A program made the position numbers and the translations under genes. Positions 1 through 64,000 of a stretch of 64,000 bases of DNA are shown here, piece by piece; within the stretch, counting starts at the first letter, position 1; every line of letters starts with the position of its first letter. Source of the DNA: Rubrivirga marina (lineage in GTDB: Bacteria; Bacteroidota; Rhodothermia; Rhodothermales; Rubricoccaceae); contig NZ_MQWD01000001.1 of NCBI RefSeq assembly GCF_002283365.1, positions 1,168,202 through 1,232,201 of the forward strand, read 5' to 3'. The notes below the pieces were generated by a model, which was not told where the DNA came from, did no database searches, and saw only the letters and a list, made by a program, of their open reading frames with translations.

Positions 1-537
1 TGGGAGACGATCTACGGCGCGCTCCCGCTCGACACGCTCCGGGCCTACCCCGAACTGGCCTACCTCCCGCCGCAGCAGGTCGAGGGCTGGGTCGGGACCG
101 TCGAGCAGATCCGCTCCGGGGCCGACTACGACGCCGAGGCCGCTCGCCGGCTCATCGAAGGACGCGACGAGATCCTCCGCGCGCTCCACGCCGGCGGCGT
201 CCGCATTCTGATGGGCACCGACGCGCCGCAGCTGTTCAGCGTGCCGGGCTTCTCGCTCCACCGCGAGTTCCCGCGGATGGCGGCCGCCGGCATGAGCCCG
301 TACGAGATCCTCCACTCCGGGACCGCGCTCGTCGGCGAGTACTTCGCCGACGAGGACACGTTCGGCGTCGTCGCGCCCGGCCACCGCGCCGACCTCGTCC
401 TGCTCGACGCCGACCCGCTGGCCGAATCCGCGAATCTGGCCGAGATCGCCGGCGTCATGGCGCGAGGCCGCTGGGTCGACCGCGCCGACCTCGACGCCCG
501 CCTCGACGCCCTCCGCTCCAAGTACGCCTCCAACTAA
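1..537 (+). CDS. Amidohydrolase family protein, 3' part only
   Basis: The window opens inside this gene; 178 C-terminal residues are visible and the start lies outside. The segment GVRILMGTDAPQLF carries the Asp that closes the metal site in amidohydrolase TIM barrels. The tail GHRADLVLLDADPLAESANLAEIAGVMARGRWV is the usual return to the composite beta-sandwich domain seen in imidazolonepropionase/prolidase-like secreted amidohydrolases. The family is metal-dependent and cleaves C-N bonds; the substrate cannot be told. The TAA stop at 535-537 is followed, in the same frame, by the signal-peptide-like sequence of the next feature. Confidence 0.85.
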   Translation, partial: WETIYGALPLDTLRAYPELAYLPPQQVEGWVGTVEQIRSGADYDAEAARRLIEGRDEILRALHAGGVRILMGTDAPQLFSVPGFSLHREFPRMAAAGMSPYEILHSGTALVGEYFADEDTFGVVAPGHRADLVLLDADPLAESANLAEIAGVMARGRWVDRADLDARLDALRSKYASN

Positions 538-540
538 CCC

Positions 541-1050
541 CGACTCCTTCCCGCTCTCGTCCTCCTGTTCGCCGCCCCGGCGTTCGCCCAGTCGACGGCA
601 CTCTCGGCCGACGAGGCCTCGCCGGAGGCCGTCGTCGAGGCGGCCTGCGCCGCCAGTCAGCGCGCGCCGGGCGAGGCCTTCGGCTGGGCGCGGTTCCGGT
701 CGCTCTTTCTCCCGCAGGCCACGCTCATCCCGAACACCGAGCAGACCGGCGGCCCGTTCGTCGTCCACACGCCCGGCAGCTTCATCGACCGCGCCGACGC
801 GAACACGGTCGTCGGCAGCGAGGGCGACCGCGGGTTCGCGGAGGAACAGATCCATGCAGAGGTCTTGGAGTACGGCGACATCGCGCAGGTCTTCTCGACG
901 TACCAGAAGCGGTTCTGGGGCAGCGACGAGATTCTTGGGCGCGGGATCAACTCGTTCCAACTCGTCCGCCACGACGGCCGCTGGTGGATCGCCGGGATCG
1001 TGTGGGACGAGGAGACCGGTGCCGGGCCGATCCCGGAGGCGTACCGGTAA
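541..1050 (+). CDS. Secreted NTF2/SnoaL-like protein whose reading frame has no start codon
   Basis: The frame is open from just after the upstream TAA to the TAA at 1048-1050. It reads RLLPALVLLFAAPAFAQ, a good signal peptide ending in an AFA-Q cleavage site, then an alpha+beta domain resembling NTF2/SnoaL-like calcium-independent proteins (VVEAACAASQ near the start, WWIAGIVWDEE near the end). No ATG or GTG occurs in frame before the C-terminal third, and the only TTG is at 865. Starting there would remove the signal peptide and most of the domain. Either the start codon was lost by mutation (recent pseudogene), a non-standard codon such as CTG at 565 is used, or the assembly lost bases around 538-541. 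Function is unknown. Confidence 0.5.
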   Translation, partial: RLLPALVLLFAAPAFAQSTALSADEASPEAVVEAACAASQRAPGEAFGWARFRSLFLPQATLIPNTEQTGGPFVVHTPGSFIDRADANTVVGSEGDRGFAEEQIHAEVLEYGDIAQVFSTYQKRFWGSDEILGRGINSFQLVRHDGRWWIAGIVWDEETGAGPIPEAYR

Positions 1051-1060
1051 GGAGGGCACC

Positions 1061-1094
1061 CCGCCCGCTTCGGTGGGGATGCCGAGGCGGGCGG
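1061..1094. repeat. Intergenic CCCGCCTCGG-type palindrome
   Basis: Inverted arms CCGCCCGCTTCGG and CCGAGGCGGGCGG flank a short loop, lying between two convergent genes. It is a diverged copy of the palindrome family found across the window. No T-tract follows, so a terminator role is only possible. Confidence 0.75.
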
Positions 1095-1103
1095 AGTCGG
1101 GGG

Positions 1104-2579
1104 CTACGCCGGGACGGCCTGCGCGGGCGGCGTCGCGCGGCGGGCGCTGCCGCCGGGGCCCGCGCTCTCGGGCCGCGCCAGCACGGCCTCCCAGTCGAGC
1201 CGGCCCGTCGCCTGCATCACCACGAACAGCGTCGCGACGGAGAGGAGCGTGACGGCCAGCCCGGTCATCCCCTCCAGGAAGAACGTCCCGGCGAAGGCGA
1301 CGAGGTAGACCATCTGCGCGCCGCCGACCTCGACGAGCGCGAACCGCAGACCGGCCACGAGGCGGACGTACGACACCACGAGCCCGACGCTCACGGCCGA
1401 CGCGATCAGCATGGCCGTCGCCACCGACACGTGGTCCACGAGGTAGGCCAGGAGGAGGTGGAATGCGAAGCACGCCGCGCCGAGGAAGAAGTAGTGCATC
1501 GGGTGGAGCCGGACGCCGCGGAGCACGCTCAGCACGAACACGCCGAAGAAGAACAGGAACAGCGAGACGGGCGCGAAGAACGTGACGCGGCTGACCCACG
1601 GGCCGGGGTTCAGGCGCTGCGGCATCTCGACGCCCACGTCGGCCGAGGCCACGAGCGTGCCGTGGTCCCAGACGAGCGTCCACCCGCCGTCGACGCGCTC
1701 CTTCGACGTCGGCGAAAGCGTGCCGTCGGGGAAGTCGATGGCGTCGAAGTCGGTCGTCACGGCCACGCGGACGTCGCGGGCGGTGCGGACGCCGCTGGCG
1801 CTCGGCACCGGCCGGCCGGTCTCGTCGAACTCGACGCCGCGGTGCTCGCCGCCGAAGGCGTAGCGCCACGTCCCGACGCCCTGCGACCCGTACCGCACGC
1901 GGACCTCGGACGATTCGCCTTCTTTCAGGTCGAACGCGTGGCGGATCCGCCCGCCCTCGGCGTCCACATCGACCGCCTTCCCGTCGACCTCGACCGCGAG
2001 ATCGGAAAACACCGACGAGCCGGAGGGAAGCGGGAACGTGAGCTCGAAGCGCCCGGCCTCGCCGTCGTTCTCGACGCGGAACCGGCCGTCGACATCCGCG
2101 GCGTAGGTCGGGTACCACATCAGCCCCTTTTTGCGGTGGGCGAGGTGGAGGTCGGCGTCGACATCGGTGCCGGCGAGCGGGACGGACGTCCGCGTCGTCT
2201 CGGTGACGGTTTCGGCTACCGGCCGCGTCGAGCCGTCGGGCCGGCCGGTCGGCTCCTGGCGGGTCACCGTCCGCGAGCGCTGCCCGAGGCGGGCGACCGT
2301 CGGCGCGTGCTGCGTCTGCGGCCCGCCCCACAGCTCGCCGACGTCGCTCCGGGTGGAGGCGCCCGACGTCTCGGTGCGGTGGACGACCGTCCCGCCCAGG
2401 ATCATCCAGGCGACGGAGCAGCAGGCGAAGATGAAGGCGATGGCAACCAGGCGTTTGATCATGGGTCCGGGGGAGAGGAGGTCGAGACGCCGGAGAAGGA
2501 TCCGGACGAGGCCGCGGACGCCCAGGAAGACGAGCGTCGCGAGGGCCAGGAGAAGGGTGGAGAAGGCGACGGCGAACAC
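1104..2579 (-). CDS. creD: CreD-like inner membrane protein
   Basis: 491 residues from a GTG start 6 bp after the uppS stop. The second half matches the CreD pattern: a large outer domain, then a run of helices beginning LHPMHYFFLGAACFAFHLLLAYL and ending in GRLDWEAVLA. CreD is an inner-membrane protein of unknown biochemical role, tied to envelope stress and beta-lactam tolerance in proteobacteria. An internal ATG at 2460-2462 (MIKRLVAIAFIFACC) is where classical CreD proteins begin. The 39 residues before it form another hydrophobic segment followed by Arg-rich sequence, so both starts are plausible. Its place after an HTH_34 regulator group suggests envelope-stress control (inference). Confidence 0.75.
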   Translation of the reverse strand: MFAVAFSTLLLALATLVFLGVRGLVRILLRRLDLLSPGPMIKRLVAIAFIFACCSVAWMILGGTVVHRTETSGASTRSDVGELWGGPQTQHAPTVARLGQRSRTVTRQEPTGRPDGSTRPVAETVTETTRTSVPLAGTDVDADLHLAHRKKGLMWYPTYAADVDGRFRVENDGEAGRFELTFPLPSGSSVFSDLAVEVDGKAVDVDAEGGRIRHAFDLKEGESSEVRVRYGSQGVGTWRYAFGGEHRGVEFDETGRPVPSASGVRTARDVRVAVTTDFDAIDFPDGTLSPTSKERVDGGWTLVWDHGTLVASADVGVEMPQRLNPGPWVSRVTFFAPVSLFLFFFGVFVLSVLRGVRLHPMHYFFLGAACFAFHLLLAYLVDHVSVATAMLIASAVSVGLVVSYVRLVAGLRFALVEVGGAQMVYLVAFAGTFFLEGMTGLAVTLLSVATLFVVMQATGRLDWEAVLARPESAGPGGSARRATPPAQAVPA

Positions 2580-2585
2580 GTCGGC

Positions 2586-3356
2586 TCAGGCGGCGAGGGC
2601 GCCGAAGCGGCGCTCGCGCTGACGGAAGTCGGCGAGGGCGTCGGCGAGCGTGGCGCCGGTGACGTCGGGCCAGGCGAGGTCGAGGAAGAGGAGCTCGGCG
2701 TAGGCGCTCTCCCAGAGGAGGAAGTCGCTCAGCCGCCGCTCCCCGCCCGTGCGGATCAGGAGGTCGACGGGCGGGGCCGGCGCGCCGTCGGGGTGGAGGG
2801 CCGCGGCGAGCGCGGCGTCGAACGCGGTGTCGTCGGGCGCCTCGACCCGCCCCGCCTCGGCGGTTCCCCTGAGCGAAGCCGAAGGGCCGAGGCGGGGGGC
2901 GTCGGCCAGCCGGGCGGCGGCCTCGCGGATCGCCCACCGCGCCGAGTAGTCGACGGCGATGCGGATCAGCAGGCGCTCGCCGCCGCGCGTCTCCCACTCG
3001 GCCCGCGCCGCCGCATTCCGGAGCGCGCCGGGCAGCCGGTCGCGCCGCCCGATGAGCTGGAGGCGGACGCCCGCGCGCTTCAGCCGGGCGGTCTCGGAGC
3101 GGAGGTAGCCGCCGAGGAGCGCCATCAGCGCCGAGACCTCAGCCGGCGGTCGCTTCCAGTTGTCGGCCGAGAACGCGTAGGCCGTGAGGGTGCCGACGCC
3201 CAGGCCGGGGGCCGCCTCGACGACGCGGCGGAACGCCTCGGCGCCGGCGCGGTGGCCGGCCACGCGCGGCAGGCCCTGGCGCGTCGCCCAGCGGCCGTTG
3301 CCGTCCATCACACACGCGACGTGGAGACCGGCTGGAATGGGGAGAGTTCTTTGCAT
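2586..3356 (-). CDS. uppS: Polyprenyl (undecaprenyl) diphosphate synthase
   Basis: 256 residues. A cis-prenyltransferase that extends farnesyl diphosphate with isopentenyl diphosphate to the lipid carrier for cell-wall and O-antigen synthesis. Family signatures are clear: MDGNGRWA at 17-24 with catalytic Asp18, GHRAG at 34-38, [12 protein letters not shown], and the C-terminal [25 protein letters not shown]. The usual NYGGR motif reads DYSARW. Between the AREAAARL helix and the next conserved segment lie about 17 extra residues ([16 protein letters not shown]) encoded exactly by a palindromic repeat. The start codon sits inside a CTTTG-N5-CAAAG site. The protein should work because all catalytic blocks are intact. 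Confidence 0.95.
2850..2897. repeat. Composite palindrome translated in frame inside uppS
   Basis: Arms CCCGCCTCGG (2851-2860) and CCGAGGCGGGG (2887-2897) enclose a loop carrying CCTGAGCGAAGCCGAAGG. That loop resembles the ends of the long GTCATCCTGAGCG hairpin family seen elsewhere here. The 48 bp are read through in uppS without breaking the frame. Confidence 0.8.
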
Positions 3357-3363
3357 AACAAAG
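3349..3363. promoter_or_regulatory. CTTTG-N5-CAAAG site over the uppS start codon
   Basis: CTTTG CATAA CAAAG; the ATG of uppS (complement of 3354-3356) is in the spacer. Two further sites of the same form lie at 4700 and 5806, upstream of linked genes. This suggests an operator for the local HTH_34 regulator (inference). Confidence 0.45.
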
Positions 3364-3380
3364 CAACGGATGGTGAGAAC

Positions 3381-3404
3381 GCCCGCCTCGGTGCCGAGGC
3401 GGGC
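3381..3404. repeat. Intergenic CCCGCCTCGG-type palindrome
   Basis: Perfect arms GCCCGCCTCGG/CCGAGGCGGGC with a 2-bp centre, between the DUF4153 stop and the uppS start. It could attenuate read-through between the two genes, but there is no T-tract. Confidence 0.8.
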
Positions 3405-3416
3405 CGACTCGGGGAG

Positions 3417-4757
3417 CTAGAACAGGACGGGGAAGGCGAGGACGACGACCAGGGCCCAGAGCGCGTAGACCGTCAGGAAGCGAGCCGTCCAGGCGTCCTC
3501 CGGCCCGGCTCCGCGCCCGAGCGCTCGCCGCACGAGCGGCCCGACCAGCCCGGCGAAGTGGGCAGCGATGAGCACGTTCAGCCCGACGATCGCCAGCCGG
3601 TTCGGCGTCAGCCCGCCCGCCAGCCGGGTGACGATCGAGCCGAGCGCGGCGAGGTCGGCCAGCAGCGCCAGCGCGACGAGCGCCGCGGCCACGCCGTCGG
3701 TCCAGACGCGCGTGCGGTCGGGCCGCTCGGCCTCCATCAGGAGCACGAGCGCGAGGACGGCGACGAGCGCGACGTTCAGGATCAGGAGCGAGTCGCGCTC
3801 GGCGAGCCCGCCATTCGCGACGAGCGTCGGCAGGTAGACGGCGAGGACGACGAGCGCCATCGGCCCGAACACGCGCGCCACGAGCGGCGCCAGCCGCCCG
3901 GCCTCGACCCGCTGGCTCGCGAGGAGCGCGCCGACGGGCAGCACGCCGATCGCGCCGTAGACGATCACCCACTCGAACAGGACGGTCTCGACGCTCACGC
4001 CGATCGCCTCGAAGAGCGCCGCCGTGAGGGCGAGCAGGATCCCGCCGCCGAGCGTCAGCACGCCCGCGAGCGCGGCCGTCTCGCCGCCGAACTGGAGGTA
4101 GGCCAGGCGGGCCTCCGCGTTCTGCCACCGCGACCCGAGCGCCAGCACGCCGCCCGCGGCCAGGAGCAGGATCGGCAGGTGGATGATCGATAGGATGCCG
4201 GCGTCGGAGTCGATGTCGCGGAACGACTGGAGCAGGAGCAGCGCCGCCAGCGCGCCGCCGACGCTCCACACGATGCGGGCCGGGGGCCGGTACCGCTGCA
4301 GCAGCACGCCGAGGAGCGGCAGCCCGACGAAGAACGGCGCGTACCGCGCGAGGAACGGCTCGATGAGCTCGCCCGACTCGCTCCAGCCGAGGAGCCACGG
4401 GAGTTTGGCCCACGTCCCGCCGAGGACGATGAGGGCGGCGGCGGTCAGCAGCAGCGCCCGCGCCCGCTCGGGCGTGAGGACGGACGCGAACGACCAGGCC
4501 GGGGCCGTGCCGTCGGCCTTGCCCTCGGCGACCGGCGGGAGGTCGAGGCGGGCGGCCCAGGCCTGGAGGACGAGGTCGGCGGGGGCGCGGTCGAGCGCCT
4601 CGGCGAGCGCGCGGGCGAAGCCGTCCGCGGCCCCGCGGTAGGCGGCCTCGAGCTCCTGCGGCTCGTGGCGGAGCGCGAGGATCGTCTCGGGAGACATAGC
4701 TTTGTGATTCAAAGTAGAGGCTCGTGCGGCGCCGTTGGTGGGAGGAGCGTCGGTCAT
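3417..4757 (-). CDS. DUF4153-like multi-pass membrane protein
   Basis: 446 residues: a soluble N-terminal stretch of about 95 residues, then roughly 11 hydrophobic helices. The block IIHLPILLLAAGGVLALGSRW, followed by LAYLQFGGETAALAGVLTLGGGILLALTAALFE, resembles the DUF4153 family. The function of that family is unknown. The ATG at 4757 overlaps the stop of the regulator gene by 4 bp (ATGA), which supports translation coupling. A second in-frame ATG at residue 21 (4697) lies 2 bp downstream of a CTTTG-N5-CAAAG site almost identical to the one before the first gene of the group. A shorter form from an internal promoter is therefore possible. Confidence 0.7.
   Translation of the reverse strand: MTDAPPTNGAARASTLNHKAMSPETILALRHEPQELEAAYRGAADGFARALAEALDRAPADLVLQAWAARLDLPPVAEGKADGTAPAWSFASVLTPERARALLLTAAALIVLGGTWAKLPWLLGWSESGELIEPFLARYAPFFVGLPLLGVLLQRYRPPARIVWSVGGALAALLLLQSFRDIDSDAGILSIIHLPILLLAAGGVLALGSRWQNAEARLAYLQFGGETAALAGVLTLGGGILLALTAALFEAIGVSVETVLFEWVIVYGAIGVLPVGALLASQRVEAGRLAPLVARVFGPMALVVLAVYLPTLVANGGLAERDSLLILNVALVAVLALVLLMEAERPDRTRVWTDGVAAALVALALLADLAALGSIVTRLAGGLTPNRLAIVGLNVLIAAHFAGLVGPLVRRALGRGAGPEDAWTARFLTVYALWALVVVLAFPVLF
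4700..4714. promoter_or_regulatory. CTTTG-N5-CAAAG site inside the 5' end of the DUF4153 gene
   Basis: CTTTG TGATT CAAAG. Together with flanking CTCTA on the minus strand it is nearly identical over about 20 bp to the site at 5806. It is placed immediately before an internal ATG (4695-4697). Confidence 0.5.
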
Positions 4758-5101
4758 GACGGGCGGGCGGTTTGGATGAGGGCCTCCATCTGGTCGAGGT
4801 ACGCTTCGAGCGCGACGCGGCCCGCCTCGGTGAGCGCGTACTCCGTGAGCGGCGTCCGGTCGGCGAACGACTTGCGGACCTCGAGGTAGCCGGCGTCCTC
4901 CAGCTTCCGCGCGTGGACGGAGAGGTTGCCGTCGGTGAGGTCGAGGACCGTCTTGAGGTCGGTGAACGAGGTCGTGCCGCCGGCCGCGAGCGCGCTCAGG
5001 ATCCCGAGTCGCACGCGCTGGTGGATGACCGGGTCGAGGTCGGGGACCGAGGGGACGGCCCGCGGCGCTCGCCGGAGGGAGGTCTGGTTGGAGTCAGGCA
5101 T
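4754..5101 (-). CDS. HTH_34 winged-helix transcriptional regulator
   Basis: 115 residues. After a 25-residue lead the protein follows the HTH_34 (PF13601) pattern closely. It has a first helix set IHQRVRLGILSALAAGG, a recognition region LTDGNLSVHARKLEDAGYLEVRKSF, and a wing/dimer tail TEYALTEAGRVALEAYL. Such small ArsR/MarR-like proteins usually act as homodimeric repressors of the membrane-protein genes beside them. It overlaps the DUF4153 start by 4 bp and follows the small membrane gene by 23 bp, so the three genes form an operon. The CTTTG-N5-CAAAG sites are its likely targets (inference). Confidence 0.88.
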   Translation of the reverse strand: MPDSNQTSLRRAPRAVPSVPDLDPVIHQRVRLGILSALAAGGTTSFTDLKTVLDLTDGNLSVHARKLEDAGYLEVRKSFADRTPLTEYALTEAGRVALEAYLDQMEALIQTARPS

Positions 5102-5124
5102 CGGAGTAGAAAGTCACAGCGTCG

Positions 5125-5793
5125 TCATCCCCCGTGGCGGCGGGCGACGACCACGCCGAACACGACGTGGAGCCCGCCGAAGCCGGCGGCCATGAACGCG
5201 TCGCCCCAGGCGGCCGGCGCGAGGAGCGCGAGCGCGCCGAGGAGCATGAAGAGGGAGCCCAGGAGCGGGACGAGGCGGACCGAGAACATCCCGGCCGAGG
5301 CCACGCCCGCGCCGTACAGCAGCAGCCACGCGCCCGGCAGCAGCCGGTAGCTGGCGACCGCGTCGGCCGCGCCGCCGCGCGCGAAATACTCGCCCGTCGG
5401 GCCGACCTCGTAGGCGTACACCGCGAGCGTGAGCGCGACGCCGACGAGGAGCGGCGGCAAGAGGCCGAGGAGGAACTTCCGCCCCTGGCCGCTGAGCAGC
5501 GGGGCCCCGCCGCGCCGGGCCTTCGCCCACGTCGTCCACGCGCCGATGACGACGCCGACGAGGGCCGTCGCCGTCCACACCGACAGCCAGTCGTTGACCG
5601 TCGACTGGCGCGCGGCGATCGCCGAGGCGGCCAGGGCCACGACGCCCATCGCCACGCCGCCCCAGCCGGGGACGGCCGTGAACGTGCCCGTCCGCGCCAT
5701 CGTCTCGCGGATGAAGCGGAGGCTGGACGCCGCCGCGTCGTCGGGCGCGGTGTGCGGCTCGTGCCGGCGGAGGGCGGGGCGGTCGCGGGACAT
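5125..5793 (-). CDS. Small multi-pass membrane protein linked to the HTH_34 regulator
   Basis: 222 residues with about six hydrophobic segments after a soluble N-terminus containing SLRFIRETMARTGTFTAVPGWGG. I recognise no named family. First gene of the operon with the regulator and DUF4153; the CTTTG-N5-CAAAG site lies 13 bp upstream of its ATG. A membrane-stress or transport-accessory role is only inferred from the neighbours. Confidence 0.7.
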   Translation of the reverse strand: MSRDRPALRRHEPHTAPDDAAASSLRFIRETMARTGTFTAVPGWGGVAMGVVALAASAIAARQSTVNDWLSVWTATALVGVVIGAWTTWAKARRGGAPLLSGQGRKFLLGLLPPLLVGVALTLAVYAYEVGPTGEYFARGGAADAVASYRLLPGAWLLLYGAGVASAGMFSVRLVPLLGSLFMLLGALALLAPAAWGDAFMAAGFGGLHVVFGVVVARRHGG

Positions 5794-5805
5794 GGAGCGG
5801 AGGCT

Positions 5806-5820
5806 CTTTGTGATCCAAAG
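5806..5820. promoter_or_regulatory. CTTTG-N5-CAAAG site upstream of the HTH_34 operon
   Basis: CTTTG TGATC CAAAG. On the minus strand it reads TCTACTTTGGATCACAAAG, where TACTTTG resembles a Bacteroidota-type -7 element. It may combine promoter and operator. Confidence 0.5.
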
Positions 5821-5899
5821 TAGAGAGCCCGCTTTGCGTTGTCAAGTGGTCGGCCGCGAAGCGCCCCGTCTACCTTCCGCGCGCCCCCACTCTCCCGCC

Positions 5900-7234
5900 A
5901 TGCTCCGCCTCATCCCGCCACCTGCGTCGACCTCCCGCGTGGTCGCCCTCGCCATCGCGCTCGCGCTGCCCTCCGCCTCTGCCCAGACCGACGACGCGCT
6001 CCTCGGGCGGATCGACGACCTCGTCGCGGACGTGACGCCGCGCGTGGTCGAGTACCGCCGGCACGTCCACCAGAACCCGGAGCTCTCGAACCGCGAGGTC
6101 GAGACGGCCGCCTACGTCGCCGCGCACCTGGCCCGCCTCGGCATCGAGGTGGAGACGGGCGTCGCGCGGACCGGCGTCGTCGGCACGCTCCGCGGCGGGC
6201 GCCCCGGCCCGACCGTCGCCCTCCGCGCCGACATGGACGCGCTGCCGGTCACCGAACGCGTCGACGTCCCGTTCGCCTCGACCGTGCGGACGGTCTACAA
6301 CGACATCGAGGTCGGCGTGATGCACGCGTGCGGGCACGACGCGCACGTCGGGATGCTGATGGGCGTGGCCGAGGTGCTGGCGGCGGTCCGCGACGACCTG
6401 CCGGGCACGGTCGTGTTTCTGTTCCAGCCGGCGGAGGAGGGCGCGCCGGCGGGCGAGGCCCCGGCCGGCGCCGAGCAGATGGTGGCCGAGGGCGCGCTCG
6501 AAGGCGTCGACGCCGTCTTCGGGATCCACGTGACCAGCAGCTTCGAGGTCGGCGAGCTGAAGACGCGGCCGGGCGCGATGATGGCCTCGGCCGACGACCT
6601 CCGCATCGTGGTCACGGGCAAGCAGACGCACGGCGCGTACCCGTGGGGCGGCGTCGACCCGATCGTGACCTCGGCGCAGATCGTGACCGGGCTCCAGACG
6701 ATCGTGAGCCGCCAGATGGATCTGACGAAGGCGCCAGCCGTCGTGACGGTCGGGCGGATCGACGGCGGCGTCCGCTCCAACATCATCCCCGACTCGGTGA
6801 TGATGATCGGGACGATCCGAGCGCTCGACGACGAGATGCGGGCCGGCCTCCACGAGCGGATCCGCCGGACGGCCACGAGCATCGCCGAGAGCCAGGGCGC
6901 GACGGCCGAGGTCACGATCGCCGGCGAGTACGGCTACCCCGTGACGGCCAACGACGCCGCGCTCCTCGACCGGATGACGCCCACGCTCCAGGCCGTCGCC
7001 GGCGACGGCTTCGATCCGGCCGTCGCGCCGGTCCTCGGCGCCGAGGACTTCTCGTACTACGCCAATGAGGTCCCCGGCCTGTTCCTCTGGCTCGGCATCC
7101 GCACGCCCGGCGCGGACCGCGAGCTCTTCCCGCCGAACCACTCGCCGCTGTTCCGGATCGACGAGGACGCCCTCCCGCTCGGCGTCCGCGCCCTCGCCCA
7201 CCTCGCCGTCGACTTCCTCGCCGGCGACGCCTGA
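5900..7234 (+). CDS. Secreted M20-family amidohydrolase/peptidase
   Basis: 444 residues. Residues 1-29 form a signal peptide ending SASA-Q. The M20D pattern is complete: ALRADMDALP at 107-116, HACGHDAHVGM at 142-152 (metal ligands Cys144, His146), PAEEG at 177-181 (Glu179/Glu180), and a late HSPLF. Relatives (IAA-amino-acid, hippurate and aminobenzoyl-glutamate hydrolases) release amino acids from N-acyl conjugates using a two-metal site; the actual substrate is unknown. The dimerisation insert from about residue 210 is present. The frame stays open far upstream but the signal peptide fixes the ATG at 5900. TACCTTCCG at 5871 may be a promoter -10-like element. Confidence 0.93.
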   Translation: MLRLIPPPASTSRVVALAIALALPSASAQTDDALLGRIDDLVADVTPRVVEYRRHVHQNPELSNREVETAAYVAAHLARLGIEVETGVARTGVVGTLRGGRPGPTVALRADMDALPVTERVDVPFASTVRTVYNDIEVGVMHACGHDAHVGMLMGVAEVLAAVRDDLPGTVVFLFQPAEEGAPAGEAPAGAEQMVAEGALEGVDAVFGIHVTSSFEVGELKTRPGAMMASADDLRIVVTGKQTHGAYPWGGVDPIVTSAQIVTGLQTIVSRQMDLTKAPAVVTVGRIDGGVRSNIIPDSVMMIGTIRALDDEMRAGLHERIRRTATSIAESQGATAEVTIAGEYGYPVTANDAALLDRMTPTLQAVAGDGFDPAVAPVLGAEDFSYYANEVPGLFLWLGIRTPGADRELFPPNHSPLFRIDEDALPLGVRALAHLAVDFLAGDA

Positions 7235-7239
7235 CCCTG

Positions 7240-7261
7240 CCCGCCTCGGCGCCGAGGCGGG
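7240..7261. repeat. Intergenic CCCGCCTCGG-type palindrome
   Basis: Perfect 22-bp palindrome (arms CCCGCCTCGG and CCGAGGCGGG, centre CG) in the 28 bp between two convergent genes. A bidirectional terminator or RNA-stability hairpin is possible. Confidence 0.85.
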
Positions 7262-7262
7262 G

Positions 7263-8054
7263 CTACTCGGGGTAGCGGTCCGGGGCGTAGCGGCGGGCGA
7301 GCCGGCCCGTCGCCGTGCCCAGGTCGAGGTCCGCCACGAGCGTGCCGGGCTCGCCGTACGGGAGCCGCGCCACGAGCCCGCCCTCCGGGTCGATCACGGC
7401 CGTCGCCGACTCCGGGAAGCGCGTCGTCACGTTCACGCTCGCGACGTAGACCGTGTTTTCGAGCGCGCGGCACAGCACGGCCTTCTCGTAGTACGGCCCG
7501 GCGGGATCGGCCCACGTCGTGAGCGTCGGGCCGGCGGTGTCGCTCCCGGTCCAGTGCGGGTGGAACACGACGTGCGCCCCGCGCCGCGCGGCCCAGCGGA
7601 CCGTCTCGGGGTACCGGAACGCCTCGTGGCAGATGGCGACGCCGAACCGGAGCCCCCCCACCTCGAAGAGCTGGCGGCCCGTCCCGGCGACGTACGGACC
7701 CTCCTCCGTCGGGGCGAGCTGCGTCTTGAGCTGGACGCCGAGGAGCGCGCCGTCGGAATCCCACACGGCCGCGCCGATGTGGCGCCTGGCCTCCGCGATC
7801 CACTCCACGCCCAGGACGACGGCGATCGCGTGCTCCCGAGCCCACCCGCCGACGGCCTCCGCCACGCGTTTCTGATCCGCCATCTCGTACGGCGGCACCT
7901 CGACGCCGACGCCGTGGAGGCCGGGCACGTACGCCTCCGGGAAGCAGACGACGCGGGCACCGAGGCCGGCCGCCTCGGCGACGTGGTGGCGGACGGCGTC
8001 GAGCGCCGCGTCGACGCTGGGGGCGATGCGCGGGGAGGCGAGGGCGATCCGCAT
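7263..8054 (-). CDS. Carbon-nitrogen hydrolase (nitrilase superfamily)
   Basis: 263 residues, the usual length. The catalytic triad is visible: Glu40 in VVCFPEAYVPG, Lys110 in VQLKTQL, Cys142 in AICHEAFRYPE. The family hydrolyses amides or nitriles in the cytoplasm by a covalent thioester. The substrate is not evident; omega-amidase or N-carbamoyl hydrolase activities are typical. It ends next to the convergent M20 gene with only a palindrome between them. Confidence 0.92.
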   Translation of the reverse strand: MRIALASPRIAPSVDAALDAVRHHVAEAAGLGARVVCFPEAYVPGLHGVGVEVPPYEMADQKRVAEAVGGWAREHAIAVVLGVEWIAEARRHIGAAVWDSDGALLGVQLKTQLAPTEEGPYVAGTGRQLFEVGGLRFGVAICHEAFRYPETVRWAARRGAHVVFHPHWTGSDTAGPTLTTWADPAGPYYEKAVLCRALENTVYVASVNVTTRFPESATAVIDPEGGLVARLPYGEPGTLVADLDLGTATGRLARRYAPDRYPE

Positions 8055-8079
8055 CGGGCGGCCGGAGGGACGGCGGAGC

Positions 8080-8874
8080 TTACGCCTCGCGCAGCCGGTC
8101 CGGATGGAACCGGTGGTCGGCCGTGAACAGCCGCCGGTAGGCGAGGCCGACGACGCCGAGCGCCGCCAGCGCCACGCACGCCGCGATCATGAACACGATC
8201 AGGATCTGGTAGCGGACGGCCTCGGCGGGCGGCGCGCCGGCCAGGATCTGCCCCGTCATCATGCCCGGGAGGCTCACGACGCCCATCACGGCCATGCTGT
8301 TTGTGATCGGCACGAGGCCGGTGCGGACGGCGTCGCGGAAGAGGGGGCGGGCAGCTTCCCATCGGGTGGCGCCGAGCGCGAGCCGGGCCTCGACGAGACC
8401 ACGGCCCCGGCTGGCGCCGTCCATGAACCTGTCGAGCGACAGCGAGATGCCCGTCAGCGCGTTGCCTAGCAACATCCCGTGGAGCGGGATGAGGTACTGC
8501 GGGTCGTACCACGGGTCGATCTGGAGAATCCCGAGGACCGCCGCGCCGGTGACCACGAACGATGCGCCGAGGACGCTCACGAGCGCGTCGGCCCAAATCT
8601 GGGGGTACCGCCGCGACGTCCGGCGCACGGCCGCGTGGCCGGCCAGCAGCGCCATCCCCACCGCGAGGGAGACGATCAGGAGCGCGCTCTCAGACGAAAA
8701 GACCCACTCCAGCACGAGCCCGACCAGGAACAGCTGGACCACCATCCGGGTGGCCGCGACCGCCAGCCCCTTCGTCAGCCCGAGCTTGAGGGCGACCGAC
8801 AGGCCGATGGCGACGAGCAGCAGGACCGACGCGAGCGCCAGCTGCCACAGCGAGATGTCGACGGCGCCGGTCAC
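8080..8874 (-). CDS. fetB: FetB/UPF0014-type ABC transporter permease
   Basis: 264 residues from a GTG start that overlaps the ATPase stop (GTGA, 8871-8874). About seven membrane helices. The UPF0014/FetB hallmark runs through PLHGMLLGNALTGISLSLDRF, EARLALGATRWEAARPLFRDAVRTGLVPITNSMAVMGVVSLPGMMTGQILAG. E. coli FetAB is linked to iron export under oxidative stress; the role here is by homology only. It forms an operon with the ATPase. Confidence 0.88.
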   Translation of the reverse strand: MTGAVDISLWQLALASVLLLVAIGLSVALKLGLTKGLAVAATRMVVQLFLVGLVLEWVFSSESALLIVSLAVGMALLAGHAAVRRTSRRYPQIWADALVSVLGASFVVTGAAVLGILQIDPWYDPQYLIPLHGMLLGNALTGISLSLDRFMDGASRGRGLVEARLALGATRWEAARPLFRDAVRTGLVPITNSMAVMGVVSLPGMMTGQILAGAPPAEAVRYQILIVFMIAACVALAALGVVGLAYRRLFTADHRFHPDRLREA

Positions 8875-9506
8875 AGGTCGAGGGATCGGTCGGTGACGCG
8901 GTCGAGCTGGGCCGCGTCGTGGCTGGTCCAGACGGCGGCGCGGCGCGCGTTGGCCCGGAGGGCGTCGGCGATGACGGCTTCGACCGCCTCGGCGCGCTCG
9001 GGGTCGAGGCCGGCGGTGGGCTCGTCCAAGAGGAGGACGGTCGGGTCGGTGAGGAGCGCGCGCATCAGCCCGACCGTCTGGGCCTCGCCGCCGGAGAGCC
9101 CGTCGACCGACTGGCCGAGAAGGTCGGCCGGCCGCCCGAGGCGGGCGAGGAGGGCGCGGGCGCGCTCGGCGTCGTAGCGCTGCCCGTCGCGGACGGCGAG
9201 GGCGAACGGCGCGCGGAGGTTGTCCTCGACGGTCCCGTCGAAGAGGGCCGGCCGCTGGGCGGCATAGGCGACCTCGGCGCGGTGGCGGGGGAGGCTCCGG
9301 ACGGGGCCGCCCTCCGACAAGAGCTCGCCCTCGTCGAGCGCGTCGAGGCCAGCGAGCGCGCGGAGCAGGACCGTCTTGCCCGCGCCCGACGGCCCGCGGA
9401 CCGCCAGCCGGTCGCCCGGCGCCACGTCGAGATTCAGTCCACGCCACACCCACCGCTCGCCGACGCGGCGGCCGGCGGTCTGGACTGAGACGAGAGGCGA
9501 GGCCAT
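8871..9506 (-). CDS. fetA: FetA-type ABC transporter ATP-binding protein
   Basis: 211 residues. Walker A GPSGAGKT (38-45), signature LSGGEAQ, Walker B VLLLDEPTAGLDP and the switch His in WTSHD are all present. It powers the FetB permease, whose gene overlaps its stop by 4 bp. An open frame runs upstream to about 10106, but family length and the palindromic repeat between support the ATG at 9504-9506. Confidence 0.9.
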   Translation of the reverse strand: MASPLVSVQTAGRRVGERWVWRGLNLDVAPGDRLAVRGPSGAGKTVLLRALAGLDALDEGELLSEGGPVRSLPRHRAEVAYAAQRPALFDGTVEDNLRAPFALAVRDGQRYDAERARALLARLGRPADLLGQSVDGLSGGEAQTVGLMRALLTDPTVLLLDEPTAGLDPERAEAVEAVIADALRANARRAAVWTSHDAAQLDRVTDRSLDL

Positions 9507-9839
9507 GCAGGGCAGACCGCATCGTGCCGGCGGGGTTTCCGGGCAACGGTCCCGCGACACGCCCGGCTCCGCCCGCCTCGACGCCGAGGCGGGCCTGGCC
9601 ACGGGACGAGGTGCGGCAATGGCCTGGGTCGTGTCGTCCTGAACGCAATGAAGGGTCTCGTCTCGGCGGCCCCAGCGTGTCGATGAGCAGGGCGGTCGAG
9701 CCTGACGAGATCCTCCGCGTACGTCCAGGATGACGAGGGGAACGCCGCCCGGAGAAGAAAAGCGCTTCCGGAGGCGAATCAGGTCAGGGCGTGCTCGTCC
9801 CCCTTGCGCGGCGTGGACGGCGGTGGCTACCCTCCGTCC
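9507..9839. other. Intergenic region with two repeat elements and a candidate promoter
   Basis: No gene seen. It holds a CCCGCCTCGG palindrome (9571-9594) and a degraded long hairpin element bounded by GTCGTCCTGAACG (9633-9645) and CGTCCAGGATGAC (9722-9734). TTGCGC (9804-9809) and TACCCT (9828-9833), 18 bp apart, could be -35/-10 elements. A start about 7 bp beyond would fall on the leader-peptide ATG, making a leaderless transcript (inference). Confidence 0.5.
9571..9594. repeat. Intergenic CCCGCCTCGG-type palindrome
   Basis: Arms GCCCGCCTCG and CGAGGCGGGC with an ACGC centre, upstream of the fetAB operon. Confidence 0.8.
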
Positions 9840-9923
9840 ATGATCGTCGCCCGCCCCACGCTCTCCAGCACCTCGTTTTACTACGGGTATTGGTTTATGC
9901 GTCCGGCGGGCCGGAAGCGCTAG
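9840..9923 (+). CDS. Aromatic-rich attenuator leader peptide
   Basis: 27 codons, ATG at 9840 and TAG at 9921-9923. The peptide is [27 protein letters not shown]: six of seven consecutive codons (9876-9896) specify Phe, Tyr, Tyr, Tyr, Trp, Phe. It is followed after 27 nt by an intrinsic terminator and then by a fused Phe/Tyr/Trp-pathway enzyme. This is the layout of ribosome-mediated attenuation: scarcity of charged aromatic tRNA stalls the ribosome here. It is too short for ordinary gene callers. Confidence 0.88.
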
Positions 9924-9976
9924 GAGACCCTTACCTCCTCGCCTCTTGCAGCCCGCCCTCCCCGGCGGGCTTTTTT
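9905..9976 (+). promoter_or_regulatory. Transcription attenuator (antiterminator/terminator switch)
   Basis: GGCGGGC occurs twice, at 9905-9911 and 9964-9970. Both can pair with GCCCGCC at 9951-9957. The 9951/9964 pairing gives a terminator hairpin followed by six T. The 9905/9951 pairing would be the antiterminator. The first copy overlaps leader codons just after the aromatic block. A ribosome stalled at FYYGYWF leaves it free, while a ribosome at the stop codon covers it. The polarity therefore fits derepression on starvation. Confidence 0.85.
9951..9976 (+). terminator. Intrinsic terminator of the attenuator
   Basis: Stem GCCCGCC/GGCGGGC with a six-base loop, then TTTTTT at 9971-9976, 14 bp before the ATG of the trifunctional enzyme. 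Confidence 0.9.
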
Positions 9977-9990
9977 GTTGCCCCACCCCC

Positions 9991-12015
9991 ATGCCCGACT
10001 CCCCCGACCTCTCGACCCTCCGGTCCGACCTCGACGCCGTGGACCGCAAGCTCGTCGAGGCCCTCGCCGAGCGGCAGCGCCTCGTCTCCGACGTGGCCGC
10101 CGTCAAGGCCGCCGACGGCGCGCTCCCGATCCAGGACCCCGACCGCGAGCAGTCGCTCCTCTCGCGCGTCCACCAGCTGGCCGAGGCGGCCGGCGTCGAC
10201 GGCTACTTCGCGTCGCAGCTGTACCGCCAGATCCTGCGCCACTCGGTCCGCTACCAGGCTGTCCGCCAGTCGGGCGAGGCCGGGCTCCGGGTGGCGTACC
10301 AGGGCGTCGAGGGGTGCTACAGCCACTCGGCCGCGCGCCACCACTTCGCGGCGGTCGACGGCGTGGGGTACCTCGGCACGAGCACGTTCGGCGGCGCCAT
10401 CGAGGCGCTCAAGGGCGGGAAGGCCGACCGCGCGCTCCTCCCGGTCGAGAACACGACGGCCGGGCCGATCTCGGGCGTCTACGACCTCCTCGTCGAGCCG
10501 GGCCTCCACATCGTGGGCGAGGAGGTCCTGAAGGTGGAGCACTGCCTGCTCGGGCTGCCGGGCGCGTCGCTCGGGCACGTCGAGCGGATCGGGACGCACC
10601 CGCAGGCGATCCGCCAGTGCAGCCTGTTCCTGGACGACTTCAAGCACCACGGCGGCCACGTCGACTCGGAGGACGACACGGCCGGGGCGGCCAAGGCCGT
10701 CGCCGAGGCGGGCGACCCCACGCGCGCCGCGATCGCGGGCGAGGACGCCGCCGAGCACTACGGGCTCGAGATCCTCAAGCGGAACGTGGCGAACCGGAAG
10801 GACAACTTCACGCGCTTCCTCATCGTGGCGGCCGAGCCGCTCGCGCACGACCAGCGGCTCCCGCATAAGACGTCGCTCGTGCTCTCGACCGAGCACGGCC
10901 CCGGCAAGCTGGCCGCCGTCCTCCAGGTGTTCGCCGAGGCCGAGGTCAACCTCACCAAGCTCGAAAGCCGGCCGTCGCCCACGACCCCGTTCGAGAGCCT
11001 GTTCTACCTCGACCTCGAGGGCGGCACGCACGAGGACGCGGTCGCCGACGCCATCGAGGCCGCGGAGGCCCACACGAAGTCGCTCCGCGTGCTCGGCTCG
11101 TACCCCGTGTTCCGCGCCGAGACGCCGCGCGCCGCGCTGGGCGTGGCCGCCTCGGGCGACGGCGCGGCGCCCCGGGCCAAGGCCACCGCCCCGCCGAGCG
11201 TCAAGCCGAGTCGCCGGACGCTCGGTGACCGACAGGGCCGGCCGGACACGGTCGTCGAGATCGCGGGCGTCCGGATCGGGGGCGACGAGCCGCCGGTCCT
11301 CATCGCCGGGCCGTGCTCGGTGGAGAGCCGGGACCAGATCTTCGAGTCGGCCCGGGCCGTCCGCGAGGCGGGCGGGCTCATGCTCCGCGGCGGCTGCTTC
11401 AAGCCGCGGACGCTGCCCTACGACTTCCAGGGGCTCGGCTTCGAGGGGCTCGCCATGATGCACGAGGCGGGGCGGCAGAACGGGCTCCCCATCGTGACCG
11501 AGGTGGTCCACCCGAAGGACGTCGAGGCGATCGCCCGCGAGGCCGACGTGCTCCAGATCGGCGCGCGCAACATGCAGAACTTCGAGCTGCTCAAGGAGGT
11601 CGGGAAGAGCCACGCGGCGGTCCTCCTCAAGCGCGGGATGTCGTCGTCCATCGACGAGTGGCTGGCGGCGGCGGAGTACGTCCTCGCCGGCGGCAACGAG
11701 CGCGTGATCCTCTGCGAGCGCGGCATCCGGACGTTTGAGACGGCCACGCGCAACACGCTCGACCTCAGCTCAGTCGTCGTCGCCCGCGAGCGGACGCACC
11801 TCCCGGTGATCGTGGACCCGAGCCACGCGGCCGGCCTCCGGCGCTGGGTCCCGGCGCTCGCGAAGGCGGCGATCGCGGCCGGCGCGCACGGGCTCATCGT
11901 GGAGGCCCACCCGGACCCCGACCACGCGCTCTCCGACGGACCCCAGTCGCTGACCTGGGACCAGCTCAACGAGCTGGCGCGCGAGATCGGCGTGGCGCCG
12001 GCCGTCGCGGCCTAG
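9991..12015 (+). CDS. Chorismate mutase / prephenate dehydratase / DAHP synthase trifunctional fusion
   Basis: 674 residues in four domains. Residues 1-92 are an AroQ chorismate mutase with Arg11, Arg28, Lys39, Arg52/Glu53 and Gln89 matching the catalytic set. Residues 98-280 are prephenate dehydratase with the essential Thr274 in NFTRF. Residues 292-375 are an ACT domain with the Phe-binding ESRP motif (325-328). After a 45-residue Pro/Ala linker, 420-670 is a type I-beta DAHP synthase: AGPCSVES (Cys442), KPRT (471-474), GARNMQN, LLKRGM, DPSHA (His612), Glu638. The protein thus joins the first step of the shikimate pathway to the two steps committing chorismate to phenylpyruvate. ACT binding should give Phe feedback, and the attenuator upstream gives transcriptional control. 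Two-domain fusions are well known; this triple order seems rare. Confidence 0.95.
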
Positions 12016-12026
12016 GGACCAGCTCC

Positions 12027-12056
12027 GCCCGCCTCGGTGACGACGCCGAGGCGGGC
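12027..12056. repeat. Intergenic CCCGCCTCGG-type palindrome
   Basis: Arms GCCCGCCTCGG/CCGAGGCGGGC with an 8-bp loop in the 46 bp between convergent genes. Confidence 0.85.
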
Positions 12057-12061
12057 AGGGC

Positions 12062-12367
12062 TCAACGGAAGCGGGACTCCACGTCGTCGTCCTCGACGAT
12101 CTGGCGGAGGACGGGGTCCTGGATCTCGTCGGGCGCGCCGTCGCCCTCCAGCTCCTCCTCGACCGACTCGAGCAGCATCTCGGCCTCGGTCTCGCCGGCC
12201 CGCTCCAGCACGACGAGCGCGGCGAACCCGTCGGTCGCGCCGCCGCCGCCCATCGGCGAGGTCTGGGCCACGCGCCAGCCGGCGCGGAGGTGCTGGTCGA
12301 GGTCGTCGAGCGAGGCCGTCCGGGCGCCGGTCGGGCCGACGGTGACGACGAGGGCTTTCTGGGTCAT
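12062..12367 (-). CDS. Hypothetical small acidic protein
   Basis: 101 residues, no signal peptide or membrane segment. The N-terminal half (KALVVTVGPTGARTASLDDLDQHLRAGWRVAQTSPMGGGG) reads like a compact alpha/beta fold; the C-terminal 40 residues are very acidic. I recognise no family. Its ATG is divergent from the lipoprotein gene 110 bp away. Confidence 0.55.
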   Translation of the reverse strand: MTQKALVVTVGPTGARTASLDDLDQHLRAGWRVAQTSPMGGGGATDGFAALVVLERAGETEAEMLLESVEEELEGDGAPDEIQDPVLRQIVEDDDVESRFR

Positions 12368-12477
12368 GGCACGTCGCGGGGGGACGCTGAGAGGGCGCGA
12401 GGCGCGGTCCGGTTCCGCCCGGCCTGGGAACCCTCGGCAGACGTCGGGCGAACGTCTCGTTCCCTCCCGCCGCCCCC

Positions 12478-13683
12478 ATGCCCCGTCTGTTCGCTCCTCT
12501 CCTCGCCGCTCTTGGGGCGCTCGCCGGCTGTGCCGGGACGCCGGCCCCCGGCACCGCCCGCACCCCGCCGATCACCGCCGTTGAGGCCGAGACCGCCGGC
12601 TTCGTCACCCGTCTCGGCGACGACACGCTCGCCGTCGAGCGGTTCACGGTCACGCCCGGCGGGATGGAGGCGACCGTCGCCGTCCGCGCCCCGCAGACGA
12701 CCCTCGCGACCTACACCCTCGACCTCGACGACGACGGCGGGCTGGAGGCCTACGAGGCCGTCGTCCGGCAGCCGCTGACCGACGAGGTCCTCCGGACGCA
12801 GCGGGCCGAGCCGGTCGGCGACAGCCTGCGGGTCACGTCCTCCGAGACGATGGGGGAGACCGAGACGCGGATGGTGGCCGGCGCCGCGCGACCGCTCCCG
12901 TTCGTCGACCTCGTCCACTGGCCGTTCGAGCTGATGGTCCGGCGGGCCGTCGCGGCGGGCGGGCCGCTGGAGCAGCCGCTCTTCACGCCGCGCGGCGTCG
13001 TTGCCTTCACGAGCGACGTTGAGGACGACGGGTCGGTGACGGTCACGCACCCGTTCCGCGGGAGCATGGTCGTCGAGGCCGACGACGAGGGCCGGCTCCT
13101 CGAGCTCGACGCGGGCGCCACGACGCGGAAGCTGACCGTGATGCGCGTGGCCGACGTCGACGTCGAGGCTGTGGCGGCGCGCTGGGCCGAGATGGACGCG
13201 GCGGGCCTGTCGGCCGGCGAGCTCTCGGGTCGCGGCGAGGCCGTCGGCGAGATCGGGCCGGCGACGGTCTCGGTCGACTACGGCGTGCCCCAGAAGCGGG
13301 GCCGCGAGATCTGGGGCGCGCTGGTGCCGTGGGGCGAGCTCTGGCGGACCGGCGCCAACCGCGCCACGCACCTCGAGACGAACCACGCGCTCGTGCTCGG
13401 CGAGGGCGACGACGCGCTCGCGGTCCCGGCCGGCGTCTACACGCTCTACTCGATCCCCGCGGCCGATGGCGGCGTGCTCATCGTGAACCGCCAGACGGGC
13501 CAGGGCGGGACGACCTACGACGAGGCCCGCGACCTCGGCCGCGTCCCGCTGACGCGCTCGGCCCTCGGCGAGACCGTCGAGGCGTTCACGATCGCCGTCG
13601 ACGAGACCGGCGCGCGGTCCGGCGTGCTGTCGCTGCGGTGGGACCGCGACGCGTTCTCCGTCCCGTTCACCGTCCCGGATTGA
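12478..13683 (+). CDS. Lipoprotein with C-terminal DUF2911 domain
   Basis: 401 residues. Lipobox ALAGC places the lipidated Cys at 18. Residues about 25-250 are beta-rich with no named family. Residues 255-400 follow DUF2911: VSVDYGVPQKRGREIWGALVPWGELWRTGANRATHLET and YTLYSIP. DUF2911 proteins are common outer-membrane-associated proteins in Bacteroidota and Rhodothermota with no assigned function. The next gene follows after a palindrome. Confidence 0.85.
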   Translation: MPRLFAPLLAALGALAGCAGTPAPGTARTPPITAVEAETAGFVTRLGDDTLAVERFTVTPGGMEATVAVRAPQTTLATYTLDLDDDGGLEAYEAVVRQPLTDEVLRTQRAEPVGDSLRVTSSETMGETETRMVAGAARPLPFVDLVHWPFELMVRRAVAAGGPLEQPLFTPRGVVAFTSDVEDDGSVTVTHPFRGSMVVEADDEGRLLELDAGATTRKLTVMRVADVDVEAVAARWAEMDAAGLSAGELSGRGEAVGEIGPATVSVDYGVPQKRGREIWGALVPWGELWRTGANRATHLETNHALVLGEGDDALAVPAGVYTLYSIPAADGGVLIVNRQTGQGGTTYDEARDLGRVPLTRSALGETVEAFTIAVDETGARSGVLSLRWDRDAFSVPFTVPD

Positions 13684-13687
13684 CCTC

Positions 13688-13710
13688 CCCCGCCTCGGCG
13701 CCGAGGCGGG
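13688..13710. repeat. Intergenic CCCGCCTCGG-type palindrome
   Basis: Near-perfect 22-bp palindrome just after the lipoprotein stop, 12 bp before the next ATG. Confidence 0.85.
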
Positions 13711-13721
13711 CCGACTCGCCC

Positions 13722-14342
13722 ATGGACTTCGACCTCGACGCGCTCGCCCCGCGGGCCGGCTACAAGCTCCTCTCCGCGCTCGTCGTCCCGCGCCCCATCG
13801 CGTGGGTCACGACGCGCAACGCCGACGGGAGCGTCAACGCGGCGCCGTACAGCTTCTTCAACCTGATGGGCCACGACCCGCACCTCGTGGCGCTCGGCCT
13901 GTCGCAGCCCGGCGACCGGCACGCAAAGGACACCGCCGCGAACGTCCGCCGGACCGGCCGCTTCGTGGTCAACGTCGTGAGCGAGGCCGTGGCCGAGGCG
14001 ATGCACCGCTCGTCCGGCCCGTACCCGCCGGGCGCGAGCGAGGTCGACGCGCTCGCGCTGGACCTCGCCGATCCGCCGGCCGGCGACGTGCCGCGGATCG
14101 CCGCGGCGCCGGCCGCTCTCGCCTGCCGCGAGCACACGACGCTCCAAATCGGCCGGTCACGCGTGCTGATCGGCGTGGTCGAGGGGCTCTATCTCCGTGA
14201 CGACCTGTACGACGCCGAGCGCGGCTATGTCCGCCAGGAGGCCGTGCGCGCCGTGGGGCGGCTCGGCGGCGGCCTCTACTCCCACGTCGACGCGTTCTCG
14301 CTCGGCCCGCGCCCGTCGACCGAGGAGGTCGGCGGGAGGTAG
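13722..14342 (+). CDS. Flavin reductase family (FMN-binding split-barrel) protein
   Basis: 206 residues. The pattern KLLSALVVPRPIAWVTTRNADGSVNAAPYSFFNLMGHDPHLVALGL is diagnostic of the flavin reductase-like split barrel, which binds FMN and often partners an oxygenase. It keeps HAKDTAANVRRTGRFVVNVVS and a late RVLIGVVEGLYLRDDLYD strand. No partner oxygenase is adjacent. Its 3' end overlaps the convergent glycosyltransferase gene by 67 bp. Confidence 0.9.
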   Translation: MDFDLDALAPRAGYKLLSALVVPRPIAWVTTRNADGSVNAAPYSFFNLMGHDPHLVALGLSQPGDRHAKDTAANVRRTGRFVVNVVSEAVAEAMHRSSGPYPPGASEVDALALDLADPPAGDVPRIAAAPAALACREHTTLQIGRSRVLIGVVEGLYLRDDLYDAERGYVRQEAVRAVGRLGGGLYSHVDAFSLGPRPSTEEVGGR

Positions 14343-15505
14343 CGCGCCTCGCGAACCTCGACCTCGTCGGCGAGCCCGTCGCCCGCGCCGTCGCCGCCGA
14401 GCGGAGCCAGCCCCGCGGCCTCCTCGATGGCGCCGACGGCCCGGCCCTCGGCGCGCGCGATCCAGCGGCGGAAGCGGCTCGTCGTCTCGGCCTGGGCCGC
14501 CTCGGCGTGATGGTCGAGGTAGTCGAGGAGCGGGTCGAGGTCGAGCGTCTCGGCGTGGACGCCCGCGCCGGCCGCCACGGCGTCGACGGCGTTGCAGCGC
14601 TGCTCGTAGTGGCCGGGCGTCGGGACGAGGAGGGCCGGCGTGCCGAGCCACATGGCCTCGGAGACCGTCTCGAACCCGGCCGTGCAGACGACGCCGCGCG
14701 CCGCGGCCATGCGCTTGAGGAATTCCGTCCCGCTGAGGCCGTGGAACGTCAGCGACGGGCTGTGGTCGTGCGGCTCGACGGCCGCGAACGTGTGGATCCG
14801 GACGCCCGGGTTCCGGTCGCTCCACGCCGCGAGTGCGGGCGCCATCGCCGGCTCCATGAGGTAGACGAGGATCGACCCGTCACCCGGCGCGTCGCCCAGG
14901 TCGAACAGCTGTGACCGGAGGAGCGGCGGGACGACGCGGACGCCCGGCCGGTCGGGCGCGTCGTAGAACGAGAGCGCGAGGCGCGTCTCGGCGCCGACGC
15001 CGACGAGCGACGTGTACGCCTCCATCGCGACCCGCTGGAGCGGCTGGCCCGGAAGGAGCGGGTAGCCCGGGTGCCCCGAGAAGAACTGGTGGCCGACGGC
15101 GACGACGGGCACGTCCGACACGCGGAGCAGCCCGTGAAGGCCCATCAGCCCCTCGTAGAAGTTGACGACGACGTCGGGTTCGAGCCGGTCGAGGACGGTC
15201 GTGATCCGGTCGAGGCTCGGGGCGAAGCGCCGCATCCGTGCGACGTTGGCGGCGAACGTGGCGACGGGCCGGATCCGGCCGTCGGCGCCGGACACGAAGC
15301 CGGGGCTCTCCACGGTTTCGACGCGCGCCGCCAGCCCCTCGCGGAAAAAGTCCGGCACGTCGCCCCAACGGCTCGTCCCGGCCACCGCCCCGACGACCTG
15401 ATGGCCGCGACGGCGGAGCATGGCGGCCACGGCGAGCGCCTGCGTGAGGTGGCCGCGCCCCTCGCCCTGCACGGCGAAGAGCACGCGGAGCGGATCCCGT
15501 CTCAT
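14276..15505 (-). CDS. Glycosyltransferase of the MJ1255/VC2487 type
   Basis: 409 residues, GT-B fold. RVLFAVQGEGRGHLTQALAVAAMLRRRGHQVVGAV is the N-terminal Rossmann start; VVCTAGFETVSEAMWLGTPALLVPTPGHYEQRCNA is the donor-sugar site region. Homologues are annotated as lipid/surface-sugar glycosyltransferases. The ATG overlaps the stop of the LpxH-like gene by 4 bp (ATGA), so the two are co-translated and probably act on the same envelope glycolipid. The last 22 codons overlap the oppositely oriented flavin reductase gene. Confidence 0.85.
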   Translation of the reverse strand: MRRDPLRVLFAVQGEGRGHLTQALAVAAMLRRRGHQVVGAVAGTSRWGDVPDFFREGLAARVETVESPGFVSGADGRIRPVATFAANVARMRRFAPSLDRITTVLDRLEPDVVVNFYEGLMGLHGLLRVSDVPVVAVGHQFFSGHPGYPLLPGQPLQRVAMEAYTSLVGVGAETRLALSFYDAPDRPGVRVVPPLLRSQLFDLGDAPGDGSILVYLMEPAMAPALAAWSDRNPGVRIHTFAAVEPHDHSPSLTFHGLSGTEFLKRMAAARGVVCTAGFETVSEAMWLGTPALLVPTPGHYEQRCNAVDAVAAGAGVHAETLDLDPLLDYLDHHAEAAQAETTSRFRRWIARAEGRAVGAIEEAAGLAPLGGDGAGDGLADEVEVREARYLPPTSSVDGRGPSENASTWE

Positions 15506-16377
15506 CGCTCCGCTCCGAGTGTCCCCGCGTCGAGCCCGAGGCGGGCGGCCTCGGTGCTGAGGGCGAGGCGGGGCACGAGCGCGGCGACCGGCTGACGCAC
15601 GCCGTCGCCTCGTGCCTCGGCGTCCCGCTGGATCGCGCCCGTCCACCGGACGATCTCGAGCCGGCCGTCGTGGTGCTCCACGAGCGCCGTGCAGTTCTCG
15701 ACCCAGTCGCCGCAGTTGGCGTAGAGCGTCGCGCCCGCCTCGGTCACGACGTCGCGGAGCTCGGGCCGATGGATGTGGCCGCACACGACGCCGTCGACGC
15801 CGGCCTCGACGGCTCGCATGGCGACGGCCTCCTCGAACCGGTCGATGTACTGGAGCGCCCGCTTCGTCCGGTCCTTGAGCGCCGCCGCGAGCGACCAGTA
15901 CGGCTTCCCCATCCGCTCGCGCACGCGGGCCACGACCGTGTTGAGCGCCAGCGACAGCTCGTAGGCCCGCGCGCCGACCCGGCTCAGCCACGGCGCGAGG
16001 CGGACGACCCCGTCGAACTCGTCGCCGTGGAGCACGAGGAGCTTCCGCCCGTCGGCCGTCGTGTGGACCCAGTCGCGCTGGACGAGGATGCCCCCGAACG
16101 TGAGCCCGACGAACTGGCGCGCCGCGCCGTCGTGGTTGCCGGGCACGTAGACCATCTCGGACCCCTTCCGGACTTCCCGGAGCAGCTTCTGGACCACGTC
16201 GTTGTGGACCTGCTGCCACGTCCAGGACCGCGCGAGGGCCCACCCGTCGACCACGTCGCCGACGAGCACCCAGCGCTGGGCCTCGTGGTGGCGGATAAAG
16301 TCGAGCACGCGCTCGGCCTGGCAGCCGCGCATGCCGAGGTGGAGGTCGGACAGGAAGATCGTCCGGTACGAGGTCAT
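15502..16377 (-). CDS. LpxH-like UDP-2,3-diacylglucosamine diphosphatase family phosphoesterase
   Basis: 291 residues. All metallophosphoesterase blocks are present: FLSDLHLG (residues 8-15), GDVVD, PGNHD, LHGDEFD and CGHIHRPE. LpxH family enzymes cleave UDP-2,3-diacylglucosamine in lipid A synthesis; the longer C-terminus and pairing with a glycosyltransferase are typical of the LpxH-like (YbbF-type) branch in Bacteroidota, whose exact substrate is not settled. Residues after about 265 are low-complexity and partly derive from palindrome-like sequence. Confidence 0.85.
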   Translation of the reverse strand: MTSYRTIFLSDLHLGMRGCQAERVLDFIRHHEAQRWVLVGDVVDGWALARSWTWQQVHNDVVQKLLREVRKGSEMVYVPGNHDGAARQFVGLTFGGILVQRDWVHTTADGRKLLVLHGDEFDGVVRLAPWLSRVGARAYELSLALNTVVARVRERMGKPYWSLAAALKDRTKRALQYIDRFEEAVAMRAVEAGVDGVVCGHIHRPELRDVVTEAGATLYANCGDWVENCTALVEHHDGRLEIVRWTGAIQRDAEARGDGVRQPVAALVPRLALSTEAARLGLDAGTLGAER

Positions 16378-16572
16378 CGGGCATCCGGGGGGGATGCCTC
16401 GAAACCTCCCCCACGGCGTTCGTTTTAGGATGACCGGCGTGCGACCAGACGGTTACGGTACCGTGTCGTCGGAGGCCGGTCCAACGCGAGGGCGGACGGT
16501 CCCGCCCGCATCGGCCCTGCCCACCTCGGCAGCGAGGCGGAGCCATCCAGTCGCGCACGGCTTTCCCGCCGT

Positions 16573-16715
16573 GTCATCCTGAGCGGAGTGGAGGGCGCCA
16601 GCTCGGAGCGGAGTCGAAGGATCTCGGGCGAGCACAGCCGCGATGAGGTCGCCCAGGCCCGGTGCACGTCGGAGATCCTTCGACTCCGCCACTGCGCGGC
16701 TTCGCTCAGGATGAC
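16573..16715. repeat. Long hairpin element (GTCATCCTGAGCG family)
   Basis: 143 bp with perfect 13-bp terminal inverted repeats GTCATCCTGAGCG/CGCTCAGGATGAC. A second perfect pair lies inside, GAGTCGAAGGATCTC (16611-16625) and GAGATCCTTCGACTC (16672-16686). It looks like a non-coding MITE/REP-like element. A close copy is at 34734-34861. Confidence 0.85.
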
Positions 16716-16747
16716 CCAGTTGAAAGGCCGTGCGCGACTCGACCCTT

Positions 16748-16769
16748 CCTGCCTCGGCACCGAGGCAGG
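16748..16769. repeat. Intergenic CCTGCCTCGG-type palindrome
   Basis: Perfect 22-bp palindrome (CCTGCCTCGG, centre CA, CCGAGGCAGG). A compensated variant: both arms carry the same T/A change relative to the common form, so the stem is kept. Confidence 0.85.
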
Positions 16770-16805
16770 CGGACTCAGAGGCGCCGGCCCTTCGGCCCCC
16801 AATCC

Positions 16806-16847
16806 AAAAAGCGAGCGCCGGCCCCCTCCCACAGAGGGCCGGCGCTC
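16806..16847 (-). terminator. Intrinsic terminator of the TonB receptor/T9SS operon
   Basis: Perfect 12-bp stem GAGCGCCGGCCC (16813-16824)/GGGCCGGCGCTC (16836-16847). On the minus strand it is followed by TTTTT (complement of 16806-16810). It lies about 55 bp after the stop of the T9SS protein. Confidence 0.9.
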
Positions 16848-16900
16848 TAGCTCAGTCGCGGCAGATGACGGGCAGCCGCGGCCGAGATTCGAGGCGTGCC

Positions 16901-18643
16901 TTAGCGGGCGACGCTCAGCTGGCGGGCGACGGCGCCCGTCTCGCCCTGGAGGCGGAGGACGTAGACGCCCGTCGAGAGCGTCGCGGTCGGGACCGTGGCC
17001 GCGGCCGCGCCGGCCGCGAACGCGCCCTCGGCGACCGTGGCGACCCGGCGGCCGAGCACGTCGTAGAGCGCGATCTCGACGCGCTGGGCGCGGTCGAGCG
17101 AGAACCGGACCGTCGCGTCGCCGCGCGTCGGGTTCGGCCCGACGGCGAGGGCGAGGCCCGCCTCGGGCGCGTCCTCGTTGGCGACGGCCGGGCCCGAGAG
17201 GATGCCGTTCTGGTAGAGCGCCGTCCAGCCGCCGAGCCACGTCGGCGTCGAGGCGTCGCCGGTCCCGCTCGTCGGCGCGAAGGCGCCGCGGTAGTCGACG
17301 ACCTCGAAGAAGTCGTCGCCGTCGAGGGCGTTGCCCTCGAAGAGGGCGCCGGCAGCGGCCACGCTGCTCCCGAGCGGGCGCGGGTCGAAGCCCATCTCCC
17401 GGTCGACGTTGGCGAGCGACGGGTCGGCGATCGTGTTCGAGCCGGCGAGGGCGGCCTCGATGGCCTGCTGGCGGGCCGGCGAGTTGTCCGAGTCGTCGTT
17501 GACGAGGTCGGCGAACGTGCTCCCGGCGCCGAACCCGAAGAAGATGTTGTTGGCGATGATGAGGTCGTCGGTCCCCTCGGTGTTCGTGCCGAACCGGTTC
17601 TCGGTGTCCTCTCCCGACGAGAGCGCCTCGAGGTCGAGCGCCGAGCCGGGGAAGTCGACGAAGATCGAGTTGTAGATCCGGCCGCCGGTGTTGTCGCGGA
17701 GCTGCAGGGCCGCCGAGTTGAGCTCCTCGCCGAGCTGGGTGTCGTCGGCGTCCTCGCCGGCCCCGATGCACGTGATGTTCGAGTAGACCGGGACCGAGTA
17801 CGGGGTGGCGTCCTCGCCGCCGAGGCTCGAGACGCCGCCGTCGTTCTCGAAGCAGCGCCCGGCGTCGTTGCCCGGGTTGTTGATCGAGAGGCCGAACTGG
17901 AACTTGCCCCGGAAGCCGCGGTCGGTGTCGAACGTGTCGTCGCCGTTGAAGGCGCCGACGAGGTACCGGGCCTGAGCCGTCCCGCCGAAGAACTCGAAGG
18001 CGTCGTCCGAGTTGGCGAAGACCTCGACGTACTCGATGGTCGTGCCCGAGCCGACGGCGCCGAACGTCATCCCGTTGATCTCGGAGTCGGTCTCGAACCC
18101 GAAGCCGGCGTGGCGGACCGAGACGTAGCGGAGCGTGCCCGAGTCGTCCGCGTCGTCACACTGGAACGTCGTGCCGTCGCAGCCGAAGCGCGTGTCGTCG
18201 CTGGCCGGGACGCCCTCGACGTTGTTGATGGCCGGGGTCGAGTTGGTCGTGGCCCGGCCCAGGACGATGAGCCCGCCCCACTCGGCGCGGTCGTCGGGCC
18301 CGAGGTCGGACGGGTCGTCGACGTTGTCGGCCTCGGCCGTGAAGATGATCGGGGCGTCGGCGCGCCCGTTCGCCTCGATGTTGCCGTCGACCATGACGAC
18401 GAGGCCGGAGGCGAGGTCTCCGGTGGCGGCGCTCGGGATCGCCCGGCCCTTGATGATGGTGCCGGCCTCGATGGTCAGCGTCGCGCCGGGGCGGACGTAG
18501 ATGAGGCCGTCGAGGAGGTAGACCTCACTGGCCGACCACTGCGTGTCGGTCGAGATGTCGGACGAGACCGTGACGGTCGGGGCCTGAGCGAACGCGGGCC
18601 CCGCGAGGAGCAGGGCGAGCAGGGCCGTAGCGAAGCGATACAT
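16901..18643 (-). CDS. Secreted right-handed beta-helix-like protein with T9SS type-A sorting domain
   Basis: 580 residues. Signal peptide 1-19 (AFA-Q). The body resembles Bacteroidota exported proteins with IYVRPGATLTIEAGTIIKGR and AEWGGLIVLGRA, suggesting a beta-helix or lectin-like fold. The C-terminal 80 residues (AVGPNPTRGDATVRFSLDRAQRVEIALYDVLGRRVATV ... STGVYVLRLQGETG) are a T9SS type-A sorting domain, so it should be exported across the outer membrane and anchored or released. It lies 40 bp after a TonB receptor and shares its terminator; such pairs are common in the phylum and may capture a substrate for the receptor (inference). Confidence 0.85.
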   Translation of the reverse strand: MYRFATALLALLLAGPAFAQAPTVTVSSDISTDTQWSASEVYLLDGLIYVRPGATLTIEAGTIIKGRAIPSAATGDLASGLVVMVDGNIEANGRADAPIIFTAEADNVDDPSDLGPDDRAEWGGLIVLGRATTNSTPAINNVEGVPASDDTRFGCDGTTFQCDDADDSGTLRYVSVRHAGFGFETDSEINGMTFGAVGSGTTIEYVEVFANSDDAFEFFGGTAQARYLVGAFNGDDTFDTDRGFRGKFQFGLSINNPGNDAGRCFENDGGVSSLGGEDATPYSVPVYSNITCIGAGEDADDTQLGEELNSAALQLRDNTGGRIYNSIFVDFPGSALDLEALSSGEDTENRFGTNTEGTDDLIIANNIFFGFGAGSTFADLVNDDSDNSPARQQAIEAALAGSNTIADPSLANVDREMGFDPRPLGSSVAAAGALFEGNALDGDDFFEVVDYRGAFAPTSGTGDASTPTWLGGWTALYQNGILSGPAVANEDAPEAGLALAVGPNPTRGDATVRFSLDRAQRVEIALYDVLGRRVATVAEGAFAAGAAAATVPTATLSTGVYVLRLQGETGAVARQLSVAR

Positions 18644-18683
18644 GGGGGAGGGGTGGGGGGTGAGAGAGGAGGCGGACGTCGGG

Positions 18684-21600
18684 CTAGTCGCCCGACGCCG
18701 TGCCGGTGCCGATGGGGGAGGCGGACGAACCGGGCGCCGGGATGGACGCCGGCGCGCCGACCCCGAACGAGGGGTTGACCGAGATGCCGAGCGAGAACTG
18801 GGTCCCGCGGGCGTAGCGGAGGAACGGGGCGACCTCGGAGGGCCCGCCGAGGTCGAACCCGCTCACGTCGTAGGCCTCGAGATAGTCCGAGCCGAGGACG
18901 TTCTTGATCGAGCCCTTGAGCGTGAACGCTCCGAAGACCTGCTGCGAGGCGGTGAGGTCGAGCTGGGGCGCCGGCCGCTCGTAGACGTCCGGGAGCGGGT
19001 TGCCGACGCGCGACAGCCGCGGCCCGGCCACGTTGAAGAACACGCCGGCCGAGGTCCCGCGGAGCGGGTCGTCGTAGCTCAGGTTCGCGTTGAGGAGGTA
19101 GGGGCTCTGGCCCTGGAGGTCGCGCGTGTCGGGCGCCGAGGGGTCGAGCTCGCGGCGGGCGGCCAACTCGCGGCCCGTGATCGATATGCTCGACTGGGTC
19201 AGCGAGAGGTTGGCGCCCAGCGAGAGCCGCTCGCCGAGCACGCCGCCGAGGCCGAACGTCCCGAGCCGCTGGCGGGCCTCGAACTCGGCCCCGAAGACGT
19301 CGGCCGCGTCGACGTTGGCGTACGACGTCGCGCCGTTCTCGGGGTCCGTGATGATCCGCTCGATGGGGTTGTCGAGCCGCTTGTAGTAGGCGCTCGCGGC
19401 GAGGATGCCGCCGGGCTGGTTGAACCACTCCCAGCGGAGGTCGAGGTTCGTGATGAGCGTCCGCTCGAGGGCCGGGTTGCCCTGGAGCGCGCCGTCGGAC
19501 GTGAAGTCGTAGGTCGTGACCGGAGCGATCTCGCGGAACGTCGGGCGGGCGAGCGTCCGCGTCGCGGCGGCCCGGAGGTTCATCGCGTCGCTGAGCCCGT
19601 AGACGAGGTTGAGCGACGGGAGCACGTCGTTGTAGCTCCGGTCGGTCCCGAGGAAGGCCGTCCCGTCGACGGTCACGACCGAGTCGGCCGGAGTGTCGGC
19701 GGTGGCGAGGGCCTGGGAGGCCACGAGGAGCCGGGAGCCCTCGTAGCGGGCGCCCGCGATGAGGCGGAGCCGGCCGAGCCCGACCTCGACCATCCCGTAG
19801 CCGGCGGCCACGTCGAACGTCCCGTCGTACTGGTTCTGGTCGCGCGTCGCGTCGATGAGGTAGTGGCCGAACTCGTACTGCGTGACCTCGCCGGCCGAGT
19901 TCGTTCGCGTGCCGATCACGCCGACGTTGTCGGGGCCGAGGTAGGTCGCGAGCGCGTCTCCGTCGGTGCCCCCGAGCGCCACGCCGCGGTCGAGCTCGTA
20001 GAAGAAGAACCGCTCGCCGTAGGCCCGGTCGGTCCGCTCGACGAGCCCGCCGACCTTGAGCTGCGCGCCGTTGCCGAAGGCCCGGAACGGGAGCGAGAGG
20101 TCGAGCGCGCCGCTGCCAAGCGTCTCCTCGAGGTCGCGGAAGTAGCGCTGCGGGCCCGGCGGCGTGCCGACGAGCGCGTACGACGTCGTCTCGTTCCCGT
20201 CCTCGTCGACGCTCACGTTCGAGCGGATGGCCGCTTGACGGAGGTCGGGCTGGTCGAGCTGCGTCCGCGAGAGGTTGGCCCGCCAGTCGACCTCGAGGTT
20301 GCCGAGGGCCGGGAGCGCGTGCTCGCCGCGGAGCTGGGCCGAGCCGAGCGTCCGCTCGGTGTAGCCCGTGACGATGTCGGTGACCGGCGTGCCGGCGGAC
20401 AGGACGTTGTCGACGCCGGCGAGCGTCCGCGCCTGGCTCTCCGTGATGTGGCTGAAGAGCGTGTTGAGCGCGACCTCGTTGTAGCTGCCGAGCTGGACGG
20501 CGAGGTTGGCGATGCCGCCGACCTGGGCCGACTGCGTGGCCCGCTGGTCCGTCCGGAACTGCGTCGTGTCGACGGCGACCTGGCCGGTCGTGGCGTCGCG
20601 GCCCGTGAGGTCGAGGCGCGCGAGCGTCCCGCCGTCGTAGGCGCTGACGCCCTGGTCGGCCGTGAGCCCGACGATGTAGCCGACGGCGTTCCGCCCGACG
20701 GGCACGCGGTCGCCGATCGAGAGCGAGACGCTGCCCGTGAAAGGGACCGTCCCCTGCGTCGGGGCCACCATCGGCGTGAGGGCGTTCGAGAGGTCGTCGA
20801 GGCGCTGCGAGGCCGCGGCGTCCTGCCGGACGAGCGGGCCGGTGCCCGGGCCGCCCGGGCCGTCGAGCCGCGTCGTCGGGCGGATGAACTGGTCCCGCGG
20901 CGTGTCCGCGAGGAGGCCCGGCACGGCGAGGTCGCCGGCGCCGAACCGGAACAGGCTGCTCCCCTGGACCGGGTCGATGACGATCGCGTCGCCCGGGACG
21001 GCCTCGGTCGAGAACCCGGTCGAGACCGAGAACGACGACGTGAACGCGTCCGGGAACGACCGCGTCGTGATGTCGACGAGGCCGCCGGAGAAGCTGCCCG
21101 GCTTGTCCGGCGTGAAGGTCTTCAGCGTGACGATGTTCTCCAGGAAGCCGGCCGGGAACAGGTCGAACTGGACCGCGCGGCGGTCGGGGTCGGCGGTCGG
21201 GAGGACGGCCCCGTTGAGCTGCGTGTTGGCGTAGCGGTCGCCGAGGCCGCGGACGAACACGTACTGCCCGCCCTGGACGCTCGCGCCCGTCACGCGCTCC
21301 ATGGCGTCGCCGGCGTCGGAGGCCCCGCTCTGCGAGATCGTCTCGGCCGAGATGGCGTCGCTCACCTGCGCGGCCCGCGCCCGGACGCGGAGGAGCCCGA
21401 CCTCGCTGTTCGTCGCGATGATCTCCTCGGCCTCGACGACGACCTCCTCGAGCAGGGCGTCGGTCGTCAGCGTGACGTTGATCTGGGTCGGCGCCCCGGC
21501 CTCGATCTGGACGTTGTTGACGACCTGCGTGGCGTAGCCGACGAACGAGTACCGGACGGTGTACGTCCCGACCGGGAGCCGGTCGATCCGGTAGTTCCCG

Positions 21601-21806
21601 TCGACCTCGGTGGCGGCGCCGGTGCCCTGCTCGACGACGAGGACGCTGGCGCCGGGCAGGCCGCCGCCGAAGTCGCCGTCGACGACGGTACCGGAGAGGG
21701 TCCCGGTCTGCGCGAGCGCGAGGCTGGGGAGGAGGAACGCGACGAGAGCAGCGGCCCGTCGGGCGTGCTCCGAGGCCCGCGACGCGCGGGAGGTCCAGAA
21801 CGACAT
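18684..21806 (-). CDS. TonB-dependent receptor with carboxypeptidase-like N-terminal domain
   Basis: 1040 residues. Signal peptide to about residue 32 (LALA-Q). Residues 35-115 are a CarboxypepD_reg-like domain (GTLSGTVVDGDFGGGLPGASV, YRIDRLPVGTYTVRYSFVGY). About 130-250 is the plug (ERVTGASVQGGQYVFVRGLGDRYANTQLNG), then a beta-barrel ending with short Ser/Pro-rich sequence. It imports an unknown ligand through the outer membrane using TonB energy. It forms an operon with the T9SS protein downstream. An array of four 11-bp direct repeats lies 105-141 bp upstream, suggesting control by an OmpR/PhoB-type regulator. Confidence 0.92.
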   Translation of the reverse strand: MSFWTSRASRASEHARRAAALVAFLLPSLALAQTGTLSGTVVDGDFGGGLPGASVLVVEQGTGAATEVDGNYRIDRLPVGTYTVRYSFVGYATQVVNNVQIEAGAPTQINVTLTTDALLEEVVVEAEEIIATNSEVGLLRVRARAAQVSDAISAETISQSGASDAGDAMERVTGASVQGGQYVFVRGLGDRYANTQLNGAVLPTADPDRRAVQFDLFPAGFLENIVTLKTFTPDKPGSFSGGLVDITTRSFPDAFTSSFSVSTGFSTEAVPGDAIVIDPVQGSSLFRFGAGDLAVPGLLADTPRDQFIRPTTRLDGPGGPGTGPLVRQDAAASQRLDDLSNALTPMVAPTQGTVPFTGSVSLSIGDRVPVGRNAVGYIVGLTADQGVSAYDGGTLARLDLTGRDATTGQVAVDTTQFRTDQRATQSAQVGGIANLAVQLGSYNEVALNTLFSHITESQARTLAGVDNVLSAGTPVTDIVTGYTERTLGSAQLRGEHALPALGNLEVDWRANLSRTQLDQPDLRQAAIRSNVSVDEDGNETTSYALVGTPPGPQRYFRDLEETLGSGALDLSLPFRAFGNGAQLKVGGLVERTDRAYGERFFFYELDRGVALGGTDGDALATYLGPDNVGVIGTRTNSAGEVTQYEFGHYLIDATRDQNQYDGTFDVAAGYGMVEVGLGRLRLIAGARYEGSRLLVASQALATADTPADSVVTVDGTAFLGTDRSYNDVLPSLNLVYGLSDAMNLRAAATRTLARPTFREIAPVTTYDFTSDGALQGNPALERTLITNLDLRWEWFNQPGGILAASAYYKRLDNPIERIITDPENGATSYANVDAADVFGAEFEARQRLGTFGLGGVLGERLSLGANLSLTQSSISITGRELAARRELDPSAPDTRDLQGQSPYLLNANLSYDDPLRGTSAGVFFNVAGPRLSRVGNPLPDVYERPAPQLDLTASQQVFGAFTLKGSIKNVLGSDYLEAYDVSGFDLGGPSEVAPFLRYARGTQFSLGISVNPSFGVGAPASIPAPGSSASPIGTGTASGD

Positions 21807-21910
21807 GGGGAGGGGGTGTGGGAGTCTCGGCGCGGCCGAGCGAAAGCAGAGAATGGCGGGGGCGGTGGGGAGCCCCTGAGCCCGTCGACCCCCACACTAG
21901 CGGGCGCTCG

Positions 21911-21947
21911 TTACGTCGCGTTTACCCGCCCGTTATCGCAGCATTAC
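21911..21947. promoter_or_regulatory. Four 11-bp direct repeats (TTAC/TTAC/TTAT/TTAC)
   Basis: TTAC at 21911, TTAC at 21922, TTAT at 21933 and TTAC at 21944 are spaced exactly 11 bp apart in otherwise GC-rich sequence upstream of the TonB receptor. An 11-bp period is the typical layout of binding sites for OmpR/PhoB-family response regulators, including Pho boxes. Confidence 0.5.
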
Positions 21948-22071
21948 GCCCCCCCGAGTTCCATGAAGCGCCGCCGAACTCTCGGGTTCGCACGCCGGTT
22001 CGGACCGCCGCTCCACCCCGCCCACTCCCGAACGGAGGTCGCGCGTGGTCGGCGAGCCGGAGCGGACCCTC

Positions 22072-22092
22072 CCACCTCGGCGCCGAGGCGGG
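22072..22092. repeat. Intergenic CCCGCCTCGG-type palindrome
   Basis: CCACCTCGGCG/CCGAGGCGGG arms with one mismatch. Confidence 0.7.
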
Positions 22093-22410
22093 GAGGGCCG
22101 TCGCGCGCCGTGTCTCTCGCGTCCTGAGCGGAGCCCGGCCGTGGCAGACGGAGGTCTCGTCGACTCCATCCGCTCGACGCGCACCCGGCGGCCCCACCTT
22201 CCGACACGCGATCCTCGGCGCCGCCGTCCCTCCCAGGTCGCTTCGCTCGATGGCAGGGAGTGGCGCGGTGACGAGAGACCAGCCCGCCTCGGTCCGTCCG
22301 CGAACGCGCCGAGGCAGCGGAAGGCGAGGCGCCTCGTCCCAGAGCGTCGGCGGTCCGACGTCCCGCTAGGCCGAACCTTTCGGCGGGCGCCGCCGTCCAG
22401 TAGATCCCTG

Positions 22411-23736
22411 TTGCAACGGACGCCTCTGACCCACTCCTCGCTCCGCACGACGGCGACGCTGTTCGCCCTCTGGCTCCTCGTCTTTACGGCGGCCAGCCAG
22501 ACCATCATCATCACGCCCATCCTTCCGCTCATCGGCGAGGCGCTGGGCGTGGGGACAGGGCCGTTGGGGCTGCTCGTGTCGGTGTACTCGTGGGTCCTGG
22601 CCCTGGCCGCCCTCGTGATGGGGCCGATCTCCGACCGAGTCGGGCGGCGACGCGTCCTCCTGATGGGGTCCGGCGCGCTCGTGGTCGCCCTCGCGCTCCA
22701 CGGGTGGGCCGACACATTCGAGGCCCTCCTCGTCATGCGCGTGCTGGCCGGCGCCGGCGGCGGGATGCTCTCGGGCGCGGCCGTGAGCTACGTCGGCGAC
22801 GCGTTTCCGTACGAGAAGCGGGGGTGGGCCACGGGTTGGGTCATGAGCGGCGTCCCGTTCGGGCTCGTCATCGGGATCCCGCTGGGGCGTGCGCTGGCGG
22901 TCGCGTTCGGATTCCGGATGCCGTTCGTGGCCTTCGCTGGGGTCATGGCCGTCGCGTTCGTCCTCATCCTGACCGTCGTGCCCCAGCCCGACGTCCAGCT
23001 CTCGGAGGAGCGGCCGACGGTCCGCGGCGCGCTCCGCCAGTACGCCGAGCTCCTCCGCGGGACGGGCGGGACGGCCGCCGCCGCGGCGACGTACTTCCTG
23101 ATGTACTTCGGGCTGAGCCTCCTCATCGTCTACCTCCCGCAGTGGCTGACGGCCCGGTTCGCGATGGAGGTCGCGCCGTTCGGCGAGCCGCTCACGGTGT
23201 TCGGCCTCCCGCTCGACTTTATCGCGACGCTGTTCCTCGTGGGCGGCCTCGTGAGCGTCGTCGTCGGGCCGCAGGCCGGGACGCTCTCCGACGCCGTCGG
23301 GCGGAAGCCCCTGATCCTCACGTCCTGCCTCGGGCTGGCCGTCGTCACGGCCGCGGTGCCCTACGTCGTGACCGAGCGGTGGGCGGCGTACCCGATCTAC
23401 GTCGCCATCATGGGCCTCTTCGCGCTGCGGATGGCCCCGCTCCAGGCGCTCCTGACGGCGCTCGTGCCGAGCCGCCAGCGCGGGGCGTTCCTCTCGCTCA
23501 CGATCGCGGTGGGGCAGATCGGGACGGGCGTCGGGGCCGCGGTCGCGGGCGTCCTGTACGCGGAGGTCGGCTACGCGGCGACCACGACGCTCTCGGCCGT
23601 CGTGGTCCTGGCGATGGCCGCGCTCGTGTGGAGGTGGCTCCCGGAGCCGACCGAGCAGGCCGTGGACCCCGAGCCGGAGCCCGTCGCGGAACCCGCCGAG
23701 GCGGGCGTGGTCGCGGGCGAGACGGGGGCGCCGTAG
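22411..23736 (+). CDS. Major facilitator superfamily transporter
   Basis: 441 residues with about 12 hydrophobic segments. MFS motif A is visible as MGPISDRVGRRRVLL after helix 2, with a second copy GTLSDAVGRKPLIL between the halves. The likely start is TTG at 22411 (then QRTPLTHSSLRTTATLFALWL); no in-frame ATG occurs before helix 2, and sequence further upstream is repeat-derived. Drug/H+ antiporter-like (DHA1) organisation; substrate unknown. The C-terminal 35 residues are Glu/Pro-rich and cytoplasmic. Confidence 0.85.
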   Translation: MQRTPLTHSSLRTTATLFALWLLVFTAASQTIIITPILPLIGEALGVGTGPLGLLVSVYSWVLALAALVMGPISDRVGRRRVLLMGSGALVVALALHGWADTFEALLVMRVLAGAGGGMLSGAAVSYVGDAFPYEKRGWATGWVMSGVPFGLVIGIPLGRALAVAFGFRMPFVAFAGVMAVAFVLILTVVPQPDVQLSEERPTVRGALRQYAELLRGTGGTAAAAATYFLMYFGLSLLIVYLPQWLTARFAMEVAPFGEPLTVFGLPLDFIATLFLVGGLVSVVVGPQAGTLSDAVGRKPLILTSCLGLAVVTAAVPYVVTERWAAYPIYVAIMGLFALRMAPLQALLTALVPSRQRGAFLSLTIAVGQIGTGVGAAVAGVLYAEVGYAATTTLSAVVVLAMAALVWRWLPEPTEQAVDPEPEPVAEPAEAGVVAGETGAP

Positions 23737-23747
23737 CCGGGCCTGCG

Positions 23748-24461
23748 CTACTCGCTCGTGTCGCCGGAGTCGAACGTCGCCAGGAGCGCCGGGAGGGTGT
23801 CGGGCGTCGAGAGGACGACGCGGGCGCCGGCGCCCATCAGCGTCCGCCCGTGCTCGAGCACGTCGAGGCCGGGGGGCACCACGCCGACCGCCACGCAGCC
23901 GGCCGCGACCGCCGCGCGCATGTCGTCGACGGTGTCGCCGGCGTAGACGGCCTCCTCCGCCTCGACGCCGAGGTCGGCGAGGGCGAGCTCGAGGCCGTAG
24001 GGGTCCGGCTTTTCGCGGCCGGCCTGCCGGTCCATCCCCACCACGACCGGGATGTGGCCGTGCCACTCGAACCGTCGGAGCGTCCAGAGGGCGTCGGCCT
24101 CGGGGCGGCCGGTCACGAGCGCCAGCTTGTAGCGCTGGACGAGGTCCTCCAACGTCGACGTCTGGATGGCCGGCGGCTCGGTCGCGATGAGCCCGTCGTA
24201 CTTCGTGCCCTGGTAGATCTGGTTGAACCGGTCCTTGATCGCCTCGAACGGCGCGTCGGCCTCGGCGACGCCGGCCTCACGGACGAACGCCTCGCTCAGC
24301 ACCCAGTCGTTGTTGAACCCGCCGGCGTCCTTCTTGGCCTGGATCTGCTCGGGCGTGGGGCCCTCGCCAGCGAAGTGGGCCACGGTCTCGGTGATGGCCC
24401 GCCGGTACGAGCCGCGGACGTCCACGAGGACGCCGTCCATGTCGAGGAGAACTGCTTTCAA
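23748..24461 (-). CDS. HAD superfamily IA hydrolase (TIGR01548-like)
   Basis: 237 residues. HAD motifs: LLDMDGVL (nucleophile Asp7, acid/base Asp9), VTGRPEADA (motif II), REKPDPYGLELAL (Lys of motif III), AGDTVDDMRAA (motif IV). The line SYRRAITETVAHFAGEGPTPEQIQAKKDAGGFNNDW is typical of the TIGR01548 group of phosphoglycolate-phosphatase-like enzymes. A small phosphorylated metabolite is the expected substrate. Convergent with the MFS gene. Confidence 0.88.
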   Translation of the reverse strand: MKAVLLDMDGVLVDVRGSYRRAITETVAHFAGEGPTPEQIQAKKDAGGFNNDWVLSEAFVREAGVAEADAPFEAIKDRFNQIYQGTKYDGLIATEPPAIQTSTLEDLVQRYKLALVTGRPEADALWTLRRFEWHGHIPVVVGMDRQAGREKPDPYGLELALADLGVEAEEAVYAGDTVDDMRAAVAAGCVAVGVVPPGLDVLEHGRTLMGAGARVVLSTPDTLPALLATFDSGDTSE

Positions 24462-24533
24462 GGGGAAGAGGGCGGGGTGCGAGATGGGGGACGCGGGGAG
24501 CTCATGCCTCGATCCCGTAGCCCCCGATCCCTC

Positions 24534-25991
24534 CTAGCTGTTCATCGTCTCGAGGAACGCCTCGTTGCCGTCCGTCCCGCGCATCTTGTCGAGGAGGAAC
24601 GTCATGGCGTCGGTCGGGCCCTGGTCGGCGAGGAGCTGCCGGAGGACCCAGATGCGGGCGAGGCGGTCCTGGGGGAGGAGGATCTCCTCGCGGCGCGTGC
24701 CCGAAGCGACGAGGTCGATGGCCGGGAACGTCCGGCGGTCGGCGAGGTCGCGCGAGAGGACGAGCTCCATGTTGCCGGTCCCCTTGAACTCCTCGAAGAT
24801 GACGTCGTCCATGCGCGAGCCCGTGTCGACGAGGGCCGTCGCGATGACCGTCAGCGAGCCGCCTTCCTCGACGGCCCGGGCCGCGCCGAAGAGCCGCTTC
24901 GGGCCCCGCAGCGCGCTGGCGTCGAGGCCGCCTGACATCGTCCGGTTGCTGGTCTCGACGGCCGCGTTGTGGGCCCGCGCGAGGCGCGTGATCGAGTCGA
25001 GGAGGACCACGACGTCCTGCCCCGCCTCGACGAGCCGCTTGGCCTTCTCGAGCACGAGGTCGGCGATGTGGATCTGGCGCTCGGGCGACTCGTCGAACGT
25101 CGAGGCCACGATCTCGGCCGCCGGCACGGTCCGCTCGAAGTCCGTGACCTCCTCGGGCCGCTCGTCGATGAGGAGCACGATGACCGTCGCGTCCGGCTCG
25201 TTCCGGACGATCCCCCGCGCGATCTTCTGCAGGAGCACCGTCTTGCCCGACTTCGGCGGGGCCACGATGAGCCCGCGCTGGCCCTTCCCGATCGGCGCGA
25301 ACAGGTCGATGATGCGCGTCGAGAGCTCGTCGGGCTCGGTCTCGAGCGTGAGCTGCTCGTCGGGGTAGGCCGGCGTAAGGAAGTCGAAGCTGAGCCGCTC
25401 GTCGAAGGCCTCCGGCGAGCGCCCGTTGATCGAGTGGACGCGGATGAGGGCGAAGAACCGCTCGCCCTCCTTCGGCGGCCGGACCTGTCCGTCGACCGTG
25501 TCGCCGACGCGGAGCGAGAACCGCTTGATCTGGCTCGGGCTGACGTAGATGTCGTCGGGCGAGGGGAGGTAGCTGTACTCGGCCGACCGGAGGAAGCCGT
25601 ACCCGTCGGGGAGGATCTCGAGAATGCCCGTTTTGCGGATGAGGCCCTCCAGCGTCATCGCGTATGGGTCGAACCCGTGCATGTAGTCCGGCCAGCTCGC
25701 CGCGATGGGCTGGCGGACGCGCGGTGCGCGGCGGCGGCGGGCCTCGCGGCGCGGCGTCTCGGCCTCGGACCGTCGCGCGGCGGTCCGGGACCGCATCGCC
25801 GGCCGGTCGCTGACGGTAGTACGCTCCTCGTCGTCGTCGTCGCCGTCGTCGGACTCGACGTCGGCCTGGGCGCCGAGGATCTCGTAGATCAGGTCGCGGC
25901 GGCGGAGGTCGGCGTAGCCCTCGATCCCGAGTCGCCGCGCGATCTCGTAGAGCTCCGAGACCTTCTTCTGCTCGAGGGCTGCGATGTTCAT
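24534..25991 (-). CDS. rho: Transcription termination factor Rho
   Basis: 485 residues. N-terminal Rho_N helices ([20 protein letters not shown]), then an acidic/basic low-complexity insert (about 41-100), as in many Bacteroidota Rho proteins. The RNA-binding cold-shock-like domain follows ([37 protein letters not shown]), then the hexameric RNA helicase core with Walker A PPKSGKT (245-251), [12 protein letters not shown] (Walker B region near 275) and the Q/R-loop segments. The ATG at 25989-25991 fits the family start; an upstream extension in frame lacks support. Confidence 0.96.
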
Positions 25992-26157
25992 GGGGGACGG
26001 GGCGCGGCCCGCAAAGCGGGCCGAGAGGAGAGGCGAGAGGGGATCGGCGGAGAGGGGCAGGAGGGCCGATCCATTAAGAAAACGAGACCTGGGCGCCGAT
26101 GGAAGCGAAAATGTCGGCACGGGCTCTAACCCGCCCACTGCGGACGGGTTCGCCCGA

Positions 26158-26598
26158 TCAGCGCTCGACGGCCTCGATCCGCCGCCGGTCGCCGCCGAGG
26201 TGAGCGAGGCGGAGCCAGACGGTCCGCGCCGGGAGCCAGCCGCCCGCCCGCTCAGGCCATTCGACGAGGGCGACGGCGTCGCCGTCGAGCAACTCGCCGA
26301 GGCCGAGCCGGCCCGCCTCGGCCTCGCTCTCGACCCGGTAGAGGTCGAGGTGGAGGAGCGCGCCGTCGCCGTGCTCCTGGACGAGCGCGAACGTCGGCGA
26401 GGTCACGGCGTCGCCGTCGAGGCCGAGCCCGTCGGCGACGCCATGCGCGAGGTGCGTCTTGCCGGCGCCGAGGTCGCCGGAGAGCGCGACGACGTCGCCG
26501 GGCTCGAGGCGCTCCGCCAGCCGGCGGCCGAGCGCGCGGGTAGCCTCGGCCGAGTCGGTCTCGGCGGGGAGGAGGTCGGAAAAGTCGGGCGCGTCCAT
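26158..26598 (-). CDS. tsaE: tRNA threonylcarbamoyladenosine biosynthesis ATPase TsaE
   Basis: 146 residues. Walker [20 protein letters not shown], then [14 protein letters not shown] and [37 protein letters not shown] match TsaE throughout. It drives the TsaBDE complex that makes t6A37 in tRNA. The ATG at 26596-26598 matches family length; the open frame extends upstream without similarity. Divergent from the NIF3-like gene, 69 bp apart. Confidence 0.93.
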
Positions 26599-26667
26599 GC
26601 GACGCCAACGCCGGCTCCGGCGCGTCGTTCTCCCGGATCCCCGCCCGCGCCGGCGCGTCCCGTCGCG

Positions 26668-27387
26668 GTGCCGACCGTTCACGACCTCGCCGACCACCTC
26701 GCCGGGCCGCTCGACCGCGCCCGCTACCACGCCGAGGGCGACCCGGCCGGCGTCTGGCTCGCCTCCGACCGCGAGGTCCGCCGCCTCGGCCTCCGCCTCG
26801 AGCCGGGCCGCCCGCCGTACGACTGGGCCGCGGCCTTCGACGCCGTCCTGCTCCACCGGCCGTTCGGGCTCTGGCCGGCGCGCTGGCCCGACGGCGTCGG
26901 CGTGCTCGCCGCCCACCGCGCGCTCGACGACCGGTTCTCGACCGGCCTCAACCCCGACCTGGCGACGGCCCTCGGTCTCGTTGCGGATGACGAGCCGCTC
27001 CGCCGCGACGGCAACGCCATCGGGTTCGTCGGGAGGCTCACCGAGGCGGGCCGCCTCGACCCTCTCGTGGACCGCGTCGCGGCCGAGTTTGGCGGGACCG
27101 ACGAGGCTCTGGGCGATGGGCCGGGGTCCACCGATGCCATCGCGCTGGTCGGCGCGATGACGGCGGAGTTGGTGGAGGCGGCGGCCGAGCGTGGCGCCGG
27201 GCTGTACGTGACGGGCCAGATCCGCGGACCGGCGCGCGAGGCCGTCCACCGGTGTGGGGTCCGCGCGCTCGCCGTCGGCCAAGAACGGGCCGAGGCGTGG
27301 GGGCTCCGCCACCTCGGCCGGCTGATCGAGGCGCGCTGGCCGGACGTCGAGGTCGTTGAGGCCGGGTCGTCGGGGCGCGTGGCTTAG
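26668..27387 (+). CDS. NIF3-like (GTP cyclohydrolase 1 type 2-like) protein with altered metal site
   Basis: 239 residues from a GTG start. The layout follows NIF3: PTVHDLADHLAGPLD at the start, then a strand-loop DAVLLHRPFGLW where family members have HHP. A C-terminal half reads GLYVTGQIRGPAREAVHRCGVRALAVGQERAEAWGLRHLG, where the family has TGD-H and GH-SE. Most of the usual dinuclear-metal ligands are therefore replaced (HHP to HRP, GH to GQ, D to Q). Either a diverged subfamily or a protein that lost the metal site. Its 3' end overlaps the convergent next gene by 4 bp. Confidence 0.7.
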   Translation: MPTVHDLADHLAGPLDRARYHAEGDPAGVWLASDREVRRLGLRLEPGRPPYDWAAAFDAVLLHRPFGLWPARWPDGVGVLAAHRALDDRFSTGLNPDLATALGLVADDEPLRRDGNAIGFVGRLTEAGRLDPLVDRVAAEFGGTDEALGDGPGSTDAIALVGAMTAELVEAAAERGAGLYVTGQIRGPAREAVHRCGVRALAVGQERAEAWGLRHLGRLIEARWPDVEVVEAGSSGRVA

Positions 27388-28142
27388 CTCGCGATCGCAG
27401 GGCGGGCCCTCGGCGCTTTCTCCCGGTCGAGCGCGCCCCCCTCGGGGGCGACGGCGTCGGCCACGAGGCCACCCGCGTCTGAGACCGCATTCGCCAGTTC
27501 GTCGGTCGTCGCGTCCGTCGCGAGGCCGCCGACCCAGGCGTAGGCCCGGGCCGTGACGGCGGCCAGCGCGTCCTCGGCCGGCACATCGGTGCCGACGACG
27601 CACAGCGCCCTGGACTCCGCCGCCGGCCGGTCGCGGATGGCGTCGGCGCCCCCCTCGGCCGCGGCCAGCACCCGGGCGAGGGCGTCGGGCGCGGGCCGCG
27701 CGTCGAGGTCGAGCGGGACCACGAGCCCGTCCGGGTCGCCAGCGGCGAGGAGCCGCGTGCACGCCGCGTCCGCTGCGATCTGGCGGGCCCGCCCGGGCCG
27801 GCCCGCGGCGTCGTCGAGGCGGACGGGGACGATCCGGAGCCACGGGTGGACGGTCGCCAGCGTCGCCAACTCGGCGGCCGACACGTCGAGGTCTGCGTCG
27901 AGGGCGATCAGGACCTCCGCCACGTTCTCGGCAAACGGCGACGCCCCGTCCACGCGTTGCGCGGCGAGCGCGGCGGCGAACGGACGGAGCCGCCCGGGGC
28001 GCTCGGTGAGCGCTACGGCGACCGAGACCCGGAGATCGCGCGGGACGGGTCCGAAGTCGTCGGTCCGCGCCCGGCGCCGGACGTCGGCCTCGCAGGAGCG
28101 GCCCCGAAGCGGGGTCCGGGGACGAACGGGATAGGGGATCAT
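27384..28142 (-). CDS. Truncated, probably inactive glycosyltransferase-like paralogue
   Basis: 252 residues. It aligns with the 404-residue glycosyltransferase encoded at 35980-37194. [24 protein letters not shown] matches [77 protein letters not shown] matches WLRVTSVVLGPGEAHVGRARQIAMDAACARLLAAGRPDGLVLSTDADSEPAPD, and AYAWVGGL is in both. The copy here lacks the NNCSDGS nucleotide-binding loop, has DLDAR for the DADSE metal motif, and lacks about 60 internal and 110 C-terminal residues. It is an ATGA-overlap partner of the alcohol dehydrogenase upstream. Function is unlikely to be catalytic. Confidence 0.7.
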
Positions 28143-29362
28143 GCCTCGGCGTCGACCTTCTGCGTGCGCACCTCGACCTCGTGGTCGTCATTCCACGACG
28201 GGTCGAGCACGACCTTGACGCAGTCGTCCTTCTTATCGCGGAACGTCTCGTAGAGCTCCGGGGCCTTGGCCAGCGGGGCCTTGTGCGTGATGATGTAGCT
28301 CGGGTCGAGGTCGCCCGCCTCGATGTGCTTGAGGAGGTCCTTGATGTACTTGTGGACGTGCGTCTGGCCCATCTTGAACGTCAGCCCCTTCCCGAAGGCG
28401 GCCCCGATGTTGAAGTGGTTGATGACGCCACCGTAGACGCCGGGGATCGAGACCGTCCCGCCCTTGCCGCAGCTCTGGATGGCTTCGATGAGCGCCGTCC
28501 CGCGGTCGGTCTGGAGCTTGAGCGTCTGCTCGACCTTCTGGGCCGCGCCCGTCAGCCCGAGCCCGTGGGCCTCGAGCCCGACGGCGTCGATGCAGGCGTC
28601 GGGCCCGCGGCCGTCGTTGAGGCCCTTGAGCTTCTCGAACACGTCCTCGTCCTCGAAGTTGATCGTCGCGGAACCGGCGAACTGCTCGGCCATCCGGAGC
28701 CGCTCCGGCTCGCGGTCGATCCCGATCACGTTGGCGCCGAGCATCTTGGCGCTGATCTGGGCGAACAGCCCGACCGGCCCGGACCCCCACACCACGACCG
28801 TGTCACCCTCCTCGATGTCGCAGTTGACGGCGGCCTGGTACCCCGTCGGGTAGATGTCGGTCAGGAACAGGACCTGCTCGTCGGTCAGCGAGTCCGGCAC
28901 CTTCATCGGGCCGACGTCGGCGTAGGGCACGCGGACGTACTCGGCCTGGCCGCCGTCGAACCCGCCGAGCATGTGGCTGTAGCCGAAGATGCCGGCCGCG
29001 GCGTAGCCGTAGGCCTCGGCTTGCATCTCGCCGTTGCGGTTCGAGTTGTCGCAGAGCGAGTACTGGTCCGTGTTGCAGTAGTGACAGTGCCCGCATGCGA
29101 TGGGGAACGGGACCACGACCCGGTCGCCCTTCTTCAGGTTCTGGACCTCGGACCCGACCTCGACGACGCGGCCCATGAACTCGTGGCCGAGGATGTCGCC
29201 GTCCTCCATCGTCGGGATGTAGCCGTCGTAGAGGTGGAGGTCGCTGCCGCAGATGGCGGTCAGCGTGGTCTCGATGATGCAGTCGGTCGGCTCGAGGATC
29301 TGGGGGTCGTCGACGGTGTCGACGGACACGTCACCGGTGCCGTGCCAGCGGAGGGCTTTCAT
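28139..29362 (-). CDS. Zinc-dependent alcohol dehydrogenase (formaldehyde dehydrogenase-like MDR)
   Basis: 407 residues. Catalytic Zn site in [14 protein letters not shown] and [12 protein letters not shown]; structural Zn Cys cluster [15 protein letters not shown] (4 Cys); NAD Rossmann motif [27 protein letters not shown]. It resembles glutathione-independent formaldehyde dehydrogenase/threonine-dehydrogenase-like MDR proteins, common in stress-exposed bacteria; the substrate is not fixed by sequence. Its stop overlaps the start of the truncated glycosyltransferase-like gene by 4 bp. Confidence 0.9.
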
Positions 29363-29509
29363 GACGGGAGGGGAGAGGGAGGGGCGTCGGGAAACGAACC
29401 GTGCGGAGCGCCGATCCGTCGGTGCGCGGCGTCCCGTCGCTTCCCCAGGGGCGCTTCAGGGATTCCCCACGGCCGCCTCAAGGACCCGTTGGCGCTCGGG
29501 GTCAACCCC

Positions 29510-29533
29510 GCCCGCCTCGACGCCGAGGCAGGC
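29510..29533. repeat. Intergenic CCCGCCTCGG-type palindrome
   Basis: Arms GCCCGCCTCG and CGAGGCAGGC (one mismatch) in the 226-bp gap before the phosphorothioation operon. Confidence 0.75.
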
Positions 29534-29571
29534 GGAGTCGGGTCGCGTGGAGGGCCCGGAGCGGGGCCGGC

Positions 29572-29589
29572 TGCCGGTACCTTCCGGCA
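29572..29589. promoter_or_regulatory. Inverted repeat with TACCTT at the start of sspB
   Basis: TGCCGG TACCTT CCGGCA: perfect 6-bp arms around TACCTT, with the last base being the A of the sspB ATG. TACCTT may be a -10 element of a leaderless transcript and the arms an operator. Weak evidence. Confidence 0.3.
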
Positions 29590-30515
29590 TGCGATACAGC
29601 GGTCACGAGTGGTTCCCCTGCCGGTACGCCTGGCTGCCCAAGGCCGTCCGCGCCCTCGGCGACGATCCGGGCGCGCTGCGCGACGAGGAGGGCGCCGTCG
29701 AGCGGCTCGGGATCGGCAAGAACATGGTCCGCGCGCTCGTCTTCTGGGCGACGGCGATGGGCGTCATCGAGTCGACCGACGAGGGGCACGCCGTGACGCC
29801 GTTCGGCGAGGCCGTCTTCGGGTCTGGGGGCCTCGACCCCTACCTCGAAGACGTCCGCACGCTGTGGCTCTTGCACTGGCGCGTCGCGACCGCCGAGGAC
29901 CCGCTCTTCGCGTGGGACTTCCTCCTCAACCGCTGGCACCGGCCCGAGATCGTCCGCAGCGTCGTCTTGCCGGAGTTCATCCGCGAGGCCAACAGCGGCG
30001 CGCGGACCTACTCCGAGACGACGCTGAAGCAGCACTTCGACGTGTTCATGCAGGTCTACACGCCGGTCTCCCGGACGCGGGCGGGCGCCGGGGAGGACCA
30101 CCTCGACAGCCCGCTCGTGGGGCTCGGCCTCATCGAGACGGTCGGCGAGCGGACGGTCGGGGCGAAGCGCGAGCCGGTCTACGCCTTCCGCCGTGAGGCG
30201 CGCCCCGAGATCCCGCCGGCGTTGTTCGCGTTCTGCCTGACCGACTTCTGGCGCGCCCATCGCGCCGCCGAACGGACGCTCACGTTCCGCGACGTGGCGA
30301 CGGCACCGGGCAGCCCGGGTCAGGTCCTCAAGCTCCCCGAGGCCGACGTCCGCGACCGCCTCGAGGCCATCGCCGACGACACCGACGGGCGGTTCGGCTA
30401 CCAGGAGTCGGCCGCGCTCGCGCAGGTGACGCGGCCCGCCTCGACGGACGTCTCGGACCCCGCCCTCGCCCTCGATCTCCTGCACCGGGCCTACGAGCCC
30501 GCCCTCGTCGCGTGA
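29589..30515 (+). CDS. sspB: DUF4007 protein, SspB-like DNA phosphorothioation component
   Basis: 308 residues. The protein starts MRYSGHEWFPCRYAWLPKAVRALGDDPGAL and contains LGIGKNMVRALVFWATAMGVIE, the DUF4007 (PF13182) pattern. DUF4007 proteins are the SspB component of Ssp systems, reported as a DNA nickase that prepares the strand for single-stranded phosphorothioation. The stop overlaps the sspC-like GTG by 4 bp (GTGA), and an sspD-like gene follows. That this is an Ssp operon rests on the three-gene set. Confidence 0.82.
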   Translation: MRYSGHEWFPCRYAWLPKAVRALGDDPGALRDEEGAVERLGIGKNMVRALVFWATAMGVIESTDEGHAVTPFGEAVFGSGGLDPYLEDVRTLWLLHWRVATAEDPLFAWDFLLNRWHRPEIVRSVVLPEFIREANSGARTYSETTLKQHFDVFMQVYTPVSRTRAGAGEDHLDSPLVGLGLIETVGERTVGAKREPVYAFRREARPEIPPALFAFCLTDFWRAHRAAERTLTFRDVATAPGSPGQVLKLPEADVRDRLEAIADDTDGRFGYQESAALAQVTRPASTDVSDPALALDLLHRAYEPALVA

Positions 30516-33500
30516 GCGCCGCCGACCTCCTCGCCCCGCCCGCCCGTTTCCTGCGGACCGCCCACCTCGAACGCGACGTCGGGCGGCCGGGCGCGCTCGA
30601 CGGGTACGTCGCCACGCCGCACGTCCGCGACGTGGCCGGCCGGATCGCCGCGGGGCTGCGGCCGGACGGGTCGGGCCGCGCGTGGCGGATCACGGGCGAC
30701 TACGGGACCGGCAAGTCGTCGTTCGCCCTCGCCCTCGCGCACGTCCTTTCGAATGGAGGGGGCGATCTCGCGGATCTCCGTGCCGCCGTCTCGGATGGAC
30801 TCGGAGGCGCTGAGCAACCGCGCCTGCTTCCCGTCCTCCTGACCGGCTCGCGTGAGGGCATGGCGCCGGCCCTCGCCGACGCGCTGACGGCTGCCCGTGC
30901 CCGCCTCGGCGAGGCGCCGGGCACGCTCGACCTGTTCGAGGGGACCGACGCCGACGTGCTCGGCCTGCTGGCCGGGACCGTCGAGGCCGCCGCGGCGCAC
31001 GACGCGTGGGACGGCGTGCTCCTCGTGATCGACGAGCTCGGCAAGTTCCTGGAGCACGCCGCGCTCCACCCCGACCGCGTCGACGTCCACCTCCTCCAGC
31101 AGCTCGCCGAGGCGGCCGACCGGAGCGGCGCCGCGCCGCTCGTGGTCGTCGGGATGCTCCACCAGGGGTTCGGGGCCTACGCCGAGGCGCTCACGCGGAG
31201 CGCCCAGCAGGAGTGGGAGAAGGTCGCTGGCCGGTTCGCGGAAGTCCTGTTCGACCAGCCGCTGGAGCAGGTCGCCGACCTCGCCGCGCGGGCGCTCGGG
31301 ACGGACGCGGAGGCCCTCCCCGAAGACACCGCCGACGCCGCGCGCGAGGCGATGCGCGAGGCCGTCGAGGTCGGCTGGTACGGTCCCGGCGCCTCCGCCG
31401 ACGCGCTCCGGAAAACGGCGCCTGCGCTGTACCCGCTCCACCCGACAGCGCTGCCGGTGCTCGCCCGCGCGACGCGGCTCTACGGGCAGAACGAGCGGTC
31501 CCTGTTCAGCTTCCTTCTCTCGGCCGAGCCCGCCGGTCTCCGCGAGGCCGCCGAGGCGGCCGACCTCGGCGCGTTCGTCGGCCTGCCCGCGCTCTACGAC
31601 TACGTGGCGACGGCCTATGGGCACCGAATCGCCGCGCGGAGCGCCGGGAGCCACTGGTCGGCGATCTCGTCGCTGGTGGACTCGTTCCCCGGCAGCGCCG
31701 ACGAACTGGCGGTGCTGAAGGCCGTCGGGCTCCTCAACCTGCTCAATACGGACCGGCTGCTCGCGACGCCCGAGACGTTGGAGGCCGCCTTCGTCGGCTC
31801 GAACGTTGACGTGCCGACGGTGCTCGCGTCGCTCCACGAGCAGGGCGTGCTGTTCGACCGCGGGGCCCGCGGGGGCGTCTGCCTCTGGCCGCACTCCAGC
31901 GTGGATCTGGAGGCCGCGTTCCGGTCGGCGCGGGAGGCGCTCGGTCCGGTCCGGTCGGTCGCCGCTCACCTCGCCGGGACGCTCGATCTCCCGCCCATCG
32001 TGGCCAGGCGGCACTACATCCAAACCGGGACGCTCCGCCACGTCGAGGTCCGCCCGACGACCGTCGCGGCCCTGGCCGCCGCTGCCGGTCGGCCGAGCGA
32101 GTCGGACGCCGTGCTGCTCGTCGCCCTCTGCGACACCGCCCACGAGCGTGCCGAGGCGCTGGAGGCCGCGCGTGGGATCGACGACCCGGCCGTCGTGGTC
32201 CTCGTGCCGCGCCCGCTCGCGGGCCTCCGCGACGCCATCGAGGAGGAGGCCGCGTGGCGCCACGTCCTCCAGCACACGCCCGGCCTCGGGACCGACGCGT
32301 ATGCCGCCGAGGAGGCGTCCCGGCAGGTCGAGGCCGCCGCGACCGCGCTCGCCCGCCGGCTCGACGATGGGCTCGGCGTGACGACCGGCCGCGGCGCCGT
32401 CGGGGCCGAGTGGGTCCGCCTCGGGGACAGGGTGGAGGTGGCCGGGAGCCGGGCCGCGCTCGCGTTCCTGTCGGAGGTCTGCGGAGAGGTGTATCCCGAG
32501 GCGCCGCGTGTGGCGAACGAGCTGATCAACCGGGCGTCGCCCAGCTCGGCGGCGATCTCGGCGCGGCTGCGTCTGGTGGATGCCGTCCTGACGCAGGCGC
32601 ACGAGCCTCGCCTCGGGATGCCTGACAAGGCGTTCCCGCCGGAAAAGGCGATGTACCTGTCGATCCTCCGCGCGGGCCGCCTCCACCGGGAGGTCGACGG
32701 TGCCTGGGGCCTCCACCTGCCGACCGAGGCGGACGACCCCGCGAACCTCCGCCCGGCGCTCCTCCACCTCCACGACACGCTCCGCGCGGCCGACCTCGCG
32801 ACGGTCCCCGTACCGGATCTGTTCGCGGAACTGGCCGCCCCGCCGTTCGGCGTCCGCGAGGGGCTGCTGCAGCTGCTGCTGGCCGTGTTCGTCGCGGTCC
32901 ACGAGCACGACGTGGCGCTCTACGAGGACGGCGTGTTCGTGCGACGCGCGACGCCGGAGCACTTCCAGCGCCTCTACAAGGCGCCCGAGCGGTTCGCGCT
33001 CCAGCACTGCGCCGTCGAGGGCGTCCGCGCCGACGTGTACGGGTCGCTGCTCGACGTGGTCGGGGCGGAGGGGCCGACGGGCGGCGACCTGGACGTGCTC
33101 GGCGTGGTCACGCCGCTGTGCGTGTTCGCGGCCGAGCTGCCCGAGTACGCGCTCCAGACGCAGACCGTCCCGCCCATCGCCCGGGCCGTCCGCGAGACGC
33201 TGTTGGATGCGCGCGAGCCGGCGACGCTCCTCTTTTCCGATCTCCCCGCCGCGTGCGAGGTCGACCCCGACGATTCGGACGCGTTCGTCGGCGCGCTCCG
33301 GGAGGCCCTCGACAGCCTTCGCGCCGCGACCCCCGAACTCCGCGCCCGCGTCGGTGCCCGGATCGCCGAGGCGTTCGACCTCGGGAGCGCGATGGACGAG
33401 GCCGCCCGGTCCGCCGTCGGTGCCCGCGCCGCGGCCGTGCTCGGCGCCGTGACCGACCGCGACCTCAAGGCGTTCGCCGGCCGCCTCGCCGACGACGCGC

Positions 33501-33916
33501 TGCCGCTCGACCGCTGGATCGACTCCGTCGCCGCGCTCGTCGCCGCCAAGCCGCTCGCGCGGTGGACCGACGACGACGAGGCCGGCTTCGGCGCCGAGCT
33601 CTCGCGCCGCGCCGCGCGCTTCCTCCGGACCGAGGCCGCGGTCTTCGCCACGCGCGACTCGTCGGGTGATGGCGCCCCGTCGGGCGTGGCCGCCGTCCGC
33701 TTCGGCGTGACGGAGGCCGACGGGTCCGAGACGATGCGTGTGCTCGTCGTCCGCGAGGGCGAGACGGCCCGCCTCGGCGACCTGGAGGCTGAGGCCGAGG
33801 CCCGCTTCCGCGACCTCGACCGGCTGGAGCTGCTGGCCGCCGTCCGTGCCCTCGGCCGCGTGCTGTCGGAGGACGCCCCCCACGACGCCCCCGAGGCGGA
33901 CCGACCCGATGCCTGA
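30512..33916 (+). CDS. sspC: Large P-loop ATPase, SspC-like
   Basis: 1134 residues. Walker A GDYGTGKSS at 62-70; Walker B VLLVIDELGKFLEHA from residue 169. The rest is long, helix-rich and without other recognised domains, as in the ATPase of the DUF4007-linked phosphorothioation operons. It starts with GTG inside the sspB stop and its stop overlaps the sspD ATG by 8 bp, so the three genes are translationally coupled. Expected role: ATP-driven coupling of nicking and sulfur insertion (by analogy with SspC). Confidence 0.82.
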   Translation: MSAADLLAPPARFLRTAHLERDVGRPGALDGYVATPHVRDVAGRIAAGLRPDGSGRAWRITGDYGTGKSSFALALAHVLSNGGGDLADLRAAVSDGLGGAEQPRLLPVLLTGSREGMAPALADALTAARARLGEAPGTLDLFEGTDADVLGLLAGTVEAAAAHDAWDGVLLVIDELGKFLEHAALHPDRVDVHLLQQLAEAADRSGAAPLVVVGMLHQGFGAYAEALTRSAQQEWEKVAGRFAEVLFDQPLEQVADLAARALGTDAEALPEDTADAAREAMREAVEVGWYGPGASADALRKTAPALYPLHPTALPVLARATRLYGQNERSLFSFLLSAEPAGLREAAEAADLGAFVGLPALYDYVATAYGHRIAARSAGSHWSAISSLVDSFPGSADELAVLKAVGLLNLLNTDRLLATPETLEAAFVGSNVDVPTVLASLHEQGVLFDRGARGGVCLWPHSSVDLEAAFRSAREALGPVRSVAAHLAGTLDLPPIVARRHYIQTGTLRHVEVRPTTVAALAAAAGRPSESDAVLLVALCDTAHERAEALEAARGIDDPAVVVLVPRPLAGLRDAIEEEAAWRHVLQHTPGLGTDAYAAEEASRQVEAAATALARRLDDGLGVTTGRGAVGAEWVRLGDRVEVAGSRAALAFLSEVCGEVYPEAPRVANELINRASPSSAAISARLRLVDAVLTQAHEPRLGMPDKAFPPEKAMYLSILRAGRLHREVDGAWGLHLPTEADDPANLRPALLHLHDTLRAADLATVPVPDLFAELAAPPFGVREGLLQLLLAVFVAVHEHDVALYEDGVFVRRATPEHFQRLYKAPERFALQHCAVEGVRADVYGSLLDVVGAEGPTGGDLDVLGVVTPLCVFAAELPEYALQTQTVPPIARAVRETLLDAREPATLLFSDLPAACEVDPDDSDAFVGALREALDSLRAATPELRARVGARIAEAFDLGSAMDEAARSAVGARAAAVLGAVTDRDLKAFAGRLADDALPLDRWIDSVAALVAAKPLARWTDDDEAGFGAELSRRAARFLRTEAAVFATRDSSGDGAPSGVAAVRFGVTEADGSETMRVLVVREGETARLGDLEAEAEARFRDLDRLELLAAVRALGRVLSEDAPHDAPEADRPDA

Positions 33917-34715
33917 GCCCCGCCACATCCTCTCCCTCTCCGGCGGCAAGGACTCCGCCGCGCTCGCGGTCTACCTCCGCGACCGCGTGCCCGAGATGGA
34001 GTACGTCTTCCACGACACGGGCCACGAGCTGCCCGAGACGTACGACTACCTCGACCGCCTCCAGGCCCTCCTCGGCACGGAGATCGTCAAGACGACGGAC
34101 AACCTGGAGGACCCCTTCGAGCACTGGCTGACGATCTACGGCGGGATGCTGCCGTCGAACCACCGCCGCTGGTGCACGAAGATGATGAAGCTCCGCCCGT
34201 TCGAGGACTACGTCGGCGACGACCCCGTCGTCAACTACGTCGGCCTCCGAGCCGACGAGCGGGTCCGCGAGGGCTACATCTCGACCAAGCCCAACATCAC
34301 CGCCGTCTACCCCTTCCAGGACGACGGGCTCGTCAAGGAGGACATCGTCCAGATCCTCGAGGAGTCGGGTCTCGGGATGCCGCCGTACCTCGACTGGGGC
34401 CGCTCGCGGTCGGGCTGCTACTTCTGCTTCTATCAGCAGAAGGTGGAGTGGGTGCGGCTCAAGGAGGCCCATCCGGACCTGTTCGAGAAGGCCAAGCGCT
34501 ACGAGGAGGTCAGCGCGCGCGACGGCGAGGCGTTCTACTGGTGCCGCACGGAGCCGCTCGCCGAGCTGGAGCGGCCAGAGCGGATGGCCGAGATCAAGGC
34601 GAAGGCGGAGGCCAAGGAGAACGCGCCCCGTCGCGCGACGCGGCTCGTCGAGACGCTCGGCGGGATGGACGTGGCCGAGGAGGAGCGTGAGGGCTGCCTC
34701 ATCTGCTTCCTGTAA
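33909..34715 (+). CDS. sspD: PAPS reductase/ATP-pyrophosphatase family protein, SspD-like (DndC-like)
   Basis: 268 residues. PP-loop SGGKDS at 11-16. Cys-containing stretches WCTKMMK, SGCYFCFYQ and the final GCLICFL probably hold an Fe-S or metal site, as in DndC. It activates the DNA backbone by adenylation so that sulfur from a cysteine desulfurase can be inserted. The ATG at 33909 overlaps the sspC stop. No cysteine desulfurase (SspA/DndA) gene lies in the window; a housekeeping IscS might serve. Confidence 0.88.
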   Translation: MPEPRHILSLSGGKDSAALAVYLRDRVPEMEYVFHDTGHELPETYDYLDRLQALLGTEIVKTTDNLEDPFEHWLTIYGGMLPSNHRRWCTKMMKLRPFEDYVGDDPVVNYVGLRADERVREGYISTKPNITAVYPFQDDGLVKEDIVQILEESGLGMPPYLDWGRSRSGCYFCFYQQKVEWVRLKEAHPDLFEKAKRYEEVSARDGEAFYWCRTEPLAELERPERMAEIKAKAEAKENAPRRATRLVETLGGMDVAEEEREGCLICFL

Positions 34716-34733
34716 CGATGACGTCTCGGCCGT

Positions 34734-34861
34734 GTCATCCTGAGCGAGCGGAGCGAGTCGAAGGATCTCAGACGGGCACGGCACTCATGAGGGCGCCCGG
34801 ACGCGGTGCGCGACGGAGATCCTTCGACTCCGGTCGCTGCGCGACCTCCGCTCAAGATGAC
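34734..34861. repeat. Long hairpin element (GTCATCCTGAGCG family)
   Basis: 128 bp. Ends GTCATCCTGAGCG and CGCTCAAGATGAC (one mismatch). Inner pair GAGTCGAAGGATCTC (34755-34769) and GAGATCCTTCGACTC (34816-34830) is identical to the pair in the 16573-16715 element. It sits between the sspBCD-like operon and the HNH gene. Confidence 0.85.
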
Positions 34862-34895
34862 ACTGCGCGGGAGCAGAGCGAACTGGTTCGACTTC

Positions 34896-34919
34896 GCCCG
34901 CCTCGGCGCCGAGGTGGGC
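34896..34919. repeat. Intergenic CCCGCCTCGG-type palindrome
   Basis: GCCCGCCTCGGC/GCCGAGGTGGGC, one mismatch, ending 1 bp before the HNH gene ATG. Confidence 0.8.
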
Positions 34920-34920
34920 C

Positions 34921-35820
34921 ATGACGCGCGCGCAAGTCCTCGACCGGTTCGACGGCATCGCGCGCGGGCGGACGTCTGGCGGTCGGCGAGCACCCCACAA
35001 GCCGCTGTTGCTCCTGTACGCGCTCGCCCGGTTCGCAGACGGTGAGACGCGGTTGGGCTACCGAAAGGTCGAAGCCCGCGTCCGCGAGCTGCTGCGTGAC
35101 TTCGGGCCGGCTGGAAGCTCCACCCGGATTCACTACCCGTTCTGGAGGCTCCAGAAGGACGGCCTGTGGACCGTCGGGGGCGCCGACGCGCTCACCGAGA
35201 ACGCCTCTGGTGACGTGAGCGTCGTCGCGCTCCGAAAGCTCGACCCCGTCGGCCGGTTCACCGACGAGGTCGCCGATGCGCTCCGTTCACATCCCGGTCT
35301 GGCCGGCGAGCTGATCGACCGCCTGCTGGCCGACGAGTTCACCGAGGCCTACGACGACGAGATCCTGACGGCCATCGGGTTCGACCCCGACGCTCGGGAG
35401 ACCGCGCCGAAGCGGCGTCGGGACCCGGCCTTCCGGCGGCGCGTGCTGGCGGCCTACGAGTACCGCTGCGCCGTCTGCGGCTTCAGCGCCCACGTCGGCG
35501 ACGCCCCCGTCGGGCTCGACGCGGCGCACGTCAAGTGGCACCAGTACGGCGGGCCCGATGAGGTGAGGAACGGGCTCGCCCTCTGCGCGCTCCACCACCG
35601 GCTGCTGGACCGCGGCGCGTTCACCGTCGCCGCGTCGTCGGCGCGTGAGCGGGTCGTCGCGGTGTCTGAGGCGGCCCGCGGCAACGAGGGCTTCGAGCGG
35701 TGGATGCTCGCCTACCACGGCCGGCCCCTCGCCGCGCCCGTCCGGTCGGAGTACCGGGTCGCCGAGCCGATGACGGCGTGGCACGCCCGTGAGGTGTTCA
35801 AGGGCCGCCCGCGCTCCTGA
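34921..35820 (+). CDS. Sulfur-binding-domain HNH endonuclease (phosphorothioated-DNA-dependent type)
   Basis: 299 residues. Residues about 1-150 match the sulfur-binding domain of ScoMcrA-like enzymes: RRAPHKPLLLLYALARF (22-38) and IHYPFWRLQKDGLWTV (70-85), the block that forms the hydrophobic pocket for phosphorothioate sulfur. Residues 180-235 are an HNH nuclease: Cys183/Cys186, AAHVKWHQYGG (His203), NGLALCALHHRLLD (Asn217, Cys222, His225). Such enzymes cut DNA near phosphorothioate sites. Here the gene lies directly beside a phosphorothioation operon, separated by two repeat elements. Confidence 0.88.
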   Translation: MTRAQVLDRFDGIARGRTSGGRRAPHKPLLLLYALARFADGETRLGYRKVEARVRELLRDFGPAGSSTRIHYPFWRLQKDGLWTVGGADALTENASGDVSVVALRKLDPVGRFTDEVADALRSHPGLAGELIDRLLADEFTEAYDDEILTAIGFDPDARETAPKRRRDPAFRRRVLAAYEYRCAVCGFSAHVGDAPVGLDAAHVKWHQYGGPDEVRNGLALCALHHRLLDRGAFTVAASSARERVVAVSEAARGNEGFERWMLAYHGRPLAAPVRSEYRVAEPMTAWHAREVFKGRPRS

Positions 35821-35848
35821 CCCCGTCCGCCTCGTTGCCGAGGCGGGG
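35821..35848. repeat. Intergenic CCCGCCTCGG-type palindrome
   Basis: CCCCGTCCGCCTCG/CGAGGCGGGG arms with a TTGC centre, starting right after the HNH stop codon. Confidence 0.75.
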
Positions 35849-35979
35849 GAGTTCGGGTGGGTGGCTGGGCCATCGGGAGAAGCCCTGAGCGGCGCGTCGG
35901 GGCGGACCGGGGCTTCGGGGCGGGTGGGGACCGGGCGACGGCTTCCTCGTTTCTGGAAGCCCTCCCATATGCTCCGCCC

Positions 35980-37194
35980 ATGCCGTTTCCCCGGTCGAGT
36001 GTCGCCACTCCGGCGACCTCCGCCTGCCCCCGATTCCACAGGTCTGGCGGGCCGATCGCCGGTCCGGCGCTGAGCGGTCTGTCGCGCGAGTTCGAGGTTC
36101 GGCAGCGGGCTCGTCCAGATACGTTCGGGCCGATCTCGCCCGGCCTCCAGTCCGTCGTCGCGGTCCCGGCGCGGGACGAGGCGGGCGCGCTCCCGCGGCT
36201 CGTCGCCGCGCTCGACGCCCAGCGCGACCCGGCGGGCTCGCCGTTCGCCCGGCGCGAGGCCGAAGCGCTCGTCGTCCTCAACAACTGCTCCGACGGCTCG
36301 GCCGGGGTCCTCGCTGCGCTCGCCGCCGACCGGCCCTGGCTCCGCGTGACGTCGGTCGTGCTCGGCCCGGGCGAGGCCCACGTCGGCCGGGCCCGCCAGA
36401 TCGCGATGGACGCCGCGTGCGCTCGGCTGCTGGCGGCCGGCCGGCCCGACGGGCTCGTCCTCTCAACCGACGCCGACTCGGAGCCGGCGCCCGACTGGAT
36501 CGCGCGGACGGCTGCTGAGGTCGCCGCCGGCGCCGACGCCGTCGGCGGGCGGGCGCTCCTCCGGGCCGACGAGCGGGTGGCGCTCCACCCGGGCGTCCGT
36601 CGGCTCTACCTCCTCGACCTCGCCTACCGCCGCGCCCTCGAAGAGCTCCGCGACCTCTACGCGCCCGACCTCCACGACCCGTTCCCGCGCCACCACCACC
36701 ACTTCGGGGCGAGCCTCGCCGTCACGGCCGGGGCCTACGCCTGGGTCGGCGGGCTCCCGGCCGTCCCGTCGTCCGAGGACGTGGCCCTCACCGACGCGCT
36801 CGTCGAGGCCGGCGCGCGGCTCCGCCACAGCCCGGCGGTCCGCGTGCGGACCTCGGCGCGGAGCGTCGGGCGGGCCCCCGGCGGGCTCGCCGACGCGTTC
36901 CGGTTCTGGGCGGGCGCCGTCGCCGACAGACGCGAGCCGCTCGTGGAGCCGGCGGCCGACGCCGAGCGCCGCCTCGCCCGCCTCGGGCTCGTCCTCGCCG
37001 AGGCCCCCGACGGGCCGCCGCCCCGCGCCCTCCGCACGACGCCGGAGCCGCTGCCGGGGCTCGGCCAGGCCCTCCCCGCCGCGATCGACGACCTCCGCCG
37101 CCGGATCGCTGCGCTCCGCCCCCTCTCGCTCGCGACGCGGCTCGACCACGCCGCCCGGCTCGTCGCGCCTCCCGCCCTCGCCCTCGCCGCATGA
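35980..37194 (+). CDS. Family-2-like glycosyltransferase
   Basis: 404 residues from ATG 35980. GT-A features: SVVAVPARDEAGALPRLVAALDAQ (strand 1 and turn), VVLNNCSDGSAG (nucleotide site), LVLSTDADSEPAPDWIA (metal-binding DxD-like) and a C-terminal [23 protein letters not shown] acceptor region with a four-His run. First gene of an operon whose members overlap by 4-8 bp: its TGA overlaps the acyl-CoA dehydrogenase ATG. It probably transfers a sugar in the same pathway as the deacetylase and methyltransferase. A decayed paralogue lies at 27384-28142. Confidence 0.82.
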   Translation: MPFPRSSVATPATSACPRFHRSGGPIAGPALSGLSREFEVRQRARPDTFGPISPGLQSVVAVPARDEAGALPRLVAALDAQRDPAGSPFARREAEALVVLNNCSDGSAGVLAALAADRPWLRVTSVVLGPGEAHVGRARQIAMDAACARLLAAGRPDGLVLSTDADSEPAPDWIARTAAEVAAGADAVGGRALLRADERVALHPGVRRLYLLDLAYRRALEELRDLYAPDLHDPFPRHHHHFGASLAVTAGAYAWVGGLPAVPSSEDVALTDALVEAGARLRHSPAVRVRTSARSVGRAPGGLADAFRFWAGAVADRREPLVEPAADAERRLARLGLVLAEAPDGPPPRALRTTPEPLPGLGQALPAAIDDLRRRIAALRPLSLATRLDHAARLVAPPALALAA

Positions 37195-38342
37195 CGCCGC
37201 TCCCCACCCTCTCCCTCGGCGGCGACGGCCAGGCCGCGCCCTGGGCCGACGCGCTCTCTGCCGCCCGCGAGGTCGCCGAGATCGCCGCCGCCCACGCCGA
37301 AGCCGACGACCGGCCCGGCGGCTTCCCCGAGGCGGGACTGGCCGCGCTTCGCGAGACCGGTCTGCTCGCGGCGCCGCTCCCGCCCGTGCGTGGCGGCCTC
37401 GGGCTCGGCACGGCGCGGGGCTCCGACCACGCGCTGTACCTCGCGCTCGCCGAGGTCGGCCGCGGGAGCCTCCCGCTCGGGCGCGTCTGGGAGGGCCACG
37501 TCAACGCGCTCGTCCTCATCGAGGCGTACGGGATTGACGCCCAGAAGGCGCGCTGGGCCGCCGACGCCCGCGACGGCCACCTCTTCGGCGTGTGGAACAC
37601 CGAGATCCCCGGCGACGGCGTCCGCTACGTGCGCGACGGCGAGCGCGTCCGGGTCGAGGGCGCCAAGACGTTCGCGACCGGCGGGGCCTTCGTGACGCGT
37701 CCGCTCGTGCCCGGCGCCCTCAACGATGGCTGGCAGATGGCGGTGCTCCCCACCGACGATCTCGACGTTGAGGACCAGCCGGAGTGGTGGCGGGCGGAGG
37801 GGATGCGCGCGTCCCGCAGCGGCCGGGTCGATTTCTCGGGCGCCGAGGTCGCGGCCGACTGCCTCCTCGGCCAACCGGGTGATTACCTCCGTGAGCCGCT
37901 CTTTACGGGCGGATCGGTCCGGTTCGCGGCCGTCCAACTCGGCGGCGCCCAGGCCCTCGCGGACGCCGCCGTCGCCTACCTCGCCGACCTCGGGCGAACC
38001 GAGCACCCGGTCCAGCAGGTCCGCCTCGGCGAGATCGCGACGCGCCTCGAGACCGGGCGCCTGTGGCTCCTCGGCGCGTCCCGCCTGGCCGACGCCGACG
38101 CCGATGCGGTCCGCGCCTACGCCCAGATGGCGCGGACGACCGTCGAGCGCGTCTGCCTCGACGTCCTCGAGCGGACCGACCGGGCCGTCGGCGCGCGCGG
38201 GCTCGGGCGGCCCGGCGTGCTCGAGCGCGTCGGCCGCGACCTCCGGCTCTACCTCCGCCAGCCCGACCCCGACGGCGCCCTCGCGCAGGCCGGCGCCTTC
38301 TCCGTCGCCGAGCGCCGCCCCACCCTCGGCTCTGACCTCTAA
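37191..38342 (+). CDS. Acyl-CoA dehydrogenase-like flavoprotein
   Basis: 383 residues. The N-terminal helices, FPEAGLAALRETGLLAAPLPPVRGGLG, a mid-domain GVWNTEIPGDGVRYVRDGERVRVEGAKTFATGG and the C-terminal helical bundle match the acyl-CoA dehydrogenase fold, so FAD is expected. I could not place a catalytic Glu with confidence, and the protein is diverged from fatty-acid enzymes. In this operon it may oxidise a carrier-bound or sugar-linked intermediate rather than an acyl-CoA. Confidence 0.8.
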   Translation: MTPLPTLSLGGDGQAAPWADALSAAREVAEIAAAHAEADDRPGGFPEAGLAALRETGLLAAPLPPVRGGLGLGTARGSDHALYLALAEVGRGSLPLGRVWEGHVNALVLIEAYGIDAQKARWAADARDGHLFGVWNTEIPGDGVRYVRDGERVRVEGAKTFATGGAFVTRPLVPGALNDGWQMAVLPTDDLDVEDQPEWWRAEGMRASRSGRVDFSGAEVAADCLLGQPGDYLREPLFTGGSVRFAAVQLGGAQALADAAVAYLADLGRTEHPVQQVRLGEIATRLETGRLWLLGASRLADADADAVRAYAQMARTTVERVCLDVLERTDRAVGARGLGRPGVLERVGRDLRLYLRQPDPDGALAQAGAFSVAERRPTLGSDL

Positions 38343-38346
38343 GCCC

Positions 38347-39111
38347 ATGTCGCTCCTCCTCCATCCCGAACGCCACCCGCTCCGCCCCCCGCACGACGCG
38401 CTCTCCCTCGGCGCGACCGCCGTGCTCGCCCCGCACCCCGACGACGAGTCGCTCGGCTGCGGCGGCCTCCTCGCGCTCCTCGCCGAGGCCGGCGCTCCCA
38501 CGCGCGTCGTGGTGGTCACCGACGGGTGCCAGTCGCATCCGAACTCGGCCGCGTACCCCGCCGAGAGGCTCCGCGCGCTCCGCGAGGCCGAGGCCCGGTC
38601 CGCCGTCGCCGCGCTCGGCCTCGACGCCGACGCCGTCACGTTCCTCCGCCACCCCGACTGCGGCCTGCCGGACGAAGGGACGCCGGCGTTCGACGAGGCG
38701 GCCCGTGAGCTGGCCGAGGTCCTCGACGGCGTGGAGACCGTCCTCGTCCCGTGGCGGCGCGACCCGCATTGCGACCACGTCGGGACGTGGGCGCTCGCGT
38801 GCGCGGCGGCGGCGCAGATGGACGAGCCCCCGCGCTGGATCGAGTACCCCGTCTGGGCGTGGGCCGCGGCGGAGACCGACGCGGCACCCCAGGACGGCGA
38901 GGCCGAGGCGTGGCGGCTCGACGTGACGGCCGTCCTCGCCCGGAAGCGCGAGGCCATCGCCGCCCACCGCTCCCAGATGACGGCGCTCATCGACGACGAC
39001 CCCGACGGGTTCATGCTCGACGGCGAGACGCTGGCCCACTTCGAGCGGCCATGGGAGCTGTTCCTCGAGACACGCCGGCCGTGGCGCGCGCCCCCCTCCG
39101 GACATGCCTAA
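38347..39111 (+). CDS. PIG-L/LmbE family N-deacetylase
   Basis: 254 residues. Zn-site motif APHPDDES at 29-35 (His30, Asp33) and HCDHVG with His144; TDG at 58-60. PIG-L enzymes remove N-acetyl from GlcNAc-type sugars (MshB, BshB and LmbE relatives). The ATG follows the dehydrogenase stop by 4 bp, and its stop overlaps the methyltransferase ATG by 8 bp. In some other bacteria I recall this deacetylase being fused to the methyltransferase, which fits the tight coupling. Confidence 0.88.
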   Translation: MSLLLHPERHPLRPPHDALSLGATAVLAPHPDDESLGCGGLLALLAEAGAPTRVVVVTDGCQSHPNSAAYPAERLRALREAEARSAVAALGLDADAVTFLRHPDCGLPDEGTPAFDEAARELAEVLDGVETVLVPWRRDPHCDHVGTWALACAAAAQMDEPPRWIEYPVWAWAAAETDAAPQDGEAEAWRLDVTAVLARKREAIAAHRSQMTALIDDDPDGFMLDGETLAHFERPWELFLETRRPWRAPPSGHA

Positions 39112-39712
39112 CCCCCCGCCCACGAGGGCGCACCGGACGGCGTCGGGGTCCATCGACCCGGCCTACTTCGAGCGGCTCTACCGGGCCGAGGCCGACCCGT
39201 GGGCCTACGCGACGAGCCCCTACGAGACGGCGAAGTACGCGGCCACGCTCGCCGCGCTGCCGCGGGACCGTTACGCCTCAGCCCTGGAGGTCGGCTGCTC
39301 CATCGGCGTGCTGACCGAGCGGCTCGCCCCGCGGTGCGGCCGGCTCCTCGCCGTCGACGTGTCGGAGGCGGCGCTCGCGCGGGCGCGACGGCGGTGCGCG
39401 CGGCTCGGGCACGTGGCGTTCGAGCGGCGGGCGCTCCCGTCCGAGGCGCCCGCCGGTCCCTTCGACCTCGCGGTCGTGAGCGAGGTCGGCTACTACCTCG
39501 CCCCGGTCGACTGGGCCGAGGCCCTGGACCGGCTGGCGGTCAGCGTCGGGGCGGGCGGCCACCTCGTCCTCGTCCACTGGACCGGCGAGACGGACTACCC
39601 GCAGACGGCCGACGCCGTCCACGGAGCGGCCCGGGACCACGCCGCGTGGGAGGGCCACTGGTGCCACCGGGAGGAGGCCTATCGGGTCGACGTGCTCACG
39701 CGGGCGGCGTAG
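39104..39712 (+). CDS. NodS-like SAM-dependent methyltransferase
   Basis: 202 residues. IDPAYFERLYRAEADPWAYATSPYETAKYAATLAALP is the typical NodS-family opening; the SAM-binding motif is ALEVGCSIGVLTERLAPRCGRLLAVDVSEAAL. NodS N-methylates a de-N-acetylated amino sugar in Nod-factor synthesis. A NodS-like enzyme beside a PIG-L deacetylase therefore suggests N-methylation of the amine freed by deacetylation (inference). Its last 17 bp overlap the convergent VOC gene. Confidence 0.88.
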   Translation: MPNPPPTRAHRTASGSIDPAYFERLYRAEADPWAYATSPYETAKYAATLAALPRDRYASALEVGCSIGVLTERLAPRCGRLLAVDVSEAALARARRRCARLGHVAFERRALPSEAPAGPFDLAVVSEVGYYLAPVDWAEALDRLAVSVGAGGHLVLVHWTGETDYPQTADAVHGAARDHAAWEGHWCHREEAYRVDVLTRAA

Positions 39713-40190
39713 CCTCGGCGAGGAGCGCGCGCACGTCGAGCGGGCCCGTCGTCATCGCCAGGGCGCCGTCGGCATCGCGCGGCCACTCCGCCTCGGGGCG
39801 GTCGCGGTAGAGCTCGACGCCGTTGCCGTCGGGGTCGCGGAGGTAGAGCGCCTCGCTGACGCCGTGGTCCGAGGCCCCGTCGAGCGGCCAGTTGGCGACG
39901 ACGAGTCGGCGGAGCGCGTCGGCGAGCGTCGCGCGGTCGGGGTAGAGGATGGCGACGTGGTAGAGGCCCGTCGCGCCGCGCGGCGGGGGCGATCCGCCCC
40001 GACTCTCCCACGTGTTGAGCCCGATGTGGTGGTGGTAGCCGCCGGCCGAGACGAACGCGGCCTGCGTCCCGTAGCGCTGCGTGACCTCGAACCCGAGGAC
40101 GTCGCGGTAGAAGGCGAGCGCGCGGTCGAGGTCGGCCACCTTGAGGTGGACGTGCCCGATGCCGACGCGCGAGTCGATGGGAGCGTTCAT
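39696..40190 (-). CDS. VOC-family dioxygenase/glyoxalase-like protein
   Basis: 164 residues. GIGHVHLKVADLDRALAFYRDVLGFEVTQRYG gives the first metal His and beta-alpha-beta module; GGYHHHIGLNTW and RDPDGNGVELYRDRP give the second His and the Glu ligand. It resembles CatE-like ring-cleaving dioxygenase or glyoxalase paralogues common in stress regions. Substrate unknown. Confidence 0.88.
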   Translation of the reverse strand: MNAPIDSRVGIGHVHLKVADLDRALAFYRDVLGFEVTQRYGTQAAFVSAGGYHHHIGLNTWESRGGSPPPRGATGLYHVAILYPDRATLADALRRLVVANWPLDGASDHGVSEALYLRDPDGNGVELYRDRPEAEWPRDADGALAMTTGPLDVRALLAEATPPA

Positions 40191-40502
40191 GCGTGCGGGG
40201 ACGAGGGGAGAAGGGGGGCTCTTACGCCGTCGGCCTCGACGCCGAGGCGGACGAGGCTCGGGCTGCGGACCGGCGTCGGCCTCCGGGGTCGGGACGGCGA
40301 CCTGGCCACGGGCCTCGACGGCCCGGGCGCCCCAGGCCCGCACCGTCGGCGCGGCGAGCGGGAGAAGACGTCGCCCCTGAGCCTCCGCAGAAGGCCGGGT
40401 CCCTTGGATCACGTCCCCCCGGACCATGCCCCCCCGTCCGATCCTCTTGCGGAGGAAGGGGCACGGGTCTTTCTGCCCGAGTAGTCACCAACCCATGTCC
40501 CC
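40191..40502. other. Intergenic region between divergent genes
   Basis: 312 bp. Contains a palindrome at 40229-40252; nothing else recognised. Confidence 0.5.
40229..40252. repeat. Intergenic CCCGCCTCGG-type palindrome
   Basis: GTCGGCCTCG/CGAGGCGGAC arms with an ACGC centre; degenerate member. Confidence 0.65.
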
Positions 40503-41048
40503 ATGCGACACCACGTTCTCCCTCTGATCGCCGCCACCCTGACGCTCGCCGCCTGCGACGCCGTCGGCCCCGCGTCCGCGCCCTCCAAGGCAGGCTCTTC
40601 ACCGGACACCCAGGCGTCGGCCGCGACGCCGTCGGCCCTCTCCGCAGTACGGCGTGCGACGGCCGCGTACCATCGCGTCGACGAGGCCGTCGCCGACGGC
40701 TGGGGCGCCGTCGTCATCAGCGAGTGCGTCGCCCACCCCGAGCTCGGCGGCATGGGCCACCACTACGTCAACCTCGGTCTGATGGACGGCGAGCTGGACC
40801 CCGTCCAGCCCGAGGTCCTGCTCTACGAGCCGACCAAGAACGGCCGCCTCCAGCTGGTCGGCGTCGAGTATGTCGTCCCGTTCGGCGTCGTGCCGGAGAC
40901 CGGCCCGGCGCCCGAGCTGTTCGGCCAGACGTTCCACCCGAGCGCCGGCGCCGGCGGGTGGGCCCTCCACGCCTGGGTGTGGCGCCACAACCCGGCCGGC
41001 CTGTTCGCCGACTTCAACCCGACCGTGTCCTGCGACGACGCGTCCTGA
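40503..41048 (+). CDS. Putative lipoprotein, conserved hypothetical
   Basis: 181 residues. Lipobox TLAAC puts the lipidated Cys at residue 18. The mature part starts with a helix (RATAAYHRVDEAVADGW) followed by ECVAHPELGGMGHHYVNLGLMDGELDPVQPEVLLYEP and LQLVGVEYVVPF. The His-rich turn GMGHHYVN looks like a metal or ligand site. I do not recognise a named domain. Confidence 0.7.
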   Translation: MRHHVLPLIAATLTLAACDAVGPASAPSKAGSSPDTQASAATPSALSAVRRATAAYHRVDEAVADGWGAVVISECVAHPELGGMGHHYVNLGLMDGELDPVQPEVLLYEPTKNGRLQLVGVEYVVPFGVVPETGPAPELFGQTFHPSAGAGGWALHAWVWRHNPAGLFADFNPTVSCDDAS

Positions 41049-41131
41049 CCCGACTCCCAGCCACGACCTCGTCGGGACGGCACGGCCGCGCCGGCTCGGG
41101 GCTTCGGCCTCGGGCCGGCGCGTGTGTCGAG

Positions 41132-41171
41132 CCCCTCCGCCTCGGTGAGCCCGTCGCCGAGGCGGGCGGGG
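41132..41171. repeat. Intergenic CCCGCCTCGG-type palindrome
   Basis: CCCCTCCGCCTCGG/CCGAGGCGGGCGGGG arms with an 11-bp loop, directly after the dnaB stop on the minus strand. Confidence 0.75.
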
Positions 41172-42773
41172 CTAGAACGGGGCGTCGGTGGCCGGCGGCG
41201 GGAGCGGCGGCGGCGCGTCGTAGCCGCCCCCGTAGCCGTCGCCGCCTCCGAGCTCGCCGCCCGGCGGCGGGTAGTCGTCGTAGCCGCCCGACGTGTCGGA
41301 GGCCACGTAGCTCGTGAGGTTCTCGAACCGGGCGTACTGGTTGACGAAGGCCACCTTCACGTCGCCGATCGGGCCGTTCCGCTGCTTCCCGATGAGGAGC
41401 TCGCCGAGCCCCTCCGTCGAGTTGCCGTTCTCGTCGACCGTGATCCCGTACCGCTCGGCGCGGTAGATGAACATGACCACGTCGGCGTCCTGCTCGATCG
41501 AGCCCGACTCGCGAAGGTCGCTCAGCTGCGGCCGCTTGTCTCCACCACGCGTCTCGACCGCACGAGAGAGCTGCGAGAGCGCGATGACGGGCACGTCGAG
41601 CTCCTTCGCCAGCCCCTTCAGGGACCGCGAGATCTGGGCGATCTCCTGCTCGCGGTTGCTGCCCTTCGTCTGGGCCGTCCCGTGCATGAGCTGGAGGTAG
41701 TCGACGATGACGAGGCCGATCCCGTGCTCGGCCTTCAGGCGCCGGCACTTGGCCCGGAGCTCGAGGATGCCGAGGCCGGGCGTGTCGTCGATGAAGATGT
41801 TGGCCGCCGAGAGGCGGCCGGCGGCGCGGGCCAGCTTGGGCCAGTCGTCGTCGTGGAGCCGGCCCGTCCGCGCGCGCTGGGCGTCGACGCGGGCCTCGGA
41901 CGTGAGGAGGCGCTGGGCGAGCTGCTGCGCGCTCATCTCGAGCGAGAAGTAGGCCACGCCGGCCGGCTTCTCCGGGTGGAGCGCCGCGTTCCGCGTGATG
42001 GCGAGCGAGAACGCCGTCTTGCCCATCGACGGCCGCGCCGCCACGATCACCATGTCGGACGGCTGCCAGCCGCCGGTCATGGCGTCGAGGGCCGTGAACC
42101 CCGACGGGACGCCCGTGATGCCGCCCTCGCGCCCGTGGATCGACTCGAGGTGCTGCATCGTCTGGTGCACCACCGAGTTCATGTCGACGGCGCCCTTCCG
42201 CAGCTGCGACTCCGAGATCTGAAAGATCTCGCGCTCGGCGTTGTCGAGGAGGTCGAACGCGTCGGTCGTCGGGTCGAAGGCCTGGCCGACGACGCCGGTC
42301 ATCGTCGTGATGAGCTTCCGGAGGAGGCTCTTCTCCGCGATGATCCGGGCGTGGTACTCGACGTTGGCCGCCGACGCGACGCGCGTGGTCAGCTCGGTGA
42401 GGTAGTACCCCCCGATCTGGTCGTAGTCGCCGCGGCGCTTGAGCTCCTCCGTGAGCGTGATGAGGTCGACGGGGTTTCCGCGCTCGAAGAGGGCCTCGAT
42501 GCCCTCGAAGATCCGCTGGTGCTTCGGCTCGTAGAACGCGTCGGAGGGGAGGATCTCGATGGCCTTCGGGATCGCCTCGCGCTCGATGAGCATGGCGCCG
42601 AGGACCGACTGCTCGACCTCGGTGGCCTGGGGCGGCATCCGCCCGGCCTGCTGCTGCATCGGCAGCACGTTGAGCGGCCGCCGCCGCCCGCCCGCCATCT
42701 TCTCGATGGGGACGCCCGGCATGTCCTCGTCGATGCGGAGGGGGCGCTGCTGGAACTCGTCGGGGTCGGCCAT
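41172..42773 (-). CDS. dnaB: Replicative DNA helicase DnaB
   Basis: 533 residues. N-terminal DnaB domain from PPQATEVEQSVLGAMLIEREAI; linker; RecA-like core with Walker A ARPSMGKTAFSLAI, EARVDAQRARTGRL, LVIVDYLQLM (Walker B) and DLRESGSIEQDADVVMFIYR. The sequence is continuous through these motifs, so no intein. The C-terminal 45 residues are Gly/Tyr/Pro-rich, disordered. ATG 42771-42773 was chosen because sequence upstream overlaps the uracil-DNA glycosylase gene. Loads at forks with DnaC/DciA-type partners. Downstream of the glycosylase by 44 bp, probably co-transcribed. Confidence 0.97.
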   Translation of the reverse strand: MADPDEFQQRPLRIDEDMPGVPIEKMAGGRRRPLNVLPMQQQAGRMPPQATEVEQSVLGAMLIEREAIPKAIEILPSDAFYEPKHQRIFEGIEALFERGNPVDLITLTEELKRRGDYDQIGGYYLTELTTRVASAANVEYHARIIAEKSLLRKLITTMTGVVGQAFDPTTDAFDLLDNAEREIFQISESQLRKGAVDMNSVVHQTMQHLESIHGREGGITGVPSGFTALDAMTGGWQPSDMVIVAARPSMGKTAFSLAITRNAALHPEKPAGVAYFSLEMSAQQLAQRLLTSEARVDAQRARTGRLHDDDWPKLARAAGRLSAANIFIDDTPGLGILELRAKCRRLKAEHGIGLVIVDYLQLMHGTAQTKGSNREQEIAQISRSLKGLAKELDVPVIALSQLSRAVETRGGDKRPQLSDLRESGSIEQDADVVMFIYRAERYGITVDENGNSTEGLGELLIGKQRNGPIGDVKVAFVNQYARFENLTSYVASDTSGGYDDYPPPGGELGGGDGYGGGYDAPPPLPPPATDAPF

Positions 42774-42817
42774 GGGGGGCGAGGCGGTCCGCCTCGGGCG
42801 CGAGGCGAGGGAGTCGG

Positions 42818-43807
42818 CTAAGCGCCGCTCGTGATCTGGTCGTAGCGGGTGCGGAGGAGCTTGACGTCCTCCCACGTGGGCCGCTTCCACTGGGGGTTGC
42901 GGAGGAGCGCTGCCGGATGGTACGTGACCATCAGCGGGAGCCCGTAGAAATCGTTGAACTTGCCCCGCAGCGACGCCAGCGACGACTTCTTGCCGAGGAG
43001 CCCGTTGCCGGCGCTCTTCCCCACCGCCAGGATCACCTTCGGGCGGACGAGCGCGATCTGCTTGTAGAGGACCGGGATGTGGGCCTCGACCTCCTCGGGG
43101 AGCGGGTCGCGGTTGTTCGGCGGCCGGCTCTTGAGGATGTTCGTGATGTAGACCTCCTCGCGCTGGAAGTGGACGGCCTCCAGGATCTTGTTGAGGAGCT
43201 GGCCCGCGCGCCCCACGAACGGCTCGCCGGTCCGGTCCTCGTCGGCCCCCGGCGCCTCGCCGACGATCATGAGGTCGGCGTCGGGGTCGCCGGTGCCGAG
43301 GACGGGGTTGATCCGGTCGCGGTCGATGGGGACCAGCTCGTTGGCCGCGAGCCACGCGCGGACGTCGCCGAGCGAGTCCATGCCGTGGAGCGGGTGGCCC
43401 TCGGGGATGAGCGCTTCGATCCGCTCGTAAGGCGAGAGCGTCTCGTCGAGGCTGGGGTCGGGGAGGTCGCCGAAGAGGTCGGGCACGTCGTCGTCGGGAA
43501 GGTCTTCGGCGTCTACGGCCGCGGGCGCGGGGGGCTCCGCCTCGGCACGACGCTCAGGGGAGTCGGCCGGAGCGGCGGGCGCCGGCTCGGCCAGCGGCTC
43601 GGTCGGGCGCCCCGCCAAGGCGGGCGGGGCGGCCTCCGGTTCGGCGATCCGGCCGGCCTCGATCGCCGTCTTCGCATCCGCACCGCCGAGGTAGCGGACC
43701 GGGCCGGCGAGCCGGCGCTGGAGGGCGAGCAGGGCGCGCGCCTCGCGCAGGACGTCGGCGAGGGCGGGGGCGGCGTCGGCCACGCGGGTGTCTGGGGGGA
43801 GCGTCAA
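42818..43807 (-). CDS. Family-4-type uracil-DNA glycosylase lacking the Fe-S cysteines
   Basis: 329 residues. Catalytic motifs VGEAPGADEDRTGEPFVGRAGQLLN and TYHPAALLR identify a family-4 UDG, which removes uracil from DNA. Residues about 45-125 are a Pro/Ala/Glu-rich linker partly encoded by palindrome-like repeats (43537-43625). The protein has no cysteine at all: positions expected to carry Fe-S ligands read SLGDVRAWLAANELVPIDRDRINPV and KSRPPNNRDP (Ser where Cys is usual). So it should be cluster-free. Start is a TTG at 43805-43807; a GTG 8 codons later is an alternative. Confidence 0.9.
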   Translation of the reverse strand: MTLPPDTRVADAAPALADVLREARALLALQRRLAGPVRYLGGADAKTAIEAGRIAEPEAAPPALAGRPTEPLAEPAPAAPADSPERRAEAEPPAPAAVDAEDLPDDDVPDLFGDLPDPSLDETLSPYERIEALIPEGHPLHGMDSLGDVRAWLAANELVPIDRDRINPVLGTGDPDADLMIVGEAPGADEDRTGEPFVGRAGQLLNKILEAVHFQREEVYITNILKSRPPNNRDPLPEEVEAHIPVLYKQIALVRPKVILAVGKSAGNGLLGKKSSLASLRGKFNDFYGLPLMVTYHPAALLRNPQWKRPTWEDVKLLRTRYDQITSGA

Positions 43808-43841
43808 GGTAGGGGGCGCCGCCGGAGGCCCGCAACGTCGG

Positions 43842-43871
43842 TGTGCACACCGTGGATAACGGTGTGGACAA
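43842..43871. promoter_or_regulatory. DnaA-box-like cluster upstream of udg-dnaB
   Basis: Minus strand TTGTCCACA (complement of 43863-43871) and TTATCCACG (complement of 43851-43859) are each one base from TTATCCACA, in the same orientation. TGTGCACAC (43842-43850) adjoins them. They lie 35-65 bp before the glycosylase start codon, so DnaA could regulate the udg-dnaB transcript. Confidence 0.55.
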
Positions 43872-43945
43872 CTGCCGCTCGGGTGAAGCCGCGGCGGAGG
43901 GGTTCGGGCGCCGCGCGAGGTCCCGGCGTCCAGGTCCGCAGGCCC

Positions 43946-44587
43946 TCAGACCAGCCGCTCGCGGAGCGCCTTCGCCACGACCTCGCCCCGCGTGTGGACG
44001 TGGAGCTTGCCGTACACATTCCGCACGTGGCCGTCGACGGTGTGCGGGCTGAGGCAGAGGGCCTCGGCGATCTGGCGCTTCGTCTGGCCGGCCACGAGGT
44101 GCTGGAGGATCTCCGTCTCGCGCTCCGAGAGGCCGTAGTCGGGTGGCGGCGCGGCGAGCGACGTGAACAGCGTCAGCACGCGGCGGGCGATCTGGGCGTC
44201 CATCGCCGCCCCGCCGGCCCGGACCTCGTCGACGGCCGCGAGGATGGCCTCGGGCGTCGCTGTTTTCAAGAGGTACCCCGACGCGCCGGCGCAGACGGCC
44301 TGGAAGATGGTGTCGGTGTCCTGGTGGACCGTCAGCATGACGACGGGGACGGCCGGCGCTCGGGCCTGGAACACGCGGGCGCCCTCGACGCCGCCCATCC
44401 CTGGCAGCCCGATATCCATGAGCACGGCGTCCGGCAGCGCCCCCGCGTCGAGCGCCGCGAGGGCCTCCTCGCACGACGGGAACGCCGACGCCACGTGCGG
44501 CGGCGCCGCGTCGATCACGTCGGCGATGGTCTCGCGGTAGAGCGCGTTGTCCTCGACGAGCCAGACATGGACGATCGGTTCTGGCAC
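43946..44587 (-). CDS. NarL/LuxR-type response regulator
   Basis: 213 residues. Receiver domain with acidic pocket Glu12/Asp13, phospho-acceptor Asp58 (LMDIGLPGMGG) and Lys in GYLLKTATP. C-terminal LuxR HTH LSERETEILQHLVAGQTKRQIAEALCLSPHTVDGHVRNVYGKLHV. It lies downstream of the PDZ-linked histidine kinase, separated by 110 bp holding a perfect hairpin. The two should form a two-component pair. Confidence 0.92.
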   Translation of the reverse strand: MPEPIVHVWLVEDNALYRETIADVIDAAPPHVASAFPSCEEALAALDAGALPDAVLMDIGLPGMGGVEGARVFQARAPAVPVVMLTVHQDTDTIFQAVCAGASGYLLKTATPEAILAAVDEVRAGGAAMDAQIARRVLTLFTSLAAPPPDYGLSERETEILQHLVAGQTKRQIAEALCLSPHTVDGHVRNVYGKLHVHTRGEVVAKALRERLV

Positions 44588-44622
44588 GGGAGCGGGGACG
44601 GACAGGAGGCACGGTGTCTCCG

Positions 44623-44664
44623 CCGTGTCCTCCTGAGCGGAGCCGCTCGCTCAGGAGGACACGG
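44623..44664. repeat. Short perfect hairpin of the TCCTGAGCG family
   Basis: 17-bp perfect inverted repeat CCGTGTCCTCCTGAGCG/CGCTCAGGAGGACACGG, 8-base loop, between kinase and regulator genes. A collapsed relative of the long hairpin elements; no T-tract. Confidence 0.8.
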
Positions 44665-44697
44665 TAGGGAGGGCGCGCGCGGAAGGACGACGTCGGA

Positions 44698-46962
44698 CTA
44701 AGAAAGGGCCCCGTCGCCGCCCGGGGCCCGGCGCGTTCGCGCCGTTCCGGCCCTGCCCGCCTCGGCGTCCGCGCGGGGCACGTGGAGGTAGACGCGCGTG
44801 CCGGCGCCCGGCCGGCTGTCGACCGTGAGCGTCCCGCCGAGCTGGCCGGCGCGCTCGCGGAGACTGGAGAGGCCGTGTCCGGACCGTGCGTCCGTCGGGT
44901 CGAACCCGCGGCCGTCGTCCTCGACCGTCAGCGCGAGCGCGTCGGGCGACGCGTCGAGGCGCACGCGGACGGTCGCGGCGTCGGCGTGGCGGGCGACGTT
45001 GTGGAGCGCCTCCTTCGTCACGAGCAGGAGGTGGCGGCGGACTTCCATGTCCAGTGGAAGGTCATCCTCCGTTGGCGCCTCGACGGTCCAGGCCACGCCC
45101 GGCAGGAGAGAGCTCGCCGTGTCGCGGAGCCGCTCGGCGAGGTCGCGGAGCCGGTCCGATGACGGGTCGATGGCCCAGACGATGTCGCGGAGGTCGTCGA
45201 CGAGCGTCCGGGCCGAGGCGCTGAGCCGGTCGAGACGGGAGCGGTCGGTCTCGGGCAGCGCGTCGTTGCGGCGGACGAGGTCGCTGAGGACGGCCATCGA
45301 CGAGAGGCTCGCGCCGATGTCGTCGTGGAGGTCGCCGGCGATGCGGAGGCGTGTGTGGGCGACTTCGAGCTCGCGCGCGCTGAGCTCGCGGAGGAGGCGG
45401 AGCCGCTCGGCCGCGCGGTCGTGGCGCCGGCCAAGTTCTGCCAGCAGCGCGAGGTGGTCCTCCGTCAGCTTCGCACCGCTGAGGCGCCGCCCGAGGCGGG
45501 CCGTGCCGGCGTCGCCGAGCGGCACGTGGGCGGCCTCGACGAGCGACGCGTCGAGGCTGACGCCCTCGGTCGAGCGGACGTCGAGGACGCCGGGACGGGC
45601 CACGATCTCGGGCGTCGCGTCGGGGCCGACCGTGCAGCCGTCGAGGTCGAGGCCGTCGCGGATCGTCTCGGCGAGCGCCGCGCGGAGGGCGTCGTCGGTC
45701 TGCGCCGTCTCGACACGCGCATCGAACGCCGCCAGCGTCGCCCGCCGCGCCCGCTCGTGGCGGTTGAACACGCGGTCGATCGACGCGAACAGCCGCCGCT
45801 GGACGGGGACGAGAAGCGCGAAGAGGGCGGCGGCGAGGGCGATGGCGGCCGGCGTCGGGAGCGAGCCGGGCGCCCGGCCGAGCGCGTGCACCAGCCCCCC
45901 CGCGAGCGCGGCGTAGGCGACCACGAGGAGCACGACCGTCGCGCCGTAGGCCAGCCCCGGCGTCACGAACCGGTCGATCCCGAACAGCCCCTCCCGCGTG
46001 ACCGCGATCCCGATGCCGACAGGGATGAGGAGGTAGCTCATCCCGACGAGCGCGTTGACGGTCCCCATGCTCCCGAAGACCGGGAGGCCAGCCGCGCCCG
46101 GGAGCTCCCACAGGAGGAGGTCAAGCGTGGTGTAGGCCGCGACGGCCGCGAGCACCCACGCCGCCTTCTGGCGCGTCCGCTGCGTCGGCGCGCGGGCGAA
46201 CTGGACGACGCACAAGACGAGGACGAGGGCGGCGACCGCCCCCGCGCGGAGGTAGAGCCACGCCTCGGGCACGGATCCGGAGCCGACCGTCCCCACGAGG
46301 AGGGACCCGACGACGGCGCCCGCGACGACGTAGACCGCCACGATCGCCCTCCGCCCCCCGATCCGCCGCGGGAACGACAGCAGCCAGTGGAGGCTGAACG
46401 CCTGGAAGAGCCCCGTCACGACGACGTCCCACGCGAGGTGGAGGTCTTGCATCGAGGCCGTCCACACCAGCGACGGGCCGACGGCGGCGTAGACGGGGGC
46501 CGCGGCGGCGGTCGAGAGCGCGAGCGGGACCATGCCGGGCGCGTCGGGGTTGCGGGAGGCGATCCACCACCCGATCCCGAGGGCTGTCAGCCCCACGCCG
46601 ACGAGCACGACGCGGTACCACGGCAGCCACAGGAGCCGCTGCGCCAGCGTCGGCGACTGGCGGGGCAGGTCGAGCACGAGCGTCCGGCCGCCGCGGACCA
46701 CGCGGATCGACGCGGGTGCCGGCCCCGCCCGCCAGCGCGCGGCCTCGCCGTCCGCCAGTCGGTCGCCGACGCGGAGGCCGGCCGAGTGTGCCGCCGAGCC
46801 CTCGGCGACGTGGGCCACGACGCCGTCCGACGGCACGGCGAACCCGGCGTGGGGCTCCATCGCCAGCCGCACGACGTAGCCGGCCGCCAGCGCGAGCCCC
46901 ACCACGAAGGCGAGGGCGAGCAGCCGGCGGCTGCGGCGGTCGAGCGGGGCCGGGCCGTCCAT
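44698..46962 (-). CDS. Membrane histidine kinase with N-terminal PDZ domain
   Basis: 754 residues. Helix 1 (14-34), then a periplasmic PDZ domain about 40-100 (DGVVAHVAEGSAAHSAGLRVGDRLADG), then about seven to eight helices (110-390). A GAF-like linker leads to HisKA_3 with His546 in DLHDDIGASLSSM. The HATPase_c domain follows (HNVARHADAATVRVRL, VEDDGRGFDP, GHGLSSLRERAGQLGGTL). It phosphorylates the NarL-type regulator downstream. PDZ domains bind C-termini of unfolded or cleaved membrane proteins, so the signal may be envelope damage (inference). The C-terminal 20 residues are encoded by palindrome-like sequence. Confidence 0.9.
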   Translation of the reverse strand: MDGPAPLDRRSRRLLALAFVVGLALAAGYVVRLAMEPHAGFAVPSDGVVAHVAEGSAAHSAGLRVGDRLADGEAARWRAGPAPASIRVVRGGRTLVLDLPRQSPTLAQRLLWLPWYRVVLVGVGLTALGIGWWIASRNPDAPGMVPLALSTAAAAPVYAAVGPSLVWTASMQDLHLAWDVVVTGLFQAFSLHWLLSFPRRIGGRRAIVAVYVVAGAVVGSLLVGTVGSGSVPEAWLYLRAGAVAALVLVLCVVQFARAPTQRTRQKAAWVLAAVAAYTTLDLLLWELPGAAGLPVFGSMGTVNALVGMSYLLIPVGIGIAVTREGLFGIDRFVTPGLAYGATVVLLVVAYAALAGGLVHALGRAPGSLPTPAAIALAAALFALLVPVQRRLFASIDRVFNRHERARRATLAAFDARVETAQTDDALRAALAETIRDGLDLDGCTVGPDATPEIVARPGVLDVRSTEGVSLDASLVEAAHVPLGDAGTARLGRRLSGAKLTEDHLALLAELGRRHDRAAERLRLLRELSARELEVAHTRLRIAGDLHDDIGASLSSMAVLSDLVRRNDALPETDRSRLDRLSASARTLVDDLRDIVWAIDPSSDRLRDLAERLRDTASSLLPGVAWTVEAPTEDDLPLDMEVRRHLLLVTKEALHNVARHADAATVRVRLDASPDALALTVEDDGRGFDPTDARSGHGLSSLRERAGQLGGTLTVDSRPGAGTRVYLHVPRADAEAGRAGTARTRRAPGGDGALS

Positions 46963-47008
46963 GGCGGAGCGCGTTCGGCGGTCGCCCCGAACCTACGGGC
47001 GCGCGTCG

Positions 47009-47854
47009 TTACCGCAGCCGGGTGACCGTCCGTGTGAGGCGCGCGCCGCCGGCTTCGAGGCTCACGACGTAGACGCCGGCCGGCAGCGCCGCGGCGTCGA
47101 GGGCGGTCGCGTGGCGGCCCGCGGGGCGGTCCACCTCGACGACGACGGCGACCTCGCGGCCGAGCACGTCGAGCACAGCCAGCCGGACCGAACCGGGCGC
47201 GGGGAGGTCGTACGCCAGCGTCGTCCGGGCGCCGAACGGGTTGGGCCGCGGCGCGTGGAGCGCGAGCGCGGCGGGCCCGTCCGCCTCGGCCGCGACGTCG
47301 CCGAGGCGGACGAGGGCGAGCCGCGCGGCGTCCGTGCTCGACGCCGAGCCGTCCGACGTCACGACGCGGTGCCATGCCTCCGTCGTGTCGCCCGCCGGCA
47401 CGTCGCCGACGGCGGCGAGGATCGCGGCGAGCGTCGTCGTGATCTCGGTGTCGGAGCCCGCGTCCTCATCGAGGAGGAGCGTGGCGAAGTCGGCGCTGGC
47501 GGCCAGCTGCCAGCGGTAGGCGAGCGCGTCGCCGTCGGGGTCGGTGCCCTCCGTCCACGAGACCGTGAGGGGCGCGTCGGGGTCGAGGTCGTCGAGGACG
47601 AACTCGGTGCCGTCGGGCGGCGAGATGATCTCGGCCGGGGCCGGCGGCGCGTTGGCCCCGCCAGCCGCGGCCGACTGGGCGACGTACCAGAAGCCGCTGC
47701 GGAGCGTGACGGCCTCGCTGGCCGAGACGCCGATCAGGGCGTCGCCGAACGAACTCACGCGGAGCACCGGCGATTGCGCACTGGCGGAGGTCGCCAGCTG
47801 CACGGTCGACGCAGTCAGCAGGACGGAGAGGAGGGGGAGGAGGCGCGTGCGCAT
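47009..47854 (-). CDS. Secreted fibronectin-like protein with T9SS type-A sorting domain
   Basis: 281 residues. Signal peptide 1-26 (ASA-Q). Middle: a fibronectin-III/Ig-like stretch PDAPLTVSWTEGTDPDGDALAYRWQLAASADF. C-terminus: HAPRPNPFGARTTLAYDLPAPGSVRLAVLDVLGREVAVVVE ... LPAGVYVVSLEAGG, a T9SS type-A domain. It follows the 587-residue repeat protein by 24 bp, so the two probably share a transcript; both could be surface-exposed. Confidence 0.8.
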   Translation of the reverse strand: MRTRLLPLLSVLLTASTVQLATSASAQSPVLRVSSFGDALIGVSASEAVTLRSGFWYVAQSAAAGGANAPPAPAEIISPPDGTEFVLDDLDPDAPLTVSWTEGTDPDGDALAYRWQLAASADFATLLLDEDAGSDTEITTTLAAILAAVGDVPAGDTTEAWHRVVTSDGSASSTDAARLALVRLGDVAAEADGPAALALHAPRPNPFGARTTLAYDLPAPGSVRLAVLDVLGREVAVVVEVDRPAGRHATALDAAALPAGVYVVSLEAGGARLTRTVTRLR

Positions 47855-47878
47855 GGGACCGGGGGCTGGCGAGGCGGG

Positions 47879-49642
47879 CTACTTCGCGTTGACGAGGACG
47901 CGGATGAGGCCCGAGCCGTCGCCGTCGAACGGCTCGAGCGCCTTGCCGAGCACGACGCCCACGCGGAGCGCGGCCGGGTCGGCGCGCATGGCGTGGCCGG
48001 GCGTCGCGGCCGTCACGAGGAGGTCGCCGCGGCGGATCGGGCCGTTCTCGGCCGTCACCTTCGTCGGCAGCACGCCGACGACGCCCATCGGCACGAGGTC
48101 GTCGAGGTCGTCGTCGATCCCGCGCTCGGTCAGGACGAGCCCCGGCCGCGTCGCGTAGACGCCAACGACGAGTGAGGAGTACGCCTCAGCGCTCTTCTCG
48201 ACCGTCCGGTTCGTCCGCGTCGAGATCACGAGGACGTCGCCGGGCGCGTAGGCCTCGACCGGCCCCTCGACCGCGAAGGCCTCCGCGACGTCGGCCCCGG
48301 ACGACTGGACGCCGCCGTTGAAGTAGCCCACGCCGAGCCGGTCGATCCGCGCCTGGTTGACGCCGGTCGTGGCCTGGAAGACCGCGATATCGTCGCCCGT
48401 GCCGTCCTGCGACACCCGGAGAGGGACGGCGTCGCTGCCGCTCGCAGCGTGCGCCCACGTCCCGACGGCGAGCGTGCCCGATCCGCTCGTCGTCCCGTGG
48501 AGGGCCACGCCGGGGCCGATCGTCCGTGCGTAGAGGCCCGTCCCGATCCCCGCCGTGCTCGTGATCTCGAACCGGCCGGCCGTCCCGCGGCCCCCGTGCT
48601 CGACGAGGAGCGCCGGCACGGCCGTCGTCTGCGTCTCAGCGGTGATGACCACGGCCGCCTCGGCGTTGTCGTCGGTTGGGTCGACGAACTCGGCGACGTG
48701 TCCGCTCCCGGAGGTCGTGGCCCGCTGCGCGACGAGCCCGGTGCCGCCCTCGTTCGCGAAGGCCCCGACGGCGGGCCCGTCGCCGCCCGAGACGGCGAGG
48801 ACCGAGGCGCTCTCGGCGTTGCTCTGCGCGTAGAGCGGGGACCCGACGAAGTCTGGGTCGTCGATGATGAACGCGCCCGCGAACCCGGCCTCGCCGTCGT
48901 GGCGGGCCTCGAACCCGATCGCCCCGTTCCCGGCCGTGCGGACCGTGAGGGCTGGCTCGACCGTGCCGGTGTTCGTGGTCGCGACAGACAGGGCGGGACC
49001 GGTCCCCTCGGTCGACGCGACGAGCGCGGCTTCGTCGCTTGACGCGCCGCTCACGCGGAACACGCCGGCCGGCCCGTTGCCCATGTTGACGGCCGAGACC
49101 GCCGCGCCCGTCCCAGCCGCCGTCGCCAGCAGGCCGATCGACTCGGCGCCGGCGCCCGCCGCCGTCACCGCGCCGACGCCGTCGCCGGATACGGCGATTC
49201 CGAAGCCGGACCCTGTGTTGCTGATCTGGAGGGCCGGCGCGTTCGTCGCGTTCGTCCCGGCCACGGGGAACCGGAGGCCGAGCGCCGTCCCGGCCGCGCC
49301 GAGCGGGATGCGCGGCAGCTCGTCGCCCCCGTCGACCGAGACGCCGAGGTAGAGGGGGCGGTCGAACTCGTCGGGGTCGAACGAGTCCTCCGCGCCGAGC
49401 TGGACCGAAAACACGCCGTCGTCGAGCGTCACGGTCTGCGTCTCGCCCCACGTCGGCGTGCCGCCGGTGGGCGCGTCCCAGAGCATGAACGTCAGCTCGA
49501 CGGAGCCCGTGAGGGGCGCGCCGTCGGTGTCGGTGAGGACGCCCTGGTAGGGGATCGCGGACTGTGCGGAGACGGTCGCTCCGAGCAGGCTGGCGGCCAG
49601 GACCAGGAGGCAGGGCGCGAGGGGGCGAGGGAGTCGGGTCAT
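47879..49642 (-). CDS. Large secreted repeat protein (tail-fibre-like repeats)
   Basis: 587 residues from ATG 49642 (an upstream ATG at 49696 would put 18 residues before the signal peptide). Signal peptide ends VSA-Q. IPYQGVLTDTDGAPLTGSVELTFMLWD, then GVFSVQLGAEDSF, is the N-terminal domain shared by many Bacteroidota exported proteins. Residues 130-440 are irregular repeats with Ala/Gly/Thr strands. SSGADVAEAFAVEG, then DLLVTAATPGHAMRADP, is the C-terminal domain common in such proteins. No T9SS signal at its own C-terminus. Probably a surface or matrix protein. Confidence 0.72.
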   Translation of the reverse strand: MTRLPRPLAPCLLVLAASLLGATVSAQSAIPYQGVLTDTDGAPLTGSVELTFMLWDAPTGGTPTWGETQTVTLDDGVFSVQLGAEDSFDPDEFDRPLYLGVSVDGGDELPRIPLGAAGTALGLRFPVAGTNATNAPALQISNTGSGFGIAVSGDGVGAVTAAGAGAESIGLLATAAGTGAAVSAVNMGNGPAGVFRVSGASSDEAALVASTEGTGPALSVATTNTGTVEPALTVRTAGNGAIGFEARHDGEAGFAGAFIIDDPDFVGSPLYAQSNAESASVLAVSGGDGPAVGAFANEGGTGLVAQRATTSGSGHVAEFVDPTDDNAEAAVVITAETQTTAVPALLVEHGGRGTAGRFEITSTAGIGTGLYARTIGPGVALHGTTSGSGTLAVGTWAHAASGSDAVPLRVSQDGTGDDIAVFQATTGVNQARIDRLGVGYFNGGVQSSGADVAEAFAVEGPVEAYAPGDVLVISTRTNRTVEKSAEAYSSLVVGVYATRPGLVLTERGIDDDLDDLVPMGVVGVLPTKVTAENGPIRRGDLLVTAATPGHAMRADPAALRVGVVLGKALEPFDGDGSGLIRVLVNAK

Positions 49643-49715
49643 GGGATCCTCTTGGGGGATGAGCGGATAGGGGCGGGTGTCAGGGGGGAGGGGCATGGGG
49701 CCGGAGTCCGGGTGG

Positions 49716-50624
49716 TCACTGGCAGCGCGGGCCGACGGAGAGGGAGGCGTCGCACGTGCGCAGCCAGCGCTGGCCGTCGAGGAACGTCTTCCCGTCGTCG
49801 TAGCCGAGCGTGAGCGTCCGCGAGCGGCCGTCGTGGAAGCGGAGCTGGAGAACCGAGTCGCCGCCCCGCCGCCCGACGCTCCAGGCGCCGGCCCCGCGCG
49901 CGTCGCGGTGCACCGAGGGCGAGTCGCCGCTGACGGGGTCCATCTCGCCGAACACCGTCGTGCTCTGGTCCGAGAGGGTGAAGTAGCCGGGGCAGAGGTC
50001 GATCGTGGCCTCGTCGATGTAGCCCGAGCCGTCGCCGCTGTCGTAGCTCGACGAGCGGAACAGGCGGCAGCCGTGGAGGAACTGGCGCCACTCCTCTTCT
50101 TCAGATCCAGCGGGCAGCGCCCCGGCCGACCGCGCCGCCGAGGCGGGCGGAGCCGAGAACACGATGCTCCGGGCGACGGCCTCGGCTCTGTCCGCGAGAG
50201 CGGTCTCGTCCGCCTCGAGGCCGCCGGCGGCCAGGACGGTCGCGCCGCCTCCGCTGGGAGCGACGCGCCCGACGACGCGGGCCCGGGCGGGCGAGCCCTC
50301 GATCCACCCCGCGAAGTCGGCCGCGAGACCGTCGGTGCCGAACGGCTCGAGCGGTCCCGCCAGCGTCAGCTGCGTGCCGAGGCCGTCGGCGAGACCGCGT
50401 TGGGCCTCGGTGCGGAGGGCGTCGAGGGTCGGCGCGTCGTGGGGGAGGACGAGGAGGACCGCGTCTTGCCCCGGGGCGACGAAGAGGTAGCCCTCGGCCG
50501 TCGGCTGCGGCGCCCACCCGGCGGGCGGTTCGAAGCGGATGCCCCAGTCGGCGTCGGAAACCGTCTGGGCCGTGCCGGTCGTCGCGGCGAACAGCAGGAG
50601 GACGGCGAGGAGCGGGTGGGGCAT
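49716..50624 (-). CDS. Secreted hypothetical protein
   Basis: 302 residues, signal peptide 1-19 (GTA-Q). N-terminal half resembles PsbP/DUF1795-like sequences (WGIRFEPPAGWAPQPTAEGYLFVAPGQDAVLLVLPH). The C-terminal half has a conserved-looking HGCRLFRSSSYDSGDGSGYIDEATIDLCPGYFTLSDQS with paired cysteines likely forming disulfides in the periplasm. No named function. Confidence 0.6.
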   Translation of the reverse strand: MPHPLLAVLLLFAATTGTAQTVSDADWGIRFEPPAGWAPQPTAEGYLFVAPGQDAVLLVLPHDAPTLDALRTEAQRGLADGLGTQLTLAGPLEPFGTDGLAADFAGWIEGSPARARVVGRVAPSGGGATVLAAGGLEADETALADRAEAVARSIVFSAPPASAARSAGALPAGSEEEEWRQFLHGCRLFRSSSYDSGDGSGYIDEATIDLCPGYFTLSDQSTTVFGEMDPVSGDSPSVHRDARGAGAWSVGRRGGDSVLQLRFHDGRSRTLTLGYDDGKTFLDGQRWLRTCDASLSVGPRCQ

Positions 50625-50744
50625 GGCGCAGCCGGCGGGGTCGAGACCACGCTAGGCCTCGCGCCCAACCGTCCGCACGGCGCGAACACGTCGTTCTCCA
50701 TTCGCGCCTCTTAACCACCACGGACAGCTGTGTTCGTTGACCCA

Positions 50745-50772
50745 TTGTCAGAAACGTCGAGTCTGCTATACT
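50745..50772 (+). promoter_or_regulatory. Sigma-70-like promoter
   Basis: TTGTCA (50745-50750), 16-bp spacer, TATACT (50767-50772), followed 30 bp later by the ATG of the mini-protein gene. AGTCA/TGACT (50783-50800) forms a small inverted repeat near the start site. Unusually consensus-like for this window. Confidence 0.6.
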
Positions 50773-50802
50773 CGGGATTCGTAGTCACTTGCTACTGACT
50801 CT

Positions 50803-51057
50803 ATGCGGCTCATTACGATCGCGCTTGCGCTTGCATTCGCTGTCGACTTCGCCTCGGCCCAGAGCGTCCCCGACTGGGCCGCCCCCATCCCACCGGACGA
50901 GCGGACGACCGACCCGGGCGGGTCCAGCTCCGCCGGTACGCCGCCTGCCAACCCGTTCACGCCGGCGCCTGTGCCCCTCGACGGCGGTCTCGCTCTGCTA
51001 GCGCTCGCCGGCGCCGGCCTCGCCGCCCGCATGCTCCACCAGCGCCACGAGGATTGA
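50803..51057 (+). CDS. Mini-protein with PID-CTERM-like C-terminal anchor
   Basis: 84 residues. Signal peptide 1-19 (ASA-Q), a 35-residue Pro/Ser-rich spacer, then PVPLDGGLALLALAGAGLAARMLHQRHED. That is a P-(I/L)-D-G-G-L motif, a hydrophobic helix and a basic tail. This tripartite tail matches the PID-CTERM sorting signal described for small Bacteroidota proteins, with Leu for Ile. It precedes a T9SS protein by 4 bp and shares its promoter. Role unknown. Confidence 0.65.
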   Translation: MRLITIALALAFAVDFASAQSVPDWAAPIPPDERTTDPGGSSSAGTPPANPFTPAPVPLDGGLALLALAGAGLAARMLHQRHED

Positions 51058-51061
51058 ACTC

Positions 51062-53095
51062 ATGACCCGATCGCTACAGCTTGCGACCGTTACGTTTCTC
51101 CTGGTGGCGGGCGCCTCCGCGCAGACCACAGCGTGGATCAATGAGATTCACTACGATAATGCCGGTACAGACGCCGACGAGTTTGTCGAGGTGGCTCTGC
51201 CCGCCTCGGCCTCTCCGGCTGACTACACACTCACACTGTACAACGGTAACGGCGGGGCTCCCTACGACAACACGACGATCAGCGCGTGCACGCCAGGCGC
51301 GTCGGTTGATAGTGACGGCGACAGTGATGTGGACTTCGTGCTGTACAACTGCTCGGTTTCCGGAATCCAAAATGGAGGCTTCGGCGCACCGTCTGATGGT
51401 GTCGCCCTGACGGGACCAATGGACCCGCTGAACCCATCGTACCCGCTGATCCACTTCCTCTCATATGAAGGGGACTTCGTAGCGGATGGGGGTCCTGCCG
51501 ACGACCAGGCGAGTCTTGACATCGGCGTCGACGAAGACCCCGCGCCCGCGGCTGGCTTCTCCCTACAGTTGACGGGAACCGGAGTCGCGTACGAGAGCTT
51601 CGCATGGCAGGAGCCTGCCGTCAGCACGCCGGGCCTGCCCAACGCCACGCTGACGACCACCCAGACGTTCGCCACGCCGAGCGGGACCTCGACGGCCTAC
51701 TCGTTCGGTTCCGGCGACGACGACGTGGCCGGCTTCCGCCAGCTCGGCGCCGCGCTGGCCGGGATTCGCGTCGACGACCTTGCCAGCAGGAACCTCGTCC
51801 AGGGCATCCCGGGCGCCAACGGCTACCCCGCCCAGTACCCCGACGCCGACGGGACGACCGAGGGCTCGCAGGGTCCTAACCTCTACACGGCCTACGACGG
51901 GGGCGGCTACACGGTCGCGCCGACCACGGCGTCGGTCCTCCAACTCGGCCGCGGGCTCCTGTGGTACCTCTTCGACCAGCGGATCGACCCCGACGATGGC
52001 TTGTTCGGCGGCGGGACGAGCGAGAGCTTCCCGTTGCCGCAATCGCAGACCTACGTGGGCTATGGGCTCACCAGTGGGACCTATGTCCTCGCTTTCGATC
52101 GTGTCAACGGGCAGACGTTCTACCTCTTAGCCAACCCGAGGGCCTCGGATTACGACCTGTCGGGCATCGCGATGCGGACCGCGGGCGCGACGATCTCGAC
52201 CACCTTCCAAGTCTACGACCCGGGAACGAACGGCTACGCCGCGCTCACACAGGGGGCCGACGCGCTCGCCAAGGGTCAGGGCGTGTGGGCCGAGGTCACG
52301 GGCGTGACGGCCGACGCGGTCACGTTCGGCTTCGACCTCGACGCGACCACGACCGGCGGCGTGTTCCAGGGCCGGCGGGCGCTCGGGGCGGCCCTCGACC
52401 TCCGCCTCGACGGCGTCACGGCCGGAGGCACCACGACCGTCGACGGCGCGGCGCGGATCTCGCTCCTCGACGACGCCACCGACGGCTGGGACCGGCACGA
52501 CGCCTCGAAGCTGACGCCGCTGGTGGCTCCGTACGCGCTCGTCGCGCCGGTGGGGACCCGCGACGGTGAGCCCCGCCGCCAGGCCGTCCGCTCAGCGCCT
52601 GTCGGCCCCGTCACGACCGACCTCGCCTTTACGGCCACCGAGGCCGGCACCTACACGCTCTCGGCCGATGTCCCGACAGGGTGGGCCGCGGACCTCCTCG
52701 ACCGGGCGACCGGCGCGACGACGGACCTCGCCACGGCGTCCTACACGTTCGACGCCGGGGCGACCGAGTGGACCGACCGCTTCGAACTAGCGGTATCGCC
52801 CGCGACGACGGCCGCCGAGCAGGCGGACGCGCCCATCGCCGAGGTGGGCCGGCCCTTCCCGAACCCGGCGGCCGCTGGGGCCCAGCTCCGCGTCCGGGTC
52901 GGCACGACGGAGCGGGTGCGGGTGGTCGTCTGTGACGCGCTGGGCCGCGAGGCGGCGGTCGCGTTCGACGGCCCGCTCTCGGGCGGCGCGGACGCGGTCG
53001 TGTCGCTGCCGGCCGGGCTGCGGCCCGGCGTCTACGTCGTCCGCGTGACGGGTGAGACGTTCGCGCAGAGCCGCCCGCTGGTGGTCGTTCGCTAG
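51062..53095 (+). CDS. Secreted lamin-tail-like protein with T9SS type-A sorting domain
   Basis: 677 residues. Signal peptide 1-20 (ASA-Q). Residues 23-200 resemble lamin-tail/LTD-type exported domains (WINEIHYDNAGTDADEFVEVALP). The middle is a beta-rich region repeated in Bacteroidota surface proteins (FYLLANPRASDYDL, GQGVWAEV). The C-terminus FPNPAAAGAQLRVRVGTTERVRVVVCDALGRE, then LRPGVYVVRVTGETFAQ, is the sorting domain. The first 540 bp are visibly less GC-rich than the rest of the gene and of the window, which may mark a module acquired separately. Confidence 0.82.
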   Translation: MTRSLQLATVTFLLVAGASAQTTAWINEIHYDNAGTDADEFVEVALPASASPADYTLTLYNGNGGAPYDNTTISACTPGASVDSDGDSDVDFVLYNCSVSGIQNGGFGAPSDGVALTGPMDPLNPSYPLIHFLSYEGDFVADGGPADDQASLDIGVDEDPAPAAGFSLQLTGTGVAYESFAWQEPAVSTPGLPNATLTTTQTFATPSGTSTAYSFGSGDDDVAGFRQLGAALAGIRVDDLASRNLVQGIPGANGYPAQYPDADGTTEGSQGPNLYTAYDGGGYTVAPTTASVLQLGRGLLWYLFDQRIDPDDGLFGGGTSESFPLPQSQTYVGYGLTSGTYVLAFDRVNGQTFYLLANPRASDYDLSGIAMRTAGATISTTFQVYDPGTNGYAALTQGADALAKGQGVWAEVTGVTADAVTFGFDLDATTTGGVFQGRRALGAALDLRLDGVTAGGTTTVDGAARISLLDDATDGWDRHDASKLTPLVAPYALVAPVGTRDGEPRRQAVRSAPVGPVTTDLAFTATEAGTYTLSADVPTGWAADLLDRATGATTDLATASYTFDAGATEWTDRFELAVSPATTAAEQADAPIAEVGRPFPNPAAAGAQLRVRVGTTERVRVVVCDALGREAAVAFDGPLSGGADAVVSLPAGLRPGVYVVRVTGETFAQSRPLVVVR

Positions 53096-53262
53096 TGCGC
53101 CGAGCGTCCCCGGCTGGGCCGTGTCGCTCGCCTCGGGGCGGTCCAGTCTCGGGCGCGGGCCCCATCCTGGGTGGGTGAGGCGAACCCGTCGAACCGCCGT
53201 CGATCTAAAGGGAGAAGGCGGGGTCGGCCGCTTTCTCTGCAACAATTGGTGGCGATAGCCGT

Positions 53263-53270
53263 TATATTTG
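53263..53270 (+). promoter_or_regulatory. Bacteroidota-type -7 element
   Basis: TATATTTG matches the TAnnTTTG -7 consensus of Bacteroidota promoters, in a local AT-rich patch 46 bp before the csbD-like ATG. No good -33 TTG at the usual spacing was found. Confidence 0.4.
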
Positions 53271-53315
53271 TCTACGCAGGCCCTACAACGACGGCGCTGG
53301 AGAGCGCACCCACCG

Positions 53316-53510
53316 ATGGCGACCCCGAAGATGAACCGCGACTGGCGACGGATTCGAGACCGCATCAAGGCGATGTGGTCGGACGTCGAGTTCGACGACA
53401 AGCGGATGAAGAAGACCCGCGGCAGCCTCCGCCAGATGGTCACCCTCGTGCAGCAACGGACGGACGAGCCGCGCGCCGAGGTCCGGAAGAAGATCGTCGC
53501 CGTCATGTAG
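53316..53510 (+). CDS. CsbD-like stress protein
   Basis: 64 residues. MNRDWRRIRDRIKAMWSDVEFDDKRMKKTRGSLRQMVTLVQQRTDEPRAEVRKKI follows the CsbD pattern (N-W--I-G-IK--WG-LTDDDL...G----L-G-IQ---G--REE). CsbD proteins are abundant general-stress proteins with unknown biochemistry. ATG 53316 is preferred over an upstream TTG at 53268, which overlaps the promoter-like TATATTTG. Confidence 0.78.
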   Translation: MATPKMNRDWRRIRDRIKAMWSDVEFDDKRMKKTRGSLRQMVTLVQQRTDEPRAEVRKKIVAVM

Positions 53511-53534
53511 CGGTCCGTCTTGGATCCCGCCGAC

Positions 53535-53566
53535 GCGCCCCGTGCTGGACCGCCAGCACGGGGCGC
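53535..53566 (+). terminator. Strong hairpin after csbD
   Basis: Perfect 14-bp stem GCGCCCCGTGCTGG/CCAGCACGGGGCGC with a 4-base loop, 24 bp after the stop. Only a weak T-rich tail (CGTCGTTT), so termination is likely but not classic. Confidence 0.7.
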
Positions 53567-53609
53567 CGTCGTTTCGAGGCCCGCCGCGCTCTATTCTGGC
53601 GCCCGCCCC

Positions 53610-54848
53610 ATGGACAGCCCCACGTTCGAAACCGCCGTGCGTCTCGGCCCGCCGTCGGCGGTCGAGCGGGACCTGATGGAGCGTTTGGAGACGCGGCTGC
53701 TCCTGCTGGCGGCCCGGCCCGCTCCGCCGGCCGACCTCGGTGAGCGCGTCGCCCGGTTGGCGCCGGCTGTGGACGCGGAGGCGTTCGTCGGGCTCGCCGC
53801 CGCGCACCGCGTCGTCCCGCACGCGGCGCGGTCGCTCGTCGGCCTCGACGCGGTGCCGGGCGACCTCCGAGATCGGCTCCGGCGGCGCGCGGCGGAGAAC
53901 GCCCGCCGCCAGCTCGCGATGGCCGCCGCGCTCGGCCGCGTGCTCGGCGCGCTGGGCCGGGCCGGCGTCCCCGCGCTCCCCCTCAAGGGGCCGGCCCTCG
54001 CCGCAGCCCTCTTCGGCGACCCGGGCCAGCGGACGAGCATCGACCTCGACGTCCTGGTCGACCCCGGTTCGCTGTTCGAGTCGTTCGCCGCGGTCGAGGG
54101 CGAGGGGTTCGTGGCGAGCGGGAAGGTCCGGGAGCTCACGGCGGCCCAGGCCGCGGTCGTCGCCGCCGAGTTCCGCGTCCACGACGCGGCGTTCTGGCAC
54201 CCGGGTCTCCGTGTCAGCCTCGAACTCCACTGGCGCCCGTTCCGCGACCGACGGCTGACGACGTTGGCGGATGCCCTGACGATGGAGCTCGCCCTCAACC
54301 CGACTGGGCTCGCGTGGCGCGACCGCGCGCTCTCCGCCGCCGAAGCGGCCTACGTCCTCGTCCACGGCGCCGCCCACGGGTACCGCCGCCTCGGATGGCT
54401 CGTCGACGCGGCCGGGCTGGCGGAGCGGCTCAACGAGGCGGCGTGGCGGGAGGTCCACGCGCTCGCCGCGGCCGACGGGGTCGAAGCCGCCGTGCTCCTC
54501 GGGCCGGCGCTCGCACACCGATGGCTGGGCGCGCCGCTGCCGGATGCCCTCCGCCCCCGCGTCGATTCCGAGGCCGACCGCCTCGGTCGCCTCGCGGGGT
54601 GGTGCCTCACGCGCACGCCGGACCGCCCGCGCACGCTGCACCCCGCCACGGTCGCCCTCGGGGCCGCCCTCTACGACCGGTCCGCCGACCGGCTCCGCCA
54701 CGTGTGGCGCCTCCTCACGAGCCCCGCCAGCGGCGAGCTGGCCGAGGTCGACCTCCGGCCCGGCGCCGTGGGCCGCGCGCGGCGTTTGGCCGCCCGCCCC
54801 GCCCGGCTCGTCCGAAACGGCGCGCGGTGGTTCACCGGGAGCCGCTAG
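53610..54848 (+). CDS. Nucleotidyltransferase-family protein (PF14907-like) of the lasso-peptide cluster
   Basis: 412 residues. The nucleotidyltransferase core is at about 118-165: VPALPLKGPALAAALFGDPGQRTSIDLDVLVDPG, with Asp145 and Asp147 as metal ligands. A helical C-terminal half contains YVLVHGAAHGYRRLGWLVDAAGL. Proteins of this family accompany lasso-peptide and related asparagine-synthetase clusters (for example with HPr-kinase-type lasso kinases) and may modify the peptide or a phosphate on it. It converges on the precursor-peptide gene, 6 bp apart. Confidence 0.82.
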   Translation: MDSPTFETAVRLGPPSAVERDLMERLETRLLLLAARPAPPADLGERVARLAPAVDAEAFVGLAAAHRVVPHAARSLVGLDAVPGDLRDRLRRRAAENARRQLAMAAALGRVLGALGRAGVPALPLKGPALAAALFGDPGQRTSIDLDVLVDPGSLFESFAAVEGEGFVASGKVRELTAAQAAVVAAEFRVHDAAFWHPGLRVSLELHWRPFRDRRLTTLADALTMELALNPTGLAWRDRALSAAEAAYVLVHGAAHGYRRLGWLVDAAGLAERLNEAAWREVHALAAADGVEAAVLLGPALAHRWLGAPLPDALRPRVDSEADRLGRLAGWCLTRTPDRPRTLHPATVALGAALYDRSADRLRHVWRLLTSPASGELAEVDLRPGAVGRARRLAARPARLVRNGARWFTGSR

Positions 54849-54854
54849 CGCTGG

Positions 54855-55019
54855 CTAAGACGCGTAGGACTCTGAGGACGGGAAGGTCGTCTCGTCGGCG
54901 AAGGGGAGCCCGCCCGCCTTCGTCTGGTCGAGCTCGATGACGGTGACGGCCGGCGGCGTCCAGGGACGGCGCTCGTCGGTCGGATGCGCGTCGGCGGGAG
55001 GAGTCGTGAGGTCGGTCAT
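54855..55019 (-). CDS. Lasso-peptide precursor
   Basis: 54 residues in a gap with no annotated frame. Leader: RRPWTPPAVTVIELDQTK. Trp20-x-x-Pro23 resembles the aromatic-x-x-Pro motif read by PqqD-like B1 proteins, and Thr33 sits at the leader's penultimate position, as in known precursors such as that of microcin J25 (ends LTK). Cutting after Lys34 gives a 20-residue core, AGGLPFADETTFPSSESYAS. Asp8 and Glu9 of the core can close an 8- or 9-residue ring with Ala1. The C-terminal residue is Ser, the site phosphorylated by HPr-kinase-like enzymes in paeninodin-type clusters. Tyr18 of the core could be sulfated. It lies 150 bp downstream of the cyclase gene on the same strand. Confidence 0.85.
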   Translation of the reverse strand: MTDLTTPPADAHPTDERRPWTPPAVTVIELDQTKAGGLPFADETTFPSSESYAS

Positions 55020-55169
55020 GGAATCCGGGATGACGTTCGGTGTCCGCCAGGAGGACGGTCAGCGAGAGCGAAGGATACGGCGCGGTGGGGAGAGATTCAG
55101 CGTTAGGGTCGACAAACTCTCGGTTTTGTGGAGTCCCACGAGCCGCAGGCGAGGGGTTCAGTTGATCCC

Positions 55170-56900
55170 CTAGGACATGGGAGCGGGTGAGAATCCGTCC
55201 TCGAGCGGCAGATAGGCGAGGGCGTGGAAGCCCCTCGGTTCGATCGGCCCCGGCGCGTTCAGCCAGTCTCGGAGAGCCGTCCGGAGGGCGTCGAGCTCGA
55301 CCCACTCGGCGCGGTCGCCGACGACCTCGGGGACGAGGCGGGGCACGAGCGCGGCGAGGGCGGGGGTCCGCTCGCGGCGGCTATCGGCGAGCCAGTGGGG
55401 CTCGGCCTTGCTCGCGTGGAGGCGGACGGCGTCGGGGACGAGGTCGGCGCCGGCCGCGCGGAGCGGCCAGCGGCGGAGCCCGTCGCGGGTGAGCCACGCC
55501 TCCGCCGGGAGCCCGCCGACGAGGTCGAGGACGCGGCGGTCGAGGAGCGGGTACCGGTACCGCACGCCGAACGGGAGACCGGCCAGGGCCCATGCCCCCG
55601 TGCGGTCGCCGAGGTGGCCGCGTCGCATCAGCCAGCCGAGGAGCGCGTGCGGGTCGGCGGGCATCGGCTCGACCTCCGGGAGCGTGGCCCGGCGGAGGAG
55701 GTCCGGGCGGGCGAACGTCGCGTGCTCGCCTCGGAGCGCGGCGTCGCGGAGGTCGTCGAGCGTCGGGGCGAGTCCGAGGCGGGCGCGCTTCGTGCGCTGG
55801 GCGCGGAGGCGGCGGAGCGCGCGGACCGGGTCGCGGGCGATCATCGCGACGACCGCTCGCCATTGTCCCTGGCGGAGGAGCGCTCCAGGAATCGTGCCTC
55901 GGCCGGAGAAGCTGGCGGCCTCGTCGCCGCCCCACCCGGAGAGAAGCAGGCGGACGCCCCGTCGTCGGGCCTCGCGCCGCACCGGCGCCTCCGGCGCCCA
56001 CATCACGTGGGGCTCCCGCGTCGCGTCGAGTGCGAGGCCGGCCGCGAAGTCGGCCTCCGCTGCCGGGCACCACGACACGTCGAGGCCCCAGCACTCGGCG
56101 ACGGCGGCGATCCGGTCGTGCTCGGGCGAGCCGTCGGCCCCAGGCGCCGGCTGCCACGAGAACGCCGCGGGCGCCCTGCCCGCCTCGGCGAGCGCGTGGG
56201 CAGCGAACGCCGCGACCGTGCTCGAGTCGAGCCCCGCGGAAAGATGGACGCCGACGGTGCCCGGGTCCGCGACGGCCTCGGCCGTGACCTCGCGAAGGAC
56301 GGCCGCCAGCGCCTCGCCGATCTCCTCCACGCGGCGGAGCCCGAGCCGCGGCGCGTCCTCGATCCGCCAATACGCGGAGACCTGAGTCCCTCGCTCACTC
56401 GCCGTCAAGCGGTGTCCGCCCGGCAGGAGGTCGATGGCGCGGACGCACGTCCGCCCGACGGACGACGGCCGGAACTGGCTCGTGAGGAAGACGGCCGCCA
56501 TCACGTCCTCGTCGAGGGCGTCCGGGACGCCGGCCGCGAGCACCTCGCGGACGTCGCCGCCGACAACGAGGCGGTCGCCGCGATCCGCGTAGACGAGCGG
56601 GCAGATCCCAGCCGGGTCGCGCGCGGCGACGACCGCCTGGCGGTCTCCGAGCCACGCCGCGAACGCGAACGCGCCGCCGAGGTGGGCCGGCGCGTCGGCG
56701 CCCCACTGGCGGAGCGCGGCGACGAGGAGCGCGGCGTCGGGCTCAGTCGCGGGGAGGCCGAGCGCGTGACCGAGGCGAGCGCGGTCGGCGAGGTCGAGGT
56801 CGGCGTAAAGGACGTGGACGCCGGCCACGCCCCGCCAGTCGCCGAGGCGGACGTCGGCGTCGGCGGCCGGGCCGACGACGGGTGCGTCGCCAGGGCGCAC
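55170..56900 (-). CDS. Lasso cyclase (asparagine synthetase-like)
   Basis: 576 residues from a GTG at 56898-56900 that shares one base with the stop of the upstream gene (TAGTG). N-terminal class-II amidotransferase-like domain (APAHLGGAFAFAAWLGDRQAVVAARDPAGICPLVYADRG) without the Cys2 nucleophile. The synthetase domain has PP-loop SAGLDSS at 221-227, then LLLSGWGGDEAASFSGRG and YRYPLLDRRVLDLVGGLP. In lasso pathways this enzyme adenylates the Asp/Glu side chain of the core and closes the macrolactam. An asparagine synthetase role is less likely given the neighbouring B1, B2 and precursor genes. Confidence 0.9.
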   Translation of the reverse strand: MRPGDAPVVGPAADADVRLGDWRGVAGVHVLYADLDLADRARLGHALGLPATEPDAALLVAALRQWGADAPAHLGGAFAFAAWLGDRQAVVAARDPAGICPLVYADRGDRLVVGGDVREVLAAGVPDALDEDVMAAVFLTSQFRPSSVGRTCVRAIDLLPGGHRLTASERGTQVSAYWRIEDAPRLGLRRVEEIGEALAAVLREVTAEAVADPGTVGVHLSAGLDSSTVAAFAAHALAEAGRAPAAFSWQPAPGADGSPEHDRIAAVAECWGLDVSWCPAAEADFAAGLALDATREPHVMWAPEAPVRREARRRGVRLLLSGWGGDEAASFSGRGTIPGALLRQGQWRAVVAMIARDPVRALRRLRAQRTKRARLGLAPTLDDLRDAALRGEHATFARPDLLRRATLPEVEPMPADPHALLGWLMRRGHLGDRTGAWALAGLPFGVRYRYPLLDRRVLDLVGGLPAEAWLTRDGLRRWPLRAAGADLVPDAVRLHASKAEPHWLADSRRERTPALAALVPRLVPEVVGDRAEWVELDALRTALRDWLNAPGPIEPRGFHALAYLPLEDGFSPAPMS

Positions 56901-59900
56901 TAGCGCTCTCGCCGGATGGTGTGGCGCGCGCCGGCCGCCAGGTTTTCTACCCGCGTCGTCCTGCCCGTCGGCCAGCGGACCTCGACCTCGGCGGCCTCGG
57001 CCTCCGCGCCCAGCCCGAAGTGCGCGATCGGCTCGTCGAACGAGAGGAACCCGCCGCTCGCCTGGACCTCGCGCATCATCGTCCGCCCCGACGGCGTGCG
57101 GACCGTCACGACCGCGCCGACGCCGAACGGGTTCTGGCCGGTCTCGTCGCGGAGCGCGATCTGGAGCGCGTGCCCGCGCGCCTCGTTGCGGTACACGTCG
57201 ACCGGGCCGAGCGCGGTCGGGACCACGAGGTCGAGGTCGCCGTCGCGGTCGAGGTCGACGCGGCTGGCGGCGAAGGTTGGGAGCCACGAGCCGAGGCCAA
57301 CCGCCTCGGTCACGTCCTCGAACCGGCCGTCGCCGAGGTTGCGGAAGAGGCTGTTGCGGTGGCTCCGGCGGCTTAGCGGCGAGCCGGCGACCGAGAACAG
57401 GTCGAGCCAGCCGTCCTGGTCGAAGTCGTTGAAGCGGGCGTCCCATGTCCAGGCGGTCCGGTCGAGCCCGACCGTCTCGGCGATGTCGGCGTAGCCGTCG
57501 CCGTCACGCCGGAGGAGGACGTTGTGGAGGCCGCGCTTGTCGGGGATGGCCTCGGCCGCCTCGGCGTCGGTCACGGGCGCGACGGGCTCGTCGTAGGCCG
57601 CGCAGAGGCGCCGGTGGAGCGGCCACCGCGGGCCGACCTCGCGGCACGCGCTCGCGTCGTCGCGGGCCGAGCGGCGCTTGAACACGAGGTACGTCGCCAC
57701 GCAGCCCTGCCGCGCGACGGCGTCCGCCAGCTCGAGGCACATCGCCGGGTTCTTGTCCACCTGCGCGTCGAACGTCGTCGTCGCGGTCCGGTGTGCGGCC
57801 TCGCAGGCGGCCCGCTGCAAATCGGGCCGGTCGGCGCAGGCGTCGGCCGGCGAGAGGATCGGCGAGAGCGTCTGCGACGGCGAGATCTGGGCGACGAACA
57901 CCTCGGGCACGAGGTCGTTGTCGAGGTCTGCCGAGGCGAGGCTCATCGTCGTGATCGTCGAGTGCGGGACGACGCCCTCGGAGTGGAGGAGCTGGCGGAA
58001 GCCGCCCCGGCCGTCGCCCTCGTACAGCACGTCCGGCGCGTTGAAGTCGTTGCCGACGAACAGGTCGAGGTCGCCGTCGCCGTCGAGGTCGGAGAGGAGC
58101 GTCGAGAGCGTCTCGCCGGGCGTGGCCGGGAGCGGGCGGAGCGCGAAGGCCCCGCGCCCGCCCTCGTTCGTGAGGATCGCGTCCCGCGCGCTCTCGAACG
58201 ACGACCGGACCTCCGGGTGGCCGGGCCGGCGGGCGTTGAGCGCGGCCGTGTTGCCGAGGACCACGTCGAGGTCGCCGTCGCGGTCTAGGTCGCCGAAGGC
58301 GAGCGACGTCGTCCAGTAGGCGCCCTCGACGTTGAGGAGCACCGCATGGCCCGCCTCGGTGAACGCGCCGCCGTCGTTGTAGACGACGTGGTTGCCGCCG
58401 CCGATGGTCGCAACGACGAGGTCGAGCGCGCCGTCGCCGTCGAGGTCCACGAGCGCGGCGTTGCCCACGCGCGCCGAGTCGAGCGCCGGCACGGCCACAT
58501 CTTGCCGCACGTACCGCTCGCCGCCGACGTTGGCGTAGAGCCCGACGCCGGCCTCCGACGTGAACACGAGGTCCGCCCACCCGTCGCCGTGGACGTCGCC
58601 CGAGGCCGCGGCGCGGTTCATCATTACGCCCGTGAGGTAGCGGTTCGGGCTCTCGTTGCTCGGCTCGTCGATCCCGAGGTCCGGCCCGAACAGGTGGGTG
58701 AACGCGGGGGCGACGGCCTCGCCGCCGACGGCCGCCAACGCAAGCGTCTCGACCGATCCGCCCTCGGCCGACCGTCGCTCGCCGGGCCCGGTGGCGAAGG
58801 GCGCGATCAGCGCCGCGACGCGGTCGGCGGAGAGCGCCTCCGTGGGGAATGCCGGGCGCGCGACCGGCTGGTCGCCGGCGTCCGCGAAGGCCTCGACCAC
58901 GGCCGCCTCGGTGCGGGCGTCGAGGCGGGGCTGGACGAGCGCCGTCGTCCACCCGGCCGCGAGCCCCAGCGCGGCCACGCCGAGGTAGAGGCCGATGGCG
59001 GTCGGCCGCGACATCGTCCGCCAGATCTGGAGGAGCGGGTACGCGCTGAACAGCCCGAGCGTCACGAACATCACGGCCACGTAGGGCAGCGGGACGCCGG
59101 CCGCGCCGAGGATCGCGCAGATGATGACGTCGAAGGCAATGGGGCACGGGAGGAACGCGCCGAGGAGCGCCACGCCGCCCAGCGCGAGGAGCGCCCGCGT
59201 CGTCGCCCGGCCGACGTCGAGCGCCGGCAGGCCCTCCGACAGCGACTCCCACGGGACGAGCGTCACGGCGATCGCGCCGAGCAGGCCCGCCAGCGCCATC
59301 AGCGGGACCGTGGTCTTGACGATGTACCACAGGTTGCGGGCGAGCGCGCGGACGGTCCAGCCCGCGGCGTCGAGCCACGAGGCGGGCTCCGGGTCGGGGC
59401 CGGTCGCCTCGGCGAGGGCGGGTGCCGCGGGGAGCTCGGGGCCGAGCGTCGGGCCGGCCGGCGCCAGCTCCGCGGCGGTCGGTGCGAGGGCGTCGGAGGG
59501 CCACAGCACGCGGACGAGCAGCGGGACGGCGAACACGATGAACGCGAGCGTCATCCCCAGCTTCAGCCCGGCCAGCCACACGGGGAAGAGGGCGAACGTC
59601 ATCGACAGGACGACGACGTTGAGCGTGGGCGACGACAGCATCGCCGCGAGCGTCGTCTCGCCGCGCGCGCCGCCCTTGTGCAATCCCTCCGCGATGGGCA
59701 CGGCGCAATTGACGCACACGCCGAGCGGGGCGCCCATCGCCACGCCGAGGAGCGTCCCCGTCATCCGCCCGCGCGGCCGGATCCGCGTCACGAGCGGCAG
59801 GATGGTGAGGACGATCCCCGCGAACAGGACGCCGAACGTCATGCCCTGGCGGTTCGTCGCGGCCCAGTTGAGGGCGTTCGCCCCGATCCGCTCCAGCGCC

Positions 59901-60103
59901 GAGCCCGCCGGGTCCACCTCGACGACGCGCGTGAACGCGAGGCCCTCCACGTCGGCGTCGCCGCCCATCATCGCCTTCTCGTTGAGCGACGGGTACCGCG
60001 AGCCGGTCCAGAACGCGAACGCCGTGACGAGGAGCAGGAGCGCCGTCAGTACCAGCCGCTTGTCGATGCGCCGGGGCTGTGGGAGGGCGAGGACGGAGGA
60101 CAT
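56900..60103 (-). CDS. ArsP/UPF0718-like permease fused to FG-GAP repeats and an ASPIC/UnbV domain
   Basis: 1067 residues. Residues 1-400 are a permease with paired helical blocks: MGAPLGVCVNCAVPIAEGLHKGGARGETTLAAMLSSPTLNVVVLSM, and AFLPCPIAFDVIICAILGAAGVPLPYVAVMFV. The Cys-containing Gly/Pro motif is as in UPF0718. Residues about 480-970 are FG-GAP/VCBS repeats with Ca-binding loops (DLDGDGALDLVV, DLDRDGDLDVVLGN, DFDQDGWLDLF). The last 100 residues are ASPIC/UnbV (GVGAVVTVRTPSGRTMMREVQASGGFLSFDEPIAHFGLG). It is upstream of and one base overlapping the lasso cyclase, so the two are translated together. An export or receptor role for the peptide is possible. The repeat domain should face outside the inner membrane. 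Confidence 0.85.
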   Translation of the reverse strand: MSSVLALPQPRRIDKRLVLTALLLLVTAFAFWTGSRYPSLNEKAMMGGDADVEGLAFTRVVEVDPAGSALERIGANALNWAATNRQGMTFGVLFAGIVLTILPLVTRIRPRGRMTGTLLGVAMGAPLGVCVNCAVPIAEGLHKGGARGETTLAAMLSSPTLNVVVLSMTFALFPVWLAGLKLGMTLAFIVFAVPLLVRVLWPSDALAPTAAELAPAGPTLGPELPAAPALAEATGPDPEPASWLDAAGWTVRALARNLWYIVKTTVPLMALAGLLGAIAVTLVPWESLSEGLPALDVGRATTRALLALGGVALLGAFLPCPIAFDVIICAILGAAGVPLPYVAVMFVTLGLFSAYPLLQIWRTMSRPTAIGLYLGVAALGLAAGWTTALVQPRLDARTEAAVVEAFADAGDQPVARPAFPTEALSADRVAALIAPFATGPGERRSAEGGSVETLALAAVGGEAVAPAFTHLFGPDLGIDEPSNESPNRYLTGVMMNRAAASGDVHGDGWADLVFTSEAGVGLYANVGGERYVRQDVAVPALDSARVGNAALVDLDGDGALDLVVATIGGGNHVVYNDGGAFTEAGHAVLLNVEGAYWTTSLAFGDLDRDGDLDVVLGNTAALNARRPGHPEVRSSFESARDAILTNEGGRGAFALRPLPATPGETLSTLLSDLDGDGDLDLFVGNDFNAPDVLYEGDGRGGFRQLLHSEGVVPHSTITTMSLASADLDNDLVPEVFVAQISPSQTLSPILSPADACADRPDLQRAACEAAHRTATTTFDAQVDKNPAMCLELADAVARQGCVATYLVFKRRSARDDASACREVGPRWPLHRRLCAAYDEPVAPVTDAEAAEAIPDKRGLHNVLLRRDGDGYADIAETVGLDRTAWTWDARFNDFDQDGWLDLFSVAGSPLSRRSHRNSLFRNLGDGRFEDVTEAVGLGSWLPTFAASRVDLDRDGDLDLVVPTALGPVDVYRNEARGHALQIALRDETGQNPFGVGAVVTVRTPSGRTMMREVQASGGFLSFDEPIAHFGLGAEAEAAEVEVRWPTGRTTRVENLAAGARHTIRRER

Positions 60104-60233
60104 ACGCGGAGCCGAGCGTTCCGGGCGAGATCACGCCCCGACGGACCACGGGGCGGCCGAAGATAGGCCGGTCTTTCTGCACCTTTGTTATCGTGGGGAT
60201 GCAGGGTTTCGGGCGCCCGCCCGCGCCCGCGAT

Positions 60234-61106
60234 CTACCGTGCGAGTCCGTCCACCTCGGCGACGAGGCGGGCGTAGCCGAGGCGCTCCATCGCCGCGCGG
60301 TGGTCGGCCACGACGCGGCGGGCCTGGGCCGGCGTGAGCTCGTCGCGCCACGAGCCCGACGTGCCGCGGCGGAAGAACGGGGCCTCCGCGAAGTCCGGCC
60401 GCTCGCGGAAGCCCTCCTCGGCCTCGCGCTTCCGGAGCCGCTCGAACCGCGCCGCCTCGACCGACCGGCGGACGCGGTCGGGGTCCGGCTCGACGCCGCA
60501 GAAGCGGAGGGCCTCGGCGAACGTCCCGGCCGTGTCGACGAGGAGGTCCTCGTAGCGGACGACGTGGGCCGGCACGCCGGGCGCGTCGAGCCACGACCGG
60601 ACGTGCCCGCTCCACGAGCGGAGCGGCTCGGGCAGGACGCCTAGGAACCGGCCGCGCAGGCGGTTCAGCACGTACGCCTCGTCGGCCAGCACCTCGATGG
60701 CCCGGTCCACGGTCCACCCGAAGAACGGGGCCGTCGAGGCCGCCACGTCGAGCGGGTTGCGGACGACGTAGAGCGCGCGGCCGGCGCCGGCCGGGAAGAC
60801 TCGGTCGCCCCCGGCGGTCTCGACGTTCGCGCTGTGGACCTTCCCGAAGGTCGGGAGGTCGCGGGGGGCCACGTCGCGGGCGAGGAGCCGTGAGGCGGCC
60901 GGCCGGAAGGCCAGGATCTCGTCCTTGAGGAGCAGCGACGTGTCGACGCCGAGGAGGTCGTCGAGCGAGCGGAGGCCGGTGATCTGGACGCTCTTCCCGA
61001 GGTTGTTGAGGTCGAAGACGCCCTCGCCGAAGTAGCCCGCCAGGAGCGCCCGCGTCCACGTGTTGCCGGACTTCGGGTACGACGCGAGCCAGACGACCTC
61101 GGCCAC
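60234..61106 (-). CDS. Sulfotransferase of the lasso-peptide cluster
   Basis: 290 residues. PAPS-binding 5'-PSB loop YPKSGNTW at 10-17, 3'-phosphate motif YVVRNPLDVAAS, and the C-terminal loop FFRRGTSGSWRDELTP. It transfers sulfate from PAPS to a hydroxyl. In this cluster the target could be Tyr18 or a Ser/Thr of the lasso core, or a lipid. It is 1 bp from the kinase stop and belongs to the kinase-B1 transcript. Confidence 0.9.
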   Translation of the reverse strand: MAEVVWLASYPKSGNTWTRALLAGYFGEGVFDLNNLGKSVQITGLRSLDDLLGVDTSLLLKDEILAFRPAASRLLARDVAPRDLPTFGKVHSANVETAGGDRVFPAGAGRALYVVRNPLDVAASTAPFFGWTVDRAIEVLADEAYVLNRLRGRFLGVLPEPLRSWSGHVRSWLDAPGVPAHVVRYEDLLVDTAGTFAEALRFCGVEPDPDRVRRSVEAARFERLRKREAEEGFRERPDFAEAPFFRRGTSGSWRDELTPAQARRVVADHRAAMERLGYARLVAEVDGLAR

Positions 61107-61107
61107 G

Positions 61108-62055
61108 TCAGCCCTCGGCCACGGCCGCCAGCTGGCGCTCGATGGCGTCGGCGACGGCCTCGACCGTCTCGCCGGGCGTCGGCCGGTCGAGCTGAACGAT
61201 CGGGACAGCCCCCGCCAGCCGCGCGGTCCACGCGAAGTGCTCGGCCTGGAGCCCGGCCCCGTTCACCATCCGGCGGCGGTACGTCTGGAGGAGGAGGGCC
61301 TGCACGGCGTCGTGCGCCCCCAGCCGCTCGGCCCGAATGGCCGGGGCGTCGCCGCTAGAGGCCGTTGATCGGTAGGCGTTCAGGACCACGACGAGCCGGA
61401 GGGGCGCGGGCTCCGACCGGAACGCGGGCGCGCGGTAGAGATACTTCCGCCGGCCCTCCCGGAGCGGCGCGAGGTCGTCCGGCGCTTCGCCGAGGCGGAC
61501 GACGGCGTCCTCCCACAGCCGGAGCGTGGGGTAGCCCGAGAGGACCTCCGGCCCGGCGTCGCCGAAGTGGACGACCGTCTTGTCGTCGCTGAGGACGGGG
61601 TGCCCGCGGTGGGCCAGCTCGGCGAGCGTCGTGCTCTTGCCGGCGCCCGAGACGCCGGCCACGGCCACGGCCCCGTGCTCGGTCGCCACGGCGCACCCGT
61701 GGAGCACGAACATCTGCCGCTGGTGGAGCACGGCGCCCAGCGTCGAGCCGAACAGGAAGGCCCGCACGTCGGCGTCGGTCCCGCCGGTCGGCTCGACGAC
61801 CACCTCGCGGCCGTCGTCGTGGACGAGGTAGCGGGCCACGCCGGGGATCTCGTGGCGCCACGCGCCCGGCCGGGCCGCCCACGTCACGCGCTGCTCCCGT
61901 GGCTCGCCGATGCGGTCGGGCACGGCGCCGCGCACGACGCGGAGGTCGGGCGCGGTCGCGGCCACCTCGGGCGGCGCCTCGCCCAACTCGGGGAGCGGCC
62001 AGTCCGACGCGACGTGGAGCCCGTAGGCGACGTAGTGATGCGGGGCGTCGCTCAC
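61108..62055 (-). CDS. HPr-kinase-like lasso-peptide kinase
   Basis: 315 residues from a GTG overlapping the PqqD-like stop (GTGA). Walker A GVSGAGKST at 134-142, then LSDDKTVVHF (acidic HprK motif), and LHGCAVATEHGAVAVAG before it, as in serine kinases of the HprK family. In paeninodin-type clusters this enzyme phosphorylates the C-terminal Ser of the precursor; the precursor here also ends in Ser. Confidence 0.88.
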   Translation of the reverse strand: MSDAPHHYVAYGLHVASDWPLPELGEAPPEVAATAPDLRVVRGAVPDRIGEPREQRVTWAARPGAWRHEIPGVARYLVHDDGREVVVEPTGGTDADVRAFLFGSTLGAVLHQRQMFVLHGCAVATEHGAVAVAGVSGAGKSTTLAELAHRGHPVLSDDKTVVHFGDAGPEVLSGYPTLRLWEDAVVRLGEAPDDLAPLREGRRKYLYRAPAFRSEPAPLRLVVVLNAYRSTASSGDAPAIRAERLGAHDAVQALLLQTYRRRMVNGAGLQAEHFAWTARLAGAVPIVQLDRPTPGETVEAVADAIERQLAAVAEG

Positions 62056-62336
62056 GCCGGCTCGATCATGCCGCGGTCGAGGAGGTCGGCGAGGAAGGCC
62101 CAGGTGGCCGCCTCTGCCTCGGCGGGCTCGACGGCGAAGTGGCGCGGGAGGTCGGCGGCGATCTCGGCCGGCGTCGCCGGCGCGTCGAGGAGGCCCCATA
62201 TGTGCGTGCCGACCTCGTTGAGCCCGTAGTACTGGCCGCCCTCGACGTCGAGCATCACGGCCGTCCCGTTGACGTCGGCGTGCATGGCGCGGTCGGACCG
62301 GCGGAGTGGGGTGTCGGGTGGGAGAGTGGTGGGCAT
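62052..62336 (-). CDS. PqqD-like lasso precursor-recognition protein (B1)
   Basis: 94 residues. VNGTAVMLDVEGGQYYGLNEVGTHIWGLLDAPATPAEIAADLPRHFAVEPAEAEAATWAFLADLLDRGMIEPA is a complete PqqD fold, which binds the leader and delivers the precursor to the B2 protease. First gene of the minus-strand operon with kinase and sulfotransferase. Confidence 0.92.
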   Translation of the reverse strand: MPTTLPPDTPLRRSDRAMHADVNGTAVMLDVEGGQYYGLNEVGTHIWGLLDAPATPAEIAADLPRHFAVEPAEAEAATWAFLADLLDRGMIEPA

Positions 62337-62414
62337 CGCGAAGAGGGACGGAGGACGAACCTAGCTCGAACTGGCTGCCCATAGGAACGGGGCGCGGCGT
62401 TTCGTGGGATCATG

Positions 62415-62434
62415 CGACCGGCTTCAGTCGGTCG
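62415..62434. promoter_or_regulatory. Inverted repeat between divergent B1 and B2 genes
   Basis: CGACCG (62415-62420)/CGGTCG (62429-62434) with an 8-bp spacer in the 182-bp divergent gap. Possible operator; weak. Confidence 0.25.
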
Positions 62435-62518
62435 AAACAAGGCCGTGGTCTGCGACTGGCAGAGCGTGGGGAGGCGCCGCGGTGCCGGGCGTACCATGCC
62501 GCGTCCGCCCGCTCTCCC

Positions 62519-62983
62519 GTGCTGCTGCCCCGGTTTCGAGGCGCCCTCCGCCTGTCCCCGTCCGAGCTCGCCCGCGTGGTCGAGGCGGTCGTGCTGTTCC
62601 ACGGGTTCAGGGTCGCGCTCCGCGTCGTGTCGGGCGCGCGGCTCGTGCGGTGGCTCGGCGCACGTGGGCCGCAGGACACGCCGCCCGAGGCGCTGCCGTC
62701 GGGCGTCGTCGAGGTCCGGCGGGCGCTGCGGCGGGCGAGCCGGCGGCACGCCAACACGTGTCTCGCGCAGGCGCTCGCCGGGCGCGTGATGCTCCGCCGC
62801 CGCGGCCTCCCGTCCACGCTCTCACTCGGCGCGCGGAAGGAGGGCGAGCGGCTGGCCTTCCACGCGTGGCTCCGGGCGGGCGGGCTGCTCCTCAACCCCG
62901 GCGGTGGCCCGCGCGACTACGCCGTACTCGCCACGTTCCACGACGCGCCCCGCCTCGACGACCGCGCGACCGAGGCGGGCTAG
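62519..62983 (+). CDS. Lasso-peptide B2 protease (transglutaminase-like)
   Basis: 154 residues from GTG 62519, the only start in frame that gives family length. The pattern FRGALRLSPSELARVVEAVVLFHGFRVALRVV, then Cys81 in ANTCLAQALAGRVMLRRRGLPSTLSLG, His115 in LAFHAWLRAGG and an Asp near 133, matches the B2 superfamily (PF13471). It cleaves the leader from the precursor. Divergent from the rest of the operon and overlapping the convergent MFS gene by 4 bp. Confidence 0.88.
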   Translation: MLLPRFRGALRLSPSELARVVEAVVLFHGFRVALRVVSGARLVRWLGARGPQDTPPEALPSGVVEVRRALRRASRRHANTCLAQALAGRVMLRRRGLPSTLSLGARKEGERLAFHAWLRAGGLLLNPGGGPRDYAVLATFHDAPRLDDRATEAG

Positions 62984-64000
62984 GCCGGGGCGGGCCGAGC
63001 GTCCGGCGGTTCCAGGTCTTCGAGGCTGCCGAGGCGCCGGAGGGGCGGCCAGATCGCCGCCGCCGCCGCGACCGTCACGAGCGTCAGCACGCCGCCCAGC
63101 GCGACGGTCGCCACGCTCCCGATGAGGCTTGCGACGACGCCCGACTCGAGCTCGCCGATCTCGTTGCTCGTCCCGATAAAGACGGCGTTGACGGCCGCCA
63201 CGCGCCCCCGCATCGCGTCCGGTGTGAGGAGCTGGAGGACCGTCGACCGGATGACGACCGAGACGTTGTCGGCCGCGCCGATGCAGAACAGGGCCGCCAG
63301 CGAGAGCGGGTAGCTCGTCGAGAGGCCAAACACAATCGTTGCCAGCCCGAACGCCGCGACGGCGACGAGGAGGGCGCGCCCGGCCTTCCGCATCGGCGGG
63401 AGAAGCGCAAGAGCGAGGCCCATCGTGATCGCCCCGAGCGACGGCATCGCGCGCATCCACCCGAACCCCGTCGCGCCGACGCCGAGCACGTCAGTCGCGT
63501 AGACCGGCAGCAGCGCCACGGCCCCGCCGAACAAGACGGCCACCATGTCGAGCGTGATCGTCGAGAGGATCACCGGCTGGCGGCGGACGAATCGCGCGCC
63601 CTCGATGAGGCTCGCCCATGACCGCTTCTCGGTGCTCCGTGCCTGCGGTGTCGGCACGACGAAGAGGAGGCAGCCGAACAGGACGAGGCTGGAGGCCGCG
63701 TCGAGGAGGTAGACCACGCCTGGGCTGTAGACCGCGAGGAGCACGCCGCCTGCGAGGGGGCCGAGCGTGGCCGAGAGCTGGAACGCCACGCTCCGCCACA
63801 TCGCCGCGTTCGCGAAGACGGGCGCCGGCACGAGCCCGGTCACGATGGCCTGCGCCGCCGGCCAGCCGACAGCCCGGAAGGTGCCGGTCCCGAGCAGGAA
63901 CGCGTACGTCAGAGCGATCGGGCCGTCCGTGAACGAGACCCACGCGAGTCCGACGCCGGACAGCGCGAGGCCGACCTGTGCGATCTGGATGAGCCCCTTC
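62980..64000 (-). CDS. MFS transporter (MFS_3/EntS-like), 5' end outside the window
   Basis: The frame is open to the window edge (about 339 residues seen, beginning KGLIQIAQVGLALSGVGLAW). It has at least eight membrane segments, WRSVAFQLSATLGPLAGGVLLA and LLTPDAMRGRVAAVNAVFIGTSNEIGELESG, typical of EntS-like exporters. It may export the lasso peptide because no ABC exporter is seen in the cluster, but it could also be unrelated. Confidence 0.85.
   Translation of the reverse strand, partial: KGLIQIAQVGLALSGVGLAWVSFTDGPIALTYAFLLGTGTFRAVGWPAAQAIVTGLVPAPVFANAAMWRSVAFQLSATLGPLAGGVLLAVYSPGVVYLLDAASSLVLFGCLLFVVPTPQARSTEKRSWASLIEGARFVRRQPVILSTITLDMVAVLFGGAVALLPVYATDVLGVGATGFGWMRAMPSLGAITMGLALALLPPMRKAGRALLVAVAAFGLATIVFGLSTSYPLSLAALFCIGAADNVSVVIRSTVLQLLTPDAMRGRVAAVNAVFIGTSNEIGELESGVVASLIGSVATVALGGVLTLVTVAAAAAIWPPLRRLGSLEDLEPPDARPAPA

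Follow-up and report, generated by a model that had tools for sequence, protein, structure and literature searches.

The window, by which we mean the whole 64,000-nucleotide stretch of Rubrivirga marina DNA analyzed here, contains a genuine lasso-peptide cluster whose best bounds are 53610–62983. It comprises a 54-aa precursor, a cyclase, B1, B2, an HPr-kinase-like kinase, a PAPS-type sulfotransferase, a PF14907 nucleotidyltransferase and a permease/FG-GAP/UnbV fusion; no ABC transporter was recognized in it. Domain profile matches placed every gene where a preliminary description had listed it, and the assignment to lasso-peptide biosynthesis made there is upheld. Genome comparison showed that a congener carries the set in near synteny, its cluster genes being 43–77% identical to those of the window. 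The MFS gene that had also been counted in the cluster runs past the window end and is probably only a neighbor, since it is 79–89% identical in two relatives (G046 and G050) that have no cluster genes and no sufS in about 1.5 kb on either side of it. These copies, and an identity of 90% in the congener against 43–77% for the cluster genes, led us to set it aside.

The cyclase, an asparagine-synthase-like protein of 576 aa (55170..56900, minus strand), matches Asn_synthase with 84 bits (cut-off 21), and the congener holds two cyclases that are 56–58% identical to it. Its start is most likely the GTG at 56900, which overlaps the stop codon of the fusion gene, and it lacks the N-terminal end of the amidotransferase (glutaminase) domain. 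Against the curated lasso model NF033535, still its top-scoring NCBIfam model, it reaches 149.5 bits, below a cut-off of 525 that delimits NCBI's named subset, narrower than the whole cyclase class. B1, a PqqD-like leader-recognition protein (62052..62336, minus strand; 77% identical in the congener), scores 66.9 bits with PqqD (cut-off 23.4) and 58.5 bits with the curated lasso model NF033536 (cut-off 80). Divergent from it lies B2, a transglutaminase-like leader peptidase (62519..62983, plus strand; 65% identical in the congener), which at 70.7 bits exceeds the cut-off of 33 of the lasso B2 model NF033537; its start is uncertain, the frame being open from 62306.

The precursor gene (54855..55019, minus strand; GC3 = 0.89) was recognized from its open reading frame, a leader profile and a homologue in the congener. 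With the profile, built without any seed from the order of the source organism, this frame ranks first of the 784 frames of the window (23.4 bits, the runner-up reaching 7.9), and the congener's cluster encodes a precursor 43% identical to it; for these two reasons we consider it beyond chance. The predicted core, AGGLPFADETTFPSSESYAS, begins after Thr(-2)-Lys(-1) at the junction DQTK/AGGLPFADE, has acidic residues within positions 7–9 and ends in Ser. The predicted ring acceptor is Glu9; Asp8 is an alternative, but is not kept in the congener, whose core of 20 residues aligns without gaps and shares G2, F6, E9, F12, P13, Y18, A19 and S20.

The kinase gene (61108..62055, minus strand; 65% identical in the congener) starts with a GTG and overlaps B1 by 4 nt. 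Its match to Hpr_kinase_C is weak (23.2 bits, under the cut-off of 33.3), but its translation reads LHGC...GVSGAGKST...SDD, with the required His, GxxGxGKS and Asp-Asp motifs all present; the motif of HPr-kinase-like lasso kinases is named in PMC10368454. Together with the C-terminal Ser, found in 65 of 77 precursors from loci with both kinase and sulfotransferase, these motifs support the phosphorylation proposed earlier, though the same paper describes a phosphorylated lasso peptide whose kinase targets Ser3 and not the C-terminal Ser (PMC10368454).

The sulfotransferase (290 aa; 60234..61106, minus strand) is of the PAPS-dependent type and matches Sulfotransfer_1 with 84.2 bits (cut-off 22). 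It carries SYPKSGNTW and RNPLD...S, and K89 and H91 are invariant among five sequences; the motifs of PAPS sulfotransferases are named 5'-PSB, 3'-PB and K-x-H. Among solved structures its best matches are Teg14 and Teg12, followed by SULT enzymes and StaL. With the PAPS-binding motifs intact and two strong APS kinase domains encoded in the genome for PAPS supply, the sulfation that had been suggested as possible is plausible, at a site that is a candidate. The NTP_transf_5 (PF14907) nucleotidyltransferase (53610..54848, plus strand; 135.7 bits, cut-off 31.2; 64% identical in the congener's cluster) is convergent with the precursor gene.

The kinase-sulfotransferase pair is very widespread in lasso loci, and related gene sets are present across many bacterial groups. 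A species-wide scan supplied 80 best sulfotransferase loci, which were retained to align this enzyme; the kinase is present in 72 of them and lies directly upstream of the sulfotransferase (at most 300 nt; median 12 nt) in 67. The nucleotidyltransferase occurs in 34 and was not seen in 46, many of them cut by contig ends.

Between cyclase and sulfotransferase, a single frame (56900..60103, minus strand) encodes the 1067-aa fusion of an ArsP_1-like permease with FG-GAP repeats and ASPIC/UnbV. The permease part contains a CVNC motif, and its hydrophobic segments lie within residues 17–390. Its match to ArsP_1 (PF03773) is marginal (34.3 bits against a gathering cut-off of 32.3); three of five fusion relatives reach this cut-off (46.8, 34.7 and 32.3) and two are under it (28.0 and 29.6). 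With the SO_0444 Cu/Zn efflux model NF033936 the fusion scores 26.4 bits, below the cut-off of 300. An AlphaFold2 model computed with four sequences had a mean pLDDT of 48, with values below 50 in the permease part.

From the genes, their order, motifs and conservation, the recurrence of the kinase-sulfotransferase pair and the Tyr position described below, we infer the following chemistry. B1 would bind the leader of the 54-aa precursor, and the kinase would phosphorylate Ser20 at the C-terminus of the linear core; as in the published case of pseudomycoidin, the nucleotidyltransferase might elaborate this phosphate. Encoded by the cistron next after that of the kinase, the sulfotransferase would use PAPS to sulfate a tail hydroxyl, most likely that of Tyr18. 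B2 would cut the leader after Thr-Lys, the cyclase would join Ala1 to Glu9, and the fusion would be a membrane-anchored partner handling the peptide at the envelope, whether for export, binding or self-protection. The product is predicted most likely to be AGGLPFADETTFPSSESYAS with a ring A1–E9 and a phosphorylated Ser20 and, less surely, a sulfated Tyr18. Its calculated monoisotopic mass is 2014.8796 as the bare lasso, 2094.8459 with the phosphate, 2094.8364 with the sulfate and 2174.8027 with both, each hexose added by the nucleotidyltransferase contributing a further 162.05. Taken whole, with a Ser20 kinase, a Tyr18-directed sulfotransferase and the fusion as envelope partner of a lasso operon, this explanation seems to us somewhat probable.

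It is very improbable that the locus is instead a peptide-modification system of the HPr-rel-A type, with an asparagine-synthase-like enzyme and a short frame that is not the substrate. The kinase does show similarity to HprK-related kinase A (31.9 bits with TIGR04352, below its cut-off of 200), and both cyclase and B1 are under the curated lasso cut-offs, but B2 is over its own, the beginning of the glutaminase domain is missing from the cyclase, and the leader, Glu9 and C-terminal Ser of the frame ranked first by the leader profile are kept in the congener. That the target of the sulfotransferase is not Tyr is a fair possibility, although we do not think it probable. The enzyme could act on a sugar or phosphate added by the kinase and nucleotidyltransferase, or on a Ser or Thr hydroxyl, Tyr being kept for reasons of the kinase or the fold. 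The adjacency of kinase and sulfotransferase would fit successive action on one site, and the 34 loci with a nucleotidyltransferase point the same way, whereas the 46 in which it was not seen, contig-cut as many are, do not. Against this stands the position of Tyr: in 64 Ser-ending precursors from kinase and sulfotransferase loci it is concentrated 2–4 residues ahead of the terminal Ser, occupying 30 of 192 sites at -3 to -5 and only 18 of 1152 at -8 to -25, and none of 12 precursors from loci without the sulfotransferase has it at -3 to -5. Over -2 to -7, Tyr is found in 28 of 57 sulfotransferase loci with a Ser-ending precursor, compared to 1 of 11 loci without the enzyme. The remaining 29, among them two loci (G203 and G329) from the phylum of the source organism, favor a target other than Tyr, and we did not uphold Tyr as a strict sulfotransferase marker. 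The Fisher p for the link is 0.018, kinship being ignored, at a score of at least 9 with Ser-ending precursors and ranges from 0.007 to 0.49 over eight settings; on the kinase tree the sulfotransferase changes only four times, giving at most four independent pairs, so that the link is inseparable from descent. Tyr is present in all 8 loci with the fusion and in 20 of the 49 other sulfotransferase loci, a comparison uncorrected for kinship in which 5 of the 8 are Sphingomonadales. These counts leave out loci lacking a precursor above the score limit, and precursors were missed in several, such as G018, where the contig stops upstream of the kinase. At least three places are represented twice among the 196 loci (L233/L239, L185/L235 and L186/L211); of these pairs, L233/L239 alone contributes to the precursor counts, with two Tyr-less loci. 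The C-terminus of paeninodin is HYDS, and its cluster is not known to include a sulfotransferase; on this basis Tyr would not mark sulfation.

The fusion, an unusual protein, turns up repeatedly with kinase-sulfotransferase lasso clusters: outside the window, relatives lie in seven of the lasso loci fetched, one of them truncated at a contig end, and the count for lasso loci that bear a sulfotransferase is six. Whole-fusion homologues were also found on eight plasmid records, all roseobacter, whose fetched flanks contain no kinase, cyclase, B1, B2, nucleotidyltransferase or sulfotransferase of this family; the fusion is therefore not lasso-specific, and the idea of a lasso-only protein was ruled out. 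Its neighbors there are mostly SEL1-repeat, tail-fibre-like or Ig-like proteins, a setting which suggests that the fusion could be an unrelated resident gene within the operon, serving surface proteins or polysaccharide. We hold this to be unlikely. Each of the two congeners has the fusion within the operon, its position differing between them; the fusion occurs in 6 of 14 kinase-bearing Sphingomonadales genomes, in five of them inside the lasso locus, and in none of 66 without a kinase match; and among 114 genomes of the order, with six candidates scored per genome, only two (G000 and G048) have it at full length. Moreover, annotated sulfotransferases, though of a different kind, are present in the flanks on three of the eight roseobacter plasmids, so that a tie to sulfated products is possible there too.

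If the sulfotransferase does act on Tyr, lasso peptides would bear tyrosine sulfate, which is rarely seen on bacterial peptides, and the permease-propeller fusion would be a candidate for the membrane handling of such peptides. Our literature search, which covered a minority of subscription journals, found no report of a sulfated lasso peptide. Tentatively, and with more doubt than belief, one may picture a widespread unrecognized class of doubly charged lasso peptides, Tyr-sulfated and Ser-phosphorylated on one tail by a fixed gene pair; in one branch, a CVNC permease-propeller would serve as a dedicated membrane partner for an anionic knot that perhaps binds metal, handling it at the envelope.

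The preliminary description matched the cluster to no pathway known in full, and the fusion is indeed unusual; however, all three tailoring families, kinase, sulfotransferase and nucleotidyltransferase, have already been published as members of lasso clusters (PMC4289311, PMC8498205). As these families also recur in the loci scanned here, we dropped the notion of a unique set of three tailoring families. HPr kinase and sulfotransferase together have been in print since 2014 (PMC4289311), from anaerobes and Firmicutes, and where these papers mention the clusters they only note them and call their role unclear (PMC4289311, PMC8498205). The tailoring pair is the same; what we add is its adjacency in 67 of 80 loci, which makes the 2014 remark testable as to which near-C-terminal residue takes the sulfate, and the Tyr/Ser bias of the tail. 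A halotolerance-linked gene list from Pontixanthobacter names B2, nucleotidyltransferase, sulfotransferase, a PqqD protein and an asparagine-synthase-related protein together (PMC10040529). These genes apparently correspond to the cluster of our locus L138, which also holds the kinase and the permease-propeller fusion; that set differs in an Asp beta-hydroxylase, a glycosyltransferase and a second sulfotransferase, and the part of PMC10040529 concerned does not discuss a lasso pathway. With phosphorylated lasso peptides of the paeninodin type, as outlined in PMC8498205, the window has in common the precursor, leader processing, cyclase, HPr-kinase-like kinase and terminal Ser, and adds the sulfotransferase, nucleotidyltransferase and permease-propeller fusion, with no ABC transporter recognized. 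Pseudomycoidin, phosphoglycosylated (PMC8498205) and of a type defined by a nucleotidyltransferase that attaches hexose to the phosphate, likewise has its lasso core genes accompanied by a kinase and a nucleotidyltransferase, and shares the C-terminal Ser, whereas the window has its nucleotidyltransferase on the opposite strand, the sulfotransferase and fusion in addition, and belongs to another phylum.

The preliminary description had proposed a cluster for a phosphorylated, possibly sulfated lasso peptide, and gene calls and domain matches confirmed the presence of its genes in the window. On the minus strand, in order of transcription, they encode B1, a PqqD-like leader-recognition protein (62336-62052), an HPr-kinase-like kinase (62055-61108), a sulfotransferase (61106-60234), a 1067-aa fusion of an ArsP_1-like permease with FG-GAP and ASPIC/UnbV parts (60103-56900), the cyclase (56900-55170) and, last, the precursor (55019-54855). 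The plus strand carries B2, the transglutaminase-like leader peptidase, which diverges from B1, as well as the PF14907 nucleotidyltransferase (53610-54848), which converges with the precursor. Because the kinase and B1 overlap by 4 nt and the likely GTG of the cyclase overlaps the fusion stop, the run from B1 to the precursor looks like one operon. A LuxR-type response regulator and a histidine kinase are encoded at 43946-46962, about 7 kb from the cluster.

We used a leader-peptide profile with no seed from the window's order (15 seeds remaining, one from the same phylum). The precursor frame ranks first of the 784 window frames with 23.4 bits, the runner-up scoring 7.9. The Thr(-2) rule sets its core as AGGLPFADETTFPSSESYAS, and the near-syntenic cluster of a congener (genome G048, locus L034) has the core TGTQDFSSESSFPNDQRYAS. 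Both are 20 residues long and align without gaps, sharing G2, F6, E9, F12, P13, Y18, A19 and S20; since E9 is shared and position 8 differs, Glu9 is the likelier ring acceptor rather than Asp8. The cyclase might instead be a glutamine-using asparagine synthetase, a reading argued against by its match to the amidotransferase profile, which starts only at profile position 50, and by the absence of a Cys next to its start. The enzyme keeps the SAGLDSS motif of the ATP site. That this is a lasso cluster is, in our judgment, nearly certain.

In the congener, the minus-strand order is B1, kinase, sulfotransferase, cyclase, precursor and fusion, so that the fusion is placed differently than in the window, yet inside the gene run. 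About 90 kb from this cluster, a second locus (L035) encodes a cyclase (8800-10506) 58% identical to that of the window and a precursor (8413-8601) with a core near GGAAPKNNENPNFYVS, ending in NFYVS. When the window proteins were compared by tblastn with the 20 kb around this cyclase, no further cluster genes turned up, and the pair is perhaps served in trans. In the order of the window's genome (G000), a cyclase match with an E-value of at most 0.001 turned up in 58/114 genomes, some of these matches possibly being ordinary asparagine synthases. The loci fetched around the stronger matches often include kinase and nucleotidyltransferase genes. The sulfotransferase is rarer, with a match at 1e-12 in 7/395 genomes of the phylum sample. 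Four of the seven, G000, G203, G329 and G065, were inspected (the others being G061, G066 and G319); it sits among lasso genes in the first three, and likewise in G048 and G018, outside the seven. Genome G065 carries two tandem sulfotransferases (L054, 9035-10798), 30-33% identical to the window enzyme, with no lasso genes within 19 kb.

PAPS motifs and Lys-x-His are kept in 5/5 aligned sulfotransferases. Of the solved structures, the enzyme best matches Teg14 and Teg12, two sulfotransferases that act on glycopeptide antibiotics, and next SULT enzymes and StaL. PAPS can be made by the cell, as the genome encodes two strong APS kinase domains. We regard sulfation of the peptide as likely, and give Tyr18 in particular an even chance of being the sulfated residue. 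The motif described as catalytic in lasso kinases in the accessible part of PMC10368454 is retained in the window kinase. Published lasso kinases modify the precursor in its linear form, at the C-terminal Ser (PMC8498205, available text), with one exception that acts on Ser3 (PMC10368454, same part). Ser20 is quite probably phosphorylated. In pseudomycoidin, the nucleotidyltransferase decorates the phosphate with one or two hexoses, according to the available text of PMC8498205.

A search of genome contigs with the sulfotransferase alignment gave at least 583 relatives, of which the loci of the best 80 were studied. These 80 include a kinase in 72, B1 in 58, a cyclase in 55, B2 in 41 and the nucleotidyltransferase in 34, a cyclase with B1 or B2 in 47, and a cyclase with both kinase and nucleotidyltransferase in 28, all lower bounds because contig ends cut many loci. 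In 67 of these best 80, the gene immediately upstream of the sulfotransferase (at most 300 nt away) is the kinase, and the median distance from its stop to the sulfotransferase domain is 12 nt; the 13 others show no such kinase, several of them showing no lasso gene at all. The listed matches, mostly metagenome bins, come from Proteobacteria, Acidobacteria, Chloroflexi, Bacteroidales, Verrucomicrobia, Armatimonadetes, Actinomycetes, a cyanobacterium, Bacillota and others.

We then compared precursor tails across 196 collected loci, 142 of which have kinase and cyclase, 89 of these also the sulfotransferase. Precursors were located by the leader profile, whose model leaves the tail outside. Of those scoring at least 9, 65/77 from sulfotransferase loci end in Ser versus 12/20 from loci without. 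Counted per locus for precursors with this score and a C-terminal Ser, Tyr occurs at -2 to -7 in 28/57 loci with the sulfotransferase versus 1/11 without (Fisher p 0.018, kinship ignored; 0.007 to 0.49 across eight settings). Among 64 different precursors from sulfotransferase loci, Tyr occupies 30/192 sites at -3, -4 or -5 and 18/1152 at -8 to -25; the 12 precursors without a sulfotransferase have Tyr at -2 in one and at -3 to -5 in none. Shared descent could produce the same association. A tree of 67 kinases shows 4 changes of the sulfotransferase and 14 of Tyr, with just 3 or 4 independent pairs, so this control carries no information. The placement of Tyr near the tail in sulfotransferase loci amounts to a bias rather than a rule, uncorrected for descent. 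Two loci, L035 and L191, have Tyr near the end and no adjacent sulfotransferase, but each genome has one elsewhere; they fall outside the counts because their stretches lack a kinase (L035) or a cyclase (L191). On a Pseudomonadales contig (L167), seven precursor-like frames surround kinase and sulfotransferase, and 7/7 end in Ser and have a Tyr 5 to 7 residues from the end. An Armatimonadetes locus with kinase and sulfotransferase (L102) has four tandem precursor-like frames; as 0/4 end in Ser, its kinase would have to act elsewhere.

Relatives with both halves of the fusion in one frame occur in 8/196 loci: the window (L003), the congener (L034), L138, L145, L188, L189 and L190 (Sphingomonadales) and L109 (Acidobacteria, cut by a contig end). 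All eight have kinase, sulfotransferase and a precursor with Tyr near its end, and keep the CVNC of the permease part. Among 80 Sphingomonadales genomes, the fusion is found in 6/14 with a kinase versus 0/66 without a kinase match at 1e-25, inside the lasso locus in 5 of the 6 carriers. The six fusion-bearing loci other than the window and the congener share Asp/Asn beta-hydroxylase-like and glycosyltransferase-like genes (named by eye); a second, different sulfotransferase-like gene lies in L138 and L109, with matches in others of the six.

These associations would fit a lasso-only protein. Searching a plasmid collection with the permease part, however, gave 8 records (L254-L261), all from roseobacters or close kin. 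Each aligns with almost the entire fusion, in one case as two separate frames, and C[VA]NC is retained in 8/8; in the fetched flanks, the cluster's other profiles matched in 0/8. Their neighbours are SEL1-repeat, tail-fibre-like or Ig-like proteins or polysaccharide genes, with annotated sulfotransferases of another kind in 3/8. Given these homologues, the fusion represents a distinct family, members of which were taken up by some lasso clusters, and the plasmid members merit separate study. Nor does it simply replace an ABC transporter: none was found among the scanned part of the window's genes, but one lies near other fusion-bearing loci (named by eye from L188, matched in L109 and L145). 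We lean slightly towards a role for the fusion in handling the peptide.

The literature searched, which covered few subscription journals and some papers in part, yielded no account of a sulfated lasso peptide; PMC12325987, in its accessible portion, touches sulfation only in general terms. The presence of HPr kinase and sulfotransferase in lasso clusters was pointed out in 2014, their role being called unclear (PMC4289311, in the text available), and that of sulfotransferase and nucleotidyltransferase in Firmicutes lasso clusters in 2016, per the accessible sections of the review PMC8498205. Genes resembling the L138 cluster are among the halotolerance-linked ones of Pontixanthobacter (PMC10040529, available part). 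The Bradymonas lasso leader carries Ile(-2), and an FG-GAP repeat protein borders its cluster (PMC10368454, accessible text); the G203 precursor (L052, 9090-9269) has no Thr at -2 and may likewise have Ile there. The tailoring set of this lasso cluster is noted in print but uncharacterised, and the fusion is a recurrent, uncharacterised membrane partner of the cluster.
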